From Caulobacter sp. AP07 (lineage in GTDB: Bacteria; Pseudomonadota; Alphaproteobacteria; Caulobacterales; Caulobacteraceae), in contig NZ_AKKF01000015.1 in NCBI RefSeq assembly GCF_000281955.1, forward strand, positions 1 through 44,975: DNA of 44,975 bases, written 5' to 3'. Each line of letters starts with the position of its first letter. The first letter of the stretch is position 1. Both the position numbers and the translations under genes were made by a program. The notes under the pieces were generated by a model that made no database searches, was not told where the DNA came from, and saw only the letters and a program-made list of their open reading frames with translations. Below, in pieces: positions 1 to 44,975 of this stretch.

Positions 1-333
1 CGGCCCGGCCGGGAAGCGGCGGTTGGCCAGGTGGTCGAAGAACACGTCGTCGGGCACTAGGCCCGGCACGGCCACCACGCTCCAGCCGGTCAGGCGCTGG
101 AGTTCCTCGTTGATCCGCTTGAAGTCGGGAATGCCCGAACGGTGCAGGTCGAGCGCGTCGAGACCGCGCAGGAACGCATCGCAGGCCCGGCCCGGGAGCA
201 GGGCTGTCTGGCGTTCGTACAGGGTGATCCAGACGTCGTGCTCGGCCTGGGTGTAGTTCTCCCAGCCCTGATCGATCGTCCAATCCGGCCTCGCCCCGGG
301 GGGCGGGCCGCCGCTAAAACCATCTGCGCTCAT
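1..333 (-). CDS. phhA: phenylalanine 4-monooxygenase, N-terminal part (cut by window edge)
   Basis: Phenylalanine hydroxylase converts L-phenylalanine to tyrosine in the cytoplasm, using tetrahydropterin, O2 and non-haem iron. The 111 visible residues run from an ATG at 333 to the window edge without a stop. They show conserved blocks of the bacterial enzyme: LYERQ (residues 38-42), LLPGRA (45-50), GIPDF (67-71) and VAVPGLVPDD (87-96), followed by a HLANRRFPAG stretch that leads into the catalytic domain. The iron-binding His-His-Glu set would lie beyond the edge. A second ATG at 323 is in another frame and gives only a nonsense product, so 333 is the start. It faces away from ppx, with hspQ just upstream on the same strand. 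I am fairly sure of the family; completeness cannot be judged. Confidence 0.88.
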   Translation of the reverse strand, partial: MSADGFSGGPPPGARPDWTIDQGWENYTQAEHDVWITLYERQTALLPGRACDAFLRGLDALDLHRSGIPDFKRINEELQRLTGWSVVAVPGLVPDDVFFDHLANRRFPAGP

Positions 334-414
334 GGGATGACGTTACGCCCGGTTCGCGGCAAGTTCCGTTCGGATTTTGCGCGATATACCGGGGCGCCCG
401 GAGAGACGTTGCGT

Positions 415-744
415 CTAGTGCGAAATCCGGGGGCGAAGCTTGTAGGCGCCGTGGTCGAAGCTCTCGAAGATCACCGCCGTCTGCGGATGGCCCACCGGCT
501 CGCCGGTCTCGTCGGCCAGCAGGTTCTGCTCGGAGACGTAGGCGACATAGGTGTTGTCGTCGTTCTCGGCCAGCAGGTGGTAGAACGGCTGGTCCTTGGT
601 CGGCCGGATGTCCTCGGGGATGGAGTTCCACCATTCCTCGGTGTTGGCGAACACGGGGTCGACGTCGAACACCACGCCCCGGAAGGGGAAGATCCGGTGC
701 TTGACCACCTGGCCGATCGCGAATTTGGCGAATCTCGAATTCAT
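415..744 (-). CDS. hspQ: heat shock protein HspQ / YccV-like hemimethylated-DNA-binding domain
   Basis: This is a 109-residue cytoplasmic protein of the HspQ (YccV-like) family. In enterobacteria HspQ binds hemimethylated oriC DNA and acts as a specificity factor for Lon protease. Visible family features are the opening FAIGQVVKHRIFPFRGVVFD, the WW pair (residues 39-40), the FYHLLAEN block around 54-61, and YVSEQNLL near 70. The frame extends 22 codons upstream to an ATG at 810, but homologues start close to the FAIGQVVKHR block, so I chose the ATG at 744, where the ribosome-binding site is weak. It sits 81 bp upstream of the phenylalanine hydroxylase start on the same strand and is divergent from ppx. 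Family assignment is solid; the role here is inferred. Confidence 0.88.
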   Translation of the reverse strand: MNSRFAKFAIGQVVKHRIFPFRGVVFDVDPVFANTEEWWNSIPEDIRPTKDQPFYHLLAENDDNTYVAYVSEQNLLADETGEPVGHPQTAVIFESFDHGAYKLRPRISH

Positions 745-905
745 GACGGACAGCCTAATCCGAGTCTCCTGACTAGAACCTGAACGTAGAGTTCCGTGAC
801 CGGATAACAAGGCGACGCCTTCCGGCGCGGGAATCTCGTTGCTATGCTCGGTTCCGAAGTGAGGCGGTTCGGCATGAATCGCCTGCGAGACAAGGTGGAA
901 AGACC

Positions 906-2030
906 ATGTCGGAGGCGCCGAGCGCGCCCGGCGCGCCTCAGCCTCAGGGCTCGGGCCGGCGCCGGCCGCCAGGCGAGCAGTCGTGCTATGCGGCGCTCGA
1001 CCTGGGTACGAACAACTGCCGCCTGCTGGTGGCGACGCCTTCGCCGCGGGGCTTCCGCGTCGTCGAGGCCTATTCCCGCATCGTGCGCCTGGGCGAGGGG
1101 TTGTCGCAGAGCGGCCGCCTGTCGGACGAGGCCATGACCCGCTCGATGGCCGCCCTGAAGGTCTGCGCCGAGAAGATTCGCCGCCGCAAGGTGCTGCGCG
1201 TGAAGGCGGTGGCCACCCAGGCCTGCCGGGGTGCGACCAATGGTCCCGACTTCGTGCGCCGCGTGGCCGAGGAGACCGGCCTGCGGCTGCAGATCATCAC
1301 GCCGAAGGAAGAGGCCCAACTGTCGGTGGCCGGGTGCATGAGCCTGTTCGACCGCGAGGCCGAGGCGGCCCTGGTGGTCGATGTCGGCGGCGGTTCGACG
1401 GAGCTGTCCTGGGTCGATCTCAAGGGCGGCGGGCTGGACGCCAAGCCCCGGCAGTTCGCCGCCTGGCGGCTGCCGATCAAGGCCTGGCTGTCGATCCCGA
1501 TCGGCGTGGTCACCCTGGCCGAGCGCTTTCCCGAGGGCGAGCGAGTGGAGGAGGGGTGGTTCCGGGCCATGGTCGACGAGGTCAAGGGGCGGATCGAGGC
1601 CTTCCCGCACGCCGAGCCGATGCGCGAGCTGTTCGAGAACGGCCGGGCCCACATGGTCGGCACCTCGGGGGCGATCACCAGTCTGGCGGGCCTGCACCTG
1701 GGCCTGCCGCGCTACGACCGCAACGTGGTCGACGGCCTGTGGATGCACCGCCACGAATGCGAGGCGGCGGCTGATCGGCTACTGACCCTGACCGCCCGGG
1801 AGCGGGCCCTGGAGCCGTGCATCGGGGCCGATCGGGCCGACCTGGTGCTGGCCGGAGCGGCGATTCTTCAGGCCGTTCAGGAGCTTTGGCCGTGTTCGCG
1901 CGTGCGTGTCGCCGATCGGGGGCTTAGAGAGGGACTTCTGATGTCCCTGATGTCCGATCAACAGAAGAAGCCGCGCCGGCGTCGGCGCGGCGGCGCGGGC
2001 CGCTCCAGGCTCGAGACGGTGAACGCATGA
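906..2030 (+). CDS. Ppx/GppA-family phosphatase (exopolyphosphatase-like)
   Basis: This 374-residue protein has the ASKHA fold of the Ppx/GppA family, whose members hydrolyse polyphosphate or pppGpp in the cytoplasm. The first phosphate-binding loop is LDLGTNNCRLLV (about residues 31-42), the second VVDVGGGSTELSW (about 157-169), and TSGAITSLAG near 256 continues the family pattern. It lacks the C-terminal HD extension of E. coli Ppx and GppA, so it belongs to the short alphaproteobacterial form. The first 25 residues are a low-complexity Pro/Gly/Arg leader and the C-terminus is a basic tail (KKPRRRRRGG). GGTGGAAAG precedes the ATG. Its stop overlaps the rlmE start by four bases (ATGA), so the two are translationally coupled. 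Polyphosphatase versus pppGpp hydrolase cannot be decided from sequence. Confidence 0.88.
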   Translation: MSEAPSAPGAPQPQGSGRRRPPGEQSCYAALDLGTNNCRLLVATPSPRGFRVVEAYSRIVRLGEGLSQSGRLSDEAMTRSMAALKVCAEKIRRRKVLRVKAVATQACRGATNGPDFVRRVAEETGLRLQIITPKEEAQLSVAGCMSLFDREAEAALVVDVGGGSTELSWVDLKGGGLDAKPRQFAAWRLPIKAWLSIPIGVVTLAERFPEGERVEEGWFRAMVDEVKGRIEAFPHAEPMRELFENGRAHMVGTSGAITSLAGLHLGLPRYDRNVVDGLWMHRHECEAAADRLLTLTARERALEPCIGADRADLVLAGAAILQAVQELWPCSRVRVADRGLREGLLMSLMSDQQKKPRRRRRGGAGRSRLETVNA

Positions 2031-2734
2031 ACGACGAGCCCCCCCGCAAGCGCATGGTCAAGCCGCCGGCCGGCGGCAACGACGGCGGCCGGGCCAAGCC
2101 GGCCCGCCTGAAGACCGCCTTCGGCCGCACGCCCTCGCAGCAGGCCTGGCTGGAGCGGCAGATCAACGACCCGTTCTCGGCCAAGGCCCGGGCCCTGGGC
2201 TATCGCAGCCGCGCCGCCTTTAAGATCAGCGAGATCGACGACAAGCACCACTTCTTCAGGAAGGGCGCGCGGATCATCGACCTGGGCTGCGCGCCCGGCG
2301 GCTGGCTGCAGATCGCCACCGAGCGCGGCGTGACCGATATCGTCGGCGTCGACCTGCTGCCGGTCGATCCGGTCGCGCCGGCCCACATCCTGGAGATGGA
2401 CTTCACCGACCCGGCCTGTCCGCCGAAGATGCTGGAGCTGCTGGGCGGCGCGCCAGACCTGGTGATGTCGGACATGGCCCCCAACACCGTCGGCCACCGC
2501 GAGACCGACCACCTGCGGATCGTCGGCCTGATCGAGATCGGCGCGGAGTTCGCCATCGAGGTGCTCAAGCCCGGCGGCGCCTTCGTGGCCAAGGCGTTCC
2601 AGGGCGGCGAGACCGCCGAGGTGATCGCCCAGCTCAAGAAGCACTTCACCAAGGTCGTCCACTTCAAGCCCAAGGCCAGCCGCAGCGACAGCTCCGAGGT
2701 CTTCCTGGTGGCGACGGGGTTCAAGGGGCGCTAG
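2027..2734 (+). CDS. rlmE: 23S rRNA (uridine-2'-O)-methyltransferase RlmE (FtsJ/RrmJ)
   Basis: RlmE transfers a methyl group from S-adenosylmethionine to the 2'-OH of U2552 in the A-loop of 23S rRNA during 50S maturation. The protein has 235 residues, longer than E. coli RlmE (209) because of a basic N-terminal extension of about 30 residues. The SAM loop is DLGCAPGGW (85-93). The catalytic K-D-K-E tetrad is visible as K66 (SRAAFK), D149 (SDMAPN), K189 (FVAKAF) and E224 (SSEVF). It overlaps the end of the Ppx/GppA gene by four bases. An inverted repeat follows the stop at 2761-2788. Confidence 0.95.
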   Translation: MNDEPPRKRMVKPPAGGNDGGRAKPARLKTAFGRTPSQQAWLERQINDPFSAKARALGYRSRAAFKISEIDDKHHFFRKGARIIDLGCAPGGWLQIATERGVTDIVGVDLLPVDPVAPAHILEMDFTDPACPPKMLELLGGAPDLVMSDMAPNTVGHRETDHLRIVGLIEIGAEFAIEVLKPGGAFVAKAFQGGETAEVIAQLKKHFTKVVHFKPKASRSDSSEVFLVATGFKGR

Positions 2735-2760
2735 GCGCCCGCCCAAGGCAGATGTTTGGA

Positions 2761-2788
2761 GTCGTTGCGCTGCTCGGGGAGCAACGAC
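2761..2788 (+). terminator. terminator-like hairpin after ppx-rlmE
   Basis: GTCGTTGC (2761-2768) and GCAACGAC (2781-2788) form a perfect 8-bp stem with a 12-nt loop, 27 nt after the rlmE stop. The downstream bases are C-rich with only a short T run near 2801, so it is not a classical intrinsic terminator but probably marks the transcript end. Confidence 0.5.
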
Positions 2789-2811
2789 TACCCCTCCGCG
2801 TTTTGCCTTCC

Positions 2812-3039
2812 CGCAACTAGTAATCCATAGATTGATTTCTTGATGTTTAGTCCCCCATAAGAATAGATCGTAAAAATTGCGATAGAATTAAATCGTCTCA
2901 TGGATGTATTTTGAGCGGTGAACGGCCTCTCTAAGCTTCGCTGCATAGCGAATTTTACAATTCGAACTCTTGCGGCGGCGCGATTGTCGGCGTGACCATC
3001 GGCCCGCGTATTCGACGCGTCATTACGAGAGGCCGTTAG
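2812..3039 (+). promoter_or_regulatory. AT-rich promoter region and foldable 5' leader of the small Cys-repeat gene
   Basis: This 228-bp stretch separates rlmE from the small secreted-protein gene. Bases 2812-2920 are strikingly AT-rich for this genome and probably hold the promoter. Bases 2921-3037 can fold as one domain. AACGGCCTCTC (2921-2931) is perfectly complementary to GAGAGGCCGTT (3027-3037), which contains the likely ribosome-binding site GAGAGG, seven bases before the ATG. Inside are TTCGCT/AGCGAA (2937-2942 with 2947-2952), the mutually exclusive CGAATT/AATTCG (2949-2954 with 2959-2964), and CGCGT/ACGCG (3005-3009 with 3015-3019). The layout suggests translational control, but it could also be a small inverted-repeat element. 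Confidence 0.45.
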
Positions 3040-3243
3040 ATGTCAAAGTCCCTGAGTATCGCCATCGCTCTCGCTATTGGACTGTCGGCGGCGGGCTCTT
3101 CCGCCTATGCCGCGCCCTGCAAGGACGCCAAGGGCAAGTTCACCAAGTGTCCGGCCTCGGCCCCGGCCAAGCCGGTCAAATGCAAGGACGCCAAGGGCAA
3201 GTTCGCCAAGTGCTCCGCGCCTGGGGCCAAGCCCATCCACTGA
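3040..3243 (+). CDS. small secreted protein with two CKDAKGKF-x-KC repeats
   Basis: This is a 67-residue protein of unknown function. Residues 1-24 form a clear Sec signal peptide ending in AYA-A, so the mature product is about 43 residues in the periplasm or outside the cell. The mature part has two copies of CKDAKGKFxKC (about 27-37 and 48-58) joined by a Pro/Ala/Lys linker. Each copy brackets a basic loop with two cysteines, which suggests one disulfide per repeat or metal binding. Ribosome-binding site GAGAGG lies seven bases upstream and inside a long-range complementary pair (see the leader entry). Similar short Cys/Lys-rich secreted proteins occur in other proteobacteria, but I know of no assigned function. 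Confidence 0.75.
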   Translation: MSKSLSIAIALAIGLSAAGSSAYAAPCKDAKGKFTKCPASAPAKPVKCKDAKGKFAKCSAPGAKPIH

Positions 3244-3350
3244 CGCGCTTCGGCGGCGTTGGGGCCCCCTCGACGTCGCCGACCCTGCACTTAGAGCCTC
3301 TTCGTCACCATTTATGCAGCCAATCGGGTCGACACGACGGCCTCCCGTAG

Positions 3351-4844
<1,494 letters not shown>

Positions 4845-4847
4845 CGC

Positions 4848-5243
4848 GTGCGGATGGCCTTCGAGCTTCAGATGCTGGCCGCCGCGGTGGTCCTCGGCCT
4901 CGTCCACCTGTTCTGGGCGGCCGCGGCCGCCCAGCCGCAGCGGGGCCTGAAGTGGAACGTCGGCCCCCGCGACACGCCGGTGGAGCTCGCGGGAATGGCG
5001 GGGCGCCTTGAGCGCGCCTTCGCCAACTTCCGCGAGACCTTCCCGTTCTTCGCCGCCGCCGTGCTGGTCGCCTATCTGGGCGGCCGGCTCGGAACGCTCA
5101 CCACCTATGGCGCCGTGCTCTATGTTGGCGCGCGGACGGTCTATGTCCTTCTCTATGCCTTCGGCGTGCCGGTTGTCCGCTCGCTGGTCTGGCTTGCTTC
5201 CATGGTGGGCCTAGGCCTGATCCTGGCGGCCTTGGTGATCTGA
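4848..5243 (+). CDS. MAPEG-family integral membrane protein
   Basis: This 131-residue inner-membrane protein has four predicted hydrophobic segments (about 6-26, 62-82, 86-105 and 110-130) and the MAPEG signature region around residues 35-60 (RGLKWNVGPRD, then GRLERAFANFRETFPFF). MAPEG proteins include membrane glutathione transferases and eicosanoid enzymes; the bacterial members of this length mostly have no assigned substrate. The start is GTG at 4848, or ATG at 4854 two codons later; both lie within ten bases of the guaB stop, so it is translated from the guaB transcript. The next gene follows after six bases. Fold assignment is good; function is unknown. Confidence 0.82.
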   Translation: MRMAFELQMLAAAVVLGLVHLFWAAAAAQPQRGLKWNVGPRDTPVELAGMAGRLERAFANFRETFPFFAAAVLVAYLGGRLGTLTTYGAVLYVGARTVYVLLYAFGVPVVRSLVWLASMVGLGLILAALVI

Positions 5244-5249
5244 AAACAA

Positions 5250-6521
5250 ATGCGTGACGGCGGCAGACTGACAGCGGCGATCGAGGTTCTCACCGAGATC
5301 GAGACGCGCCACTTCCCTGTACGGATGGCGCTGAAGCGCTGGGGCGAGAGCGCCCGCTACGCCGGCTCCAAGGACCGGGCCTTCGTCTCGGGCCTGGCGC
5401 TGGACGCCCTGCGCCGCAAGCGCTCGCTGGGCTGGATGATGGGCGACGACAGCGCCCGCGGCGTGGTGCTGGGCGTGCTGGCCCATGACTGGGCCTGGCC
5501 CGCCGAGCGCATCGCCGAAGCCGTCGGCGAGGAGCACGGACCCGGCGCCCTGACCGAGGTCGAGCTCGAACGCATCGCCGCGCCGCGTCCGATCGCCGAG
5601 GCGCCGGCGGCCGTCGCCGGCGACTATGCCGACTGGCTCGAACCCTTCCTGACCCGCGCCCTGGGCGACGGCCGCACCGCCGAAATGGCGGCGCTGTCGC
5701 AACGCGCGCCGGTCGATCTGCGCGTCAATCTGCTGAAGACCGACGTACCGCGCGGCGCCAAGGCCGTGGCCGCGATCGGCGCGGAGCCGGCCGGCGTGCT
5801 GGACGCCGCCTTTCGCATCGCCGCGCCCCAGGCCGCCGACCGCACCCCCTCGGTCGAGGCCGTGCCGGCCTTCTCCAAGGGCTGGTTCGAGGTCCAGGAC
5901 CTGGGCTCGCAGATCGCCGCCGCCACGGCCGGGCCGATCAAGGGCAAGCAGGTGCTCGACTTCTGCGCCGGCGGCGGGGGCAAGACCCTGGCCCTGGCCG
6001 CCGCCATGGGCAACAGCGGCCAGATCTACGCCCACGACAGTGACGCCCGCCGCCTGGCCGACACCATCCGCCGCGCGCAGCGGGCAGGGGTGCGCAACCT
6101 GCAGATCCGCTCACCGATCGAGGGCGAGCCGCTGAAGGGCCTGGAAGGCAAGCTGGACCTGGTGTTCGTCGACGCCCCCTGCACCGGCTCGGGCACCTGG
6201 CGCCGCCACCCGGACGCCAAGTGGCGCCTGTCGCCCGACCAACTGGCCAAGCGCCAGATCGAGCAGGACGCGGTGCTGGCCGACGCGGCCGACTTCGTGA
6301 AGGTCGGCGGCCGGCTGATCTATGTGACCTGCTCGCTATTGGTCGAGGAGAACGAGGACCGTGTCGCGGCCTTCATTGAACGCCACCCCGGTTTCGCCGC
6401 GACGCCCGTCACGCTCGATGGCGTGCAGGAGCACATCACCGCGCAGGGCTATCTGCGCCTGACGCCCAAGAGCGCCGGCACGGACGGCTTCTTCGCGGCG
6501 GTGCTGGAGCGGAAGTCTTAA
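5250..6521 (+). CDS. RsmB/NOP-type rRNA (cytosine-C5) methyltransferase
   Basis: This 423-residue SAM-dependent RNA m5C methyltransferase belongs to the RsmB/Sun/NOL1-NOP2 family; E. coli RsmB modifies C967 of 16S rRNA. The SAM-binding motif is VLDFCAGGGGKT (from residue 235). The two catalytic cysteines are visible in DAPCTGSG (C311, motif IV) and YVTCSLL (C361, motif VI, the usual nucleophile). The first 130 residues are less conserved and may stand in for the NusB-like RNA-binding domain of RsmB. It starts six bases after the MAPEG gene, so guaB, MAPEG and this gene look co-transcribed. The exact target base cannot be read from sequence. Confidence 0.88.
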   Translation: MRDGGRLTAAIEVLTEIETRHFPVRMALKRWGESARYAGSKDRAFVSGLALDALRRKRSLGWMMGDDSARGVVLGVLAHDWAWPAERIAEAVGEEHGPGALTEVELERIAAPRPIAEAPAAVAGDYADWLEPFLTRALGDGRTAEMAALSQRAPVDLRVNLLKTDVPRGAKAVAAIGAEPAGVLDAAFRIAAPQAADRTPSVEAVPAFSKGWFEVQDLGSQIAAATAGPIKGKQVLDFCAGGGGKTLALAAAMGNSGQIYAHDSDARRLADTIRRAQRAGVRNLQIRSPIEGEPLKGLEGKLDLVFVDAPCTGSGTWRRHPDAKWRLSPDQLAKRQIEQDAVLADAADFVKVGGRLIYVTCSLLVEENEDRVAAFIERHPGFAATPVTLDGVQEHITAQGYLRLTPKSAGTDGFFAAVLERKS

Positions 6522-6523
6522 AT

Positions 6524-6673
6524 CCTTCTCCCCCTGTGGGAGAAGGTGGCCGCTCGGCGGTCGATGAGGGGTCTTCCACGGCGCGACCGCTGTGCGACGA
6601 GACCGCATCGTCCGCCGTGCGCCCCCTCATCCGTCGGCCTGAGGCCGACACCTTCTCCCGCGAGGGGAGAAGG
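6524..6673 (+). repeat. 150-bp palindromic intergenic repeat (MITE/REP-like)
   Basis: The gap between the rsmB-like gene and guaA is filled by a nested palindrome. At each end is a small hairpin of CCTTCTCCC and GGGAGAAGG (6524-6532 with 6538-6546, and 6651-6659 with 6665-6673). Between them GATGAGGGG (6563-6571) pairs with CCCCTCATC near 6623-6631. The two ends are therefore inverted copies of one another, as in a non-coding miniature element. I recall similar CCTTCTCCC-bearing intergenic repeats in several alphaproteobacterial genomes. No protein is encoded. Confidence 0.7.
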
Positions 6674-6711
6674 ACCCGACATGAACGAACGACGCTGAAA
6701 AGGACCCGCGC

Positions 6712-8271
6712 ATGACCCCTGAACCCCACCACCAGCGCGTCCTGATCGTCGATTTCGGCAGCCAGGTCACCCAGCTGATCGCGCGCCGGGTGCGCGAGGC
6801 CGGCGTCTATTGCGAGATCCATCCCTTCGACAAGGCCGAAGGCCTGGTCGACGACTACGCCCCCAGCGCCATCATCCTGTCGGGCGGCCCGGCCAGCGTT
6901 CTGGAAGCCGACAGCCCGCGCATCGGGACCAAGCTGTTCGAGCTGGGCGTGCCGATGCTCTGCGTCTGCTACGGCGAGCAACTGCTGTGCGACGTGCTGG
7001 GCGGCAAGGTCGAGGGCGGCCATGCCGGCGAATTCGGTCGCGCCGAGCTGACCATCGGCAAGGACAACCCGCTGTTCGCCGGCCTGGCGGGCGTGGGCGA
7101 GCTGGAAACCGTGTGGATGAGCCACGGCGACCGCGTGACCGCGATCCCCGAAGGCTTCGAGGTCATCGCCACCTCGACCGGCGCGCCGTTCGCGGCCATC
7201 GCCAATGACGCGCGCAAGATCTACGGCGTGCAGTTCCACCCCGAGGTGGTCCACACGGTCAACGGCGCCCAGATCTATCGCAACTTCCTGAAGCTGGCCG
7301 GGCTGAAGGGCGACTGGACCATGGCCGCCTTCCGCCAGGAGATGGTCACGAGGATCCGCGACCAGGTCGGGACCGGCAAGGTGATCTGCGGCCTGTCGGG
7401 CGGCGTCGACAGCTCGGTGGCCGCCGTGCTGATCCACGAGGCGATCGGCGATCAGCTGACCTGCGTGTTCGTCGACACCGGCCTGCTGCGCCTCAACGAG
7501 GCCGAACAGGTCGTCACCCTGTTCCGCGACCACTACAACATCCCGCTGATCCATGTGGACGCCGGCGCCGAATTCCTGGGCGCCCTGGCCGGGGTCAGCG
7601 ACCCCGAAACCAAGCGCAAGATCATCGGCGGCAAGTTCATCGACATCTTCGACCGCGAGGCCGCCAGGATCGACGGCGCCGATTTCCTGGCCCAGGGCAC
7701 GCTCTATCCCGACGTGGTCGAGAGCGTCTCGGCGCGCGGCGGCCCCTCGGCGGTGATCAAGAGCCACCACAATGTCGGCGGTCTGCCCGACTTCATGAAG
7801 CTGAAGCTGGTCGAGCCGCTGCGCGAGCTGTTCAAGGACGAGGTCCGCGCCCTGGGCGTGGAACTGGGCCTGGCCCCGGCCTTCGTCGGCCGCCACCCGT
7901 TCCCCGGTCCGGGCCTGGCCATCCGCATCCCCGGCGACATCACGCCCGAGAAGGTCGCGGTGCTGCAGCAGGCCGACGCCATCTATCTGGAAGCGATCCG
8001 CGAGGCCGGCCTCTACGACAAGATCTGGCAGGCCTTCGCCGTGCTGCTCCCGGTCAAGACGGTCGGGGTGATGGGCGACGCCCGCACCTACGAGAACGTC
8101 CTGGCCCTGCGCGCGGTGACCTCCACCGACGGCATGACCGCCGACTTCTTCGAGTTCCCCTGGGACGTGCTGGGCAAGACCGCCACCCGGATCATCAACG
8201 AGGTCCGCGGCGTCAACCGCGTCGTCTACGACGTGACCTCCAAGCCCCCCGGTACGATCGAGTGGGAATAG
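6712..8271 (+). CDS. guaA: GMP synthase (glutamine-hydrolysing)
   Basis: GuaA aminates XMP to GMP using glutamine and ATP, completing the pathway begun by GuaB upstream. The 519-residue protein has an N-terminal class I glutamine amidotransferase domain with nucleophile C86 in CYGEQ and partners H176 and E178 in QFHPE. The ATP-pyrophosphatase loop is SGGVDSS (229-235), followed by the C-terminal dimerisation domain ending in GTIEWE, the normal GuaA terminus. AAAGGACC precedes the ATG. Length matches the family (about 520). The 190-bp gap from the previous gene is mostly the palindromic repeat. Confidence 0.96.
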
Positions 8272-8635
8272 GGGTAATATAACACCGCATTCGCCGGATC
8301 TATCCGTCGTCCCGGGCTCACTTGGGTGGCCCCGGCGAGTGCTATTTGCGCCTTCGCTTAGGCTCCGCGCCGGGCTCGCTATTGCGAAGGGTTCTGACCG
8401 TCCGGCGCCGCGTTGACGGGAAGGGCGTGCTCCAGGGGCTGGGCTATCGACCCGACAGGGTCGGGCCACTATCTCAGCTTGCATGGTGAAAGGATTTGCC
8501 GGGAAATGGAGACGTCGGCCGCTTGGCCGGCGATCGGACGAACCTGGCGAAATTTGACGGCGACCCCGCCACGGCGGAGACGACCTCTCATGCCGATCAT
8601 CCGCTTTCAGTCTGGAAGATCAGGGCGCGCGATCC
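8272..8635. other. 364-bp intergenic region without a convincing gene
   Basis: No frame here shows a recognisable protein. Two weak inverted repeats are visible: TCGCCGG (8291-8297) with CCGGCGA (8332-8338), and CCTTCGC (8351-8357) with GCGAAGG (8384-8390). A compact hairpin CGACCC-GACA-GGGTCG lies at 8448-8463. One of them may end guaA transcription, but none is followed by a T run. The promoter of the AraC-type gene should lie in the last 150 bp; I could not pick it out. Confidence 0.5.
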
Positions 8636-9721
8636 ATGACCGTTGGACACGAACATTCTGGCCCGCGGGGAGATCCGGAAGACCGGCCAGACACCGCTGG
8701 GGGATTGCCGCGCTACCAGTATGGCGAGTTTTCAACTCGCGGCGTCCCATCGGGGCGGCGATTCAGTCATCTCAATGAAACAGGGCTGTTCGGGACAGCC
8801 GATGTCCGTCTCACCGACGCCGAGGCCGTCGAGCGGTCCCATGCGAGGACCCGGTGGTTCGCGGGCGGGCAAGCGGTCTATTTCGAACAGGAGATCGGGT
8901 TCGCCATGACCGGCCAGCGAACCCGGCGACATCACGCGGCGGACGGCCTCGACGGTCTTTCGATCAACCTGCTGCTCTCGGGGGGGCATCATATCGAAGT
9001 CGACAAGGGGGGTGCGGCGGCCCTCCGGGCGGGAGACCTCTTCGCCTATGACGCCACCCGTCCGCAGAGCACCCACGGCGACGCCTACCATGTCGTCAGC
9101 CTCTACCTGCCGCGTCCGGTGGTCGTCGCGGCGGTGGGCGAGGCCAGGATCGACGACAGGTTGGCGCTCGCCACCCTGTCGGGATCACCGCTGGCGCCGT
9201 TTCTGATCGGGCAGATGCGTCTGCTCGCCGAGCACGGCGCCACGCTGGGACCGGAGGAGTTCGACGCGGCCCTTGACGCGGCCACGAGCCTGGCCGGCGT
9301 GCTCCTGCGGCGGCGCGTGCTGGAGACGAGGGCTGACGAGCCGCGGGAACAGGCGGGCCTGTTCACGGCGGCCCAGCGCTTCATCGACTTGCACCATTAC
9401 CGGCACGATCTTAGTCCCGACATGATCGCGGCGGCGCTGGGGTGTTCGCGGGCGCATCTCTATCGCGTGTTCGCGGCCCGCGAACAGACCGTTGCGGCCC
9501 ACCTGCGGGACGTCCGGCTGCGTGTCTTTCTGCGGAAACTGGCGCAGGACCCCCAGACAGGCATAGCCGAACTGGCCTGGAGCTGTGGGTTCGGGTCCGA
9601 CGTCTCGGACTTCTCGCGGCTCTTCAAGCGAAGGTTCGGCCGCACGCCGCGCGAGGCGCGCAGCGCGCTGCTCGCCGAAGGGGGCCTGCGTAGCCTTGAG
9701 ACGCCAGGGCGTCTCTTTTGA
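8636..9721 (+). CDS. AraC-family transcriptional regulator
   Basis: This 361-residue cytoplasmic regulator has an N-terminal ligand-sensing domain of the AraC-binding-like type (about residues 25-220; FSTRGVPSGRRFSH is typical of that domain) and a C-terminal pair of helix-turn-helix motifs (about 250-350). The first helix-turn-helix contains DMIAAALGCSRAHLYRVF and the second ends with the family signature FSRLFKRRFGRTPREAR. The first 20 residues are not conserved, so the true start may be slightly downstream. It lies 106 bp before the TpsB gene in the same direction and is the obvious candidate to control the two-partner secretion pair. The effector is unknown. Confidence 0.85.
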   Translation: MTVGHEHSGPRGDPEDRPDTAGGLPRYQYGEFSTRGVPSGRRFSHLNETGLFGTADVRLTDAEAVERSHARTRWFAGGQAVYFEQEIGFAMTGQRTRRHHAADGLDGLSINLLLSGGHHIEVDKGGAAALRAGDLFAYDATRPQSTHGDAYHVVSLYLPRPVVVAAVGEARIDDRLALATLSGSPLAPFLIGQMRLLAEHGATLGPEEFDAALDAATSLAGVLLRRRVLETRADEPREQAGLFTAAQRFIDLHHYRHDLSPDMIAAALGCSRAHLYRVFAAREQTVAAHLRDVRLRVFLRKLAQDPQTGIAELAWSCGFGSDVSDFSRLFKRRFGRTPREARSALLAEGGLRSLETPGRLF

Positions 9722-9827
9722 GACGCGATCCCTAACGCCATTCCGCCATCCCTTTCTATGAGCGCCCTTTGGCGTCATGGGATCGGGTACCCTTCTGCGC
9801 CGTCCGGAATCCGGAGGCGTGGCGGGC

Positions 9828-11561
9828 ATGAGCGGTGGGGGCGGGAAGGGCGCGGCGCGCCTGGCGGGAGCCGCGGCGGTGCTGGGCGCCGGCGCCCTTT
9901 GCGGTCCGGTCTGGGCGCAGACGGCGCCGGACGCCGGAAGTCTCCAGAGGCAGTTGCGCCAGGAAATCCCGCGTCTGACGCCCACCAGTCCGACGGTCGC
10001 GCCCGAAGCGCCGCCGTCGGGACCCGACAATGGCCGACGGGTCGCGGTGGCGCGGTTCGTGGTGGACGGCGCGACCCTGGTTCCCGCTTCGGAACTGGAG
10101 GCCCTGCTGCGGGCGGATGTTGGCCGGTCCCTGTCCTTCGCTGAGCTTCAGGCGGCGGCGCAGAAGGTCGCCGGCCACTACCGGACGCGCGGCTACTTCG
10201 CCCGCGCCTATCTGCCGGCTCAGGACGTCAGCGACGGCGCCGTTCACATCGCGGTCATCGAGGGGCGTTTTGGCCGTGTCCTACGGACAGCGGGCCCGAC
10301 GCGCGCCGACCGGGACTTCGTGGAATCGGTGGTCGCCGCCCGCCTGACGCCCGGCGCGCCCTACTCGGTCAACGCCCTGGAACGGGGCCTTCTGCTGGCC
10401 GGCGACCTGCCGGGAATCGCGGTGCGCGGCACGCTGAAGGCGGGAGCGACCCCCGGGGCCAGCGACCTGGAACTGACGATCGAGGACGAGCCGTTCGCGA
10501 CGGGCAGGGTGGGCGTCGGCAACTTCGGCGTACGATCGACGGGTGTCTATCAGGCGACCGCCGCCCTCTCGCTCAACAACGGGCTTGGCCGGGGCGACCA
10601 ACTCCAGGTTCAGATCGCCGGGGCTGAGCGGCTTGGCTATGGGGCGGTCGCCTACAGCTTGCCCCTGGGCGCCGACGGCTGGCGCGCCGGGATTCATGTC
10701 AGCACCCTCGGCTACAGGTTGGGCGGCGACTTCAAGGACCTCGACAGCGACGGCGCCGCGACGACGCTGGGCGGTGACCTTTCCTATCCCCTGGTCCGCG
10801 GCGCGGCCTGGACCTTGCGCGTCCGCGCCGGGTTTGATCATGGCCGTTATGACGACAACAGCCTGGGGCGGCCGCTTCGCCGAAAGCGGATCGACAAGGG
10901 CGCGCTGGGCCTGATGGGCGAGGCCGCCGACGATTGGGGCGGCGGCGGTTTCACCACCTACGCCGTCACGGCGACCTGGGGGGCGCTCGACCTCTCCCGC
11001 CTGCCGATGGACAAGGCCCAGGACGCGGCGGGGCCGCGCGCCGCGGGCGGCTTCTCCAAGTTCGTCGTCGAGGGCCGGCGGGACCAGAGGTTGGCCCGGG
11101 CGCCGGACCTGATGCTGCGCGGCCGCATCGCCGGCCAATGGGCCTTTGGAAATCTCGACAGTTCCGAACAGTTCTCGCTGGGCGGCCCCGACGGCGTGCG
11201 GGCCTATCCGGTCAACGAGGCGGCGGGCGACAGCGGAATCCTGGGCAGTCTCGAAGTACACGGACCGATCGCCGAGGCCTGGGCGGCGGGTCTCGACGGT
11301 TTCGCTTTCGTCGATGCGGGCCTGGTTCGCCAGCACGCCGACACCTGGAAGGCCTGGAACGCCGGCTCGAACCGACCCAACAGCTATTCATTGTTCGGCG
11401 CCGGCTTCGGCCTCGCATGGACCCTTCCGGACCGAACGAGCGTCAGTTTCGTCGTCGCGTGCCCCATCGGGTCCAATCGCGGCGCGGACCAGCCCAACCA
11501 CAACCAGGACGGCGGCGTGACCGATCCAAGGGCGTGGCTCTCCATCGCCAAACTGTTCTGA
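9828..11561 (+). CDS. two-partner secretion transporter TpsB (ShlB/FhaC family)
   Basis: This is an Omp85-superfamily outer-membrane beta-barrel that exports one large TpsA protein. The 577-residue precursor has a signal peptide ending around VWAQ (residue 31). A POTRA domain follows at about 66-145 (ARFVVDGATLVP, with the HYRTRGYFARAYLPAQ segment). The rest is a barrel with alternating hydrophobic strands that ends in LSIAKLF, an aromatic C-terminal signature. Only one clear POTRA is visible where FhaC has two; the short segment after it may be a degenerate second. GGAGG (9813-9817) supports the ATG at 9828 over an in-frame ATG at 9777 that would put 17 polar residues before the signal peptide. 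The exoprotein gene starts nine bases after its stop. Confidence 0.9.
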   Translation: MSGGGGKGAARLAGAAAVLGAGALCGPVWAQTAPDAGSLQRQLRQEIPRLTPTSPTVAPEAPPSGPDNGRRVAVARFVVDGATLVPASELEALLRADVGRSLSFAELQAAAQKVAGHYRTRGYFARAYLPAQDVSDGAVHIAVIEGRFGRVLRTAGPTRADRDFVESVVAARLTPGAPYSVNALERGLLLAGDLPGIAVRGTLKAGATPGASDLELTIEDEPFATGRVGVGNFGVRSTGVYQATAALSLNNGLGRGDQLQVQIAGAERLGYGAVAYSLPLGADGWRAGIHVSTLGYRLGGDFKDLDSDGAATTLGGDLSYPLVRGAAWTLRVRAGFDHGRYDDNSLGRPLRRKRIDKGALGLMGEAADDWGGGGFTTYAVTATWGALDLSRLPMDKAQDAAGPRAAGGFSKFVVEGRRDQRLARAPDLMLRGRIAGQWAFGNLDSSEQFSLGGPDGVRAYPVNEAAGDSGILGSLEVHGPIAEAWAAGLDGFAFVDAGLVRQHADTWKAWNAGSNRPNSYSLFGAGFGLAWTLPDRTSVSFVVACPIGSNRGADQPNHNQDGGVTDPRAWLSIAKLF

Positions 11562-11570
11562 GGTGGATCG

Positions 11571-14500
11571 ATGTCTGATCGCGGCGGAATGAACCGGACC
11601 TATCGGCTGGTCAGGAATCGGGCGACGGGCCGCTGGACCATCGCTTTGGCGGCGCTGGGCCTGATGGCGCAGCCGGGTCTGGCCCTGGCGGACGGCGTCG
11701 CCGGTGGCGCATTGCCCACGGGCGGGCGAGTGGTCTCGGGGCAGGTGACGATCGACTCGTCTGGCGCGGCGATGACCGTGACCCAGGAGACGGCGAGGGG
11801 GATCATCAACTGGCAGGGCTTCGATGTGGGCGCGGACGCCTCTGTCACGTTCAAGCAGCCCGACGCCGCCTCGGTTACGCTGAACCGCGTCATCGCGGGC
11901 GCTGGCAGCGTGATCGCGGGCAAGGTCTCGGCCAACGGCAAGGTCTATGTCGTCAACCCCAACGGTGTGTTGTTCGCCAAGGGCGCGCAGGTCAACGTGG
12001 GCGGGCTGCTCGCCTCGACGGCGGACATTGTCGATCGGGATTTCCTCGCTGGCCGGGAGGTCTTCATCCGCGACGGCGCACCGGGCGTTGTGGTCAACGA
12101 AGGGACGATCACCACCCGGGGCGGCGGCTCGGTGGTGCTGGTCGGCGGACAGGTCTCCAACCCGGGCGTGATCGCCGCCGCCGGCGGCCACGTGGCCTTG
12201 GCCTCGGGCGCCAAGATCACCCTGAGCGCGGGGGCGAACGGGCGCCTCCTGATCGAGGTGGACGGCGACACGACGGCAGGGTTGGTCGAGAACGGCGGGC
12301 TGATCGCGGCGGACGGCGGCCAGGTGATGATGACCGCGCAAGGCGTCGGCACCGCGATATCCTCGGTGGTCGCCAACACCGGGACAATCCAGGCCAGGAC
12401 GATCGGCGGCCAGGCGGGACGAATTCTCCTGCTGGCGGACATGGATACGGGCCAGGCCAGGATCGGCGGCGTGATCGACGCATCCGCCCCGGCCGGCGGC
12501 GATGGCGGCTTTGTCGAAACCTCGGCCGCCAGGGTGGCCGTGGCCGATGGGACCCAGGTCACCACCCGCTCGACCTCGGGACGGACCGGAACCTGGTTGA
12601 TCGATCCGCACGACGTGACGATCTCGGCAGGGCCGTCCAGCGGAGCAGGGGGCTTGACGGCCAGCGCGGACGACACGGTGATCAACGTGACGACCCTGAC
12701 CAACGCCCTGGCCAACACCGGCGTGACGATCTCCACCGGCGTTGGAGGCGCCCAGGCCGGGAACATCACGGTCGCGGCGCCGATCTCCTGGAGCGCCGAC
12801 ACCATCCTGACCCTCGACGCCGCCGGCGATGTCGTCATCAACGCGCCCGTCGCCGCCACTGGCGCCAACGCCGGCCTCGCCCTGAACTACGGCGGCGACT
12901 ACAGGTTCGGGACTGGCGCCCGCGTCACGCTTTCGGGCGCCAACGCCAGCCTGTCGCTCAACGGCGCCGCCTATACGTTGATCCACGACGTCGGCCAGTT
13001 GCAGGCGATCCAGAACGATCTCGCCGGTCGATACGCGCTGGCGGGCGACATCGACGCATCAGCCACCAGCAGCTGGAACGCCGGCGCCGGCTTCACCCCC
13101 CTGGGGATGTGGGGCGGCACGGCCTTCAGCGGCGCGCTGCATGGCCTGGGCAACACGATTTCCGATCTTTCGATCACCGGGACCACTTATGTCGGCCTGT
13201 TCGGCTACTCGCAGAACGGCACGTTCCGTGACTTCGGCCTGACCGGCGCTTCGACGATCCGATCGTGGGTCCCGGACCTCGTCTATATCGGCGCCCTCGC
13301 GGGCATCGTCGTGAACGCCAAGGTCAGCAATGTCTTCAGCACCCTCAAGATCTACTCAGGCGCCACGGAGACGTCCGCCGGCGGGCTGATCGGCGAGGCC
13401 TATCAAAGCACCATCAGCAACGCCTACACGACCGGCGACGTCACCAGCATCAACGCCGGCGAATATGTCGGCGGCCTGGTGGGCGGGATCTTCGCGACGA
13501 CGGTCAGCAACAGCCACGCCACGGGCGTGATCACGGCCCGAAGTTCCAATCCGGGCCATAACGGCCATGCCACCTATTCAGGCGGCCTGGTCGGCTATGT
13601 CGCCGCGGGAAGCCTGCTCAGCGGCGGCTACGCCACCGGCCCGGTGACGGGGGGCGAGTTCGCCGGCGGACTGGTCGGGCTCAACGGGGGCGTTATCGAG
13701 GACAGCTACGCCACGGGCGCGGTGTCGAACTACGGCTATGCCGGCGGGCTGGTCGCCTCGAACATCGGCGCGATACGGACAAGCTACGCCACGGGCGCGG
13801 TGTCCGGCGACCTGAGCGCCGGCGGCCTTGTCGGTGACAACAGCGGCTCGGTCGGCGCGAGCTTCTGGGACGTGACGCGCAGCGGCCTGGCGTCGGGGAT
13901 CGGCGCCGGCGCCGCAAGCGCCGGCGTCAGCGGACTGACCGCCGCCCAGATGACGGACCTCTCGACCTTCACCGCCGCGGGTTGGAACATCGACGCCATG
14001 GGCGGGACGAGCGCGACCTGGCGCATCTATGACGGCCAGACCGCCCCGCTGCTGCGGGGTTTCCTGAAGGGCGTCACGGTGACGGCCTTGGGCGACGGCA
14101 AGACCTACGACGGTCTGGCTTATGCCGGCGGCGCGGGCTTCACCAACTCGACGCCGGGCGCCGCGCTGCTCGGTTCCTTGACCTATGGCGGCTCCGCCGT
14201 GGGCGCCGTCAACACGGGAAGTTATGCGATCAAGGCTGGTGGTCTCTATTCAGACCAGCAGGGCTACGACATTTCCTATGTCGACGGTGCGCTGACCATC
14301 GGCAAGGCGGCGTTGACGGTCACGGCCTTGAACGACGCCAAGACCTATGACGGCCTGGCCTTCGGCGGCGGAGCCGGCGTCGGTTACGTGGGCTTGGTCA
14401 ATGGCGAGACCGCTTTGGTGCTGGGTGGAGCGCTGGTGTATGGCGGAACGGCGCAGGGCGCGGTCAACGCCGGGAGTTACGGCCTGACCGTCTCGGGCCT

Positions 14501-15440
14501 GAACTCAGGCAACTACGACATCCGCTACGTGGACGGCGTGCTGACCATCGGCAAGGCGGCGCTGACGGTGACGGCTCTTGGCGCAAGCAAGGTCTATGAC
14601 GGCGTCGCCTACGCTGGCGGCGCCGGCGTCGATTACGCTGGCTTCGTCAACGGTGAAACCGCTTCGGCGCTGGGGGGAGCGCTGGTCCATGGCGGAACGG
14701 CGCAGGGCGCGATCAGCGCCGGGAGCTACGGCCTGACCGTCTCGGGCCTCAGTTCCGGCAACTACGACATCCGCTACGTGGACGGCGCGCTGACCATCGG
14801 CAAGGCGATCCTGATCGTCACCGCCTCGGGCGTCGGCAAGGTTTATGACGGCGCGGTCAGCGCCACGGTCAGCTTCAACGACAACCGCGCCGCCGGAAGC
14901 GCCCTGATCGTCACCGGCGACGCCGCCTTCACGGATAGGAACGCGGGCGCGGACAAGGTCATCGCGGTTTCCGGCTTGACCCTGTCGGGTGCGGACGCCG
15001 GAAACTACACGCTCGCGAGCCGGAGCATCACGGCGGTCGCCGACATCGCGCGCCGACCTGTCGATGTCGCCGCGACCCCTCAGACCCTCACGGCCGGGCA
15101 CGACATGCCGGCTCTCACCTTCGGTCTCGGCGGTGGGGGCTTGGTTGGCGGCGATACGGCGGCGGACGTGTTCACCGGCTCCCTGGCCTCCACCGCGCTG
15201 AACAACTTCGTGCCGGGAACCTATGTCATCACTCGGGGCACGCTCGCCGCCGGAGGCAACTACGCGATCGCGGATTTCGCCGCCGCTCCGCTCACCATTC
15301 TGGCCTCGCCCCATACGCTGACGGCCGGGGAGGTACGCCGCATGACCGCCGCCGCGACGGACACGCCCGATCCGAGGTCGCCCAGAGTCGGCGCTCCGGA
15401 CTTGACCTTCGCGGCGGAGTTCATCCGTCCGGTGTGGTAA
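11571..15440 (+). CDS. TpsA exoprotein: filamentous-haemagglutinin N-domain, GLUG motifs and YDG/MBG repeats
   Basis: This 1289-residue secreted protein is the partner of the adjacent TpsB. Residues 7-25 (MNRTYRLVRNRATGRW) resemble the extended signal-peptide region of large exoproteins, with signal cleavage near residue 41. The TPS domain follows (about 41-300) with the secretion motif NPNG at 129-132. Residues about 600-770 carry GLUG-type repeats (GGLVG then S-YATG). Residues 835-1160 are four YDG/MBG-type repeats starting near 835, 915, 998 and 1081, each with a KTYDG or KVYDG start and, in the first three, a DGxLTIGKA end. AGGTGG (11561-11566) supports the ATG at 11571; the ATG at 11589 is an alternative. 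The usual role of such proteins is adhesion, biofilm or contact-dependent interaction; no toxin domain is visible at the C-terminus, which ends in EFIRPVW. Confidence 0.9.
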   Translation: MSDRGGMNRTYRLVRNRATGRWTIALAALGLMAQPGLALADGVAGGALPTGGRVVSGQVTIDSSGAAMTVTQETARGIINWQGFDVGADASVTFKQPDAASVTLNRVIAGAGSVIAGKVSANGKVYVVNPNGVLFAKGAQVNVGGLLASTADIVDRDFLAGREVFIRDGAPGVVVNEGTITTRGGGSVVLVGGQVSNPGVIAAAGGHVALASGAKITLSAGANGRLLIEVDGDTTAGLVENGGLIAADGGQVMMTAQGVGTAISSVVANTGTIQARTIGGQAGRILLLADMDTGQARIGGVIDASAPAGGDGGFVETSAARVAVADGTQVTTRSTSGRTGTWLIDPHDVTISAGPSSGAGGLTASADDTVINVTTLTNALANTGVTISTGVGGAQAGNITVAAPISWSADTILTLDAAGDVVINAPVAATGANAGLALNYGGDYRFGTGARVTLSGANASLSLNGAAYTLIHDVGQLQAIQNDLAGRYALAGDIDASATSSWNAGAGFTPLGMWGGTAFSGALHGLGNTISDLSITGTTYVGLFGYSQNGTFRDFGLTGASTIRSWVPDLVYIGALAGIVVNAKVSNVFSTLKIYSGATETSAGGLIGEAYQSTISNAYTTGDVTSINAGEYVGGLVGGIFATTVSNSHATGVITARSSNPGHNGHATYSGGLVGYVAAGSLLSGGYATGPVTGGEFAGGLVGLNGGVIEDSYATGAVSNYGYAGGLVASNIGAIRTSYATGAVSGDLSAGGLVGDNSGSVGASFWDVTRSGLASGIGAGAASAGVSGLTAAQMTDLSTFTAAGWNIDAMGGTSATWRIYDGQTAPLLRGFLKGVTVTALGDGKTYDGLAYAGGAGFTNSTPGAALLGSLTYGGSAVGAVNTGSYAIKAGGLYSDQQGYDISYVDGALTIGKAALTVTALNDAKTYDGLAFGGGAGVGYVGLVNGETALVLGGALVYGGTAQGAVNAGSYGLTVSGLNSGNYDIRYVDGVLTIGKAALTVTALGASKVYDGVAYAGGAGVDYAGFVNGETASALGGALVHGGTAQGAISAGSYGLTVSGLSSGNYDIRYVDGALTIGKAILIVTASGVGKVYDGAVSATVSFNDNRAAGSALIVTGDAAFTDRNAGADKVIAVSGLTLSGADAGNYTLASRSITAVADIARRPVDVAATPQTLTAGHDMPALTFGLGGGGLVGGDTAADVFTGSLASTALNNFVPGTYVITRGTLAAGGNYAIADFAAAPLTILASPHTLTAGEVRRMTAAATDTPDPRSPRVGAPDLTFAAEFIRPVW
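14073..15053 (+). repeat. four tandem YDG/MBG-type repeat units inside tpsA
   Basis: Units begin at about 14073, 14313, 14562 and 14811, with spacings of 240, 249 and 249 bp. Units two and three are close to identical in protein and largely in DNA (for example GGCGGAACGGCGCAGGGCG occurs in both). The fourth is diverged. The near-identity makes unequal recombination and repeat-number change likely. Confidence 0.8.
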
Positions 15441-15554
15441 CCCCGGAACTCAGGAAATCCGTCGAACTGTCACATGCCGGTGCTAAGCGCAGCCCATGCT
15501 GGCGATTCCGCAGGACATGACCTTTGTGAAGAGCGGTCGCGGTGAGCCGCGTCG

Positions 15555-16061
15555 ATGACCGACCTCGTCAGCGTCCGGGCCCAGCGGGACGACCTCTACC
15601 ACTTCATCGTCCGGCGCACCCGCGACCCGGCCGCGGCCGACGATCTGGTGCAGGAAACCTTCGCGCGCCTGCTGACCTACGAGCGTGCGCGGACCGTCGT
15701 CGACCGGGCGGCGCTTGGCTACAGCATCGCCCTCAACCTGGTTCGCGACCATTTTCGCAACCGCAAGCGCCGACCGGTCGAGGCGTTGAACGACGACATC
15801 CCCTGCGAAGCCCCCGCGCCGGAGCAGATCCTGATGCATCGCCAGAAGGTCGAGGTGTTCAGCAGGGCGCTGGACGCCATGCCGCCCCTGCGGCGGGACG
15901 TCTTCATCCGCCGCCGTCTGCATGGCCAGAGCTGCCGGCAGATCGCCGTTGATCTCGCCATGAACGAGGCCGCGGTCGAAAAGCATGTGGTGCGCGCGCT
16001 GGAGCAATTGCACCGTGAGGTCGCCAAGGCCGAGCGCCGCCAGGCGGGGCGGCGCGCATGA
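15555..16061 (+). CDS. ECF sigma factor, FecI-like
   Basis: This 168-residue extracytoplasmic-function sigma factor directs RNA polymerase to the promoters of its own signalling set. Region 2 is visible as AADDLVQETFARLL (about 28-41) with a following LVRDHFRNRKRRP, and region 4 as PLRRDVFIRRRLHGQSCRQIAVDLAMNEAAVEKHV (about 112-146). A GGTGAG sits about 14 bases before the ATG at 15555. It overlaps the FecR-type gene by four bases (ATGA) and precedes an STN-containing TBDR, the classical FecI-FecR-FecA order. Confidence 0.93.
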   Translation: MTDLVSVRAQRDDLYHFIVRRTRDPAAADDLVQETFARLLTYERARTVVDRAALGYSIALNLVRDHFRNRKRRPVEALNDDIPCEAPAPEQILMHRQKVEVFSRALDAMPPLRRDVFIRRRLHGQSCRQIAVDLAMNEAAVEKHVVRALEQLHREVAKAERRQAGRRA

Positions 16062-16993
16062 GGCGGGATCGCGCCAATCCGGAGGCCACGCTCTGGGCGG
16101 CCCGTCGTCTGGACGCCGACGCCGCGCCTGACGGCGCCTTCGAGGCCTGGAAAGCGGCCGATCCCGGCAATGCAGAGGCTTTCGAACAGGTCTGGACCAC
16201 CACGCGGGATCCCGCGCTCGTCGAGGCTCTACGTCTCAGCGCCCAGCGCCGGAAGGCGCCGCGCTCGGCGCGGCGTGGCGCGGCTCTGATGGGCGGGCTG
16301 GCCTTGGCCGCTTGCACGGTCGCGGGCGTCGTCGCCTGGCCGGACCTGCAACTGATGTTGGTCGCGCCGCAGCATCTGGAAACGGCTCCAGGCCAGCAGC
16401 GTGAAATGGCCCTGGCCGACGGCACGCGGGTGACGCTCGATGGCGCGACCAGCCTCGAGGTCCAGCTGGGCGCCTATCGTCGCCGGGTGCGGCTGACTCG
16501 GGGCGAGGCCTTCTTCGATGTCGCCCATGACCCGTCCCGGCCCTTCACGGTCGACGCGCCGGAGGGGGCGGTGCGGGTGCTGGGCACCGCCTTCGACCTG
16601 GAACGCGGCCAAGGCCGGCTGGACCTGTCCGTGCATCGCGGCAAGGTGCGACTGACGCCCGAGGGGTTGGGACGTCCCTCCGTCGAGTTGACGATCGGCC
16701 AGCGGGCGACGGCGCGGGACGGCGCCGTGTCGAAGATCCGCGCCTTCGACGCGACCGCCGAGGATTGGCGCAGCGGCTGGCTGGAGACCGACGGCCTGTC
16801 GCTCGACCGCCTGATCGAAAGGCTCAATCGTCATTCGGCGCGGCCGATCGTCGTCGTGGATCCTGCCCTGGGCCGTCAGCGCGTGGCCGGACGCTTCCGG
16901 CTTGACGAGCCCGACACCCTGGTCCGGAACCTGGCGTTGATGCATGGCTTCAAGGTGCGCGAGGCGAACGACCGTCTCGAACTGACCCGCTGA
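16058..16993 (+). CDS. FecR-family anti-sigma factor / signal transducer
   Basis: This 311-residue inner-membrane protein relays occupancy of the outer-membrane receptor to the ECF sigma factor. The cytoplasmic N-terminal domain (about 1-68) has the WAARRLDADAAPDGAFEAW pattern of the FecR N-domain. One membrane segment follows at about 72-95. The periplasmic FecR domain spans about 105-205, with LADGTRVTLDGATSLEV and the FFDVAHDPSRPFTV signature. The C-terminal 70 residues resemble the small STN-like domain that contacts the receptor. Coupled to the sigma gene by a four-base overlap. Confidence 0.93.
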   Translation: MRRDRANPEATLWAARRLDADAAPDGAFEAWKAADPGNAEAFEQVWTTTRDPALVEALRLSAQRRKAPRSARRGAALMGGLALAACTVAGVVAWPDLQLMLVAPQHLETAPGQQREMALADGTRVTLDGATSLEVQLGAYRRRVRLTRGEAFFDVAHDPSRPFTVDAPEGAVRVLGTAFDLERGQGRLDLSVHRGKVRLTPEGLGRPSVELTIGQRATARDGAVSKIRAFDATAEDWRSGWLETDGLSLDRLIERLNRHSARPIVVVDPALGRQRVAGRFRLDEPDTLVRNLALMHGFKVREANDRLELTR

Positions 16994-17117
16994 CCCGCGT
17001 GGCGTCAATCGCCCGGCGTCTTCGAAACTTCACAAAAATCCCTGTCCTGAAAGGCAAGACGTCCGCGTCTTTCCCCCGAAGCCGGCGAACACGCCGCGCG
17101 AAAGTCGGGGATATTGC

Positions 17118-20039
17118 ATGACGTTCAACAGCTCGAGCTGGCGGCCTTCCGCCTCGGCCGTGGCTCTACTGCTGGCGAGCGCGACGCTCGCCGCGCCGGC
17201 CATCGCTTCGGCGGCGCCCACCGCCGTGAAGGCGAACCTCGCCATTCCCGCCAGCGAACTGTCGGTCGCCCTGCCGGCGTTCTCGCGGGCCACCGGCCTG
17301 CAGGTGCTGGCCGATCCGGCCCTGATCCAGGGCAAGCGGACCTCGGGCGTCAAGGGCGCGATCGACGCCGACCGCGCCCTGGCCCAGCTGCTGCGCGGCA
17401 CGGGCCTGACCTTCGTCCGCAGCGGCGGCAGCGCCATCCTGCGTCCCGCCGCCCAGCCGATCTCGACGCGGCCCGCGCCGGTGGCGAGCGCCAGGGCGGA
17501 CTCCGCGCCGCCGGCCGCGGCCCCGGCCGACGACAACACCATCGAGGAGCTGGTGGTCACCGGCGGCTTCGCCAGCTCCCTGGCCAGGGCTCTGGGCGAC
17601 AAGCGCAAGGCCGCCAACGTCATCGACGCCATCTCGGCCGAGGACATCGGCAAGTTCCCGTCCAACAACATCGCCGAGGCCCTGCAGCGCGTTCCCGGCG
17701 TCGCCATCACCCGCGACCGGGGCGAGGGCCTGTTCGTGCGCGTGCGCGGCCTGGGCCCCAATTTCCAGATCGTCACCCTCAACGGCCGCAGCGCCGCGGT
17801 GAACGAGAACATGCGCGACTCCGGCCAGAGCGGCCGCCAGTTCCGCTTCGACACCCTGCCGTCCGAACTGGTGGCCGGCGTCGAGGTCGGCAAGACGCCT
17901 CTGGCCTCGCTGGACGAGGGCGCGATCGGCGGGGTGATCAACGTCAAGACCTTCCGCCCGCTGGACCTGGGCCGCAACACCGTCGCCGCCTCGGCCACGG
18001 CCAGCTATCCCGAACTGGCCGGCAAGACCGATCCGCGTCTCTCGGGCCTGATCAACTGGGTCAATGAGGACAAGAGCTTCGGCGCGTTGCTGGCCCTGGT
18101 CTACGACCAGCGCACCCTGCGCCAGGACCGGGTCACTGGCGTGGGCTGGAGCTATGTCGACACCACGACCACGCTGGGCAAGAGCCTGGCCGCCCAGGGG
18201 ATCAGCCTCTATCCCACCGCCATCCGGCCGACGCTGGAACGCGAGGATCGTGAACGCAAAGGGGTGGTTTTCTCGGCCCAGTACCGCCCGAGCGACGCCA
18301 CCGAGGTCACCTTCGACGCCAGCTACACCAAGCTGGACGACCACTATGACGAACTGACCCATTCGGTCGACCAGACCGTCTCGACCCTCGTTCCCGGCTC
18401 GGCGGTGATCACCAACGGCGTGCTGACCGGCGGCACGGTCACCTCCACCAGCCAGATCGGCCGCGAGGTCAGCGATCTGGCGCACGACAACCTGATGCTG
18501 GGCCTCAACGTTCGCCAGAAGCTCGACGACTGGACCCTGTCGGCCGATCTGGCGTTCGGCCGGGCCTATTCGGAAACCTCCAAGCCGATCACCCGCACCC
18601 GCCTGCTCGGACCGGTCGGCCAGACGACGTTCTCGATGACCAAGGCCGACGACGAGAAGCTGCCCAGCGTCGCCTTTCTCACCGGCAATCTCGGCAATCC
18701 CTCGCTGCTGCCGTTCCGCCGCATCGAGTGGCGCGTCAACGACTCCACCGACGAGGAAAAGGCGATCCAGTTCGACGCCGAACGCCCCGTGTCGCTGGGC
18801 CCGATCGCCCGCGTCGCCTTCGGCGTGAAGTACCGGGAGCGCGAGCGGGAATATAATCGCGCAGACATCAACTACACGACCAACCTGGCCGGCAAATTTT
18901 TCGACGCCAGCTATTTCGACGCCTTCCCGGTCGGCGACTTCCTCGGCGACGTCGGCGGCAACGTGCCCAAGACCTGGGTCATGCCCGACCCCGCCGCCTT
19001 CTGGGCCCTGGCCGACAAGACCCAGAAGGGTACGGCCCGCGCCGACCAGCGCAACTCCTACGCGGTGTCCGAGAACATCACCGCCGGCTACGGCCTGGCC
19101 GACCTCGACACCCGGCTGTTCGACCTGCCCCTGCGCGGCGAGGTGGGTGTCCGGGTCGCCCAGACCAAGCAGGTCTCGGCCGGTTACGCCGACAACGGGA
19201 CGGCGGCGATCCCGGTGCGCTACGAGAAGACCTATACCGACGTCCTGCCGACCGCCAATTTCGTGCTGGAGCTGTCCGACAGCCTGCAGGCCCGGGTCGC
19301 GGTCGCCAAGGTGATCACCCGCCCGTCCCTGGCCGATCTGGCCCCGCGCCTGACGCTCAACTCCTCGGGCACGGTGCTGACCGCGGTCGGCGGCAATCCG
19401 GAACTCAAGCCGTTCGAGGCCTGGCAGTACGACGCCACCCTGGAGTGGTACTTCGCCCCCGGCAGCGCCCTGATCGCCGGCGCCTTCTACAAGGACATCA
19501 CCACCTTCGTTTACAGCCAGAAGACCAACTTCGTCGTCGACGGCCAGACCTACCAGCTGACCTCGCCGACCAATGGCGGCCAAGCCACGATCAAGGGCCT
19601 GGAACTGGCCTACCAGCACCTGTTCAAGAGCCTGCCGGCCCCGTTCGACGGTCTCGGGTTCCTGGCCAACTACACCTACACCGACACCGAGGCGACCTAT
19701 TCGCCGACGCTGAAGGACGCGATGGTCAACGTCGCCAAGAACAGCTTCAACCTGACGGGCTTCTACGAGAAGGACCGCTTCGCCGCCCGCGCCAGCTACA
19801 GCTGGATCGACGACGTCCTGCAGGACGTCGGCGGGGTTGGACTTTCAGCCCTCAACGACAAGGCGTTCGGCTCGCTGGACGCCAGCGTCAGCTACAAGAT
19901 CACGCCCCGGATCACCGCGGCGATCGAGGGGCAGAACCTGACCGACGCGGCCCAGTGGCAGTTCGTCAAGGGCGGTTGGTTCGGCGGTTACACCAACTAT
20001 GGCCGAACCCTGAGCCTGGGCCTGCGCGCCAAGTTCTAG
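17118..20039 (+). CDS. TonB-dependent receptor with N-terminal STN signalling domain (TBDR 1)
   Basis: This 973-residue outer-membrane receptor should both import a ligand and signal to the FecR/sigma pair upstream. After a signal peptide (cleavage near residue 33) comes an STN domain (about 37-111: FSRATGLQVLADPALIQGKRTSGVKG is split across it). The TonB box is at EELVVTGG (143-150), then the plug (FPSNNIAEALQRVPGVAITR near 178) and a 22-strand barrel that ends in LSLGLRAKF, the normal terminal strand. GGGGA precedes the ATG. FecR to receptor spacing is 124 bp, and that gap probably holds the sigma-dependent promoter. The ligand is not readable from the receptor; the adjacent phosphatase suggests a phosphorylated compound. 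Confidence 0.93.
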   Translation: MTFNSSSWRPSASAVALLLASATLAAPAIASAAPTAVKANLAIPASELSVALPAFSRATGLQVLADPALIQGKRTSGVKGAIDADRALAQLLRGTGLTFVRSGGSAILRPAAQPISTRPAPVASARADSAPPAAAPADDNTIEELVVTGGFASSLARALGDKRKAANVIDAISAEDIGKFPSNNIAEALQRVPGVAITRDRGEGLFVRVRGLGPNFQIVTLNGRSAAVNENMRDSGQSGRQFRFDTLPSELVAGVEVGKTPLASLDEGAIGGVINVKTFRPLDLGRNTVAASATASYPELAGKTDPRLSGLINWVNEDKSFGALLALVYDQRTLRQDRVTGVGWSYVDTTTTLGKSLAAQGISLYPTAIRPTLEREDRERKGVVFSAQYRPSDATEVTFDASYTKLDDHYDELTHSVDQTVSTLVPGSAVITNGVLTGGTVTSTSQIGREVSDLAHDNLMLGLNVRQKLDDWTLSADLAFGRAYSETSKPITRTRLLGPVGQTTFSMTKADDEKLPSVAFLTGNLGNPSLLPFRRIEWRVNDSTDEEKAIQFDAERPVSLGPIARVAFGVKYREREREYNRADINYTTNLAGKFFDASYFDAFPVGDFLGDVGGNVPKTWVMPDPAAFWALADKTQKGTARADQRNSYAVSENITAGYGLADLDTRLFDLPLRGEVGVRVAQTKQVSAGYADNGTAAIPVRYEKTYTDVLPTANFVLELSDSLQARVAVAKVITRPSLADLAPRLTLNSSGTVLTAVGGNPELKPFEAWQYDATLEWYFAPGSALIAGAFYKDITTFVYSQKTNFVVDGQTYQLTSPTNGGQATIKGLELAYQHLFKSLPAPFDGLGFLANYTYTDTEATYSPTLKDAMVNVAKNSFNLTGFYEKDRFAARASYSWIDDVLQDVGGVGLSALNDKAFGSLDASVSYKITPRITAAIEGQNLTDAAQWQFVKGGWFGGYTNYGRTLSLGLRAKF

Positions 20040-20070
20040 GGACCTTCGCGCCTCCGCCTTCCTCGCAACT

Positions 20071-20096
20071 GGCCCGCGTGGTTCGCCGCGCGGGCC
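20071..20096 (+). terminator. GC-rich hairpin between TBDR 1 and the phosphatase
   Basis: GGCCCGCG (20071-20078) pairs with CGCGGGCC (20089-20096) across a 10-nt loop, 17 bases before the phosphatase ATG. There is no T run, so it may be an intercistronic attenuator or RNA-stability hairpin rather than a full stop. Confidence 0.4.
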
Positions 20097-20112
20097 GCAT
20101 CTTGAGCGCCCC

Positions 20113-21402
20113 ATGCGTTTCGTCGCCAGTCTGACCAGCTTTCTCATCCTCGCCCTGACCGTTGGCCTCGCGACGCCGGCCGGCGCCCAGCAGGCCGGCG
20201 ACCGGCTCGAGAAGGTCGTCATCCTGACGCGCCACGGCGTCCGGGCGGCGATGTCCAGTCCCGAGAATCTGGAGACCGCCTCGGCCCGGCCCTGGCCGAG
20301 GTTCTCGGTTCCGGCCGGCCACCTGACGCCCAACGGCGCGGCGCTTTCGACGCTGTTTGGCGCCTACTACCGGGAACTCTACACGTCCGAAGGCCTGCTG
20401 ACCGCCGGCGACTGCGGCGCCGTCTACTACTGGGCCAATGTCACCCAGCGCACGATCGCCACGGCCGAGGCCTTGTCGGAGGGCCTGTCGCCCGGCTGCG
20501 CCAGCATGGTGCATACGGTCGGGGAAGGGCGCGTCGATCCGCTGTTCGAGCCCGTCGGCGCGGGTGTCGCCAAGCCTGACCTCGCCCTGGCCCGCGCGGC
20601 GGTGAAGGGCAGGGTCGGGGGCGGTCTGGCCGCTTGGAGCGCCAGCCACCGCGACGCCGTCGAGACGCTCGACGCCCTGCTGATGCAATGCGAGCGCCGG
20701 CCTTGTCCGGTGAACACCGGCGCCGGCAAGAGGCGCGTCATCGACGCCGTTCCGGCCTTCGACGACAACGGCGGTGAAACCGTCGGGATCGCCGGTCCCG
20801 AAGCCTTCGCCTCGGGGGTCACCGAGAGCCTGCTGATGGCCTGGGCCGACGGCCAGGACTTCGCCGGGCTGGGCTGGAAGGGGCTGGACCAGGACACCCT
20901 GTTGCGGGTCTTCGCCCTGCACCAGGCCGAGTTCGATCTGCGTCTGCGCACGCCCTATGTCGACCAGGTCGCCAGTTCCTACCTGGCGTCCCGTCTTCTC
21001 GCGACGCTACTGGGCGACGCCGATGGGGCCGCGATCGGCGAGGCGAGCTCCCGCATCGTGGTCGTGGTCGGCCATGACGGCACCCTGGCGATGCTGGCGG
21101 GCCTGCTGCGGCTGGATTGGACGGCGCCGGGCTACCAGCCCGGCCAGATCGCGCCGGGCGGGGCCCTGGTCTTCGAACGCTGGCGGCGCGCCGACGGCCA
21201 GCGTGTGATCCGCGCCCGTTTCACGGTCCAGACCCTGCCGCAATTGCGCGAGCGAACGCCCCTGAGTTCGACGACCCCGCCGGCGGTTTCGCCGCTCTTC
21301 ATTCCAGCCTGCAGCGAGGCCACGACGGCCTTTGACTGTCCGCTGGAGGTTTTTGACTGGACCGTGCGGTCCGCGGTCGATCGACGCTTCATCCATCCGT
21401 GA
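20113..21402 (+). CDS. secreted histidine acid phosphatase (phytase / glucose-1-phosphatase type)
   Basis: This 429-residue protein has a signal peptide (cleavage near residue 25, AGA-Q) and belongs to the branch-2 histidine phosphatases, which hydrolyse phytate, sugar phosphates and other monoesters in the periplasm. The catalytic motif is RHGVR (R40-R44, phosphohistidine H41). The proton-donor motif is HD (H321-D322) in VVGHDGTLA. Two details differ from textbook enzymes: RHGVRAA replaces RHGxRxP, and HDG replaces HDT. Several cysteines (for example in GDCGAVYYW and CERRPCP) fit disulfides of a periplasmic enzyme. It lies 73 bp after the TBDR, making a hydrolysis-plus-uptake unit. Phytate is the most likely substrate, as inference. 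Confidence 0.85.
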   Translation: MRFVASLTSFLILALTVGLATPAGAQQAGDRLEKVVILTRHGVRAAMSSPENLETASARPWPRFSVPAGHLTPNGAALSTLFGAYYRELYTSEGLLTAGDCGAVYYWANVTQRTIATAEALSEGLSPGCASMVHTVGEGRVDPLFEPVGAGVAKPDLALARAAVKGRVGGGLAAWSASHRDAVETLDALLMQCERRPCPVNTGAGKRRVIDAVPAFDDNGGETVGIAGPEAFASGVTESLLMAWADGQDFAGLGWKGLDQDTLLRVFALHQAEFDLRLRTPYVDQVASSYLASRLLATLLGDADGAAIGEASSRIVVVVGHDGTLAMLAGLLRLDWTAPGYQPGQIAPGGALVFERWRRADGQRVIRARFTVQTLPQLRERTPLSSTTPPAVSPLFIPACSEATTAFDCPLEVFDWTVRSAVDRRFIHP

Positions 21403-21579
21403 CCATTCTCGCGCGGGGCGCTTGAGGCTCACCGTCCATCGGCTCTGGTTCATCGCCGAAGTGTCTCGCATCCAGCCGCCAAATCCAGCCAACGGCGCGG
21501 CAAGCCAAAGGCCGCCAATCGCCGAGCAGTAGCGTGAGCGGGGATGGCCGTCGGCGACGGTTCGTTCGGGGATTTGTTT

Positions 21580-21591
21580 TGGTATAGTCCA
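21580..21591 (+). promoter_or_regulatory. GntR(HutC)-type operator before TBDR 2
   Basis: TGGTATAGTCCA lies inside the longer inverted repeat TTTGGTATAGTCCAAA (21578-21593). It differs by one base from the two TGGTATAGACCA sites at 31596 and 32536. It contains a TATAGT hexamer preceded by TGG, like an extended -10 box. It lies 173 bases before the TBDR start, in the 362-bp gene-free region 21403-21764. Confidence 0.65.
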
Positions 21592-21718
21592 AATGTCAGT
21601 CAAGTTGCCGGGCGCCGTTGCGCCGCGACGCTCCAACGATGCCGGCAAGCGTCCGTCAGGGGCTAGGTGAATTTCCTGCTTCACGGACAGGGCGCTGTCA
21701 CGCAGGTGTCGCCGCGAG

Positions 21719-21747
21719 CTGCTTTAAGCAGACTGGTTCATACCAGT
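21719..21747 (+). promoter_or_regulatory. two adjacent palindromes just upstream of TBDR 2
   Basis: CTGCTTTAAGCAG (21719-21731) directly abuts ACTGGTTCATACCAGT (21732-21747), 17 bases before the ATG at 21765. The second has TGGT-N4-ACCA half-sites like the GntR-type operators but a different core (TCAT). Together they could be a second operator or a structured untranslated leader. The remainder of 21403-21764 shows no gene. Confidence 0.5.
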
Positions 21748-21764
21748 TGGGGCGAAGAGCACTG

Positions 21765-24551
21765 ATGACGAAGCCAAATTCCGTTCGGGCCATGCGTCCG
21801 AACCTCAAGAACTTTTTGCTGGCCACCGTTTCGGCGCTCGTCGTCGGCGCCAGTTCGTCGGCTGCTCTCGCGCAGCAGGCTTCCGGTGATCAGGTCGACG
21901 AGGTGGTCGTCACCGGTTACCGGAAGTCGCTGAGCGACGCGCGCGACATCAAGCGGGATTCGGTCATCCAGAAAGACGCGATCGTCGCCGAAGACATGGC
22001 GAAGTTCCCGGAACTGAACCTGGCCGAATCGCTACAGCGCCTGCCAGGCGTGCAGATCAACCGCGAGGCGGGCGAGGGGCGGCGCATCTCGCTGCGTGGC
22101 CTGGGCCCGGATTTCGCCCGCGTGCAGCTCAACGGCATGGAAGTGCTGGGCAACGTCGACTCCGCGCAGGACAGCCGCGGCCAGCGTTCGCGCGACCGCG
22201 CCTTCGACTTCAACATCTTCGCCTCGGAACTGTTCTCGCGGGTGGAGGTCGAGAAGACCTTCGAGGCGGCCCAGAACGAGGGCGGCATGGCCGGCACGGT
22301 CGGCCTGTTCACTGGCAAGCCCTTCGATTACGCGCCGGGCGCCAAGGGTGCGGTGTCGCTCAAGCTGGGCACCAACGAATATACCAAGGACACCCAGCCC
22401 CGCGTCGCCGCCTTGTTCAGCCGGAACTGGGACAACAGGTTCGGCGCCTTGGTCTCGGTCGCCTACTCCAAGCGCGAAACCACGGAACAGGGCCACAATA
22501 CCTACAACTATGATCAGCCCAATGCAGGCGCCTTGAAGGCGCTGGTCGCCAAGGGTCTGGACATCTCCCATCTGAGCGCCGCGCAGCAGGCCAAGTTCCT
22601 GTCCGGCGACCTGTACTTCGCGGACGGTAACCGCATCTCCTCCTGGGACTCGAAGGCGGAGCGTCTCGGCGTGACGGCCGCGCTGCAGTGGAAGCCGGTG
22701 GACAATCTGCTGCTGACGCTCGACGCCCTGCACGGCGAGTTCACCACCCACCGCAACGAGATGCACCTCGCCACGCGGCCGCTCGCGTCCGCCGGCTCGG
22801 TGGCGTTCGACACCCCGGCCGGCGGGGTCTGGCCGGCCATCTTCCAGAAGGGGTCGATCATCAACGACCTCGCCTGGGACAAAGATAACTACGTCACAAA
22901 GACCGACGTCACCGGCACAACCTTCGGCAGCGAGCACCGCCGGTCGCTGAACGAAAACCGCTTCAACCAGCTGGCGCTGACCGGCAAGTGGGACGCGTCC
23001 GATCGCTTCTCGATCGACGGGCATGTCGGCTACGAGAAGTCGACCTACAAGACCCCCTATGACGACAAGCTCTACATGCGGGCCAAGGGCAACCTGATCG
23101 CCAACTATGGCGCCGACGGCCAGTCGGCTTCGTTCCAGTATCCGGGTTGGGATCCGACCAACCCGGCCAACTACGCCATGGATTCATTCTACTATCGCGG
23201 CTTCAACAATGAATCGGAGCTGCGGGAGGGCGTGCTGAACCTCCACTACAAGCTGAACGACGTGTTCACGCTGCGAGCCGGGGCGGCCTACCATCGCTTC
23301 ACGCAAGGCGGCAGGGACCTCTTCTATGACGACAACGTCAATGGAACCCGGTCCAAGACGCGAGGCACGTCCGTCGCCGACATCACCTCCGTGTTCACCA
23401 ACAACTCCGGTTCGTGGCTGGTCGGCGACTACGCCAAGGCCTTCGCGAAGTACAAGGAGTACCACCGGTTCGGGCCCAACACCGACGGGACCGGTGGCGC
23501 GCTCCAGGACATCGAGAACGTCTACGAGACCACGGAAGAGACCATTTCCGAATACGTGCAGGCCGACTGGGACAGCGAACTCTTCGGCAAGCGCTTCCGC
23601 GGCAATATCGGCCTGCGTGGCTACAGCACCGACACCCACAGCACCGGCTGGATCCAGGGCGACAGCTACGCCTATCTCGGCACGACGGACGTGAAAGGCA
23701 GCTATGAGGGCGTGCTGCCGGCCCTGAACACGGTGCTGGAACTGACGCCGGAGGTGCTGGTGCGCTTCTCCGCCACCCAGAACGTGAATCGTCCGGGGCT
23801 GGGCTCGATGGCGGCCGAGGGCAGCGCGTTCCAGGACACGGATTCCGGCGAGATCACGGCGTCCCGCGGCAATCCGAACCTCAAGCCCTACAAGGACACC
23901 ACGCTGGACGTGTCGGTGGAATACTATTTCGGCAAGGTAGGCCTGCTTTCGGCCAGCGTGTTCCAGAAGAACATCAAGAACTTCATCGGCTCGCAGACCC
24001 TCGAGAACGTCCCCTTCAGCCAGACGGGCGTCCCGTTCAGCACGATCCCGGGCGCGACGGCCAGCACCATCGTCTCGGAGTTCTCGATGCCGGTCAACGT
24101 CGCCGGCAAGACCAAGCTGACCGGCGTGGAACTGGCCGCGCAGACCCAGTTCTCGTTCTTGCCGGCGCCCTTCGACAACCTGGGCGCGGTGGCGAACTAC
24201 ACCTATGTCGACGCCGACGAGGCGCTCACCGGCATTTCGAAGACCAGCTACAACGTCACGCTCTACTACGAGACCGACCGCTGGGGCCTCCGGGGTTCAA
24301 TGAGCCACCGCACCCGCTGGTTCACCGGGCATAACGACTCGGTCATGAGCGCCAGCACGCGGGGCTTCGAGGGCTCGACCTATGTGGACGCGTCGGCCTT
24401 CTTGAACGTCACTGAAAAGCTCCAGCTCTCGCTGAATGCGATCAATCTGACGAACGAGACGGACACGCAGTTCTGGGGCCAGAACCGGTACCTGTACAAC
24501 CAGAACCAGAGCGGCACGACCTACATGATGGGGCTCAGCTACAAGTTCTAA
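21765..24551 (+). CDS. TonB-dependent receptor, Xanthomonas/Caulobacter subfamily (TBDR 2)
   Basis: This 928-residue outer-membrane receptor has a signal peptide (cleavage near residue 36, ALA-Q), TonB box EVVVTGYRK (46-54), and a plug with AKFPELNLAESLQRLPGVQ and ISLRGLGPDFARVQLNG, typical of the TonB-Xanth-Caul group. The barrel ends in MMGLSYKF. The reading frame is open upstream to 21618, but the signal peptide and a GAAGAG stretch place the start at the ATG at 21765. There is no STN domain, so it is not a sigma-signalling receptor. Two operator-like palindromes precede it. A strong terminator and then the sulfotransferase/hydroxylase operon follow. The ligand is unknown; the shared operator with a phospholipase C and a transporter hints at a phosphorus compound. 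Confidence 0.92.
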   Translation: MTKPNSVRAMRPNLKNFLLATVSALVVGASSSAALAQQASGDQVDEVVVTGYRKSLSDARDIKRDSVIQKDAIVAEDMAKFPELNLAESLQRLPGVQINREAGEGRRISLRGLGPDFARVQLNGMEVLGNVDSAQDSRGQRSRDRAFDFNIFASELFSRVEVEKTFEAAQNEGGMAGTVGLFTGKPFDYAPGAKGAVSLKLGTNEYTKDTQPRVAALFSRNWDNRFGALVSVAYSKRETTEQGHNTYNYDQPNAGALKALVAKGLDISHLSAAQQAKFLSGDLYFADGNRISSWDSKAERLGVTAALQWKPVDNLLLTLDALHGEFTTHRNEMHLATRPLASAGSVAFDTPAGGVWPAIFQKGSIINDLAWDKDNYVTKTDVTGTTFGSEHRRSLNENRFNQLALTGKWDASDRFSIDGHVGYEKSTYKTPYDDKLYMRAKGNLIANYGADGQSASFQYPGWDPTNPANYAMDSFYYRGFNNESELREGVLNLHYKLNDVFTLRAGAAYHRFTQGGRDLFYDDNVNGTRSKTRGTSVADITSVFTNNSGSWLVGDYAKAFAKYKEYHRFGPNTDGTGGALQDIENVYETTEETISEYVQADWDSELFGKRFRGNIGLRGYSTDTHSTGWIQGDSYAYLGTTDVKGSYEGVLPALNTVLELTPEVLVRFSATQNVNRPGLGSMAAEGSAFQDTDSGEITASRGNPNLKPYKDTTLDVSVEYYFGKVGLLSASVFQKNIKNFIGSQTLENVPFSQTGVPFSTIPGATASTIVSEFSMPVNVAGKTKLTGVELAAQTQFSFLPAPFDNLGAVANYTYVDADEALTGISKTSYNVTLYYETDRWGLRGSMSHRTRWFTGHNDSVMSASTRGFEGSTYVDASAFLNVTEKLQLSLNAINLTNETDTQFWGQNRYLYNQNQSGTTYMMGLSYKF

Positions 24552-24564
24552 GACGACCTGGACT

Positions 24565-24595
24565 GGGCGCTCCTTCCCTCCGGGAGGGAGCGCCC
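24565..24595 (+). terminator. strong hairpin after TBDR 2
   Basis: A 13-bp stem (one T-G wobble) with a 5-nt loop runs from GGGCGCTCCTTCC (24565-24577) to GGAGGGAGCGCCC (24583-24595), followed by TTCT. It starts 13 bases after the TBDR stop and ends 18 bases before the next start codon. It should stop or thin out transcription into the operon behind it. Confidence 0.8.
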
Positions 24596-24613
24596 TTCTG
24601 TGCGGCCAGAAAC

Positions 24614-25252
24614 ATGATCATTTCCCATAGCCACCGTTTCATCTTCGCCGCGGTGCCCAAGACCGGCACCCATTCCGTGCGCCAGGCCCTGCGCGAGCAA
24701 CTGGGCGACGCGGACGTCGAGCAGGTGGGATTGTTCGTCGACAAGCGCTTCCCGTGGGTGGATCTGGCGGCGATCCGGCATGGCCACCTGTCTCTGCGGC
24801 AGGTGCGTCCATACCTCGGCGAGGAGGCCTTCGGCGGCTATTTCAAGTTCGCCTTCGTGCGCAATCCGTTTGACCGCTTCGTCTCGTACTGCGCCTTCAT
24901 GCTGCGTGACGGCGACGTCTTCCAGCGGCAGCCGCGGGAGGTGATGCGCCACTTTCTCTTCGGGGAGCCGCCGGAACACCACATCCTGTTCCAGCCGCAA
25001 GCTTCGCTGCTGGTGGGCGAGGATGGCGAGACCCTGTTGGCCGACCGGGTCGGTCACGTCGAGGACATGCAGGGGTCGTATGACGCGATCTGCGCGCGCA
25101 TCGGCATTCCCTCCCGCCCACTCGACCGCGTCAACGGCAGCCGGCGCGGCGACTATCGTCGCTACTATGACCAGGCCCTGATCGACGGCGTCGCCGCGCG
25201 CTACGCGCAGGATCTGGAACTGTTCGGCTACACCTTCGAAGGCATGCGATGA
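24614..25252 (+). CDS. sulfotransferase-family protein (Sulfotransfer_2-like)
   Basis: This is a 212-residue soluble protein of the PAPS-dependent sulfotransferase superfamily, which moves sulfate from PAPS to a hydroxyl or amine. The 5'-phosphosulfate loop is visible as VPKTGTHSVRQAL (about 14-26). The 3'-phosphate-binding segment is FAFVRNPFDRFVSY (about 79-92), with the typical R and S. No signal peptide or membrane segment, so it acts in the cytoplasm. There is no clear ribosome-binding site. Its stop overlaps the next start (ATGA), tying it to the hydroxylase. Acceptor unknown: a carbohydrate, small molecule or peptide are all possible. Confidence 0.82.
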   Translation: MIISHSHRFIFAAVPKTGTHSVRQALREQLGDADVEQVGLFVDKRFPWVDLAAIRHGHLSLRQVRPYLGEEAFGGYFKFAFVRNPFDRFVSYCAFMLRDGDVFQRQPREVMRHFLFGEPPEHHILFQPQASLLVGEDGETLLADRVGHVEDMQGSYDAICARIGIPSRPLDRVNGSRRGDYRRYYDQALIDGVAARYAQDLELFGYTFEGMR

Positions 25253-25878
25253 GCGCCATCCCCCTCGAGCCGGCCGCCAATCCGCGCAAGACCATGGGCG
25301 TTCGCAAGCTCGGCCCCGTCGATATCACCGCGCTGCGAGCGGCCGTGCTGGCGATCCCCGAGGACGTCTGGGACGCGGAGAACGCCGGCAAGCCGAACAG
25401 GTTCGAGGTGCTGGACGAGACGCGCCACATCGTCTTCCGCTTCGTCGACAGCCCTCGCGACTGGCGCGGTTCGCACGATCGCGCGGCCTGGCCCCAATGG
25501 CGCGGTTTGCTGGAGCCGGTGCTGGCGCAAGCCGTCCGTGGCTACGGTTATGCACGGGGGGTGTTTCCGCGGGTGATGTTCGCGAGGATGCCGCCGGGCG
25601 GGGTGATCCATCCGCACATCGACGCCAACCCGGCGGCGAAGTGGCCGCACAAGATTCACGTGCCGGTGTCGACCAACCCCGGGGTGGTGTCCTTCTTCGG
25701 CGGCGGCGAACACTATTTTCCGCCGGGCGAGGCGGTGGAGGTCAACAACCTTGGCCCGCACTGGGTGCGCAACGGCGGCGACACCGACCGCATCCATCTG
25801 ATCTTCGAGTATTACGACGCCGACCAGCCGGAACCGGGCTGGCTGGAGCCGTTCCTGCTGGCCGGCGCGGCGCGGTGA
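25249..25878 (+). CDS. aspartyl/asparaginyl beta-hydroxylase-like Fe(II)/2-oxoglutarate oxygenase (1)
   Basis: This 209-residue protein resembles the aspartyl/asparaginyl beta-hydroxylase family, a branch of cupin-fold Fe(II)/2-oxoglutarate dioxygenases. Candidate iron ligands are H121, H123 or D125 in IHPHIDAN and H171 in LGPHWVRNGG, followed by RIHLIFEYYD, where R190 and H192 could bind 2-oxoglutarate. It has no signal peptide. It overlaps the sulfotransferase upstream (ATGA) and the TPR-sulfotransferase downstream (GTGA), so hydroxylation and sulfation appear to be parts of one pathway. Family members act on protein Asp/Asn residues, free amino acids or peptide natural products, so the substrate stays open. 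Confidence 0.82.
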   Translation: MSAIPLEPAANPRKTMGVRKLGPVDITALRAAVLAIPEDVWDAENAGKPNRFEVLDETRHIVFRFVDSPRDWRGSHDRAAWPQWRGLLEPVLAQAVRGYGYARGVFPRVMFARMPPGGVIHPHIDANPAAKWPHKIHVPVSTNPGVVSFFGGGEHYFPPGEAVEVNNLGPHWVRNGGDTDRIHLIFEYYDADQPEPGWLEPFLLAGAAR

Positions 25879-27806
25879 AGTCCTCCGCCAGTTCCAGCGC
25901 CGGTTCCAAGGCGCGCGACGCCCTGTTGCAGGAGGCCAGGGACCTGCGCTCGCGCCAGGGCGTCCCGGAGGCGTTGGCCGCGCTCGCGCGGCTGCAGGCG
26001 CTGCATCCCCGGTTCAGCCGCCTGTATCAGGAGCGCGGCCACTGCCATGTCCTGCTTGGGGATGCGTCGGCGGCCATCGACGCGTTGCGGGAGGCCGTGC
26101 GCCTCAATCCGACGCTGCCGGCCAGCTGGGACATGCTGGAGCAGCTTTACCGCATGCTGGGCGACACCGCCCAGGCGGCCACGGCGGCGGCGCATCTCGA
26201 CACCTTGAGACAGCTCCCCCCGGAGGTGGTGGTGGCCAACAGCCTGCTTGCCGACGGCGATCTGGCGCCGGCGGAGCAGGTCATCCGGGACTACTTGCGC
26301 AAGGACGGCGACAATGTGGGCGCCCTGCGCCTGCTGGCGCGGATCCGCAAGGAGCGCGACGCGCCCGCTGAAGCCGAGTCGTTGCTGAAATCGGTGCTCG
26401 CGCGCGCGCCGGACTATCACGCGGCGCGCCTGGACTACGCCATGGTGCTGTTGCAGCGGCAGAAGCACCTGCAGGCGCGGCGGGAGGCCGAGCACCTGCT
26501 TGGGCACGACCCGGACAACCGCGACTACCTCAAGCAGTACGGCGCGGCCTGCGTCGGCCTGGGCGACCACGAGCCGGTGATCGATCTCTATGAGAGGCTG
26601 CTGGCCGGCCAGGCTCAATCAGGCACGGAAGTCGCCGACCTGCGCCTGTGGCGGGCCAACGCCCTGAAGGTCACGGGCAGACAGCAGGAGGCCATCGCGG
26701 ACTATCGCGCGTCCCTGGCGGCGCGGCCGGACCATGGCGTGGCCTGGTTCAGCCTCGCCAACCTCAAGACCTATCGCTTCACCGACGATGACATCGCGCG
26801 CATGCGCGCCGCGGAATCCCGGCCTGCCATCCAGGACATGGACCGCGTCTATCTGTGTTTCGCGCTGGGCAAGGCGCTGGAGGACCGGGGCGACTACGCG
26901 TCCTCGTGGCGATACTACGAGCGTGGCAACGCGGCGCGGCGGGTGACCAGCCGCTATCGCCCCGAGGTCGCGGAAGCCTGCGCGCTCCGACTGAAGCGGG
27001 TCTTCACCGCCGAGTTCTTCGCCGCGCGCGCCGGCTGGGGCGTGGCTGATCCGGCGCCCATCTTTATCCTGGGGTTGCCGCGTTCGGGCTCGACGCTGAT
27101 CGAGCAGATTCTGGCCTCTCATTCCCAGGTGGAGGGCACGCAGGAACTGACCGAAATCGACCGATATGCGGCCGAACTCTGCGGTCGTGATCCGGATTGC
27201 GGCTTGCCGCTGGATCCCGAGGCGTTGCTGCGCCTGACGGCCGGGGAGGCCCGGACACTCGGCGAGCGCTTCCTGGCCGAAACCGACGCCTATCGCAGGC
27301 AGGGCAGGCCGTTCTTCATCGACAAGATGCCGAACAATTTCTGGCACATCGGCTTGATCCGCCTGATGTTTTCCCGAGCAACGATCATCGATGTGCGGCG
27401 CGAACCCATGGCCTGCTGCTTCAGCAACCTCAAGCAGCTGTTTGGCACGACCAACCAGGAATTCACCTACGGGGTGGATGACATCGCCCGCCACTACCGC
27501 ACCTATCTCGACCTCATGCGGCATTGGGACGACGTGCTGCCGGCGCGGGTGCTGAGGGTGCGATACGAGGATGTGGTCGAGAATCTCGAAGGCGGCGTGC
27601 GGCGCATGTTGGAGCATTGCGGACTGCCCTTCGAGCCGGCTTGCCTGGCCTTCCACGAGACCCGGCGCAGCGTGCGCACGCCCAGTTCCGAACAGGTGCG
27701 CCAGCCCATCGGCCGGGAGGGGCTCGCGCAATGGCGACACTACGCGCCCTGGCTCGCGCCGCTGCGGGCGGCGCTGGGCGACGCCTTGACCGGTTACAGG
27801 GACTGA
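25875..27806 (+). CDS. TPR-repeat sulfotransferase fusion
   Basis: This 643-residue cytoplasmic protein has about eight TPR-like helical pairs in the first 300 residues (for example ASAAIDALREAVRLNPTLPASW and QEAIADYRASLAARPDHGVAW) and a sulfotransferase domain from about 395. The PAPS loop is FILGLPRSGSTLIEQIL (about 396-412). The second motif is the MPNNFWHIGLIRLMFSRA region with DVRREPMACCFSNL near 510-525. The long open frame starts further upstream, but homology begins after the hydroxylase; the GTG at 25875 overlaps the hydroxylase stop (GTGA) and I take it as the start. TPR arrays usually hold a protein or peptide, so a polypeptide acceptor is plausible. Confidence 0.87.
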   Translation: MKSSASSSAGSKARDALLQEARDLRSRQGVPEALAALARLQALHPRFSRLYQERGHCHVLLGDASAAIDALREAVRLNPTLPASWDMLEQLYRMLGDTAQAATAAAHLDTLRQLPPEVVVANSLLADGDLAPAEQVIRDYLRKDGDNVGALRLLARIRKERDAPAEAESLLKSVLARAPDYHAARLDYAMVLLQRQKHLQARREAEHLLGHDPDNRDYLKQYGAACVGLGDHEPVIDLYERLLAGQAQSGTEVADLRLWRANALKVTGRQQEAIADYRASLAARPDHGVAWFSLANLKTYRFTDDDIARMRAAESRPAIQDMDRVYLCFALGKALEDRGDYASSWRYYERGNAARRVTSRYRPEVAEACALRLKRVFTAEFFAARAGWGVADPAPIFILGLPRSGSTLIEQILASHSQVEGTQELTEIDRYAAELCGRDPDCGLPLDPEALLRLTAGEARTLGERFLAETDAYRRQGRPFFIDKMPNNFWHIGLIRLMFSRATIIDVRREPMACCFSNLKQLFGTTNQEFTYGVDDIARHYRTYLDLMRHWDDVLPARVLRVRYEDVVENLEGGVRRMLEHCGLPFEPACLAFHETRRSVRTPSSEQVRQPIGREGLAQWRHYAPWLAPLRAALGDALTGYRD

Positions 27807-27809
27807 CCC

Positions 27810-28787
27810 ATGCGGCTGTCGCGCCCCTTCTTCCAGCTCCCTGTGCTCTTCGACGTGGCGCGTCTGCAGGCCGAGGTCGCGGCGTTGCCGACGCAGGCAT
27901 GGGTTTCACACCCCGACAGCCTGCCTGGCAACAGCGCCGCGCGGTTGATCAGCGCCGGCGGCGGCGAGACGGATTCCGTGTACGGACAGATGCTGCCGAC
28001 ACCCTGGTTCGCGGACATGCCCTACCTGAGCCAGGTCCTGGCGGGCTTTGGCGTGGTATGGGGCCGCTCGCGGTTGATGCGCCTGGCGCCGGGCGCGGCC
28101 GTGCCCGAGCATGCCGATATCAACTACCACTGGCACACGCGGGTGCGGCTGCACGTTCCGATCTTCACCTGGCCGGAGGTCCGCTTCCACTGCGACGGAC
28201 AATCCGTGCACATGGCGGAGGGCGAAGCCTGGATCTTCGACAACTGGCGCCCGCACCATGTGGAGAACAAGGCCAGCGCCGAGCGTATCCATCTCGTCGC
28301 CGACACCACCGGCACGGCGGCGTTCTGGCGGTTCGCCTGCGGGCAGGCGCCGCCGCGCGGAGAATGGCGGACGTTGGCCTGGGATCCCGAGATCCGTCCG
28401 GAATTGCTCACCGAGGGCGATCAGCGCTCGCCGGTGATGCCCGCCGCCGAAGTGCAGCTGTTGGTCGAGGACCTGCGAGCGGAACTGACGGTCGCCACGG
28501 ACGCGGCTGAAGCCAGGACGCGCGCCGTGCGGTTCGGCCTGCTGCTGGAGAGCTTCGTGTTTGATTGGCGCCAGCTCTGCGCGCTGCATGGCGTCGGCGG
28601 GCGGGCGCGACCGGACTTCCTGCGCCTGGCCGGCGCCGTGCGCGAAGCCGCCAAGCCGCTCGCCGATGGGCTGGTCATGCGCACCAACAATGTCAGCGCG
28701 CTGCTGGTGCTCGAAAAGCGCGTGCTGCAGCACCTGGTCGAGGACGATGCCGCGCCGCGGGCCGGCCGGACTTCCGGCGAAGGATGA
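27810..28787 (+). CDS. aspartyl/asparaginyl beta-hydroxylase-like oxygenase (2)
   Basis: This is a 325-residue second Fe(II)/2-oxoglutarate oxygenase of the operon. The N-terminal 190 residues hold the fold: H101-A-D103 in VPEHADINYHWH gives two likely iron ligands, H149 or H150 in WRPHHVENK the third, and SAERIHLVADTTG the probable 2-oxoglutarate arginine. Residues about 200-325 form an extra helical domain absent from copy 1. No signal peptide. It starts three bases after the TPR-sulfotransferase stop and its own stop overlaps a tiny 11-codon frame. The two oxygenases are clearly different in sequence, so they probably modify different positions or substrates. Confidence 0.82.
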   Translation: MRLSRPFFQLPVLFDVARLQAEVAALPTQAWVSHPDSLPGNSAARLISAGGGETDSVYGQMLPTPWFADMPYLSQVLAGFGVVWGRSRLMRLAPGAAVPEHADINYHWHTRVRLHVPIFTWPEVRFHCDGQSVHMAEGEAWIFDNWRPHHVENKASAERIHLVADTTGTAAFWRFACGQAPPRGEWRTLAWDPEIRPELLTEGDQRSPVMPAAEVQLLVEDLRAELTVATDAAEARTRAVRFGLLLESFVFDWRQLCALHGVGGRARPDFLRLAGAVREAAKPLADGLVMRTNNVSALLVLEKRVLQHLVEDDAAPRAGRTSGEG

Positions 28788-28819
28788 CGAACCTGGAACA
28801 GTATTTCGACCAAGCCTAA
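28784..28819 (+). CDS. 11-codon mini-ORF overlapping the oxygenase stop
   Basis: An ATG overlapping the oxygenase stop (ATGA at 28784-28787), preceded by GGCGAAGG, opens an 11-residue frame, MTNLEQYFDQA, closed by TAA at 28817. The overlap geometry is the same as between the genes upstream. It may be the stub of a lost gene (many TPR proteins start like this), a short translated end of the operon, or chance. The Tyr beside Glu and Asp is the type of context tyrosine sulfotransferases favour, which is the only reason to link it to the operon. Confidence 0.25.
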   Translation: MTNLEQYFDQA

Positions 28820-29391
28820 GCCATGTCCGCGCGATCGATCTGATCGCGAAGAAGGTCATGATAGGTCTCGAAGCCGGCCACCTTGGCGTCCGGCGCCTTG
28901 CCGGCTTCGTCGTAGCCGCGCAGCCGCAGGGCGGCCTGCGCCGCCGGATCGGCCAGGAACGCCTCGATCTCCTCCTCGCTCATCGGGCCGCCCTGCAGGG
29001 CCAGACTCTGCAGCGACGCCTTGCTGAGGCATGCGAGATAGGCGGGGTCCACCGCCACCCGATATCGCTTGGCCGCCACGTGCAGGCGGATCGGCTCGGT
29101 GACCTCGGGACCGAACGCGCGGGCCAGGTAGCCGGCGCTGATGTGCTCGTGGCGTGTGTCGATGCCGCGGTCGGCGGCGTTCTCGCCGGCCTTCTGCATC
29201 ATGTGGCCGACGTCATGCAGCAGGGCGGCGGCGACCAGGGCCGGCGGCGCGCCGTCGACCTTGGCATGATGCGCCGTCTGCAGCGCGTGCTCCAGCTGGC
29301 TGACGCCCTCCCCATAACGGAGACCGCCCAGTTGGGCGAAGAGTTCGGTAAGCTCGGCCAGGAAAGCATCGGCCGCGGGACGAGAGGTCAT
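28816..29391 (-). CDS. PhnZ-type HD-domain oxygenase (phosphonate catabolism family)
   Basis: This is a 191-residue cytoplasmic protein of the HD-domain mixed-valent di-iron oxygenases typified by PhnZ, which cleaves the C-P bond of 2-amino-1-hydroxyethylphosphonate to glycine and phosphate. The metal ligand set is visible: H35 (QLEHALQ), H59-D60 and H63 (LLHDVGH), H81 or H83 (RHEHISAG), H104 (RLHVAAKRY, with K108) and D161. From memory, H104, K108 and D161 match the PhnZ numbers. E28 is a candidate substrate-amine ligand. LQGGPMSEEE near 132-141 is also family-typical. No PhnY-type hydroxylase is next to it; the nearest 2-oxoglutarate oxygenases are the Asp/Asn-type ones convergent to it. 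It lies 50 bp downstream of the phospholipase C gene on the same strand. Confidence 0.85.
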   Translation of the reverse strand: MTSRPAADAFLAELTELFAQLGGLRYGEGVSQLEHALQTAHHAKVDGAPPALVAAALLHDVGHMMQKAGENAADRGIDTRHEHISAGYLARAFGPEVTEPIRLHVAAKRYRVAVDPAYLACLSKASLQSLALQGGPMSEEEIEAFLADPAAQAALRLRGYDEAGKAPDAKVAGFETYHDLLRDQIDRADMA

Positions 29392-29441
29392 CTAGGATCC
29401 GTGTAAGGCATTGAACTGGGTCAGACGTCGGGCGAGCGCGC

Positions 29442-31571
29442 CTACAGGCGCATCCGTCCGATGCTTGGGTCGGTGCGGCTGGCTCGTCCCGTTTCGAGGT
29501 GGCCGGCCAGGCGCTGGGTGAAGGACGGATCGTCCAACACGGTCAGGGTCAGGTCGTACCAGTGGTCGCTGCCGCGCAGGTCCCACACCGAGCGGACGAC
29601 GCCCTTGGATGGCAGCATCAGGTTCTGGCGGGCCTCGCCTTCGGCCAGGGGATAGGTTTCGTCCATCCGCGCCGTGATCATGGCCGATCCGCCTCCGGCC
29701 CCGGCCAGTCTGAGGACCAGACGGGAGCGGGCGTCGGCCGCGACCGATACGCTGGGCTGCGGCCGCGACGCATCGCCGGCGAACCGCCGATAAAAGCCAT
29801 TTGGGCCATGGACTGTCAGGTCGTAGGGCCCAGGCGCGCGGCCTGCGCGGTTCCAATGTCCGGCCGCGTACGTTCCGCCGGCCGCCAGGGTGAAGCGCCA
29901 GGGACCGTCGCGGTCGGTGTTGTCGAACACCTGGAACACCGCGCCCGTCCGGCCCTTGTTGACCAGGTCGATCCAGAGGTCGCCGTCGTGGACGCGGGCG
30001 TCGGCCGACAGCACGTAGGGCAGGGGACGCGCGCCGCGCTGAGGCCCCTCCTGGGTCGAGGCCGTCTGCCTTTCCGGGATCCGCAGGGTCGGGGCGGCCT
30101 TGGACCGGGCCACGCGCGCCATGTAGTCCGCGGTCTGCGGCAGGGCCAGCGCCGTCCAGTCCTGGTTCGGCGTGGCGAAGTCGAAGGCCGAGGTCAGGTC
30201 GCCGCAGACCGCCCGCCGCCAGTCGCTGATGTTGTCCTCGCGCACCCCGAAGCGCTTCTCGAGGAACCGCAGCGTCGAGGTGTGGTCGAATACCTCCGAG
30301 CAGACGAAGCCGCCCCGGCTCCACGGCGAGACCACGATCGCCGGTACGCGGATGCCCAGGCCCAGCGGATGAGCGCCCTGGTTGGCGACCTCGGCCTGGC
30401 CGTAGTCCTTGATCTCGCCCGTGACCGGAACCGAGCTCCAGCCCTGCTCGGCCGTCAGCGGCGGCATGGGCGGCAGCATGTGGTCGTAGAAGCCGCCGGC
30501 CTCGTCGTAGTTGACGATGAATACGGTCTTGGCGAACACCTCGGGGTGGTCGACCAGCGCCTTGATCAGCTCGGCGCAGACGTGTTCGCCCTTCGAGGGC
30601 TCGGCCTGGGGGTGTTCGGACAGGTCAGCGGCGGTGACGATCCACGACACCTGCGGCAGGCGGTCGGCGGCGACGTCGGCGCGAAACGCCTCAACCAGCT
30701 GCTGGCCGTCCGAGCGGGTGCGGTCGGCGCCGGTCTTGCCTTCCGACACCCAGGCGCGGCCGCGTTCATAGAGCGGCGAATCCTTGGCGCAGGGGCGGAA
30801 ATTCATGAACACCGACAGGATGTTGTCGCCGAAGTTGTCGTGCTCCTGATAGACCTTCCAGCTGACGCCTGCGGCCTGCAGGCGCTCGGCGTAGGTCATC
30901 CAGTCGTGCGGCCCCTTGGCCATGTCCTTGTCCTGGGCCATGTCGGCGCTGGGCGTCTCGTCCTCGCCGTAGTTGCTCATCTCCGGATCGCCGCCGACCT
31001 TGCCGCCGCCGTTGCAGCCCGTCCAAAGGTGCAGGCGGTTCGGATAGGTCTGGGTCAGGGTCGAGCAGTGATAGGCGTCGCAGACCGTGAAGGCGCTGGC
31101 CAGGGCGTGGTAGAACGGCAGGTCCGAGGCCTTGTAGTAGACCATCCGCTTGTGCAGCTCGCCCGAGTGGCCCCACTGGTCGTAGCGGCCGCCGTTGACG
31201 ATGGTGATCGCCGCCTGGTGGCCCTGGTCCGCGCCGTCGACCGTGTAGGCGTTGGTCACCGAGGCGTCGCCGTGGAACGGGGCGACGAAGCCGTCCGGAT
31301 GTTCACCGCTAGGCTGGCGCCAGACCGAGGCTCCGCCGGGCAGCCGTTGCGGACGAGGATCGCCCAGGCCCCGCACGCCGTTCAGCGCGCCGAAATAGTG
31401 ATCGAACGCACGGTTCTCCTGCATGAAGATCACCACGTGCTCGACGTCCATGATCGTGCCGGTGCGGTGGCGCGCGGGGATGGCCATGGCCCTGGCGACG
31501 GTGGCCGGCAGCAGGCCGACGGCGGCCCCGGCAGCCGCGGAACGTAGGAAGGCGCGGCGGTCCGTCGTCAT
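29442..31571 (-). CDS. Tat-exported phospholipase C / phosphoesterase (1)
   Basis: This is a 709-residue enzyme of the non-haemolytic, phosphocholine-type phospholipase C family (phosphoesterase domain plus two C-terminal DUF756 domains), which cleaves phospholipid head groups or related phosphoesters outside the cytoplasm. The Tat signal is DRRAFLRSAAAGAAVGLL at the N-terminus. The catalytic core opens with VVIFMQENRAFDHYFG (near residue 45), where Glu and Asn are metal ligands. The C-terminal ~200 residues are beta-rich, with the paired DUF756 pattern. The frame runs upstream to 31772, but the Tat signal and GGGAGA before the ATG fix the start at 31571. A TGGTATAGACCA operator lies 24 bases upstream, and the GntR gene is divergent. 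Confidence 0.9.
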   Translation of the reverse strand: MTTDRRAFLRSAAAGAAVGLLPATVARAMAIPARHRTGTIMDVEHVVIFMQENRAFDHYFGALNGVRGLGDPRPQRLPGGASVWRQPSGEHPDGFVAPFHGDASVTNAYTVDGADQGHQAAITIVNGGRYDQWGHSGELHKRMVYYKASDLPFYHALASAFTVCDAYHCSTLTQTYPNRLHLWTGCNGGGKVGGDPEMSNYGEDETPSADMAQDKDMAKGPHDWMTYAERLQAAGVSWKVYQEHDNFGDNILSVFMNFRPCAKDSPLYERGRAWVSEGKTGADRTRSDGQQLVEAFRADVAADRLPQVSWIVTAADLSEHPQAEPSKGEHVCAELIKALVDHPEVFAKTVFIVNYDEAGGFYDHMLPPMPPLTAEQGWSSVPVTGEIKDYGQAEVANQGAHPLGLGIRVPAIVVSPWSRGGFVCSEVFDHTSTLRFLEKRFGVREDNISDWRRAVCGDLTSAFDFATPNQDWTALALPQTADYMARVARSKAAPTLRIPERQTASTQEGPQRGARPLPYVLSADARVHDGDLWIDLVNKGRTGAVFQVFDNTDRDGPWRFTLAAGGTYAAGHWNRAGRAPGPYDLTVHGPNGFYRRFAGDASRPQPSVSVAADARSRLVLRLAGAGGGSAMITARMDETYPLAEGEARQNLMLPSKGVVRSVWDLRGSDHWYDLTLTVLDDPSFTQRLAGHLETGRASRTDPSIGRMRL

Positions 31572-31595
31572 GGCTTCGTTCTCCCATCTCCACAT

Positions 31596-31607
31596 TGGTA
31601 TAGACCA
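31596..31607. promoter_or_regulatory. TGGTATAGACCA operator in the phospholipase C / gntR divergent region
   Basis: The site has the HutC-class GntR core GT-N-TA-N-AC with flanking TGG/CCA symmetry. It lies 24 bases before the phospholipase C start and 148 bases before the GntR start. The identical 12-mer occurs at 32536. Confidence 0.75.
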
Positions 31608-31755
31608 GATGAGAAGATCGTTCGGCGAAACTTTCGTGAAAGCTGGGAAACGCTTCGCTTCGGTCGTCAGTGGTCTGATCCAGTTGCTTGACCCGGGAGG
31701 AGCGCCCTCCCATCCTCTCCGGATGGCGGGATTCGACCGCTGACCAGGTCGCCCG

Positions 31756-32475
31756 ATGCAGCAGCCCGACACCCTCCACTATCTCGGAGTGCGCGACGAC
31801 ATCGCCGCGCGGATCAGCGGTGGCGAGTTCAAGGCGGGTGAGCGCCTGCCGTCGGAGCGCCAAATGCAGGTCGGCGGCGGCGTGGCGCGCGGCACCGTCC
31901 GCGAGGCGCTGTTCCAGCTGGAGGCCGAGGGGGTCATCTACCGCAAGGACCGCAGCGGCTGGTACGTTTCGCCGCCGCCGGTGGTCTACGACCCGACGCG
32001 CTGGGAAGGTTTCATGTCCTACGTCGAGGCGCAAGGACGGCGGCCGGAAACCGAGACGCTAAGCAAGATCGAAATCGCCTGCGACGGCATGCTGGCCGAG
32101 ATCTTTTCGCGCCCGATCGGCGCGCCGATGTACTGGATCCGCCGTCGGCGCTCCGTTGACGGCCGGGCCGTGCTGATCGAGAGCATCGTCGTCGACGCGT
32201 CCCTGGCGCCGGGCCTCGTGGAGCATGACCTCGACGGCTCGCTGACCAACGTCCTGAAGCAGGTCTACGGTATCGGCGTCGCGCGCAACAAGGTCGACAT
32301 GCAGCCCTGCGCCCTGACCCGTGACGTGGCCGAGGCCCTGCGGGTCAAGTCCGGGTTGCCGGGCCTCAGCCTGGTCCGTACCTGCTACGACGCCCAGGGC
32401 CGGGTGGTCGAGTTCGACCGAGAACACTGGCGCCACGACGCCTTGAAGATCAGCGTCGACATCCGCGTCCGCTAG
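31756..32475 (+). CDS. GntR-family transcriptional regulator, HutC/UTRA class
   Basis: This is a 239-residue cytoplasmic repressor-type protein. A winged helix-turn-helix occupies residues about 8-75 (GERLPSERQMQVGGGVARGTVREAL is the recognition core, spread over 28-52). A UTRA ligand-binding domain follows (about 90-235) with RPETETLSKIE and the central PMYWIRRRRSVDGR. HutC-class regulators bind GT-N-TA-N-AC sites and respond to amino acids, amino sugars or phosphonates; PhnF and PhnR belong here. Matching sites flank it at 31596 and 32536, and a near match is before TBDR 2. Its neighbours (phospholipase C, PhnZ-type oxygenase, DUF5690 transporter) favour a phosphorus-compound effector. The ATG has no strong ribosome-binding site. 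Confidence 0.9.
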   Translation: MQQPDTLHYLGVRDDIAARISGGEFKAGERLPSERQMQVGGGVARGTVREALFQLEAEGVIYRKDRSGWYVSPPPVVYDPTRWEGFMSYVEAQGRRPETETLSKIEIACDGMLAEIFSRPIGAPMYWIRRRRSVDGRAVLIESIVVDASLAPGLVEHDLDGSLTNVLKQVYGIGVARNKVDMQPCALTRDVAEALRVKSGLPGLSLVRTCYDAQGRVVEFDREHWRHDALKISVDIRVR

Positions 32476-32485
32476 GCCATGAAAC

Positions 32486-32506
32486 GGGGGGCGCCCCCCC
32501 CCCCCC
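32486..32506. repeat. G6-CG-C13 homopolymer tract
   Basis: Six G (32486-32491), CG, then thirteen C (32494-32506) lie in the 97-bp gap between the GntR and DUF5690 genes. The G and C runs can pair. The C run may vary in length by slippage and could also be miscounted in sequencing. Confidence 0.8.
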
Positions 32507-32535
32507 ACGACGCCGTCATCCGGCTGTCGTGGGCA

Positions 32536-32547
32536 TGGTATAGACCA
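32536..32547 (+). promoter_or_regulatory. TGGTATAGACCA operator before the DUF5690 transporter
   Basis: A 12-base match to the site at 31596. It ends 25 bases before the start codon, nearly the same distance as the site before the phospholipase C gene (24). It overlaps a TATAGA hexamer preceded by TGG, which fits repression by occlusion of a -10 box. Confidence 0.75.
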
Positions 32548-32572
32548 AAATGCTCCATCAAGGGGCGCTTCC

Positions 32573-33892
32573 ATGATTTCAGGTCCTCAACGTTGGCTGG
32601 AGCGAGCCAATCCGCTGGCGTTCACCCTGTTCGCGGGCCTGGCCGGCTTTTGCGCCTATTTCTCGATGTACGCCTTTCGAAAACCGTTCGCGGCGGCGAC
32701 CTTCGGCGCGGTCGACGGCTGGACCTTCGCCGTCGACTACAAGATCGCCCTGGTGCTGGCCCAGGTGGCCGGTTACGCCGCTTCCAAGCTGATCGGGGTC
32801 AAGGTCATTTCCGAAATCACCCCGTCACGGCGCGGCGTGGCGATCCTCGGATTGATCGGCTTCTCCTGGCTGGCCCTGCTGGCCTTCGCGGTGGTTCCCG
32901 CGCCCTGGAATGTCGCGGCCCTGTTCCTGAACGGCCTGCCGCTGGGCATGATCTGGGGGCTGGTGTTCGGCTTCATGGAAGGGCGGCGCACCTCCGAGGT
33001 TCTGGGCGCCATCCTCTGCGCCAGCTTCATCCTGTCGTCCGGCGTCGTGAAGTCGGTCGGCAAGTGGCTGATGGTCGATGTCGATGTCTCGCCGTTCTGG
33101 ATGCCCGCCGCCACTGGCGCGATCTTCCTGCCGCTGCTGGCGGTTTCGGTGTGGGCCCTGATGCAGCTGCCGCCGCCCAGCCCCGCCGACGAGGCCGCCC
33201 GCGTGCGTCGCCAGCCGATGGACAGCGCCCAGCGCCGCGCCTTTCTGGTCGCCTACGCGCCCGGCGTGGCGCTGCTGGTGATGGCCTATGTTCTGCTGAC
33301 CGCCTTTCGCGACTTCCGCGACAACTTCGCCGCCGAGCTCTGGACCGCCCTGGGCTTCGGCGAGGCTTCCGGCGTCTTCACCGCCAGCGAGCTGCCGGTC
33401 GCCGCCATCGCCCTGGCGGTGATGGGCGCGGTGATGCTGGTTCGCGACAACCTGCGGGCGCTGCTGGTGATGCACGGCGTCATCCTGGCCGGCTTCCTGC
33501 TGCTGGGCCTCTCGACCCTGGCCTTCCAGGCCCACCTGCTGCCGCCCCTGGTCTGGATGATCCTGACGGGCGCCGGCCTCTACATGGCCTACACGCCGTT
33601 CAACGCCATGCTGTTCGACCGGATGATCGCCTTCAGCGGCCGGATCGGCACGGCGGGCTTCCTGATCTACGTGGCCGACGCCTCGGGCTATCTCGGCAGC
33701 GTCGCCCTGCTGATCTGGCGCAGCTTCGCCATGGTCCGGCTGGACTGGCTGGGTTTCTTCATCGCCAGCGCCTATGCGACGAGCGTCGTCGGCGCCGTCT
33801 GCACGATCCTGGCCGGCCTCTACTTCCTGCGCCGTCGTTCGACACGTGACGCCCGCGCCCAGGCGGCGGCGGCCAGGGATGCGCTCGCCTGA
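32573..33892 (+). CDS. DUF5690-family MFS-like transporter
   Basis: This 439-residue inner-membrane protein has about twelve hydrophobic segments. The sequence FSMYAFRKPFAAATF near residue 25, then GLPLGMIWGLVFGFMEGRR (about 122-140), RDFRDNF (about 245) and YTPFNAMLFDR (about 341), matches what I recall of DUF5690, a major-facilitator-like family without an assigned substrate. The AFRKP motif also recalls organophosphate:phosphate antiporters of the GlpT/UhpT kind. AGGGGCG precedes the ATG. It lies downstream of gntR, behind its own operator, and is convergent with phospholipase C 2. It probably imports the product released by the phospholipase and/or taken up by TBDR 2; that is inference. 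Confidence 0.8.
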   Translation: MISGPQRWLERANPLAFTLFAGLAGFCAYFSMYAFRKPFAAATFGAVDGWTFAVDYKIALVLAQVAGYAASKLIGVKVISEITPSRRGVAILGLIGFSWLALLAFAVVPAPWNVAALFLNGLPLGMIWGLVFGFMEGRRTSEVLGAILCASFILSSGVVKSVGKWLMVDVDVSPFWMPAATGAIFLPLLAVSVWALMQLPPPSPADEAARVRRQPMDSAQRRAFLVAYAPGVALLVMAYVLLTAFRDFRDNFAAELWTALGFGEASGVFTASELPVAAIALAVMGAVMLVRDNLRALLVMHGVILAGFLLLGLSTLAFQAHLLPPLVWMILTGAGLYMAYTPFNAMLFDRMIAFSGRIGTAGFLIYVADASGYLGSVALLIWRSFAMVRLDWLGFFIASAYATSVVGAVCTILAGLYFLRRRSTRDARAQAAAARDALA

Positions 33893-33956
33893 CCTTGCTG
33901 GCCTGCGGAACCGCCAGCCCTAGCGGCGCCGCGCCTGGAGCGACCTGGTTGGTCTG

Positions 33957-36071
33957 TCACCGGCGAAACGGCTGATCCATGATCGCCATTCCGCCCATGG
34001 CCGGATCGCTGATGGAATCGACGCCCATCTCCAGCCGTCCGGCCACGCGGCGCAGGTAGCCGTCGGCCTCGATCGACACGTCGTACCAGCCCCCGGTCGC
34101 CTTCACGCGCAGGTCCTTGCGGATCTCGCGCCCCGGCGGCAGCGCCATCTTCCAGGCGCGGAAGGCCGTCCTGTAGGCGTCGGGCGTGGCGGCCAGGGTC
34201 TTGGCCGCGCCACCGGGGTTGCGCAGGGTCAGGCCGACCAGGCCCGCGGTCGGCGATGTCAGGACATTCAGGACCGGATCCTCGCCAGGGGCGGCGCCGA
34301 CAAAGTGGCGGTGGAAGCCGTTGGGGCCCAGCACCCACAGGTCGTAGGCGCCGGCGGGCCAGGCGTCGCTGACCTGCTTGCCCGGCTCGACGGTGTAGCG
34401 ACGCGGCGGCTGGTCAAGGCGTAGACGGTCATAGACGTGCAGAACCGTCGCCTGCGATCCGTCATTGGCGAGCGTCAGCGTCAGGCGGCCATCCCGCGCG
34501 CCCTCGTCCACGCGCGGGGCGTAGGGCAGGGCGCGCGAGGGGCGGGGACCTGTCGCCTGCGCCGGGACCGCGGGCGCGGCCGGCGTCGGCGGCACGGTGG
34601 TGTCCTTCAGCGCCGCTGCGCGGTCGGCTGTGGCCTTGGTGGCGGGCAGGGCCTGGGCGAAGGGCGTGTCGTTCGGAGTCTTGAAGTCGAAGGCGGTGGT
34701 CAGGTCGCCGCAAACCGCCCGTCGCCAGGGCGAGATGTTGGGCTCGCTCACCCCGAACCGCGTTTCCAGGAAGCGGATCACCGAGGTGTGGTCGAAGACC
34801 TGCGAATTGACCCAGCCGCCCCGGCTCCAGGGCGACAGCACATACAGCGGAACCCTGGGGCCCAGGCCATACGGACGACCCATGAGCTCGTCGCGCTCGG
34901 CCTTGGCCTCGGTGGGATTGCGCACCAGGTGATATTCGCCGGCGGTGTCGACCGTCGAGGCGCCCAGGACCGTTCCGTCAGCGGCCTTCGAGGGCGGGGC
35001 GGGCGGCGGGACATGGTCGAAGAAGCCGTCGTTCTCGTCGAACATCACCAGCAGCACGGTCCGCGCCCAGACCTTGGGATCGGCGGTCAGGGCGTCGATC
35101 ACCCGGGCGGTGTAGTCCGCGCCCTGGGCGGGGCTGGACGGGCCCGGATGCTCGGAATCGGCGGCCGGGGCGACGATGTACGACACCTGCGGCAGTTTTC
35201 CGGCCAGCACGTCCTCACGCAGGCCGTCCAGCTTGCGGGTCGACAGGCCCAGCGCCGCCAGGCGTGGATCCGAGCCGGGCAGGCCTTCATGGCTGTCGCG
35301 GTAGGTCTTGAACCCGGCCGTCGGGTTGTCCGTGAAATTGTCGGCCATGTCCTGGTAGATGCGCCAGGTCACGCCGGCCGCCAGCAGCCGCTCGGCATAG
35401 GTGGTCCAGCGATAGGGATCGGCCGCCCCGCCATCGGCCACGAAGCTGTCGTGGCTGTTGGAAATCGAGGGGCCGCCATGCTGGCCGGACGGATCGTTGG
35501 TGGCCGTCCAAAGAAACAGACGGTTGGTGTTGGTGCCGGTCTGGGTCGAGCAGTGATAGGCGTCGCAGACGGTGAAGGCGTCGGCCATCGCATACTGGAA
35601 GGGGATGTCTTCGCGGCGATAGTAGCCCATGGCGCGTTCGGTCTTGGCGGCCGGCCAACGGTCCATGCGGCCTTCGTTCCAGGCGGCCTGGGCGTCGGAC
35701 CAGCTGTGGGGCGTGCCCTCGACCCGCATGTGGGCGAAGGTCGCTATGGTGTCCAACGGGAAGGGCGAGACCAGCGGCGGCCCGCCCTTTCCCGTGTCGT
35801 TGACCTGCGTCCAGACCGTCTTGCGGTGAAGGCCCTGACTGTCGGGCATGGGGATCGGGAAGCGATCGCCAAAGCCCCGGACGCCATTCATCACGCCGAA
35901 GTAGTGATCGAAGGCGCGGTTTTCCTGCATCAGGATCACCACGTGCTCCACGTCCTTCAACGTGCCGGTGCGCACGTCCGCGTCGATGGCCAGGGCCTTG
36001 GCGACGGCCGGGGGCAAAGCCAATGCGGCGGTCGCGGAGAGCAGGAAGGCGCGACGATCTACTGAGGGCAT
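33957..36071 (-). CDS. Tat-exported phospholipase C / phosphoesterase (2)
   Basis: This 704-residue paralogue of the enzyme at 29442 has the same layout: Tat signal VDRRAFLLSATAAL, core motif VVILMQENRAFDHYFG (near residue 43), and two C-terminal DUF756-type domains. It carries a longer segment after the core (about 250-340) and a Pro/Ala linker before the C-terminal domains (about 490-510). An in-frame ATG at 36101 would add ten residues; the Tat signal fits the ATG at 36071 best, although no strong ribosome-binding site is seen. It is divergent from TBDR 3 across an AT-rich control region and lacks the TGGTATAGACCA operator of copy 1, so the two enzymes are probably expressed under different conditions. 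Confidence 0.88.
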   Translation of the reverse strand: MPSVDRRAFLLSATAALALPPAVAKALAIDADVRTGTLKDVEHVVILMQENRAFDHYFGVMNGVRGFGDRFPIPMPDSQGLHRKTVWTQVNDTGKGGPPLVSPFPLDTIATFAHMRVEGTPHSWSDAQAAWNEGRMDRWPAAKTERAMGYYRREDIPFQYAMADAFTVCDAYHCSTQTGTNTNRLFLWTATNDPSGQHGGPSISNSHDSFVADGGAADPYRWTTYAERLLAAGVTWRIYQDMADNFTDNPTAGFKTYRDSHEGLPGSDPRLAALGLSTRKLDGLREDVLAGKLPQVSYIVAPAADSEHPGPSSPAQGADYTARVIDALTADPKVWARTVLLVMFDENDGFFDHVPPPAPPSKAADGTVLGASTVDTAGEYHLVRNPTEAKAERDELMGRPYGLGPRVPLYVLSPWSRGGWVNSQVFDHTSVIRFLETRFGVSEPNISPWRRAVCGDLTTAFDFKTPNDTPFAQALPATKATADRAAALKDTTVPPTPAAPAVPAQATGPRPSRALPYAPRVDEGARDGRLTLTLANDGSQATVLHVYDRLRLDQPPRRYTVEPGKQVSDAWPAGAYDLWVLGPNGFHRHFVGAAPGEDPVLNVLTSPTAGLVGLTLRNPGGAAKTLAATPDAYRTAFRAWKMALPPGREIRKDLRVKATGGWYDVSIEADGYLRRVAGRLEMGVDSISDPAMGGMAIMDQPFRR

Positions 36072-36372
36072 GGAAAATTCCGAAAGGTCATGTGGTCTCA
36101 CGGTCTAGCCGCGCCTGATGTCCGTGAGGTGACAGACCGAGGCGGCCGAGGATGGGCGGCGCGGAGGCCCCAGGTCCACCTCGACAGGCGGTCAGCCCAA
36201 GCACCATTGCGCTCCAACGCGTAGATCGTGGCGCCGGACAGGGGCGCGAGGCGGCGCAGTTCCATACAACGTATACGTATATCGTATAAGATATTTGACA
36301 TAAATCATATAATCGTGCCTCTTGATATCGAAGCGACGCCTGTCGGAGGCGCGCTGCTTGAGGGGGCATTCC
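36072..36372. promoter_or_regulatory. divergent promoter region with CGTATA repeats
   Basis: The 301-bp gap between phospholipase C 2 and TBDR 3 is GC-rich except for about 36262-36330, which is strongly AT-rich. It contains three CGTATA copies (36270, 36276, 36283), the perfect palindrome TATACGTATA (36272-36281), a TTGACA (36295-36300) and a TATAAT (36308-36313). The last two are only seven bases apart, so they are not one promoter. A regulator-binding site shared by both genes is likely. No gene is seen here. Confidence 0.6.
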
Positions 36373-39312
36373 ATGCGCAGACAGACGCGTCTTGATCTCC
36401 TGGCGGGAGCCGCGGCCGTCGCGGTCCTGTCAGTCTTTGCGGCGGCGCCGACCGCTTTCGCCCAGGATGTGGCCACGGCGGACGAGCCGGCGACCCTGGA
36501 TGCGGTGGTGGTGACGGGGTCGCGGATCAAGCGGCCCAATCTTGCCTCCGCCAGCCCGATGACGGTCGTCGGCGGCGACGAGATCAAGTACCAGGGCGCC
36601 ACCTCGATCGAGAGCGTGCTGAACCGCCTGCCGCAGTTCACCGCCGACTCCAACGAGAACGGGTCCAACGGCTCGGACGGCACGGCGCGGGTCAACCTGC
36701 GCAACATGGGCTCCAGCCGCGTCCTGGTGCTGGTGGACGGCCAGCGGATGCTGCCGACCGAAACCGCCGACGTGAACTTCATCCCCGGCGCCCTGGTCGA
36801 TCGGGTGGATGTGGTGACCGGCGGCGCGTCGGCGGTCTACGGGTCAGACGCCGTGTCCGGCGTCGTCAACTTCATCCTCAAGAAGGATCTCAACGGTATC
36901 CGGCTGGACGCCCAGTACGGTATCGCCCAGCACAGGAACGACAGCAGCTATCCCAGGTCCTTGATCACCAAGGCGGGCTACAAGCTGCCGGAGAACTCGG
37001 TCACCGACGGGGCGCGGACCGACGTCAACCTGGCCTTCGGGATGAACGCCCCGGACGGCAAGGGCAACGTTACGTTCTATGTCGGCTATCGCGAACTCAA
37101 GCCGGTCACCCAGGACACCCGCGACTATTCGGCGTGCGGCCTCAACCTGACTGGGCCCCAGAACAACGCCCTGGTCTGCGGCGGCTCCAGCAACAACGAA
37201 TACGGCCTGTTCACGATGCTCAGCGGACCCAATGCGGGGCTGACGCTGAACAACACCAAGGACGGCGCCAAGACGTGGGTGCCCTACGACAGCTCGTTCC
37301 TCTACAACTACGCGCCGACCAACTACATCCAGCGCTCGGACAGCCGCTATACGGCCGGCGCCTTCGCGCACTATGAGATCAGCAAGGCCGCCGAAGTCTA
37401 CGGCAGCTTCATGTTCATGGACGACCACACCTTCTCGCAGGCGGCGCCGTCCGCCCTGTTCCAAGGGACGACGTTCAAGATCAACTGCAACAACCCGCTG
37501 ATGTCGGCGTCCCAGGCGGCGACGCTCTGCGGTGCGGTCGCGGGCACGGACGTCAACCAGGACACCTTCATCGGCTACCGGCTGACCGGGCCGGGCAGCT
37601 CGCCCCGCCGCGACGACCTGCGCCACACCGCCTACCGGATCAACTTCGGCTCACGCGGCGAGATCGCGCCGGGCTGGAGCTATGACGCCGGCTTCCTCTA
37701 CTCCTCGGTGGTGCTCGACGAGAGCTACAAGAACAACGTCGACAACGCCAAGGCCGCCAAGGCCCTGCAGGTGGTCAATGTCAACGGCGTGGCGACCTGC
37801 AAGTCGGTGGTCGACGGCACCGATCCGAACTGCGTGCCGATCGACGTGTTCAAGTACCAGGGCCTCAGCGCGGCGGCCTACAAGTACCTCTATGCGCCGA
37901 CCTACACCCACGGCGTGCAGCGCGAGAAGGTGCTGAGCGCGACGGTGAACGGCGATCTGGGCCAGTACGGGATCAAGAGCCCGTGGGCCAATGACGGCGT
38001 CGCCCTGGCCCTCGGCGTCGAGCATCGCCGCGAGGAGCTGAAGTTCGAAGCCGACGCCCTGGCCCAGGCCGGAGGCACCAAGGAAAACGCCGGCGCCTTC
38101 AGCGTCAATGAGATCTATGGCGAAGCGGACCTGCCTCTGATCCAGGACGCGCCGTTCATCAAGAGCCTGTCGGTCAACGCCGGTTACAGGACCTCGAAGT
38201 ACGACTATCTGCCCGATCGCGTCTCGACCTATAAGGTCGAACTGCAGTACGCGCCGAGCTCGGACGTGCGGTTCCGCGCCAGCTACAACCGCGCGGTGCG
38301 GGCGGCCAATATCAGCGAACTGTTCGCGGCCCAGTCGCTGGGCAATGTCGCGGCGGTGGATCCCTGTTCGGGTCCCACGCCGAAGGCCAGCGCCGCGGCC
38401 TGCGCGCTCACCGGCGTGACCGCCGCCCAGTACGGGAAGATCCCCGACTGCCCGGCCGAAACCTGCGTCACCCAGGGCGGCGGCAATCCCGACCTGAAGC
38501 CGGAAGTCGCCGACACCCGCACCGCCGGCGTCGTGCTGACCCCGCGCTTCCTGCCGGGTTTCTCGATGTCGCTCGACTATTTCGACATCTATGTGGACCA
38601 GTATATCGGCGCGGTCGATGCGCCGACCGTGATCAACCAGTGCGTCCAGACCAGCAATCCGTACTTCTGCAGCCTGTTCCACCGCGACCCGACCTCGGGC
38701 GTGCTGTTCGGCGATCGCGGTTACATCATCGCCACCAACCAGAACACCGGCTTCCTGCAGACCTCCGGCGTCGACGTGACCGGCAACTACCGCCTCGACC
38801 TGGCGTCGCTGACGAAGGGCGGTGACTGGGGCGAGCTCGATTTCAGCTTCGTGGGCACCTACCTTAACAGCCGCAAGATCGAGCAACTGCCGGGTCTGGG
38901 CGCCTATAACTGCAAGGGCCTGTTCGGTCCGACCTGCGGCCAGCCCAACCCGGCCTGGCGTCACCAAATGCGGACGACCTGGAGCCTGCCCTGGGCCCCG
39001 GCGACGATCTCGGTCAACTGGCGCTATTTCGGTGGGACCAACCTGTCGAGCAACGACAGCAATCCCTTCCTGCAGGGCGACTACGTCGAGATCAATCGCA
39101 AGATCAAGGCCTACAGCTACTTCGATCTGGCGGCGACCTGGAAGGTGCGCGAGCAACTGGCGCTGCGCGCCGGCATGAACAACGCCTTCGACAAGGATCC
39201 GCCGGTGATCGCGGCCGGGCTGCTCAGCTCCTTCGGCAACGGCAATACCTATCCGGGCGTCTACGACCCGATGGGCCGGACGTTGTTCGTGGGCCTGACC
39301 ATGGACTTCTAA
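36373..39312 (+). CDS. TonB-dependent receptor with Cys-rich loops (TBDR 3)
   Basis: This 979-residue outer-membrane receptor has a signal peptide (cleavage near residue 30, AFA-Q), TonB box DAVVVTGSRI (43-52), a plug with ESVLNRLPQFTADSNE and VNLRNMGSSRVLVLVDGQR, and a barrel that ends in LFVGLTMDF. GAGGGG (36360-36365) supports the ATG at 36373 although the frame is open from 36322. The mature protein has an unusual number of cysteines in likely extracellular loops, often paired at short distance (for example CSGPTPKASAAAC, DCPAETC, CVQTSNPYFC), suggesting disulfide-stabilised loops. No STN domain. It is divergent from phospholipase C 2. The ligand is unknown; released head groups or peptides are candidates, given the downstream POT transporter. 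Confidence 0.92.
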   Translation: MRRQTRLDLLAGAAAVAVLSVFAAAPTAFAQDVATADEPATLDAVVVTGSRIKRPNLASASPMTVVGGDEIKYQGATSIESVLNRLPQFTADSNENGSNGSDGTARVNLRNMGSSRVLVLVDGQRMLPTETADVNFIPGALVDRVDVVTGGASAVYGSDAVSGVVNFILKKDLNGIRLDAQYGIAQHRNDSSYPRSLITKAGYKLPENSVTDGARTDVNLAFGMNAPDGKGNVTFYVGYRELKPVTQDTRDYSACGLNLTGPQNNALVCGGSSNNEYGLFTMLSGPNAGLTLNNTKDGAKTWVPYDSSFLYNYAPTNYIQRSDSRYTAGAFAHYEISKAAEVYGSFMFMDDHTFSQAAPSALFQGTTFKINCNNPLMSASQAATLCGAVAGTDVNQDTFIGYRLTGPGSSPRRDDLRHTAYRINFGSRGEIAPGWSYDAGFLYSSVVLDESYKNNVDNAKAAKALQVVNVNGVATCKSVVDGTDPNCVPIDVFKYQGLSAAAYKYLYAPTYTHGVQREKVLSATVNGDLGQYGIKSPWANDGVALALGVEHRREELKFEADALAQAGGTKENAGAFSVNEIYGEADLPLIQDAPFIKSLSVNAGYRTSKYDYLPDRVSTYKVELQYAPSSDVRFRASYNRAVRAANISELFAAQSLGNVAAVDPCSGPTPKASAAACALTGVTAAQYGKIPDCPAETCVTQGGGNPDLKPEVADTRTAGVVLTPRFLPGFSMSLDYFDIYVDQYIGAVDAPTVINQCVQTSNPYFCSLFHRDPTSGVLFGDRGYIIATNQNTGFLQTSGVDVTGNYRLDLASLTKGGDWGELDFSFVGTYLNSRKIEQLPGLGAYNCKGLFGPTCGQPNPAWRHQMRTTWSLPWAPATISVNWRYFGGTNLSSNDSNPFLQGDYVEINRKIKAYSYFDLAATWKVREQLALRAGMNNAFDKDPPVIAAGLLSSFGNGNTYPGVYDPMGRTLFVGLTMDF

Positions 39313-39326
39313 GGGTCTCCAGCTTC

Positions 39327-39363
39327 CCCCGAGGGGCAGCGACGGTCTCGCTGCGCCTCGGGG
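39327..39363 (+). terminator. hairpin after TBDR 3
   Basis: CCCCGAGG...GCAGCGA (39327-39342) pairs with TCGCTGC...CCTCGGGG (39348-39363), a stem of about 15 bp with one mismatch, 14 bases after the stop. The following bases (CATTCTCCCC) contain few T. Likely transcript end for TBDR 3. Confidence 0.65.
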
Positions 39364-39431
39364 CATTCTCCCCTAGGTCAACTCAACAGCCACCGCGCCC
39401 AGCGCCGGTGGCTGTCTTTCTATGGGGAGCC

Positions 39432-39634
39432 GGGGACATGCACTCACGGCAGGGCTCCGGCCGGGTTCGTCGGGAGGCTGGGGTGAGTGCGTGTCCCCAA
39501 AGTCGTCCGCTGCGCCTGAAGTCCGGCCCCTCGTTCGGGATGATCGTTCGGCGCCGTGGGCGACGGTGGGGACACGCACTCACCCGACGGTCCAGGATCG
39601 ATTCTCCGGGGCCTTGCCGTGAGAGCATGTCCCC
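39432..39634. repeat. REP/BIME-like double hairpin
   Basis: Four related arms form two hairpins. GGGGACATGCACTCAC (39432-39447) pairs with GTGAGTGCGTGTCCCC (39483-39498), and GGGGACACGCACTCAC (39568-39583) with GTGAGAGCATGTCCCC (39619-39634). The two outer arms also match each other, and so do the two inner arms, so the whole 203 bp is a mirror-like unit. Such GGGGAC-tipped elements recall REP sequences mobilised by Y1-type REP-associated transposases; none is encoded in the window. Confidence 0.7.
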
Positions 39635-39836
39635 GATTGGGCGTCCTTCCTCGGCGGATAGCAAACAAACTTCTACGAAATCAACGCCCTGAACTTTCTC
39701 GACCCCGATCTGTCCTCCCCCTTCCAGACCACCCCATACTGCTTGCACCTGAAGGCACGGGGAGGGCGCACGTACGGCGACCGATGCGGCCTTCGGGGGT
39801 GGACGAGCGGGAAGCGCTCGCCGGTGGTCTTGAGTG

Positions 39837-39960
39837 ACGCTTCGGGCGTCCTGGGCAGGTTCCTTGCAACACAGGACGAAGCCCCGGCGGCGAGGGATCG
39901 GCAGACGCGGCAGGCAGGGGCTGAAATCGCCCCTGCGGTCCAGGACGCGCCAACGTCCTG
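39837..39960. other. cluster of three related hairpins, possible structured RNA or repeat
   Basis: In the gene-free stretch 39313-40202, CGTCCTG (39847-39853) pairs with CAGGACG (39872-39878), flanked by GCTTC/GAAGC; GCAGGGGC (39914-39921) pairs with GCCCCTGC (39929-39936); and CAGGACG (39941-39947) pairs with CGTCCTG (39954-39960). The first and third stems share the same 7-mer, so they can also pair with each other. No promoter or protein is evident. The rest of 39640-40202 shows nothing recognisable. Confidence 0.45.
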
Positions 39961-40202
39961 CCCGTCGGGGGCCTCCATCGGAGCCGGTTAAAAATCGGCG
40001 CCCCGAAGGCTTCCGGATAACGGCTCTACGCGAAGCGTCTGCACTTCGTCGAAACGGTACAAAACATCAAAGCTATTCCGGGCGAGGCCCGGGCGCTTCG
40101 CACCCTTCCCACCCCATCGCAGCTTCGGCGCGTGAGCGCGAGATCGCGCCCCTCGTCCAGGTCGAAGACGGGTAAGGAAACGCGAGGTTGGAAACCGGCT
40201 GC

Positions 40203-42104
40203 TCAGCCGGCGTTCGTCGCGGTGTCGACCGGAGCGTGCTGGTCGGTTTCGTCCGAGCCATGCGACCATGTCTTGAGGATCGGGGCCAGGGCCAGGAAGC
40301 CCAGGCCGATCACCATCGAGACGCCGCCGATCCAGTTGAACACCATCAGCGACTTGGCCAGGGCCGCGCCCGGGTCCAGCACCTGGCCGCCGACCGTCTC
40401 GGTGGCCGTCAGGCCCGCGATGAAGCCGCCGACCTTGCCGGCGATCGACACGGCCATGAACCACACGGCCATGAGGAACGACACCATCGTCGCCGGCGAC
40501 AGCTTGGTCATCTGCGACAGGCCGACCGGCGACAGGCACAGCTCGCCGGTGGTGTGCAGCAGGTACATCAGCAGCAGGAAGGCCAGCGGCATGCGGAAGA
40601 CGCCGTCGACGAAGTGCGCGCCCAACTGCAACAGCAGGAAGCCGGCGCCGACCTGCAGCAGGGCCAGGCCGAACTTGACGACCGGGTTCAGATCCTTGCC
40701 GCGCTGGCCCAGCCAGGTCCACAGGAAGGCGAAGACCGGGGCGAAGATCAGGAGCCAGCCGGAGGCCAGGGCCTGTGTCTGGGCGGCGTTGAAGCTGGTG
40801 TTGACCCAGAAGGTCGAGGCCTTGTCGACGCCCGCGGCCACTAGCTGTTCGGGGGTGGCCAGGGTGACGGCGCCGTTCAACAGCCGCACCGGATTGGCGA
40901 CCAGATCGAGGTCGACATTGGTGGCCGCGAACAGGTTGAGCGACGAGCCGGCCTGGTCGAACAGGGTCCAGAAGACGACCGCTCCGAAGATCAGGAACAC
41001 CGCCAGGCCCAGGCGCTCGCGCTCGACCTTGTCGCACTTGGCGAACATGAACCACAGGATGTAGCCCAGGGAGGCGAGCATGCCGGCGATCAGGGTCCAG
41101 TTGACCATTCCCGTGTACCGCACGAGGAAGCACACCGCCGCGACGCCGACCAAGGACAGGATGTAGATCAGGCCTTCGCGGTTCAGCGGGCCCAGCAGCG
41201 GCTGAGCCAGCTGCCTGGGGGCCGGCGGCTCCCCCTTGCCTTGCAGCAGCGGCTTGCCCAGCACGAAGACCACGAAACCGGCCACCATGCCCAGGCCCGC
41301 GAGGCCGAAGCCCGCCCACCAGCCGACGGTCACGCCCAGCAGGCCGCACAGGATCGAGGCCCAGAACGAGCCGAGGTTGATGCCGTAATAGTAGAGGGTG
41401 AAGCCCGGATCGCGATGACGGTCGCCCGGCGGATACAACTGGCCGACGATGGCCGAGATGTTGGGCTTGAGGAAGCCGACGCCGACGATGATCAGGGACA
41501 GGGCCAACCAGAAGACATTCAGATAGGCCGGGTCCCGGCCGGTGACGTCCAGCTGGTACTGGCCCTTGGGCAGCACCACCGGGATCGGGGCGTCGGCCGG
41601 CAGGCCCTCGACGGCGAAGTCGCCGGTCTTGGTGGCCGCCACCGCATAGGGCTTGTTCGCGACCACCAACTTCGAGACCCGGCCCTCGCCGCGGCCTTCG
41701 GACACGAAGTCGTAGGTGTGGCCGCGATAGGTCAGGGTCTGGGTGGCCGGCGCGCCCTCGATCGCCATGGTCAGGTGGCCGGCGATCAGCAGGACGGCGC
41801 CGAAGATCACTGCCTTGCGGGCCCCCAGATACCGGTCGGCCAGGAAGCCGCCGATCAGCGGCAGCAGATAGACCAGGGACGTATAGGAGCCGTAGTGGGC
41901 GCTGGCCGTCTTCGGATCGAACAGGAAGTGCTGCGTCAGGTAGAAGATGAGGATGCTGCGCATGCCGTAATAGGAGAAACGCTCCCACATCTCGGCGAAG
42001 AACAGGATCAGCAGCCCCCGGGGGTGATCGCGCAGCAACTGGATCAGGACGGGGACGCCGGTCAGGAGCGTGACCAGGATGCCCATGACGATGACGATGT
42101 TCAT
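40203..42104 (-). CDS. POT/PTR2-family peptide transporter with periplasmic insertion
   Basis: This is a 633-residue proton-coupled di/tripeptide transporter of the inner membrane. The family signature is FFAEMWERFSYYGMRSILIFYL (residues about 35-56, ExxERxxYYG type), and NISAIVGQLY and the GLSQMTKLSP region support it. Unusual features are an extra N-terminal hydrophobic segment (about 3-23) and an insertion of about 80 residues between the third and fourth membrane segments (about 117-195), rich in beta-type sequence such as LTYRGHTYDFVSEGRG. A frame extension to 42191 is polar and unlikely; the ATG at 42104 is used. It lies 52 bp downstream of the DUF5695-type gene on the same strand, so the exoenzyme and transporter look co-transcribed. 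Confidence 0.88.
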   Translation of the reverse strand: MNIVIVMGILVTLLTGVPVLIQLLRDHPRGLLILFFAEMWERFSYYGMRSILIFYLTQHFLFDPKTASAHYGSYTSLVYLLPLIGGFLADRYLGARKAVIFGAVLLIAGHLTMAIEGAPATQTLTYRGHTYDFVSEGRGEGRVSKLVVANKPYAVAATKTGDFAVEGLPADAPIPVVLPKGQYQLDVTGRDPAYLNVFWLALSLIIVGVGFLKPNISAIVGQLYPPGDRHRDPGFTLYYYGINLGSFWASILCGLLGVTVGWWAGFGLAGLGMVAGFVVFVLGKPLLQGKGEPPAPRQLAQPLLGPLNREGLIYILSLVGVAAVCFLVRYTGMVNWTLIAGMLASLGYILWFMFAKCDKVERERLGLAVFLIFGAVVFWTLFDQAGSSLNLFAATNVDLDLVANPVRLLNGAVTLATPEQLVAAGVDKASTFWVNTSFNAAQTQALASGWLLIFAPVFAFLWTWLGQRGKDLNPVVKFGLALLQVGAGFLLLQLGAHFVDGVFRMPLAFLLLMYLLHTTGELCLSPVGLSQMTKLSPATMVSFLMAVWFMAVSIAGKVGGFIAGLTATETVGGQVLDPGAALAKSLMVFNWIGGVSMVIGLGFLALAPILKTWSHGSDETDQHAPVDTATNAG

Positions 42105-42156
42105 GGGCGGCCCTTGAGGTGTTCGATCCTGGTCATGTCGCTGCGGCTCCCGCGGA

Positions 42157-44919
42157 TCAGTTCGGGGCCAGGTCGATCGTGGTCGGCGCATCCGTCAGGG
42201 GCAGGGTGTAGGCGCCCCGTTCGAAGACGGCGCCGGCCGGACGATAGGGGCGGGCGCCCTTGGTGGTGGCTTCCACCAGCAGCCGGGCGGCGGGGGTGGC
42301 CGCATCGCGCGCCGCCAGGGTCAGGGTCAGCTTGCCCGTGGCCGGCGCGTAGGTGGCGGCGTCGATCTTGCCGGCCTCCAGGGTCAGCCAGGCGCCGATC
42401 GGGGCCACGAAGAGGCGGGTGCGCGCGCCGTCCCTGGGCTCGATCCGCACCACGCCGTCGCCCTGGCTGACATTGCCGCCGAAGCCGAGCCAGCCGAAGG
42501 TCGGATCGTTCACCAGATAGGTCGCCGCCGCATAGGCATGGCCGAAGAAGCCCATGCCGTAGTCGCCGCTGTAGGGATCCCAGGACATCATGTCGGGCGC
42601 CGAGTGGAAGGCGGCCGACGAGAAGCCCTCCTGGTCGATGTTGGTGATCCCGCCCATCAGGCCGCCGTAGGCGACACGGAGCAGATGGATGTCGCCGGGA
42701 TCGGCGCGATAGGCGTCGAACAGCGGCACGGCGTTCAGGGTCGATCCGTAGTGGTGGATCTGCCGTTCGATGCGCGGGACCTTGCCGCCGTAGAGGAAGT
42801 CCCAGTAGCGGCGGGCGTTGCCGTTGTAGCCCCAGCTCGGGATCGTCGGGTCATAGGCCAGGATCACCTCGCGGGTCTCGTCGGCCTGCTTTTGGTGGCC
42901 GAAGAAGCGCATCCAGGCATAGACCTCGGCCTGGCCCGTGGAGTCCCAGGCCATTTCGCTGCCGAACGGGTAGGGCAGGGTCTTCCAGTGGTCGGCCCGG
43001 CCCTTCATCAGGGTCTCGAGTTCATTGGCCTTGTCTGTCATGCCCTCGCGGCGGAGGTCCTCGAGGATGTCGACGAAGACGTCGCCCTCCATCTGGCCGA
43101 ACTGGGCGTAATAGGGGGCGTCGCGCATCATCGCCACGGCGGTCATCTGGGCGTGGTCGAGGTACCAGCGCCAGTCGTGGGTCTTGACCAGGCCGTCATG
43201 GTTGCGGGCCAGGCGATAGAGCACCCAGTGGCCGATGGCGACGTGCGGATAGTTGTAGGACCGGCCAAGGTCGCCAGCGTCCTTCTTCGACCACGAGGTC
43301 CAGCTCTTCCAGTTGGTCTTGGGGTCGTAATAGGTCGGCAGTTCGTCGGGGGCATAGTAGAAGAGGCTCTTCTTGACCGCGCCGGCGTGCTCGCCCTCGG
43401 CGACCTGCAGCCCACCGACGATGGTCTCGTTGACCACGCGCTCGAGCTTGGCCACTTCGCCGGCGTCGGGATTGTCCAGCTGCTTCATGATCGCCGCGAC
43501 CCAGCTGCCCGCGCCGCCTTCGTCGCTCATGCCGGAAATCCAGACCCGCGGATCCTGGGTGACGATCCTGTCGGCCTGGCGGTCGTAGGTGAGGATCCCG
43601 GGGGACCGCTTGAACGGGTCGGACGGATCCTCGAACCACTGCCTGGTCGTCGAGAACCGGCCCAGATCGGCCATCGTCTGGTCGAGCGGCTTGGTGATGA
43701 AATAGGAGACGGTCTGCACGCTGGCGTCGGCATAGGTGATCGACAGCGTCGCCCGGCCCCAACCCGTCGCCCGGACGGCGTAGCGCGACCAGCCGGTCCC
43801 CGACTTGACCGGCGTGGCGGTGAGCGCCCCGGCCGGAAAGCTCTCGATCCGGGCCACCGGCTTGGGCGACTTCAGGAACAGCGATGCGTCCTGGTCGGTG
43901 GGCACGACATAGCCCGGGATGCCGACGGCGACCGGGCGGCCGTTGGCGACCAGGGTGTCCTCTATCGCGCGAAGGGAGGGCGAGGTGACCAGGCGCACGC
44001 CGATCGTACGGCTTGCCCCGGGCGCCAGGGAGAAGCTGGTGGGCGTGTTCCACTGCTCGCCGGCGGTCTTCCAGTCCTGCTCGGCGAAGCCCTTGCTGGC
44101 GACCGTCCAGTCGTAGAAGCCTTCCGAGGTCTGGCCGCGCTCGCTGCGGTCGGTGAAGATGTCGCCGGGCTTGGCGCCGCGACCGGCCTGCTGGATCGGC
44201 CGATAGGCCTCCAGAGGCGTCGCCTTCTCGGGCAGGACCAGCAGGGCGGGGCCCTTGCCGTTGAGGCGGGTGACCTGCAGGTAGCCGGCGTCGCGGCCGA
44301 TATAGGGATCGACGAAGCTGGCCTGGGCGTGGGCCTCCTCCAGCGAGCGGTCGGTGATGATGTTGTCGAACACCATCGGCAGGCCCAGCCCGCCGACCTC
44401 GACGGCCTGTTTGGAGGTGTTGGTCAGGACGAAGCGCAGGACCAGCGCTCCGCCTTCGGCGACCCAGCGACGTTCGACCCGGAGCGGCGAATCCGGGCCC
44501 AGGGACGCCGTGATGTCGGCCGCCGCCAGGGTCGCCCCGCCGGCCGGCAGGCGGCGGATCGGCTTGCGCTGGTGGGCGGAGCTGAAGTCGCGCCAGGCGC
44601 CGCCTTCGGTGCGCAGGCGCAGGTGGATGTCGCCGACATGGACGTAGCCGTCGCCCTGCCGCTCGGCCTCCCGTGCGCCGGGGGTGAAATCGAAGGCGGT
44701 GTCGGCCGCCGGCGACAGCCGGGCCAGCGTCTGGGTGTCGGCGCGCAGTTCGAGCCGGAACTGGGCGGTGCGGTAGGCCGTCCTGGCGATCGGCGCATAG
44801 ACCTTCTTGGCCGGCGCCGGCGCGGGCTCCTGGGCCCAGGCCAGGCTGGTCGCGCTCAGGCCTAGCGGGGTGGTGGCCAGCAGCAGGGCCGTCAGGGCCA
44901 GCGGGCGAAGGTTCGTCAT
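42157..44919 (-). CDS. large secreted DUF5695-type protein (glycoside-hydrolase-like)
   Basis: This is a 920-residue precursor with a signal peptide (cleavage near residue 29, AWA-Q). The N-terminal half (about 40-400) looks beta-rich, with RVERRWVAEGGALVLRF; the middle (about 430-750) is helical with many Trp and Tyr (FYYAPDELPTYYDPKTNWKSW region, HDWRWYLDHAQMTAV). This recalls beta-sandwich plus alpha/alpha-barrel glycoside hydrolases, and I believe it is the DUF5695 family, for which no reaction is established to my knowledge. GAGG precedes the ATG at 44919. It sits between an unidentified upstream gene (ten bases away) and the POT transporter. A polysaccharide or glycopeptide substrate is possible; confidence in location and secretion is high, in function low. 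Confidence 0.75.
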   Translation of the reverse strand: MTNLRPLALTALLLATTPLGLSATSLAWAQEPAPAPAKKVYAPIARTAYRTAQFRLELRADTQTLARLSPAADTAFDFTPGAREAERQGDGYVHVGDIHLRLRTEGGAWRDFSSAHQRKPIRRLPAGGATLAAADITASLGPDSPLRVERRWVAEGGALVLRFVLTNTSKQAVEVGGLGLPMVFDNIITDRSLEEAHAQASFVDPYIGRDAGYLQVTRLNGKGPALLVLPEKATPLEAYRPIQQAGRGAKPGDIFTDRSERGQTSEGFYDWTVASKGFAEQDWKTAGEQWNTPTSFSLAPGASRTIGVRLVTSPSLRAIEDTLVANGRPVAVGIPGYVVPTDQDASLFLKSPKPVARIESFPAGALTATPVKSGTGWSRYAVRATGWGRATLSITYADASVQTVSYFITKPLDQTMADLGRFSTTRQWFEDPSDPFKRSPGILTYDRQADRIVTQDPRVWISGMSDEGGAGSWVAAIMKQLDNPDAGEVAKLERVVNETIVGGLQVAEGEHAGAVKKSLFYYAPDELPTYYDPKTNWKSWTSWSKKDAGDLGRSYNYPHVAIGHWVLYRLARNHDGLVKTHDWRWYLDHAQMTAVAMMRDAPYYAQFGQMEGDVFVDILEDLRREGMTDKANELETLMKGRADHWKTLPYPFGSEMAWDSTGQAEVYAWMRFFGHQKQADETREVILAYDPTIPSWGYNGNARRYWDFLYGGKVPRIERQIHHYGSTLNAVPLFDAYRADPGDIHLLRVAYGGLMGGITNIDQEGFSSAAFHSAPDMMSWDPYSGDYGMGFFGHAYAAATYLVNDPTFGWLGFGGNVSQGDGVVRIEPRDGARTRLFVAPIGAWLTLEAGKIDAATYAPATGKLTLTLAARDAATPAARLLVEATTKGARPYRPAGAVFERGAYTLPLTDAPTTIDLAPN

Positions 44920-44929
44920 CGGAGCCTCG

Positions 44930-44975
44930 TCATTTCGCGGTGTTGGTGGCGATGCGGACGGGGGGCTGCTGGGCA
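44930..44975 (-). CDS. C-terminal end of an unidentified gene (cut by window edge)
   Basis: Reading the minus strand from the edge, fourteen codons (AQQPPVRIATNTAK) end in TGA at 44932-44930, ten bases before the DUF5695-type start. The codon use and tight spacing suggest the last codons of the preceding operon gene. Too little is present to name it. Confidence 0.45.
   Translation of the reverse strand, partial: AQQPPVRIATNTAK

What the first reader, a model, noticed from the sequence alone, without database searches (positions are those of the whole stretch)
21580..32547. Three near-identical GntR-type operators define a scattered regulon
TGGTATAGACCA occurs identically at 31596 and 32536, and TGGTATAGTCCA at 21580. 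All lie upstream of genes: a Tat phospholipase C, a DUF5690 transporter and TBDR 2. The first two sit 24 and 25 bases before their start codons. The core fits the GT-N-TA-N-AC site of HutC-class GntR proteins, one of which is encoded between the sites, and as I recall mycobacterial PhnF binds this same sequence. I infer one regulon that joins outer-membrane uptake, phosphoester cleavage and inner-membrane transport.
Basis: partly seen in the sequence, partly recalled or inferred. Interest (0 to 1): 0.75.

Follow-up and report, generated by a model that had tools for sequence, protein, structure and literature searches.

The report
GntR-operator regulon for phosphonate scavenging
Short near-identical DNA sites in this Caulobacter-like genome sit in front of genes for an outer-membrane receptor, a phospholipase C and a predicted inner-membrane carrier, recur with the same regulator gene beside predicted C-P-bond-breaking enzymes in other alphaproteobacteria, and likely form a switch that would turn on uptake and breakdown of natural phosphonates when phosphate is scarce.

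Summary
TGGTATAGWCCA occurs 3 times in the 5.6-Mb genome, all in this window, 0 times backwards; 23 one-mismatch copies all lie inside ORFs. Of 101 genomes 16 hold the full-length regulator gene; all 16 carry 2-3 exact sites (41, 40 at the same promoters), none of 45 other same-genus genomes carries two. In 80 regulator loci, from Caulobacter to Sphingomonas and Gluconacetobacter, the palindrome TGGTNTANACCA occurs 94 times, against at most 7 for 159 control palindromes. Partners point to phosphonates: a PhnZ/TmpB-like HD oxygenase, and an FAD oxidase (TIGR03364) with phosphonatase PhnX, present in all 16 genomes and within the locus in 14, though not in this one. So the regulon likely serves aminoethylphosphonate-type phosphonate use. 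Pho-box-like repeats stand before three operators, predicting PhoB activation plus GntR repression. DUF5690 is predicted to be a major-facilitator carrier. Binding, inducer and substrate are untested.

The parts
21580..21591 (+). Operator C (distal), TGGTATAGTCCA, 173 bp before TBDR2
   Evidence: TGGTATAGTCCA in 11, TGGTCTAGTCCA in 2, TGGTATAGACCA in 1 of 14 readable TBDR2 upstream regions, own included
21696..21712 (+). Pho-box-like 11-bp direct repeat TGTCACGCAGGTGTCGC before operator D
   Evidence: score 11 of 12 in 14 of 14; consensus recalled
21734..21745 (.).
21765..24551 (+). TBDR2, TonB-dependent receptor (TIGR01782); ATG start preferred to TTG 21618
24614..25252 (+). Sulfotransferase-family protein (PF03567), likely in the TBDR2 operon
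   Evidence: next to TBDR2 in relatives
25249..25878 (+). Asp/Arg beta-hydroxylase-family protein (PF05118)
25875..27806 (+). TPR-sulfotransferase (PF13469); open frame begins at 25497, likely true start GTG 25875
27810..28787 (+). Second Asp/Arg beta-hydroxylase-family protein (PF05118)
28816..29391 (-). HD-domain oxygenase-like protein of PhnZ/TmpB type (TIGR03276 208.3 bits, cut-off 214.6), likely in operon with PLC1
29442..31571 (-). PLC1, phosphocholine-specific phospholipase C family (TIGR03396), Tat-like signal
31596..31607 (+). Operator A, TGGTATAGACCA, 24 bp before PLC1
   Evidence: identical in 16 of 16 regulator genomes
31625..31641 (-). Pho-box-like repeat TTTCACGAAAGTTTCGC reading towards PLC1
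   Evidence: the weakest of the three
31756..32475 (+). GntR/HutC (UTRA) regulator, PhnR-like
32514..32530 (+). Pho-box-like repeat CGTCATCCGGCTGTCGT, 5 bp before operator B
   Evidence: same spacing in 16 of 16
32536..32547 (+). Operator B, TGGTATAGACCA, 25 bp before DUF5690
   Evidence: TGGTATAGACCA 11, TGGTCTAGACCA 4, TGGTATAGTCCA 1 of 16
32573..33892 (+). DUF5690 (PF18943), predicted MFS carrier

Best explanation
Four near-palindromic TGGTNTANACCA-type sites stand before a TonB-receptor gene set, a phospholipase C gene with an HD-oxygenase-like gene behind it and a DUF5690 carrier gene, and are likely the operators of the GntR/UTRA regulator encoded between them, which is predicted to repress phosphonate-scavenging genes until a phosphonate inducer appears. 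Inferred mechanism: without inducer a dimer sits on operators A, B and D, 19-25 bp before the start codons, where it would block the promoter; under phosphate starvation PhoB would bind the 11-bp repeats just upstream; both low phosphate and an aminoethylphosphonate-like inducer (or its breakdown product) would be needed for full expression. TBDR2 would bring the substrate through the outer membrane, the exported PC-PLC-type enzyme would free phosphonate or phosphate head groups from lipids, DUF5690 would carry the free phosphonate into the cytoplasm, and the enzymes would release phosphate: TIGR03364 oxidase (AEP or N-methyl-AEP to phosphonoacetaldehyde) then PhnX, and the HD enzyme on (R)-1-hydroxy-2-aminoethylphosphonate. 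In this genome the oxidase-PhnX pair is not under these operators but in a LysR-linked cluster on contig C8.
For: Specificity: 3 of 3 exact copies of the genome are at these promoters. Co-occurrence in 101 genomes: the 16 with the full-length regulator gene all have 2-3 exact copies; of the 45 other same-genus genomes 6 have one and 0 have two; of those 6 copies 4 lie inside ORFs, 1 overlaps an ORF end, 1 is intergenic. Position: A identical in 16 of 16, B exact palindrome in 15 and one change in 1 of 16, C and D in 14 of 14 readable. Deeper: in 80 regulator loci the palindrome occurs 94 times exactly; 9 permuted controls reach 1, 150 random same-GC palindromes reach 7 (mean 0.63); 79 of 80 loci have a copy with at most one change (the exception is L310, not an orthologue). 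A copy lies within 300 bp upstream of HD in 56 of 66, a PC-PLC homologue 54 of 59, DUF5690 51 of 60, TBDR2 23 of 26, but PhnX 0 of 50 and the oxidase 12 of 47, which lie further inside operons. Phosphonate link: the HD protein hits TmpB (6npa, E 6e-30) and PhnZ (4n71, 1e-27) with the aligned motifs kept; TIGR03364 and PhnX over cut-off in 16 of 16 regulator genomes against 9 of 45 other same-genus genomes, inside the operator-bearing locus in 14 of 16 (12 on one contig; G030 and G046 across contig breaks by matching neighbours). No PhnW at E 1e-30 in the own genome or the 8 other regulator genomes among the 61 searched, matching the pbfD-with-phnX-alone clusters of PMC10590968 (section 8). DUF5690 also stands next to the oxidase-PhnX pair (G005, G020, G051, G034, G017, own C8) or the HD gene (G008, G066) without this regulator. 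Pho-like repeats score 9 or more of 12 in 14/16 (A), 16/16 (B), 14/14 (D) promoters against 1.6% of 20,000 random 60-bp windows. Regulator residues R35, R45 (NagR Arg38, Arg48) and R130, R132 (NagR Arg133, Arg135) are invariant or nearly so in 24 homologues (PMC4333415 and PMC4918961 passages).
Against: No binding or expression data. Relatives are not independent, so the Fisher values overstate. The regulator scores under the PhnR cut-off and the HD protein just under the TIGR03276 cut-off; 0 of 61 genomes have an HD hit over it. PLC1 is a PC-PLC by family, which speaks for ordinary choline lipids. No PhnY/TmpA-type hydroxylase was seen in the ORFs scanned (the two PF05118 proteins are of another family), so the HD enzyme would need ready-made hydroxyphosphonate. 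In this genome and in G053 (about 29 kb away on the same contig) the oxidase-PhnX pair has no operator with at most one mismatch near it. In G030 and G045 PhnX is split over two frames, so it may be broken there or the assembly slipped. G057 lacks the HD gene behind PLC1 and has only a 51% paralogue before TBDR2. DUF5690 also occurs in genomes without PhnX over cut-off. The phosphate-contacting arginines are widely kept in HutC proteins (PMC4918961). C-D spacing (109-366 bp) shows no helical phasing.
Confidence: 0.72

Rival explanations
1. A GntR regulon for phospholipid and organophosphate scavenging: PC-PLC frees phosphocholine-like head groups, DUF5690 imports the phosphate ester, and phosphonate enzymes are only occasional passengers.
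For: PLC1 and PLC2 are TIGR03396 phosphocholine-specific PLC over cut-off; in other genera operators also stand before PI-PLC (PF16670; L259, L261) and PF01663 phosphodiesterase (L256, L258; also L094 of G006); the DUF5690 model's first Foldseek rows are the glucose-6-phosphate carrier.
Against: The HD gene is found in 66 of 80 regulator loci, a PC-PLC homologue in 59 of 80, and site A stands before HD where PLC1 is missing (L084-L086); oxidase plus PhnX in 16 of 16 regulator genomes.
Confidence: 0.2
2. A PhnF-like phosphate-responsive repressor: the regulator senses inorganic phosphate itself and the genes are a general phosphate-starvation set.
For: Operator resembles that recalled for mycobacterial PhnF, which represses a phosphate transporter by binding two sites (PMC7866108 passages); Pho-like repeats upstream.
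Against: PhnF model only 69.8 bits against 237.8 for PhnR; no Pst/Phn ABC family among the window ORFs scanned; PhoB-type sites would already sense phosphate.
Confidence: 0.06
3. The sites belong to another HutC protein (NagR/DasR-type) that happens to share the operator word.
For: The NagR operator used in PMC4333415 is GTGGTCTAGACCAC (passages), and a DasR paper prints the same word (search listing only).
Against: Two or more exact copies track this regulator gene (16 of 16 against 0 of 45) and copies are present in 79 of 80 loci fetched by it; no amino-sugar gene among the targets identified.
Confidence: 0.02

Closest known systems
PhnR-type GntR regulator of phosphonate utilisation (NCBIfam TIGR03337)
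   Same: Best family match of the regulator over its whole length; phosphonate genes as partners
   Different: 59 bits under the cut-off; here with TonB receptor, phospholipase C and DUF5690; no PhnW hit, no ABC transporter among the ORFs scanned
NagR/DasR HutC repressors and dre sites
   Same: Same operator word TGGTCTAGACCA, same two base-reading arginines
   Different: Wing Gly69 of NagR aligns with Arg66 here; targets are phosphonate, not amino-sugar, genes
AepR-PhoB dual control of 2-AEP use in Pseudomonas putida (PMC9311074, passages)
   Same: Nutrient-stress regulator plus substrate regulator on AEP genes
   Different: AepR is a LysR-type regulator needed for induction; here a GntR protein is predicted to repress, and an outer-membrane receptor is included
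PbfD-PhnX pathway (PMC10590968, abstract, passages and section 8)
   Same: TIGR03364 oxidase with phnX and no phnW
   Different: The words GntR, DUF5690, Caulobacter and phospholipase do not occur in its main text
PhnZ/TmpB HD oxygenases
   Same: Sequence and the aligned HD, His and Asp motifs
   Different: No PhnY/TmpA-type hydroxylase gene seen beside it; under the cut-offs of the three models hit

Membership tests
GntR family, HutC subfamily | N-terminal GntR winged helix plus C-terminal UTRA domain | tested here: met
   PF00392 and PF07702 over cut-off
GntR family, HutC subfamily | Operator of the GT-N-TA-N-AC type bound by the protein | not testable with these tools
   Sites present and co-inherited; binding needs a gel shift
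PhnR (TIGR03337) | Score over the curated cut-off 296.75 | tested here: not met
   237.8 bits; works like it, not filed as a member
PhnF (TIGR02325) | Score over the curated cut-off 156.8 | tested here: not met
   69.8 bits
Phn-HD oxygenase (TIGR03276) | Score over the curated cut-off 214.6 | tested here: not met
   208.3 bits in the window, 210 in G002, 0 of 61 genomes over it; just under
PhnZ/TmpB mixed-valent diiron oxygenases | Homology with the conserved HD, His and Asp ligand motifs | tested here: met
   Alignments to 6npa and 4n71 keep EH, HDxGH, HE, HVAAKRY, DE.GK; ligand roles recalled
Phosphocholine-specific phospholipase C (TIGR03396) | Score over the curated cut-off 580.25 | tested here: met
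   PLC1 752.6, PLC2 892.1 bits
Major facilitator superfamily (DUF5690) | MFS fold | tested here: met
Organophosphate:phosphate antiporters within MFS | Sequence membership and phosphate-binding arginines | tested here: inconclusive
   Foldseek ranks 1-5 are G6PT and GlpT is rank 29, but no sequence hit and other MFS carriers tie by Z; R36-K37 invariant, likeness to GlpT Arg45-Lys46 recalled
Pho regulon | Pho box bound by PhoB | tested here: inconclusive
   Repeats conserved and enriched but scored against a recalled consensus; no binding data

The most novel reading that the evidence does not exclude
A TonB-dependent phosphonolipid-scavenging system: freshwater and soil alphaproteobacteria strip phosphonate head groups (AEP, N-methyl-AEP, hydroxy-AEP) from membrane lipids or glycans of protists with phospholipase C-type enzymes, import them through a dedicated outer-membrane receptor and the DUF5690 carrier, and break the C-P bond, all under one GntR/PhoB AND gate. 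To my knowledge it would be the first outer-membrane route for phosphonates, and it gives DUF5690 a function.
Probability: 0.3. Interest if true: 0.82.

Novelty: new variant of a known kind. Interest (0 to 1): 0.64.

Why it matters
It turns three short repeats into a defined, widely conserved regulon with named enzyme families, assigns a likely substrate class to an unstudied carrier family (DUF5690; no paper of the library prints the name) and ties outer-membrane TonB uptake and phospholipase C to predicted C-P bond cleavage. Which bacteria use natural phosphonates in fresh water and soil, and in what chemical form they are taken up, is open; this gives deletable genes and a reporter promoter. 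Ten paper searches listed, by titles and starts of abstracts, nothing that describes such a regulon; most subscription papers are not in that library.

Tried and rejected
Chance repeat: rejected. Mobile or structural repeat: not supported, the promoters share the 12-mer and the Pho-like repeat at fixed gene positions, not longer sequence (by eye). Regulon scattered through the genome: rejected for exact copies, all in one locus; among the 16 regulator genomes only G006 has a further exact copy, on another contig before a PF01663 phosphodiesterase gene. Autoregulation through site A: weak; A lies about 150 bp before GntR and a conserved TTGACC-type box nearer the gene does not overlap it (by eye); in 37 of 79 loci a site lies 120-245 bp upstream of GntR. 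Loop between C and D: spacing not in helical phase in the 12 genomes listed. Other window genes as members: apart from A-D no copy of TGGTNTANACCA with at most one mismatch exists in the window; a two-mismatch one at 42267 lies before the POT gene but such copies are expected about four times by chance. DUF5690 by sequence to a solved structure: nothing. PhnF operator in print: paper not held; string search gave only an unrelated paper. PhnW as first enzyme: no hit in the own genome. L310 (Acidimicrobiia, 31% identity) is not an orthologue; it was kept in the count of 80. Presence counts are tblastn hits at 1e-10, so the PLC1 and TBDR2 rows (59 and 63 of 80) include other homologues. One search's printout was cut in the middle; counts come from one search, which used all 80 loci. 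Of 62 candidate ORFs behind 44 otherwise unexplained operator copies 11 were scanned with Pfam (one, ten); two of the 11 had no family. TIGR03276 and TIGR02326 were searched in 61, not 101, genomes.
Full report
What was checked. The three sites exist at the stated coordinates and spacings. In the whole genome (326 contigs, 5,615,958 bases; the window is contig C15) TGGTATAGWCCA occurs exactly three times, all here, and the backwards pattern not at all. Allowing one mismatch gives 23 more places, against 10 for the backwards control, and all 23 fall inside an ORF (ORFs chosen by length and GC3, not a curated annotation).

A fourth operator. Directly before the TBDR2 ATG (21765) stands TGGTTCATACCA (21734-21745, gap 19 bp). 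With that start codon an operator stands at the same place in all three promoters: 24, 25 and 19 bp before the gene. Site 21580 is a second, distal copy. Both are kept in 14 of 14 TBDR2 upstream regions that could be read among the 16 regulator genomes, own included.

Gene content. The regulator (31756-32475) has GntR and UTRA domains; its best NCBIfam model is PhnR TIGR03337 at 237.8 bits, under the cut-off 296.75; every other model is below 83 bits, HutC 79.9 and PhnF 69.8. PLC1 (29442-31571) and PLC2 (33957-36101) are phosphocholine-specific phospholipases C over cut-off; PLC1 starts MTTDRRAFLR, a Tat-like signal.

Co-inheritance. In the own genome plus 100 relatives the full-length regulator gene is present in 16, all of the same genus, with an interrupted fragment in G059. 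The same 101 genomes were scanned for the exact motif. All 16 have two or three copies: 41 in all, 40 at the A, B and C positions, 1 in G006 before a PF01663 phosphodiesterase gene. Of the 45 other same-genus genomes 6 have one copy and none two (Fisher 5e-15 for two or more, not corrected for kinship). Of those six copies four lie inside ORFs, one overlaps an ORF end (G016) and one is intergenic before a PF01663 gene in G038, an 87% complete genome in which no regulator was found. In the 40 genomes of other families 11 have one or two copies, 15 in all; 14 of the 15 lie inside ORFs and one, in G085, is intergenic.

Deeper conservation. A scan of genome contigs with an alignment of 24 regulators gave 80 loci from Caulobacter, Phenylobacterium, Brevundimonas, Asticcacaulis, many Sphingomonadales, Niveispirillum, Gluconacetobacter and a Hoeflea-labelled bin, plus one distant Acidimicrobiia hit. 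In their 1.46 Mb the palindrome TGGTNTANACCA occurs 94 times exactly and 139 times with one change; 9 palindromes with permuted half-sites reach at most 1 exact copy, 150 random ones of the same GC at most 7, mean 0.63 exact and 19 with one change. 79 of 80 loci hold a copy with at most one change, against 26-43 loci for the six random controls printed first. Of 233 such sites 177 lie within 300 bp upstream of a listed gene; for TBDR2 in 23 of 26 loci, mostly 15-28 bp before the start. Of the remaining sites, three scanned target genes are TonB receptors of another type (L257, L266, L287), two PI-PLC (PF16670; L259, L261), two PF01663 phosphodiesterases (L256, L258), one a metallophosphoesterase (L283), one has weak PF04185 and beta-propeller hits (L259) and two have no family (11 of 62 candidate ORFs); many unscanned ones are 930-1040 aa long where one search shows receptor hits.

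What the regulon does. In G026 and G029 the DUF5690 gene is followed by a TIGR03364 FAD oxidoreductase (412 and 402 bits, cut-off 285) and PhnX, phosphonoacetaldehyde hydrolase (334 and 339 bits, cut-off 220). Over the 16 regulator genomes the pair lies behind DUF5690 in five, between the TBDR2 gene set and HD in nine (two of these, G030 and G046, on a separate contig with matching neighbours), and away from the locus in two: the own genome and G053, there about 29 kb off. Both families are over cut-off in 16 of 16 regulator genomes and 9 of 45 other same-genus genomes; in G030 and G045 PhnX is split over two frames. TIGR03364 includes PbfD1; PbfC and PbfD enzymes oxidise N-methyl-AEP, some also AEP, to phosphonoacetaldehyde; pbfD genes other than D1 are most often with phnX alone (PMC10590968, abstract, passages and section 8). 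No PhnW was found in the own genome. So the enzymes predict two routes: AEP or N-methyl-AEP by oxidase and PhnX, and hydroxy-AEP by the HD enzyme, which the review PMC10574752 describes for PhnZ as giving glycine and phosphate (passages).

How the switch may work. Just upstream of A, B and D stand 11-bp-spaced repeats like a Pho box: B 5 bp before the operator in 16 of 16, D 20-21 bp in 14 of 14, A 17 bp in 10 of 16 by best score. Scores of 9 or more of 12 occur in 14/16, 16/16 and 14/14 against 1.6% of random windows (consensus recalled; related sequences). A is the weakest. In Caulobacter crescentus the PhoB regulon is reported to hold TonB receptors and phospholipase C (PMC11208175 passages), and AEP genes of P. 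putida are under PhoBR plus a substrate regulator (PMC9311074 passages). The operator between box and start codon fits repression. NagR's Arg38 and Arg48, which read the GG of GTGGTCTAGACCAC (PMC4333415 passages), align with R35 and R45, while its wing Gly69 aligns with Arg66. R130 and R132 align with phosphate-binding arginines of NagR; these are common in HutC proteins (PMC4918961 passages). Shown: sites, conservation, families. Inferred: repression, inducer, PhoB binding, direction of transport, lipid source.

Verdict. It is a new variant of known regulators and pathways, with an unstudied carrier and an outer-membrane step as the unexpected parts.

Noticed in passing
window 24614-28787: TBDR2 is followed by a sulfotransferase, two Asp/Arg beta-hydroxylase-family proteins and a TPR-sulfotransferase; tblastn finds the TPR-sulfotransferase in 35 and the first sulfotransferase in 29 of 80 regulator loci. 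They may modify the receptor or its ligand; not explained.
   Followed up: partly
G000:C8, about 45700-52600 (locus L211): A second, LysR-linked phosphonate cluster in the same genome: TonB receptor, TIGR03364 oxidase, PhnX, DUF5690 paralogue.
   Followed up: partly
L096 (G057) 3158-3933: A diverged HD oxygenase (51% identity) sits between the distal and proximal operators of TBDR2, while the usual HD gene behind PLC1 is missing.
   Followed up: partly
window 15555-21402: ECF sigma factor, FecR, TonB receptor with STN domain and an AppA-like phytase/acid phosphatase: another phosphorus-linked receptor system next door, without the operator.
   Followed up: no
window 32494-32506: A run of 13 C between the regulator gene and operator B; possible sequencing or assembly slip.
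   Followed up: no
G059:C315:62-511 (L043, L088): An interrupted remnant of the regulator gene (2 TGA) in a 61% complete genome without exact motif copies but with a full-length DUF5690 match.
   Followed up: no
window 40203-44919: POT-family peptide carrier and a DUF5695 protein (PF18951, 1273 bits) of unknown function at the window's end.
   Followed up: no
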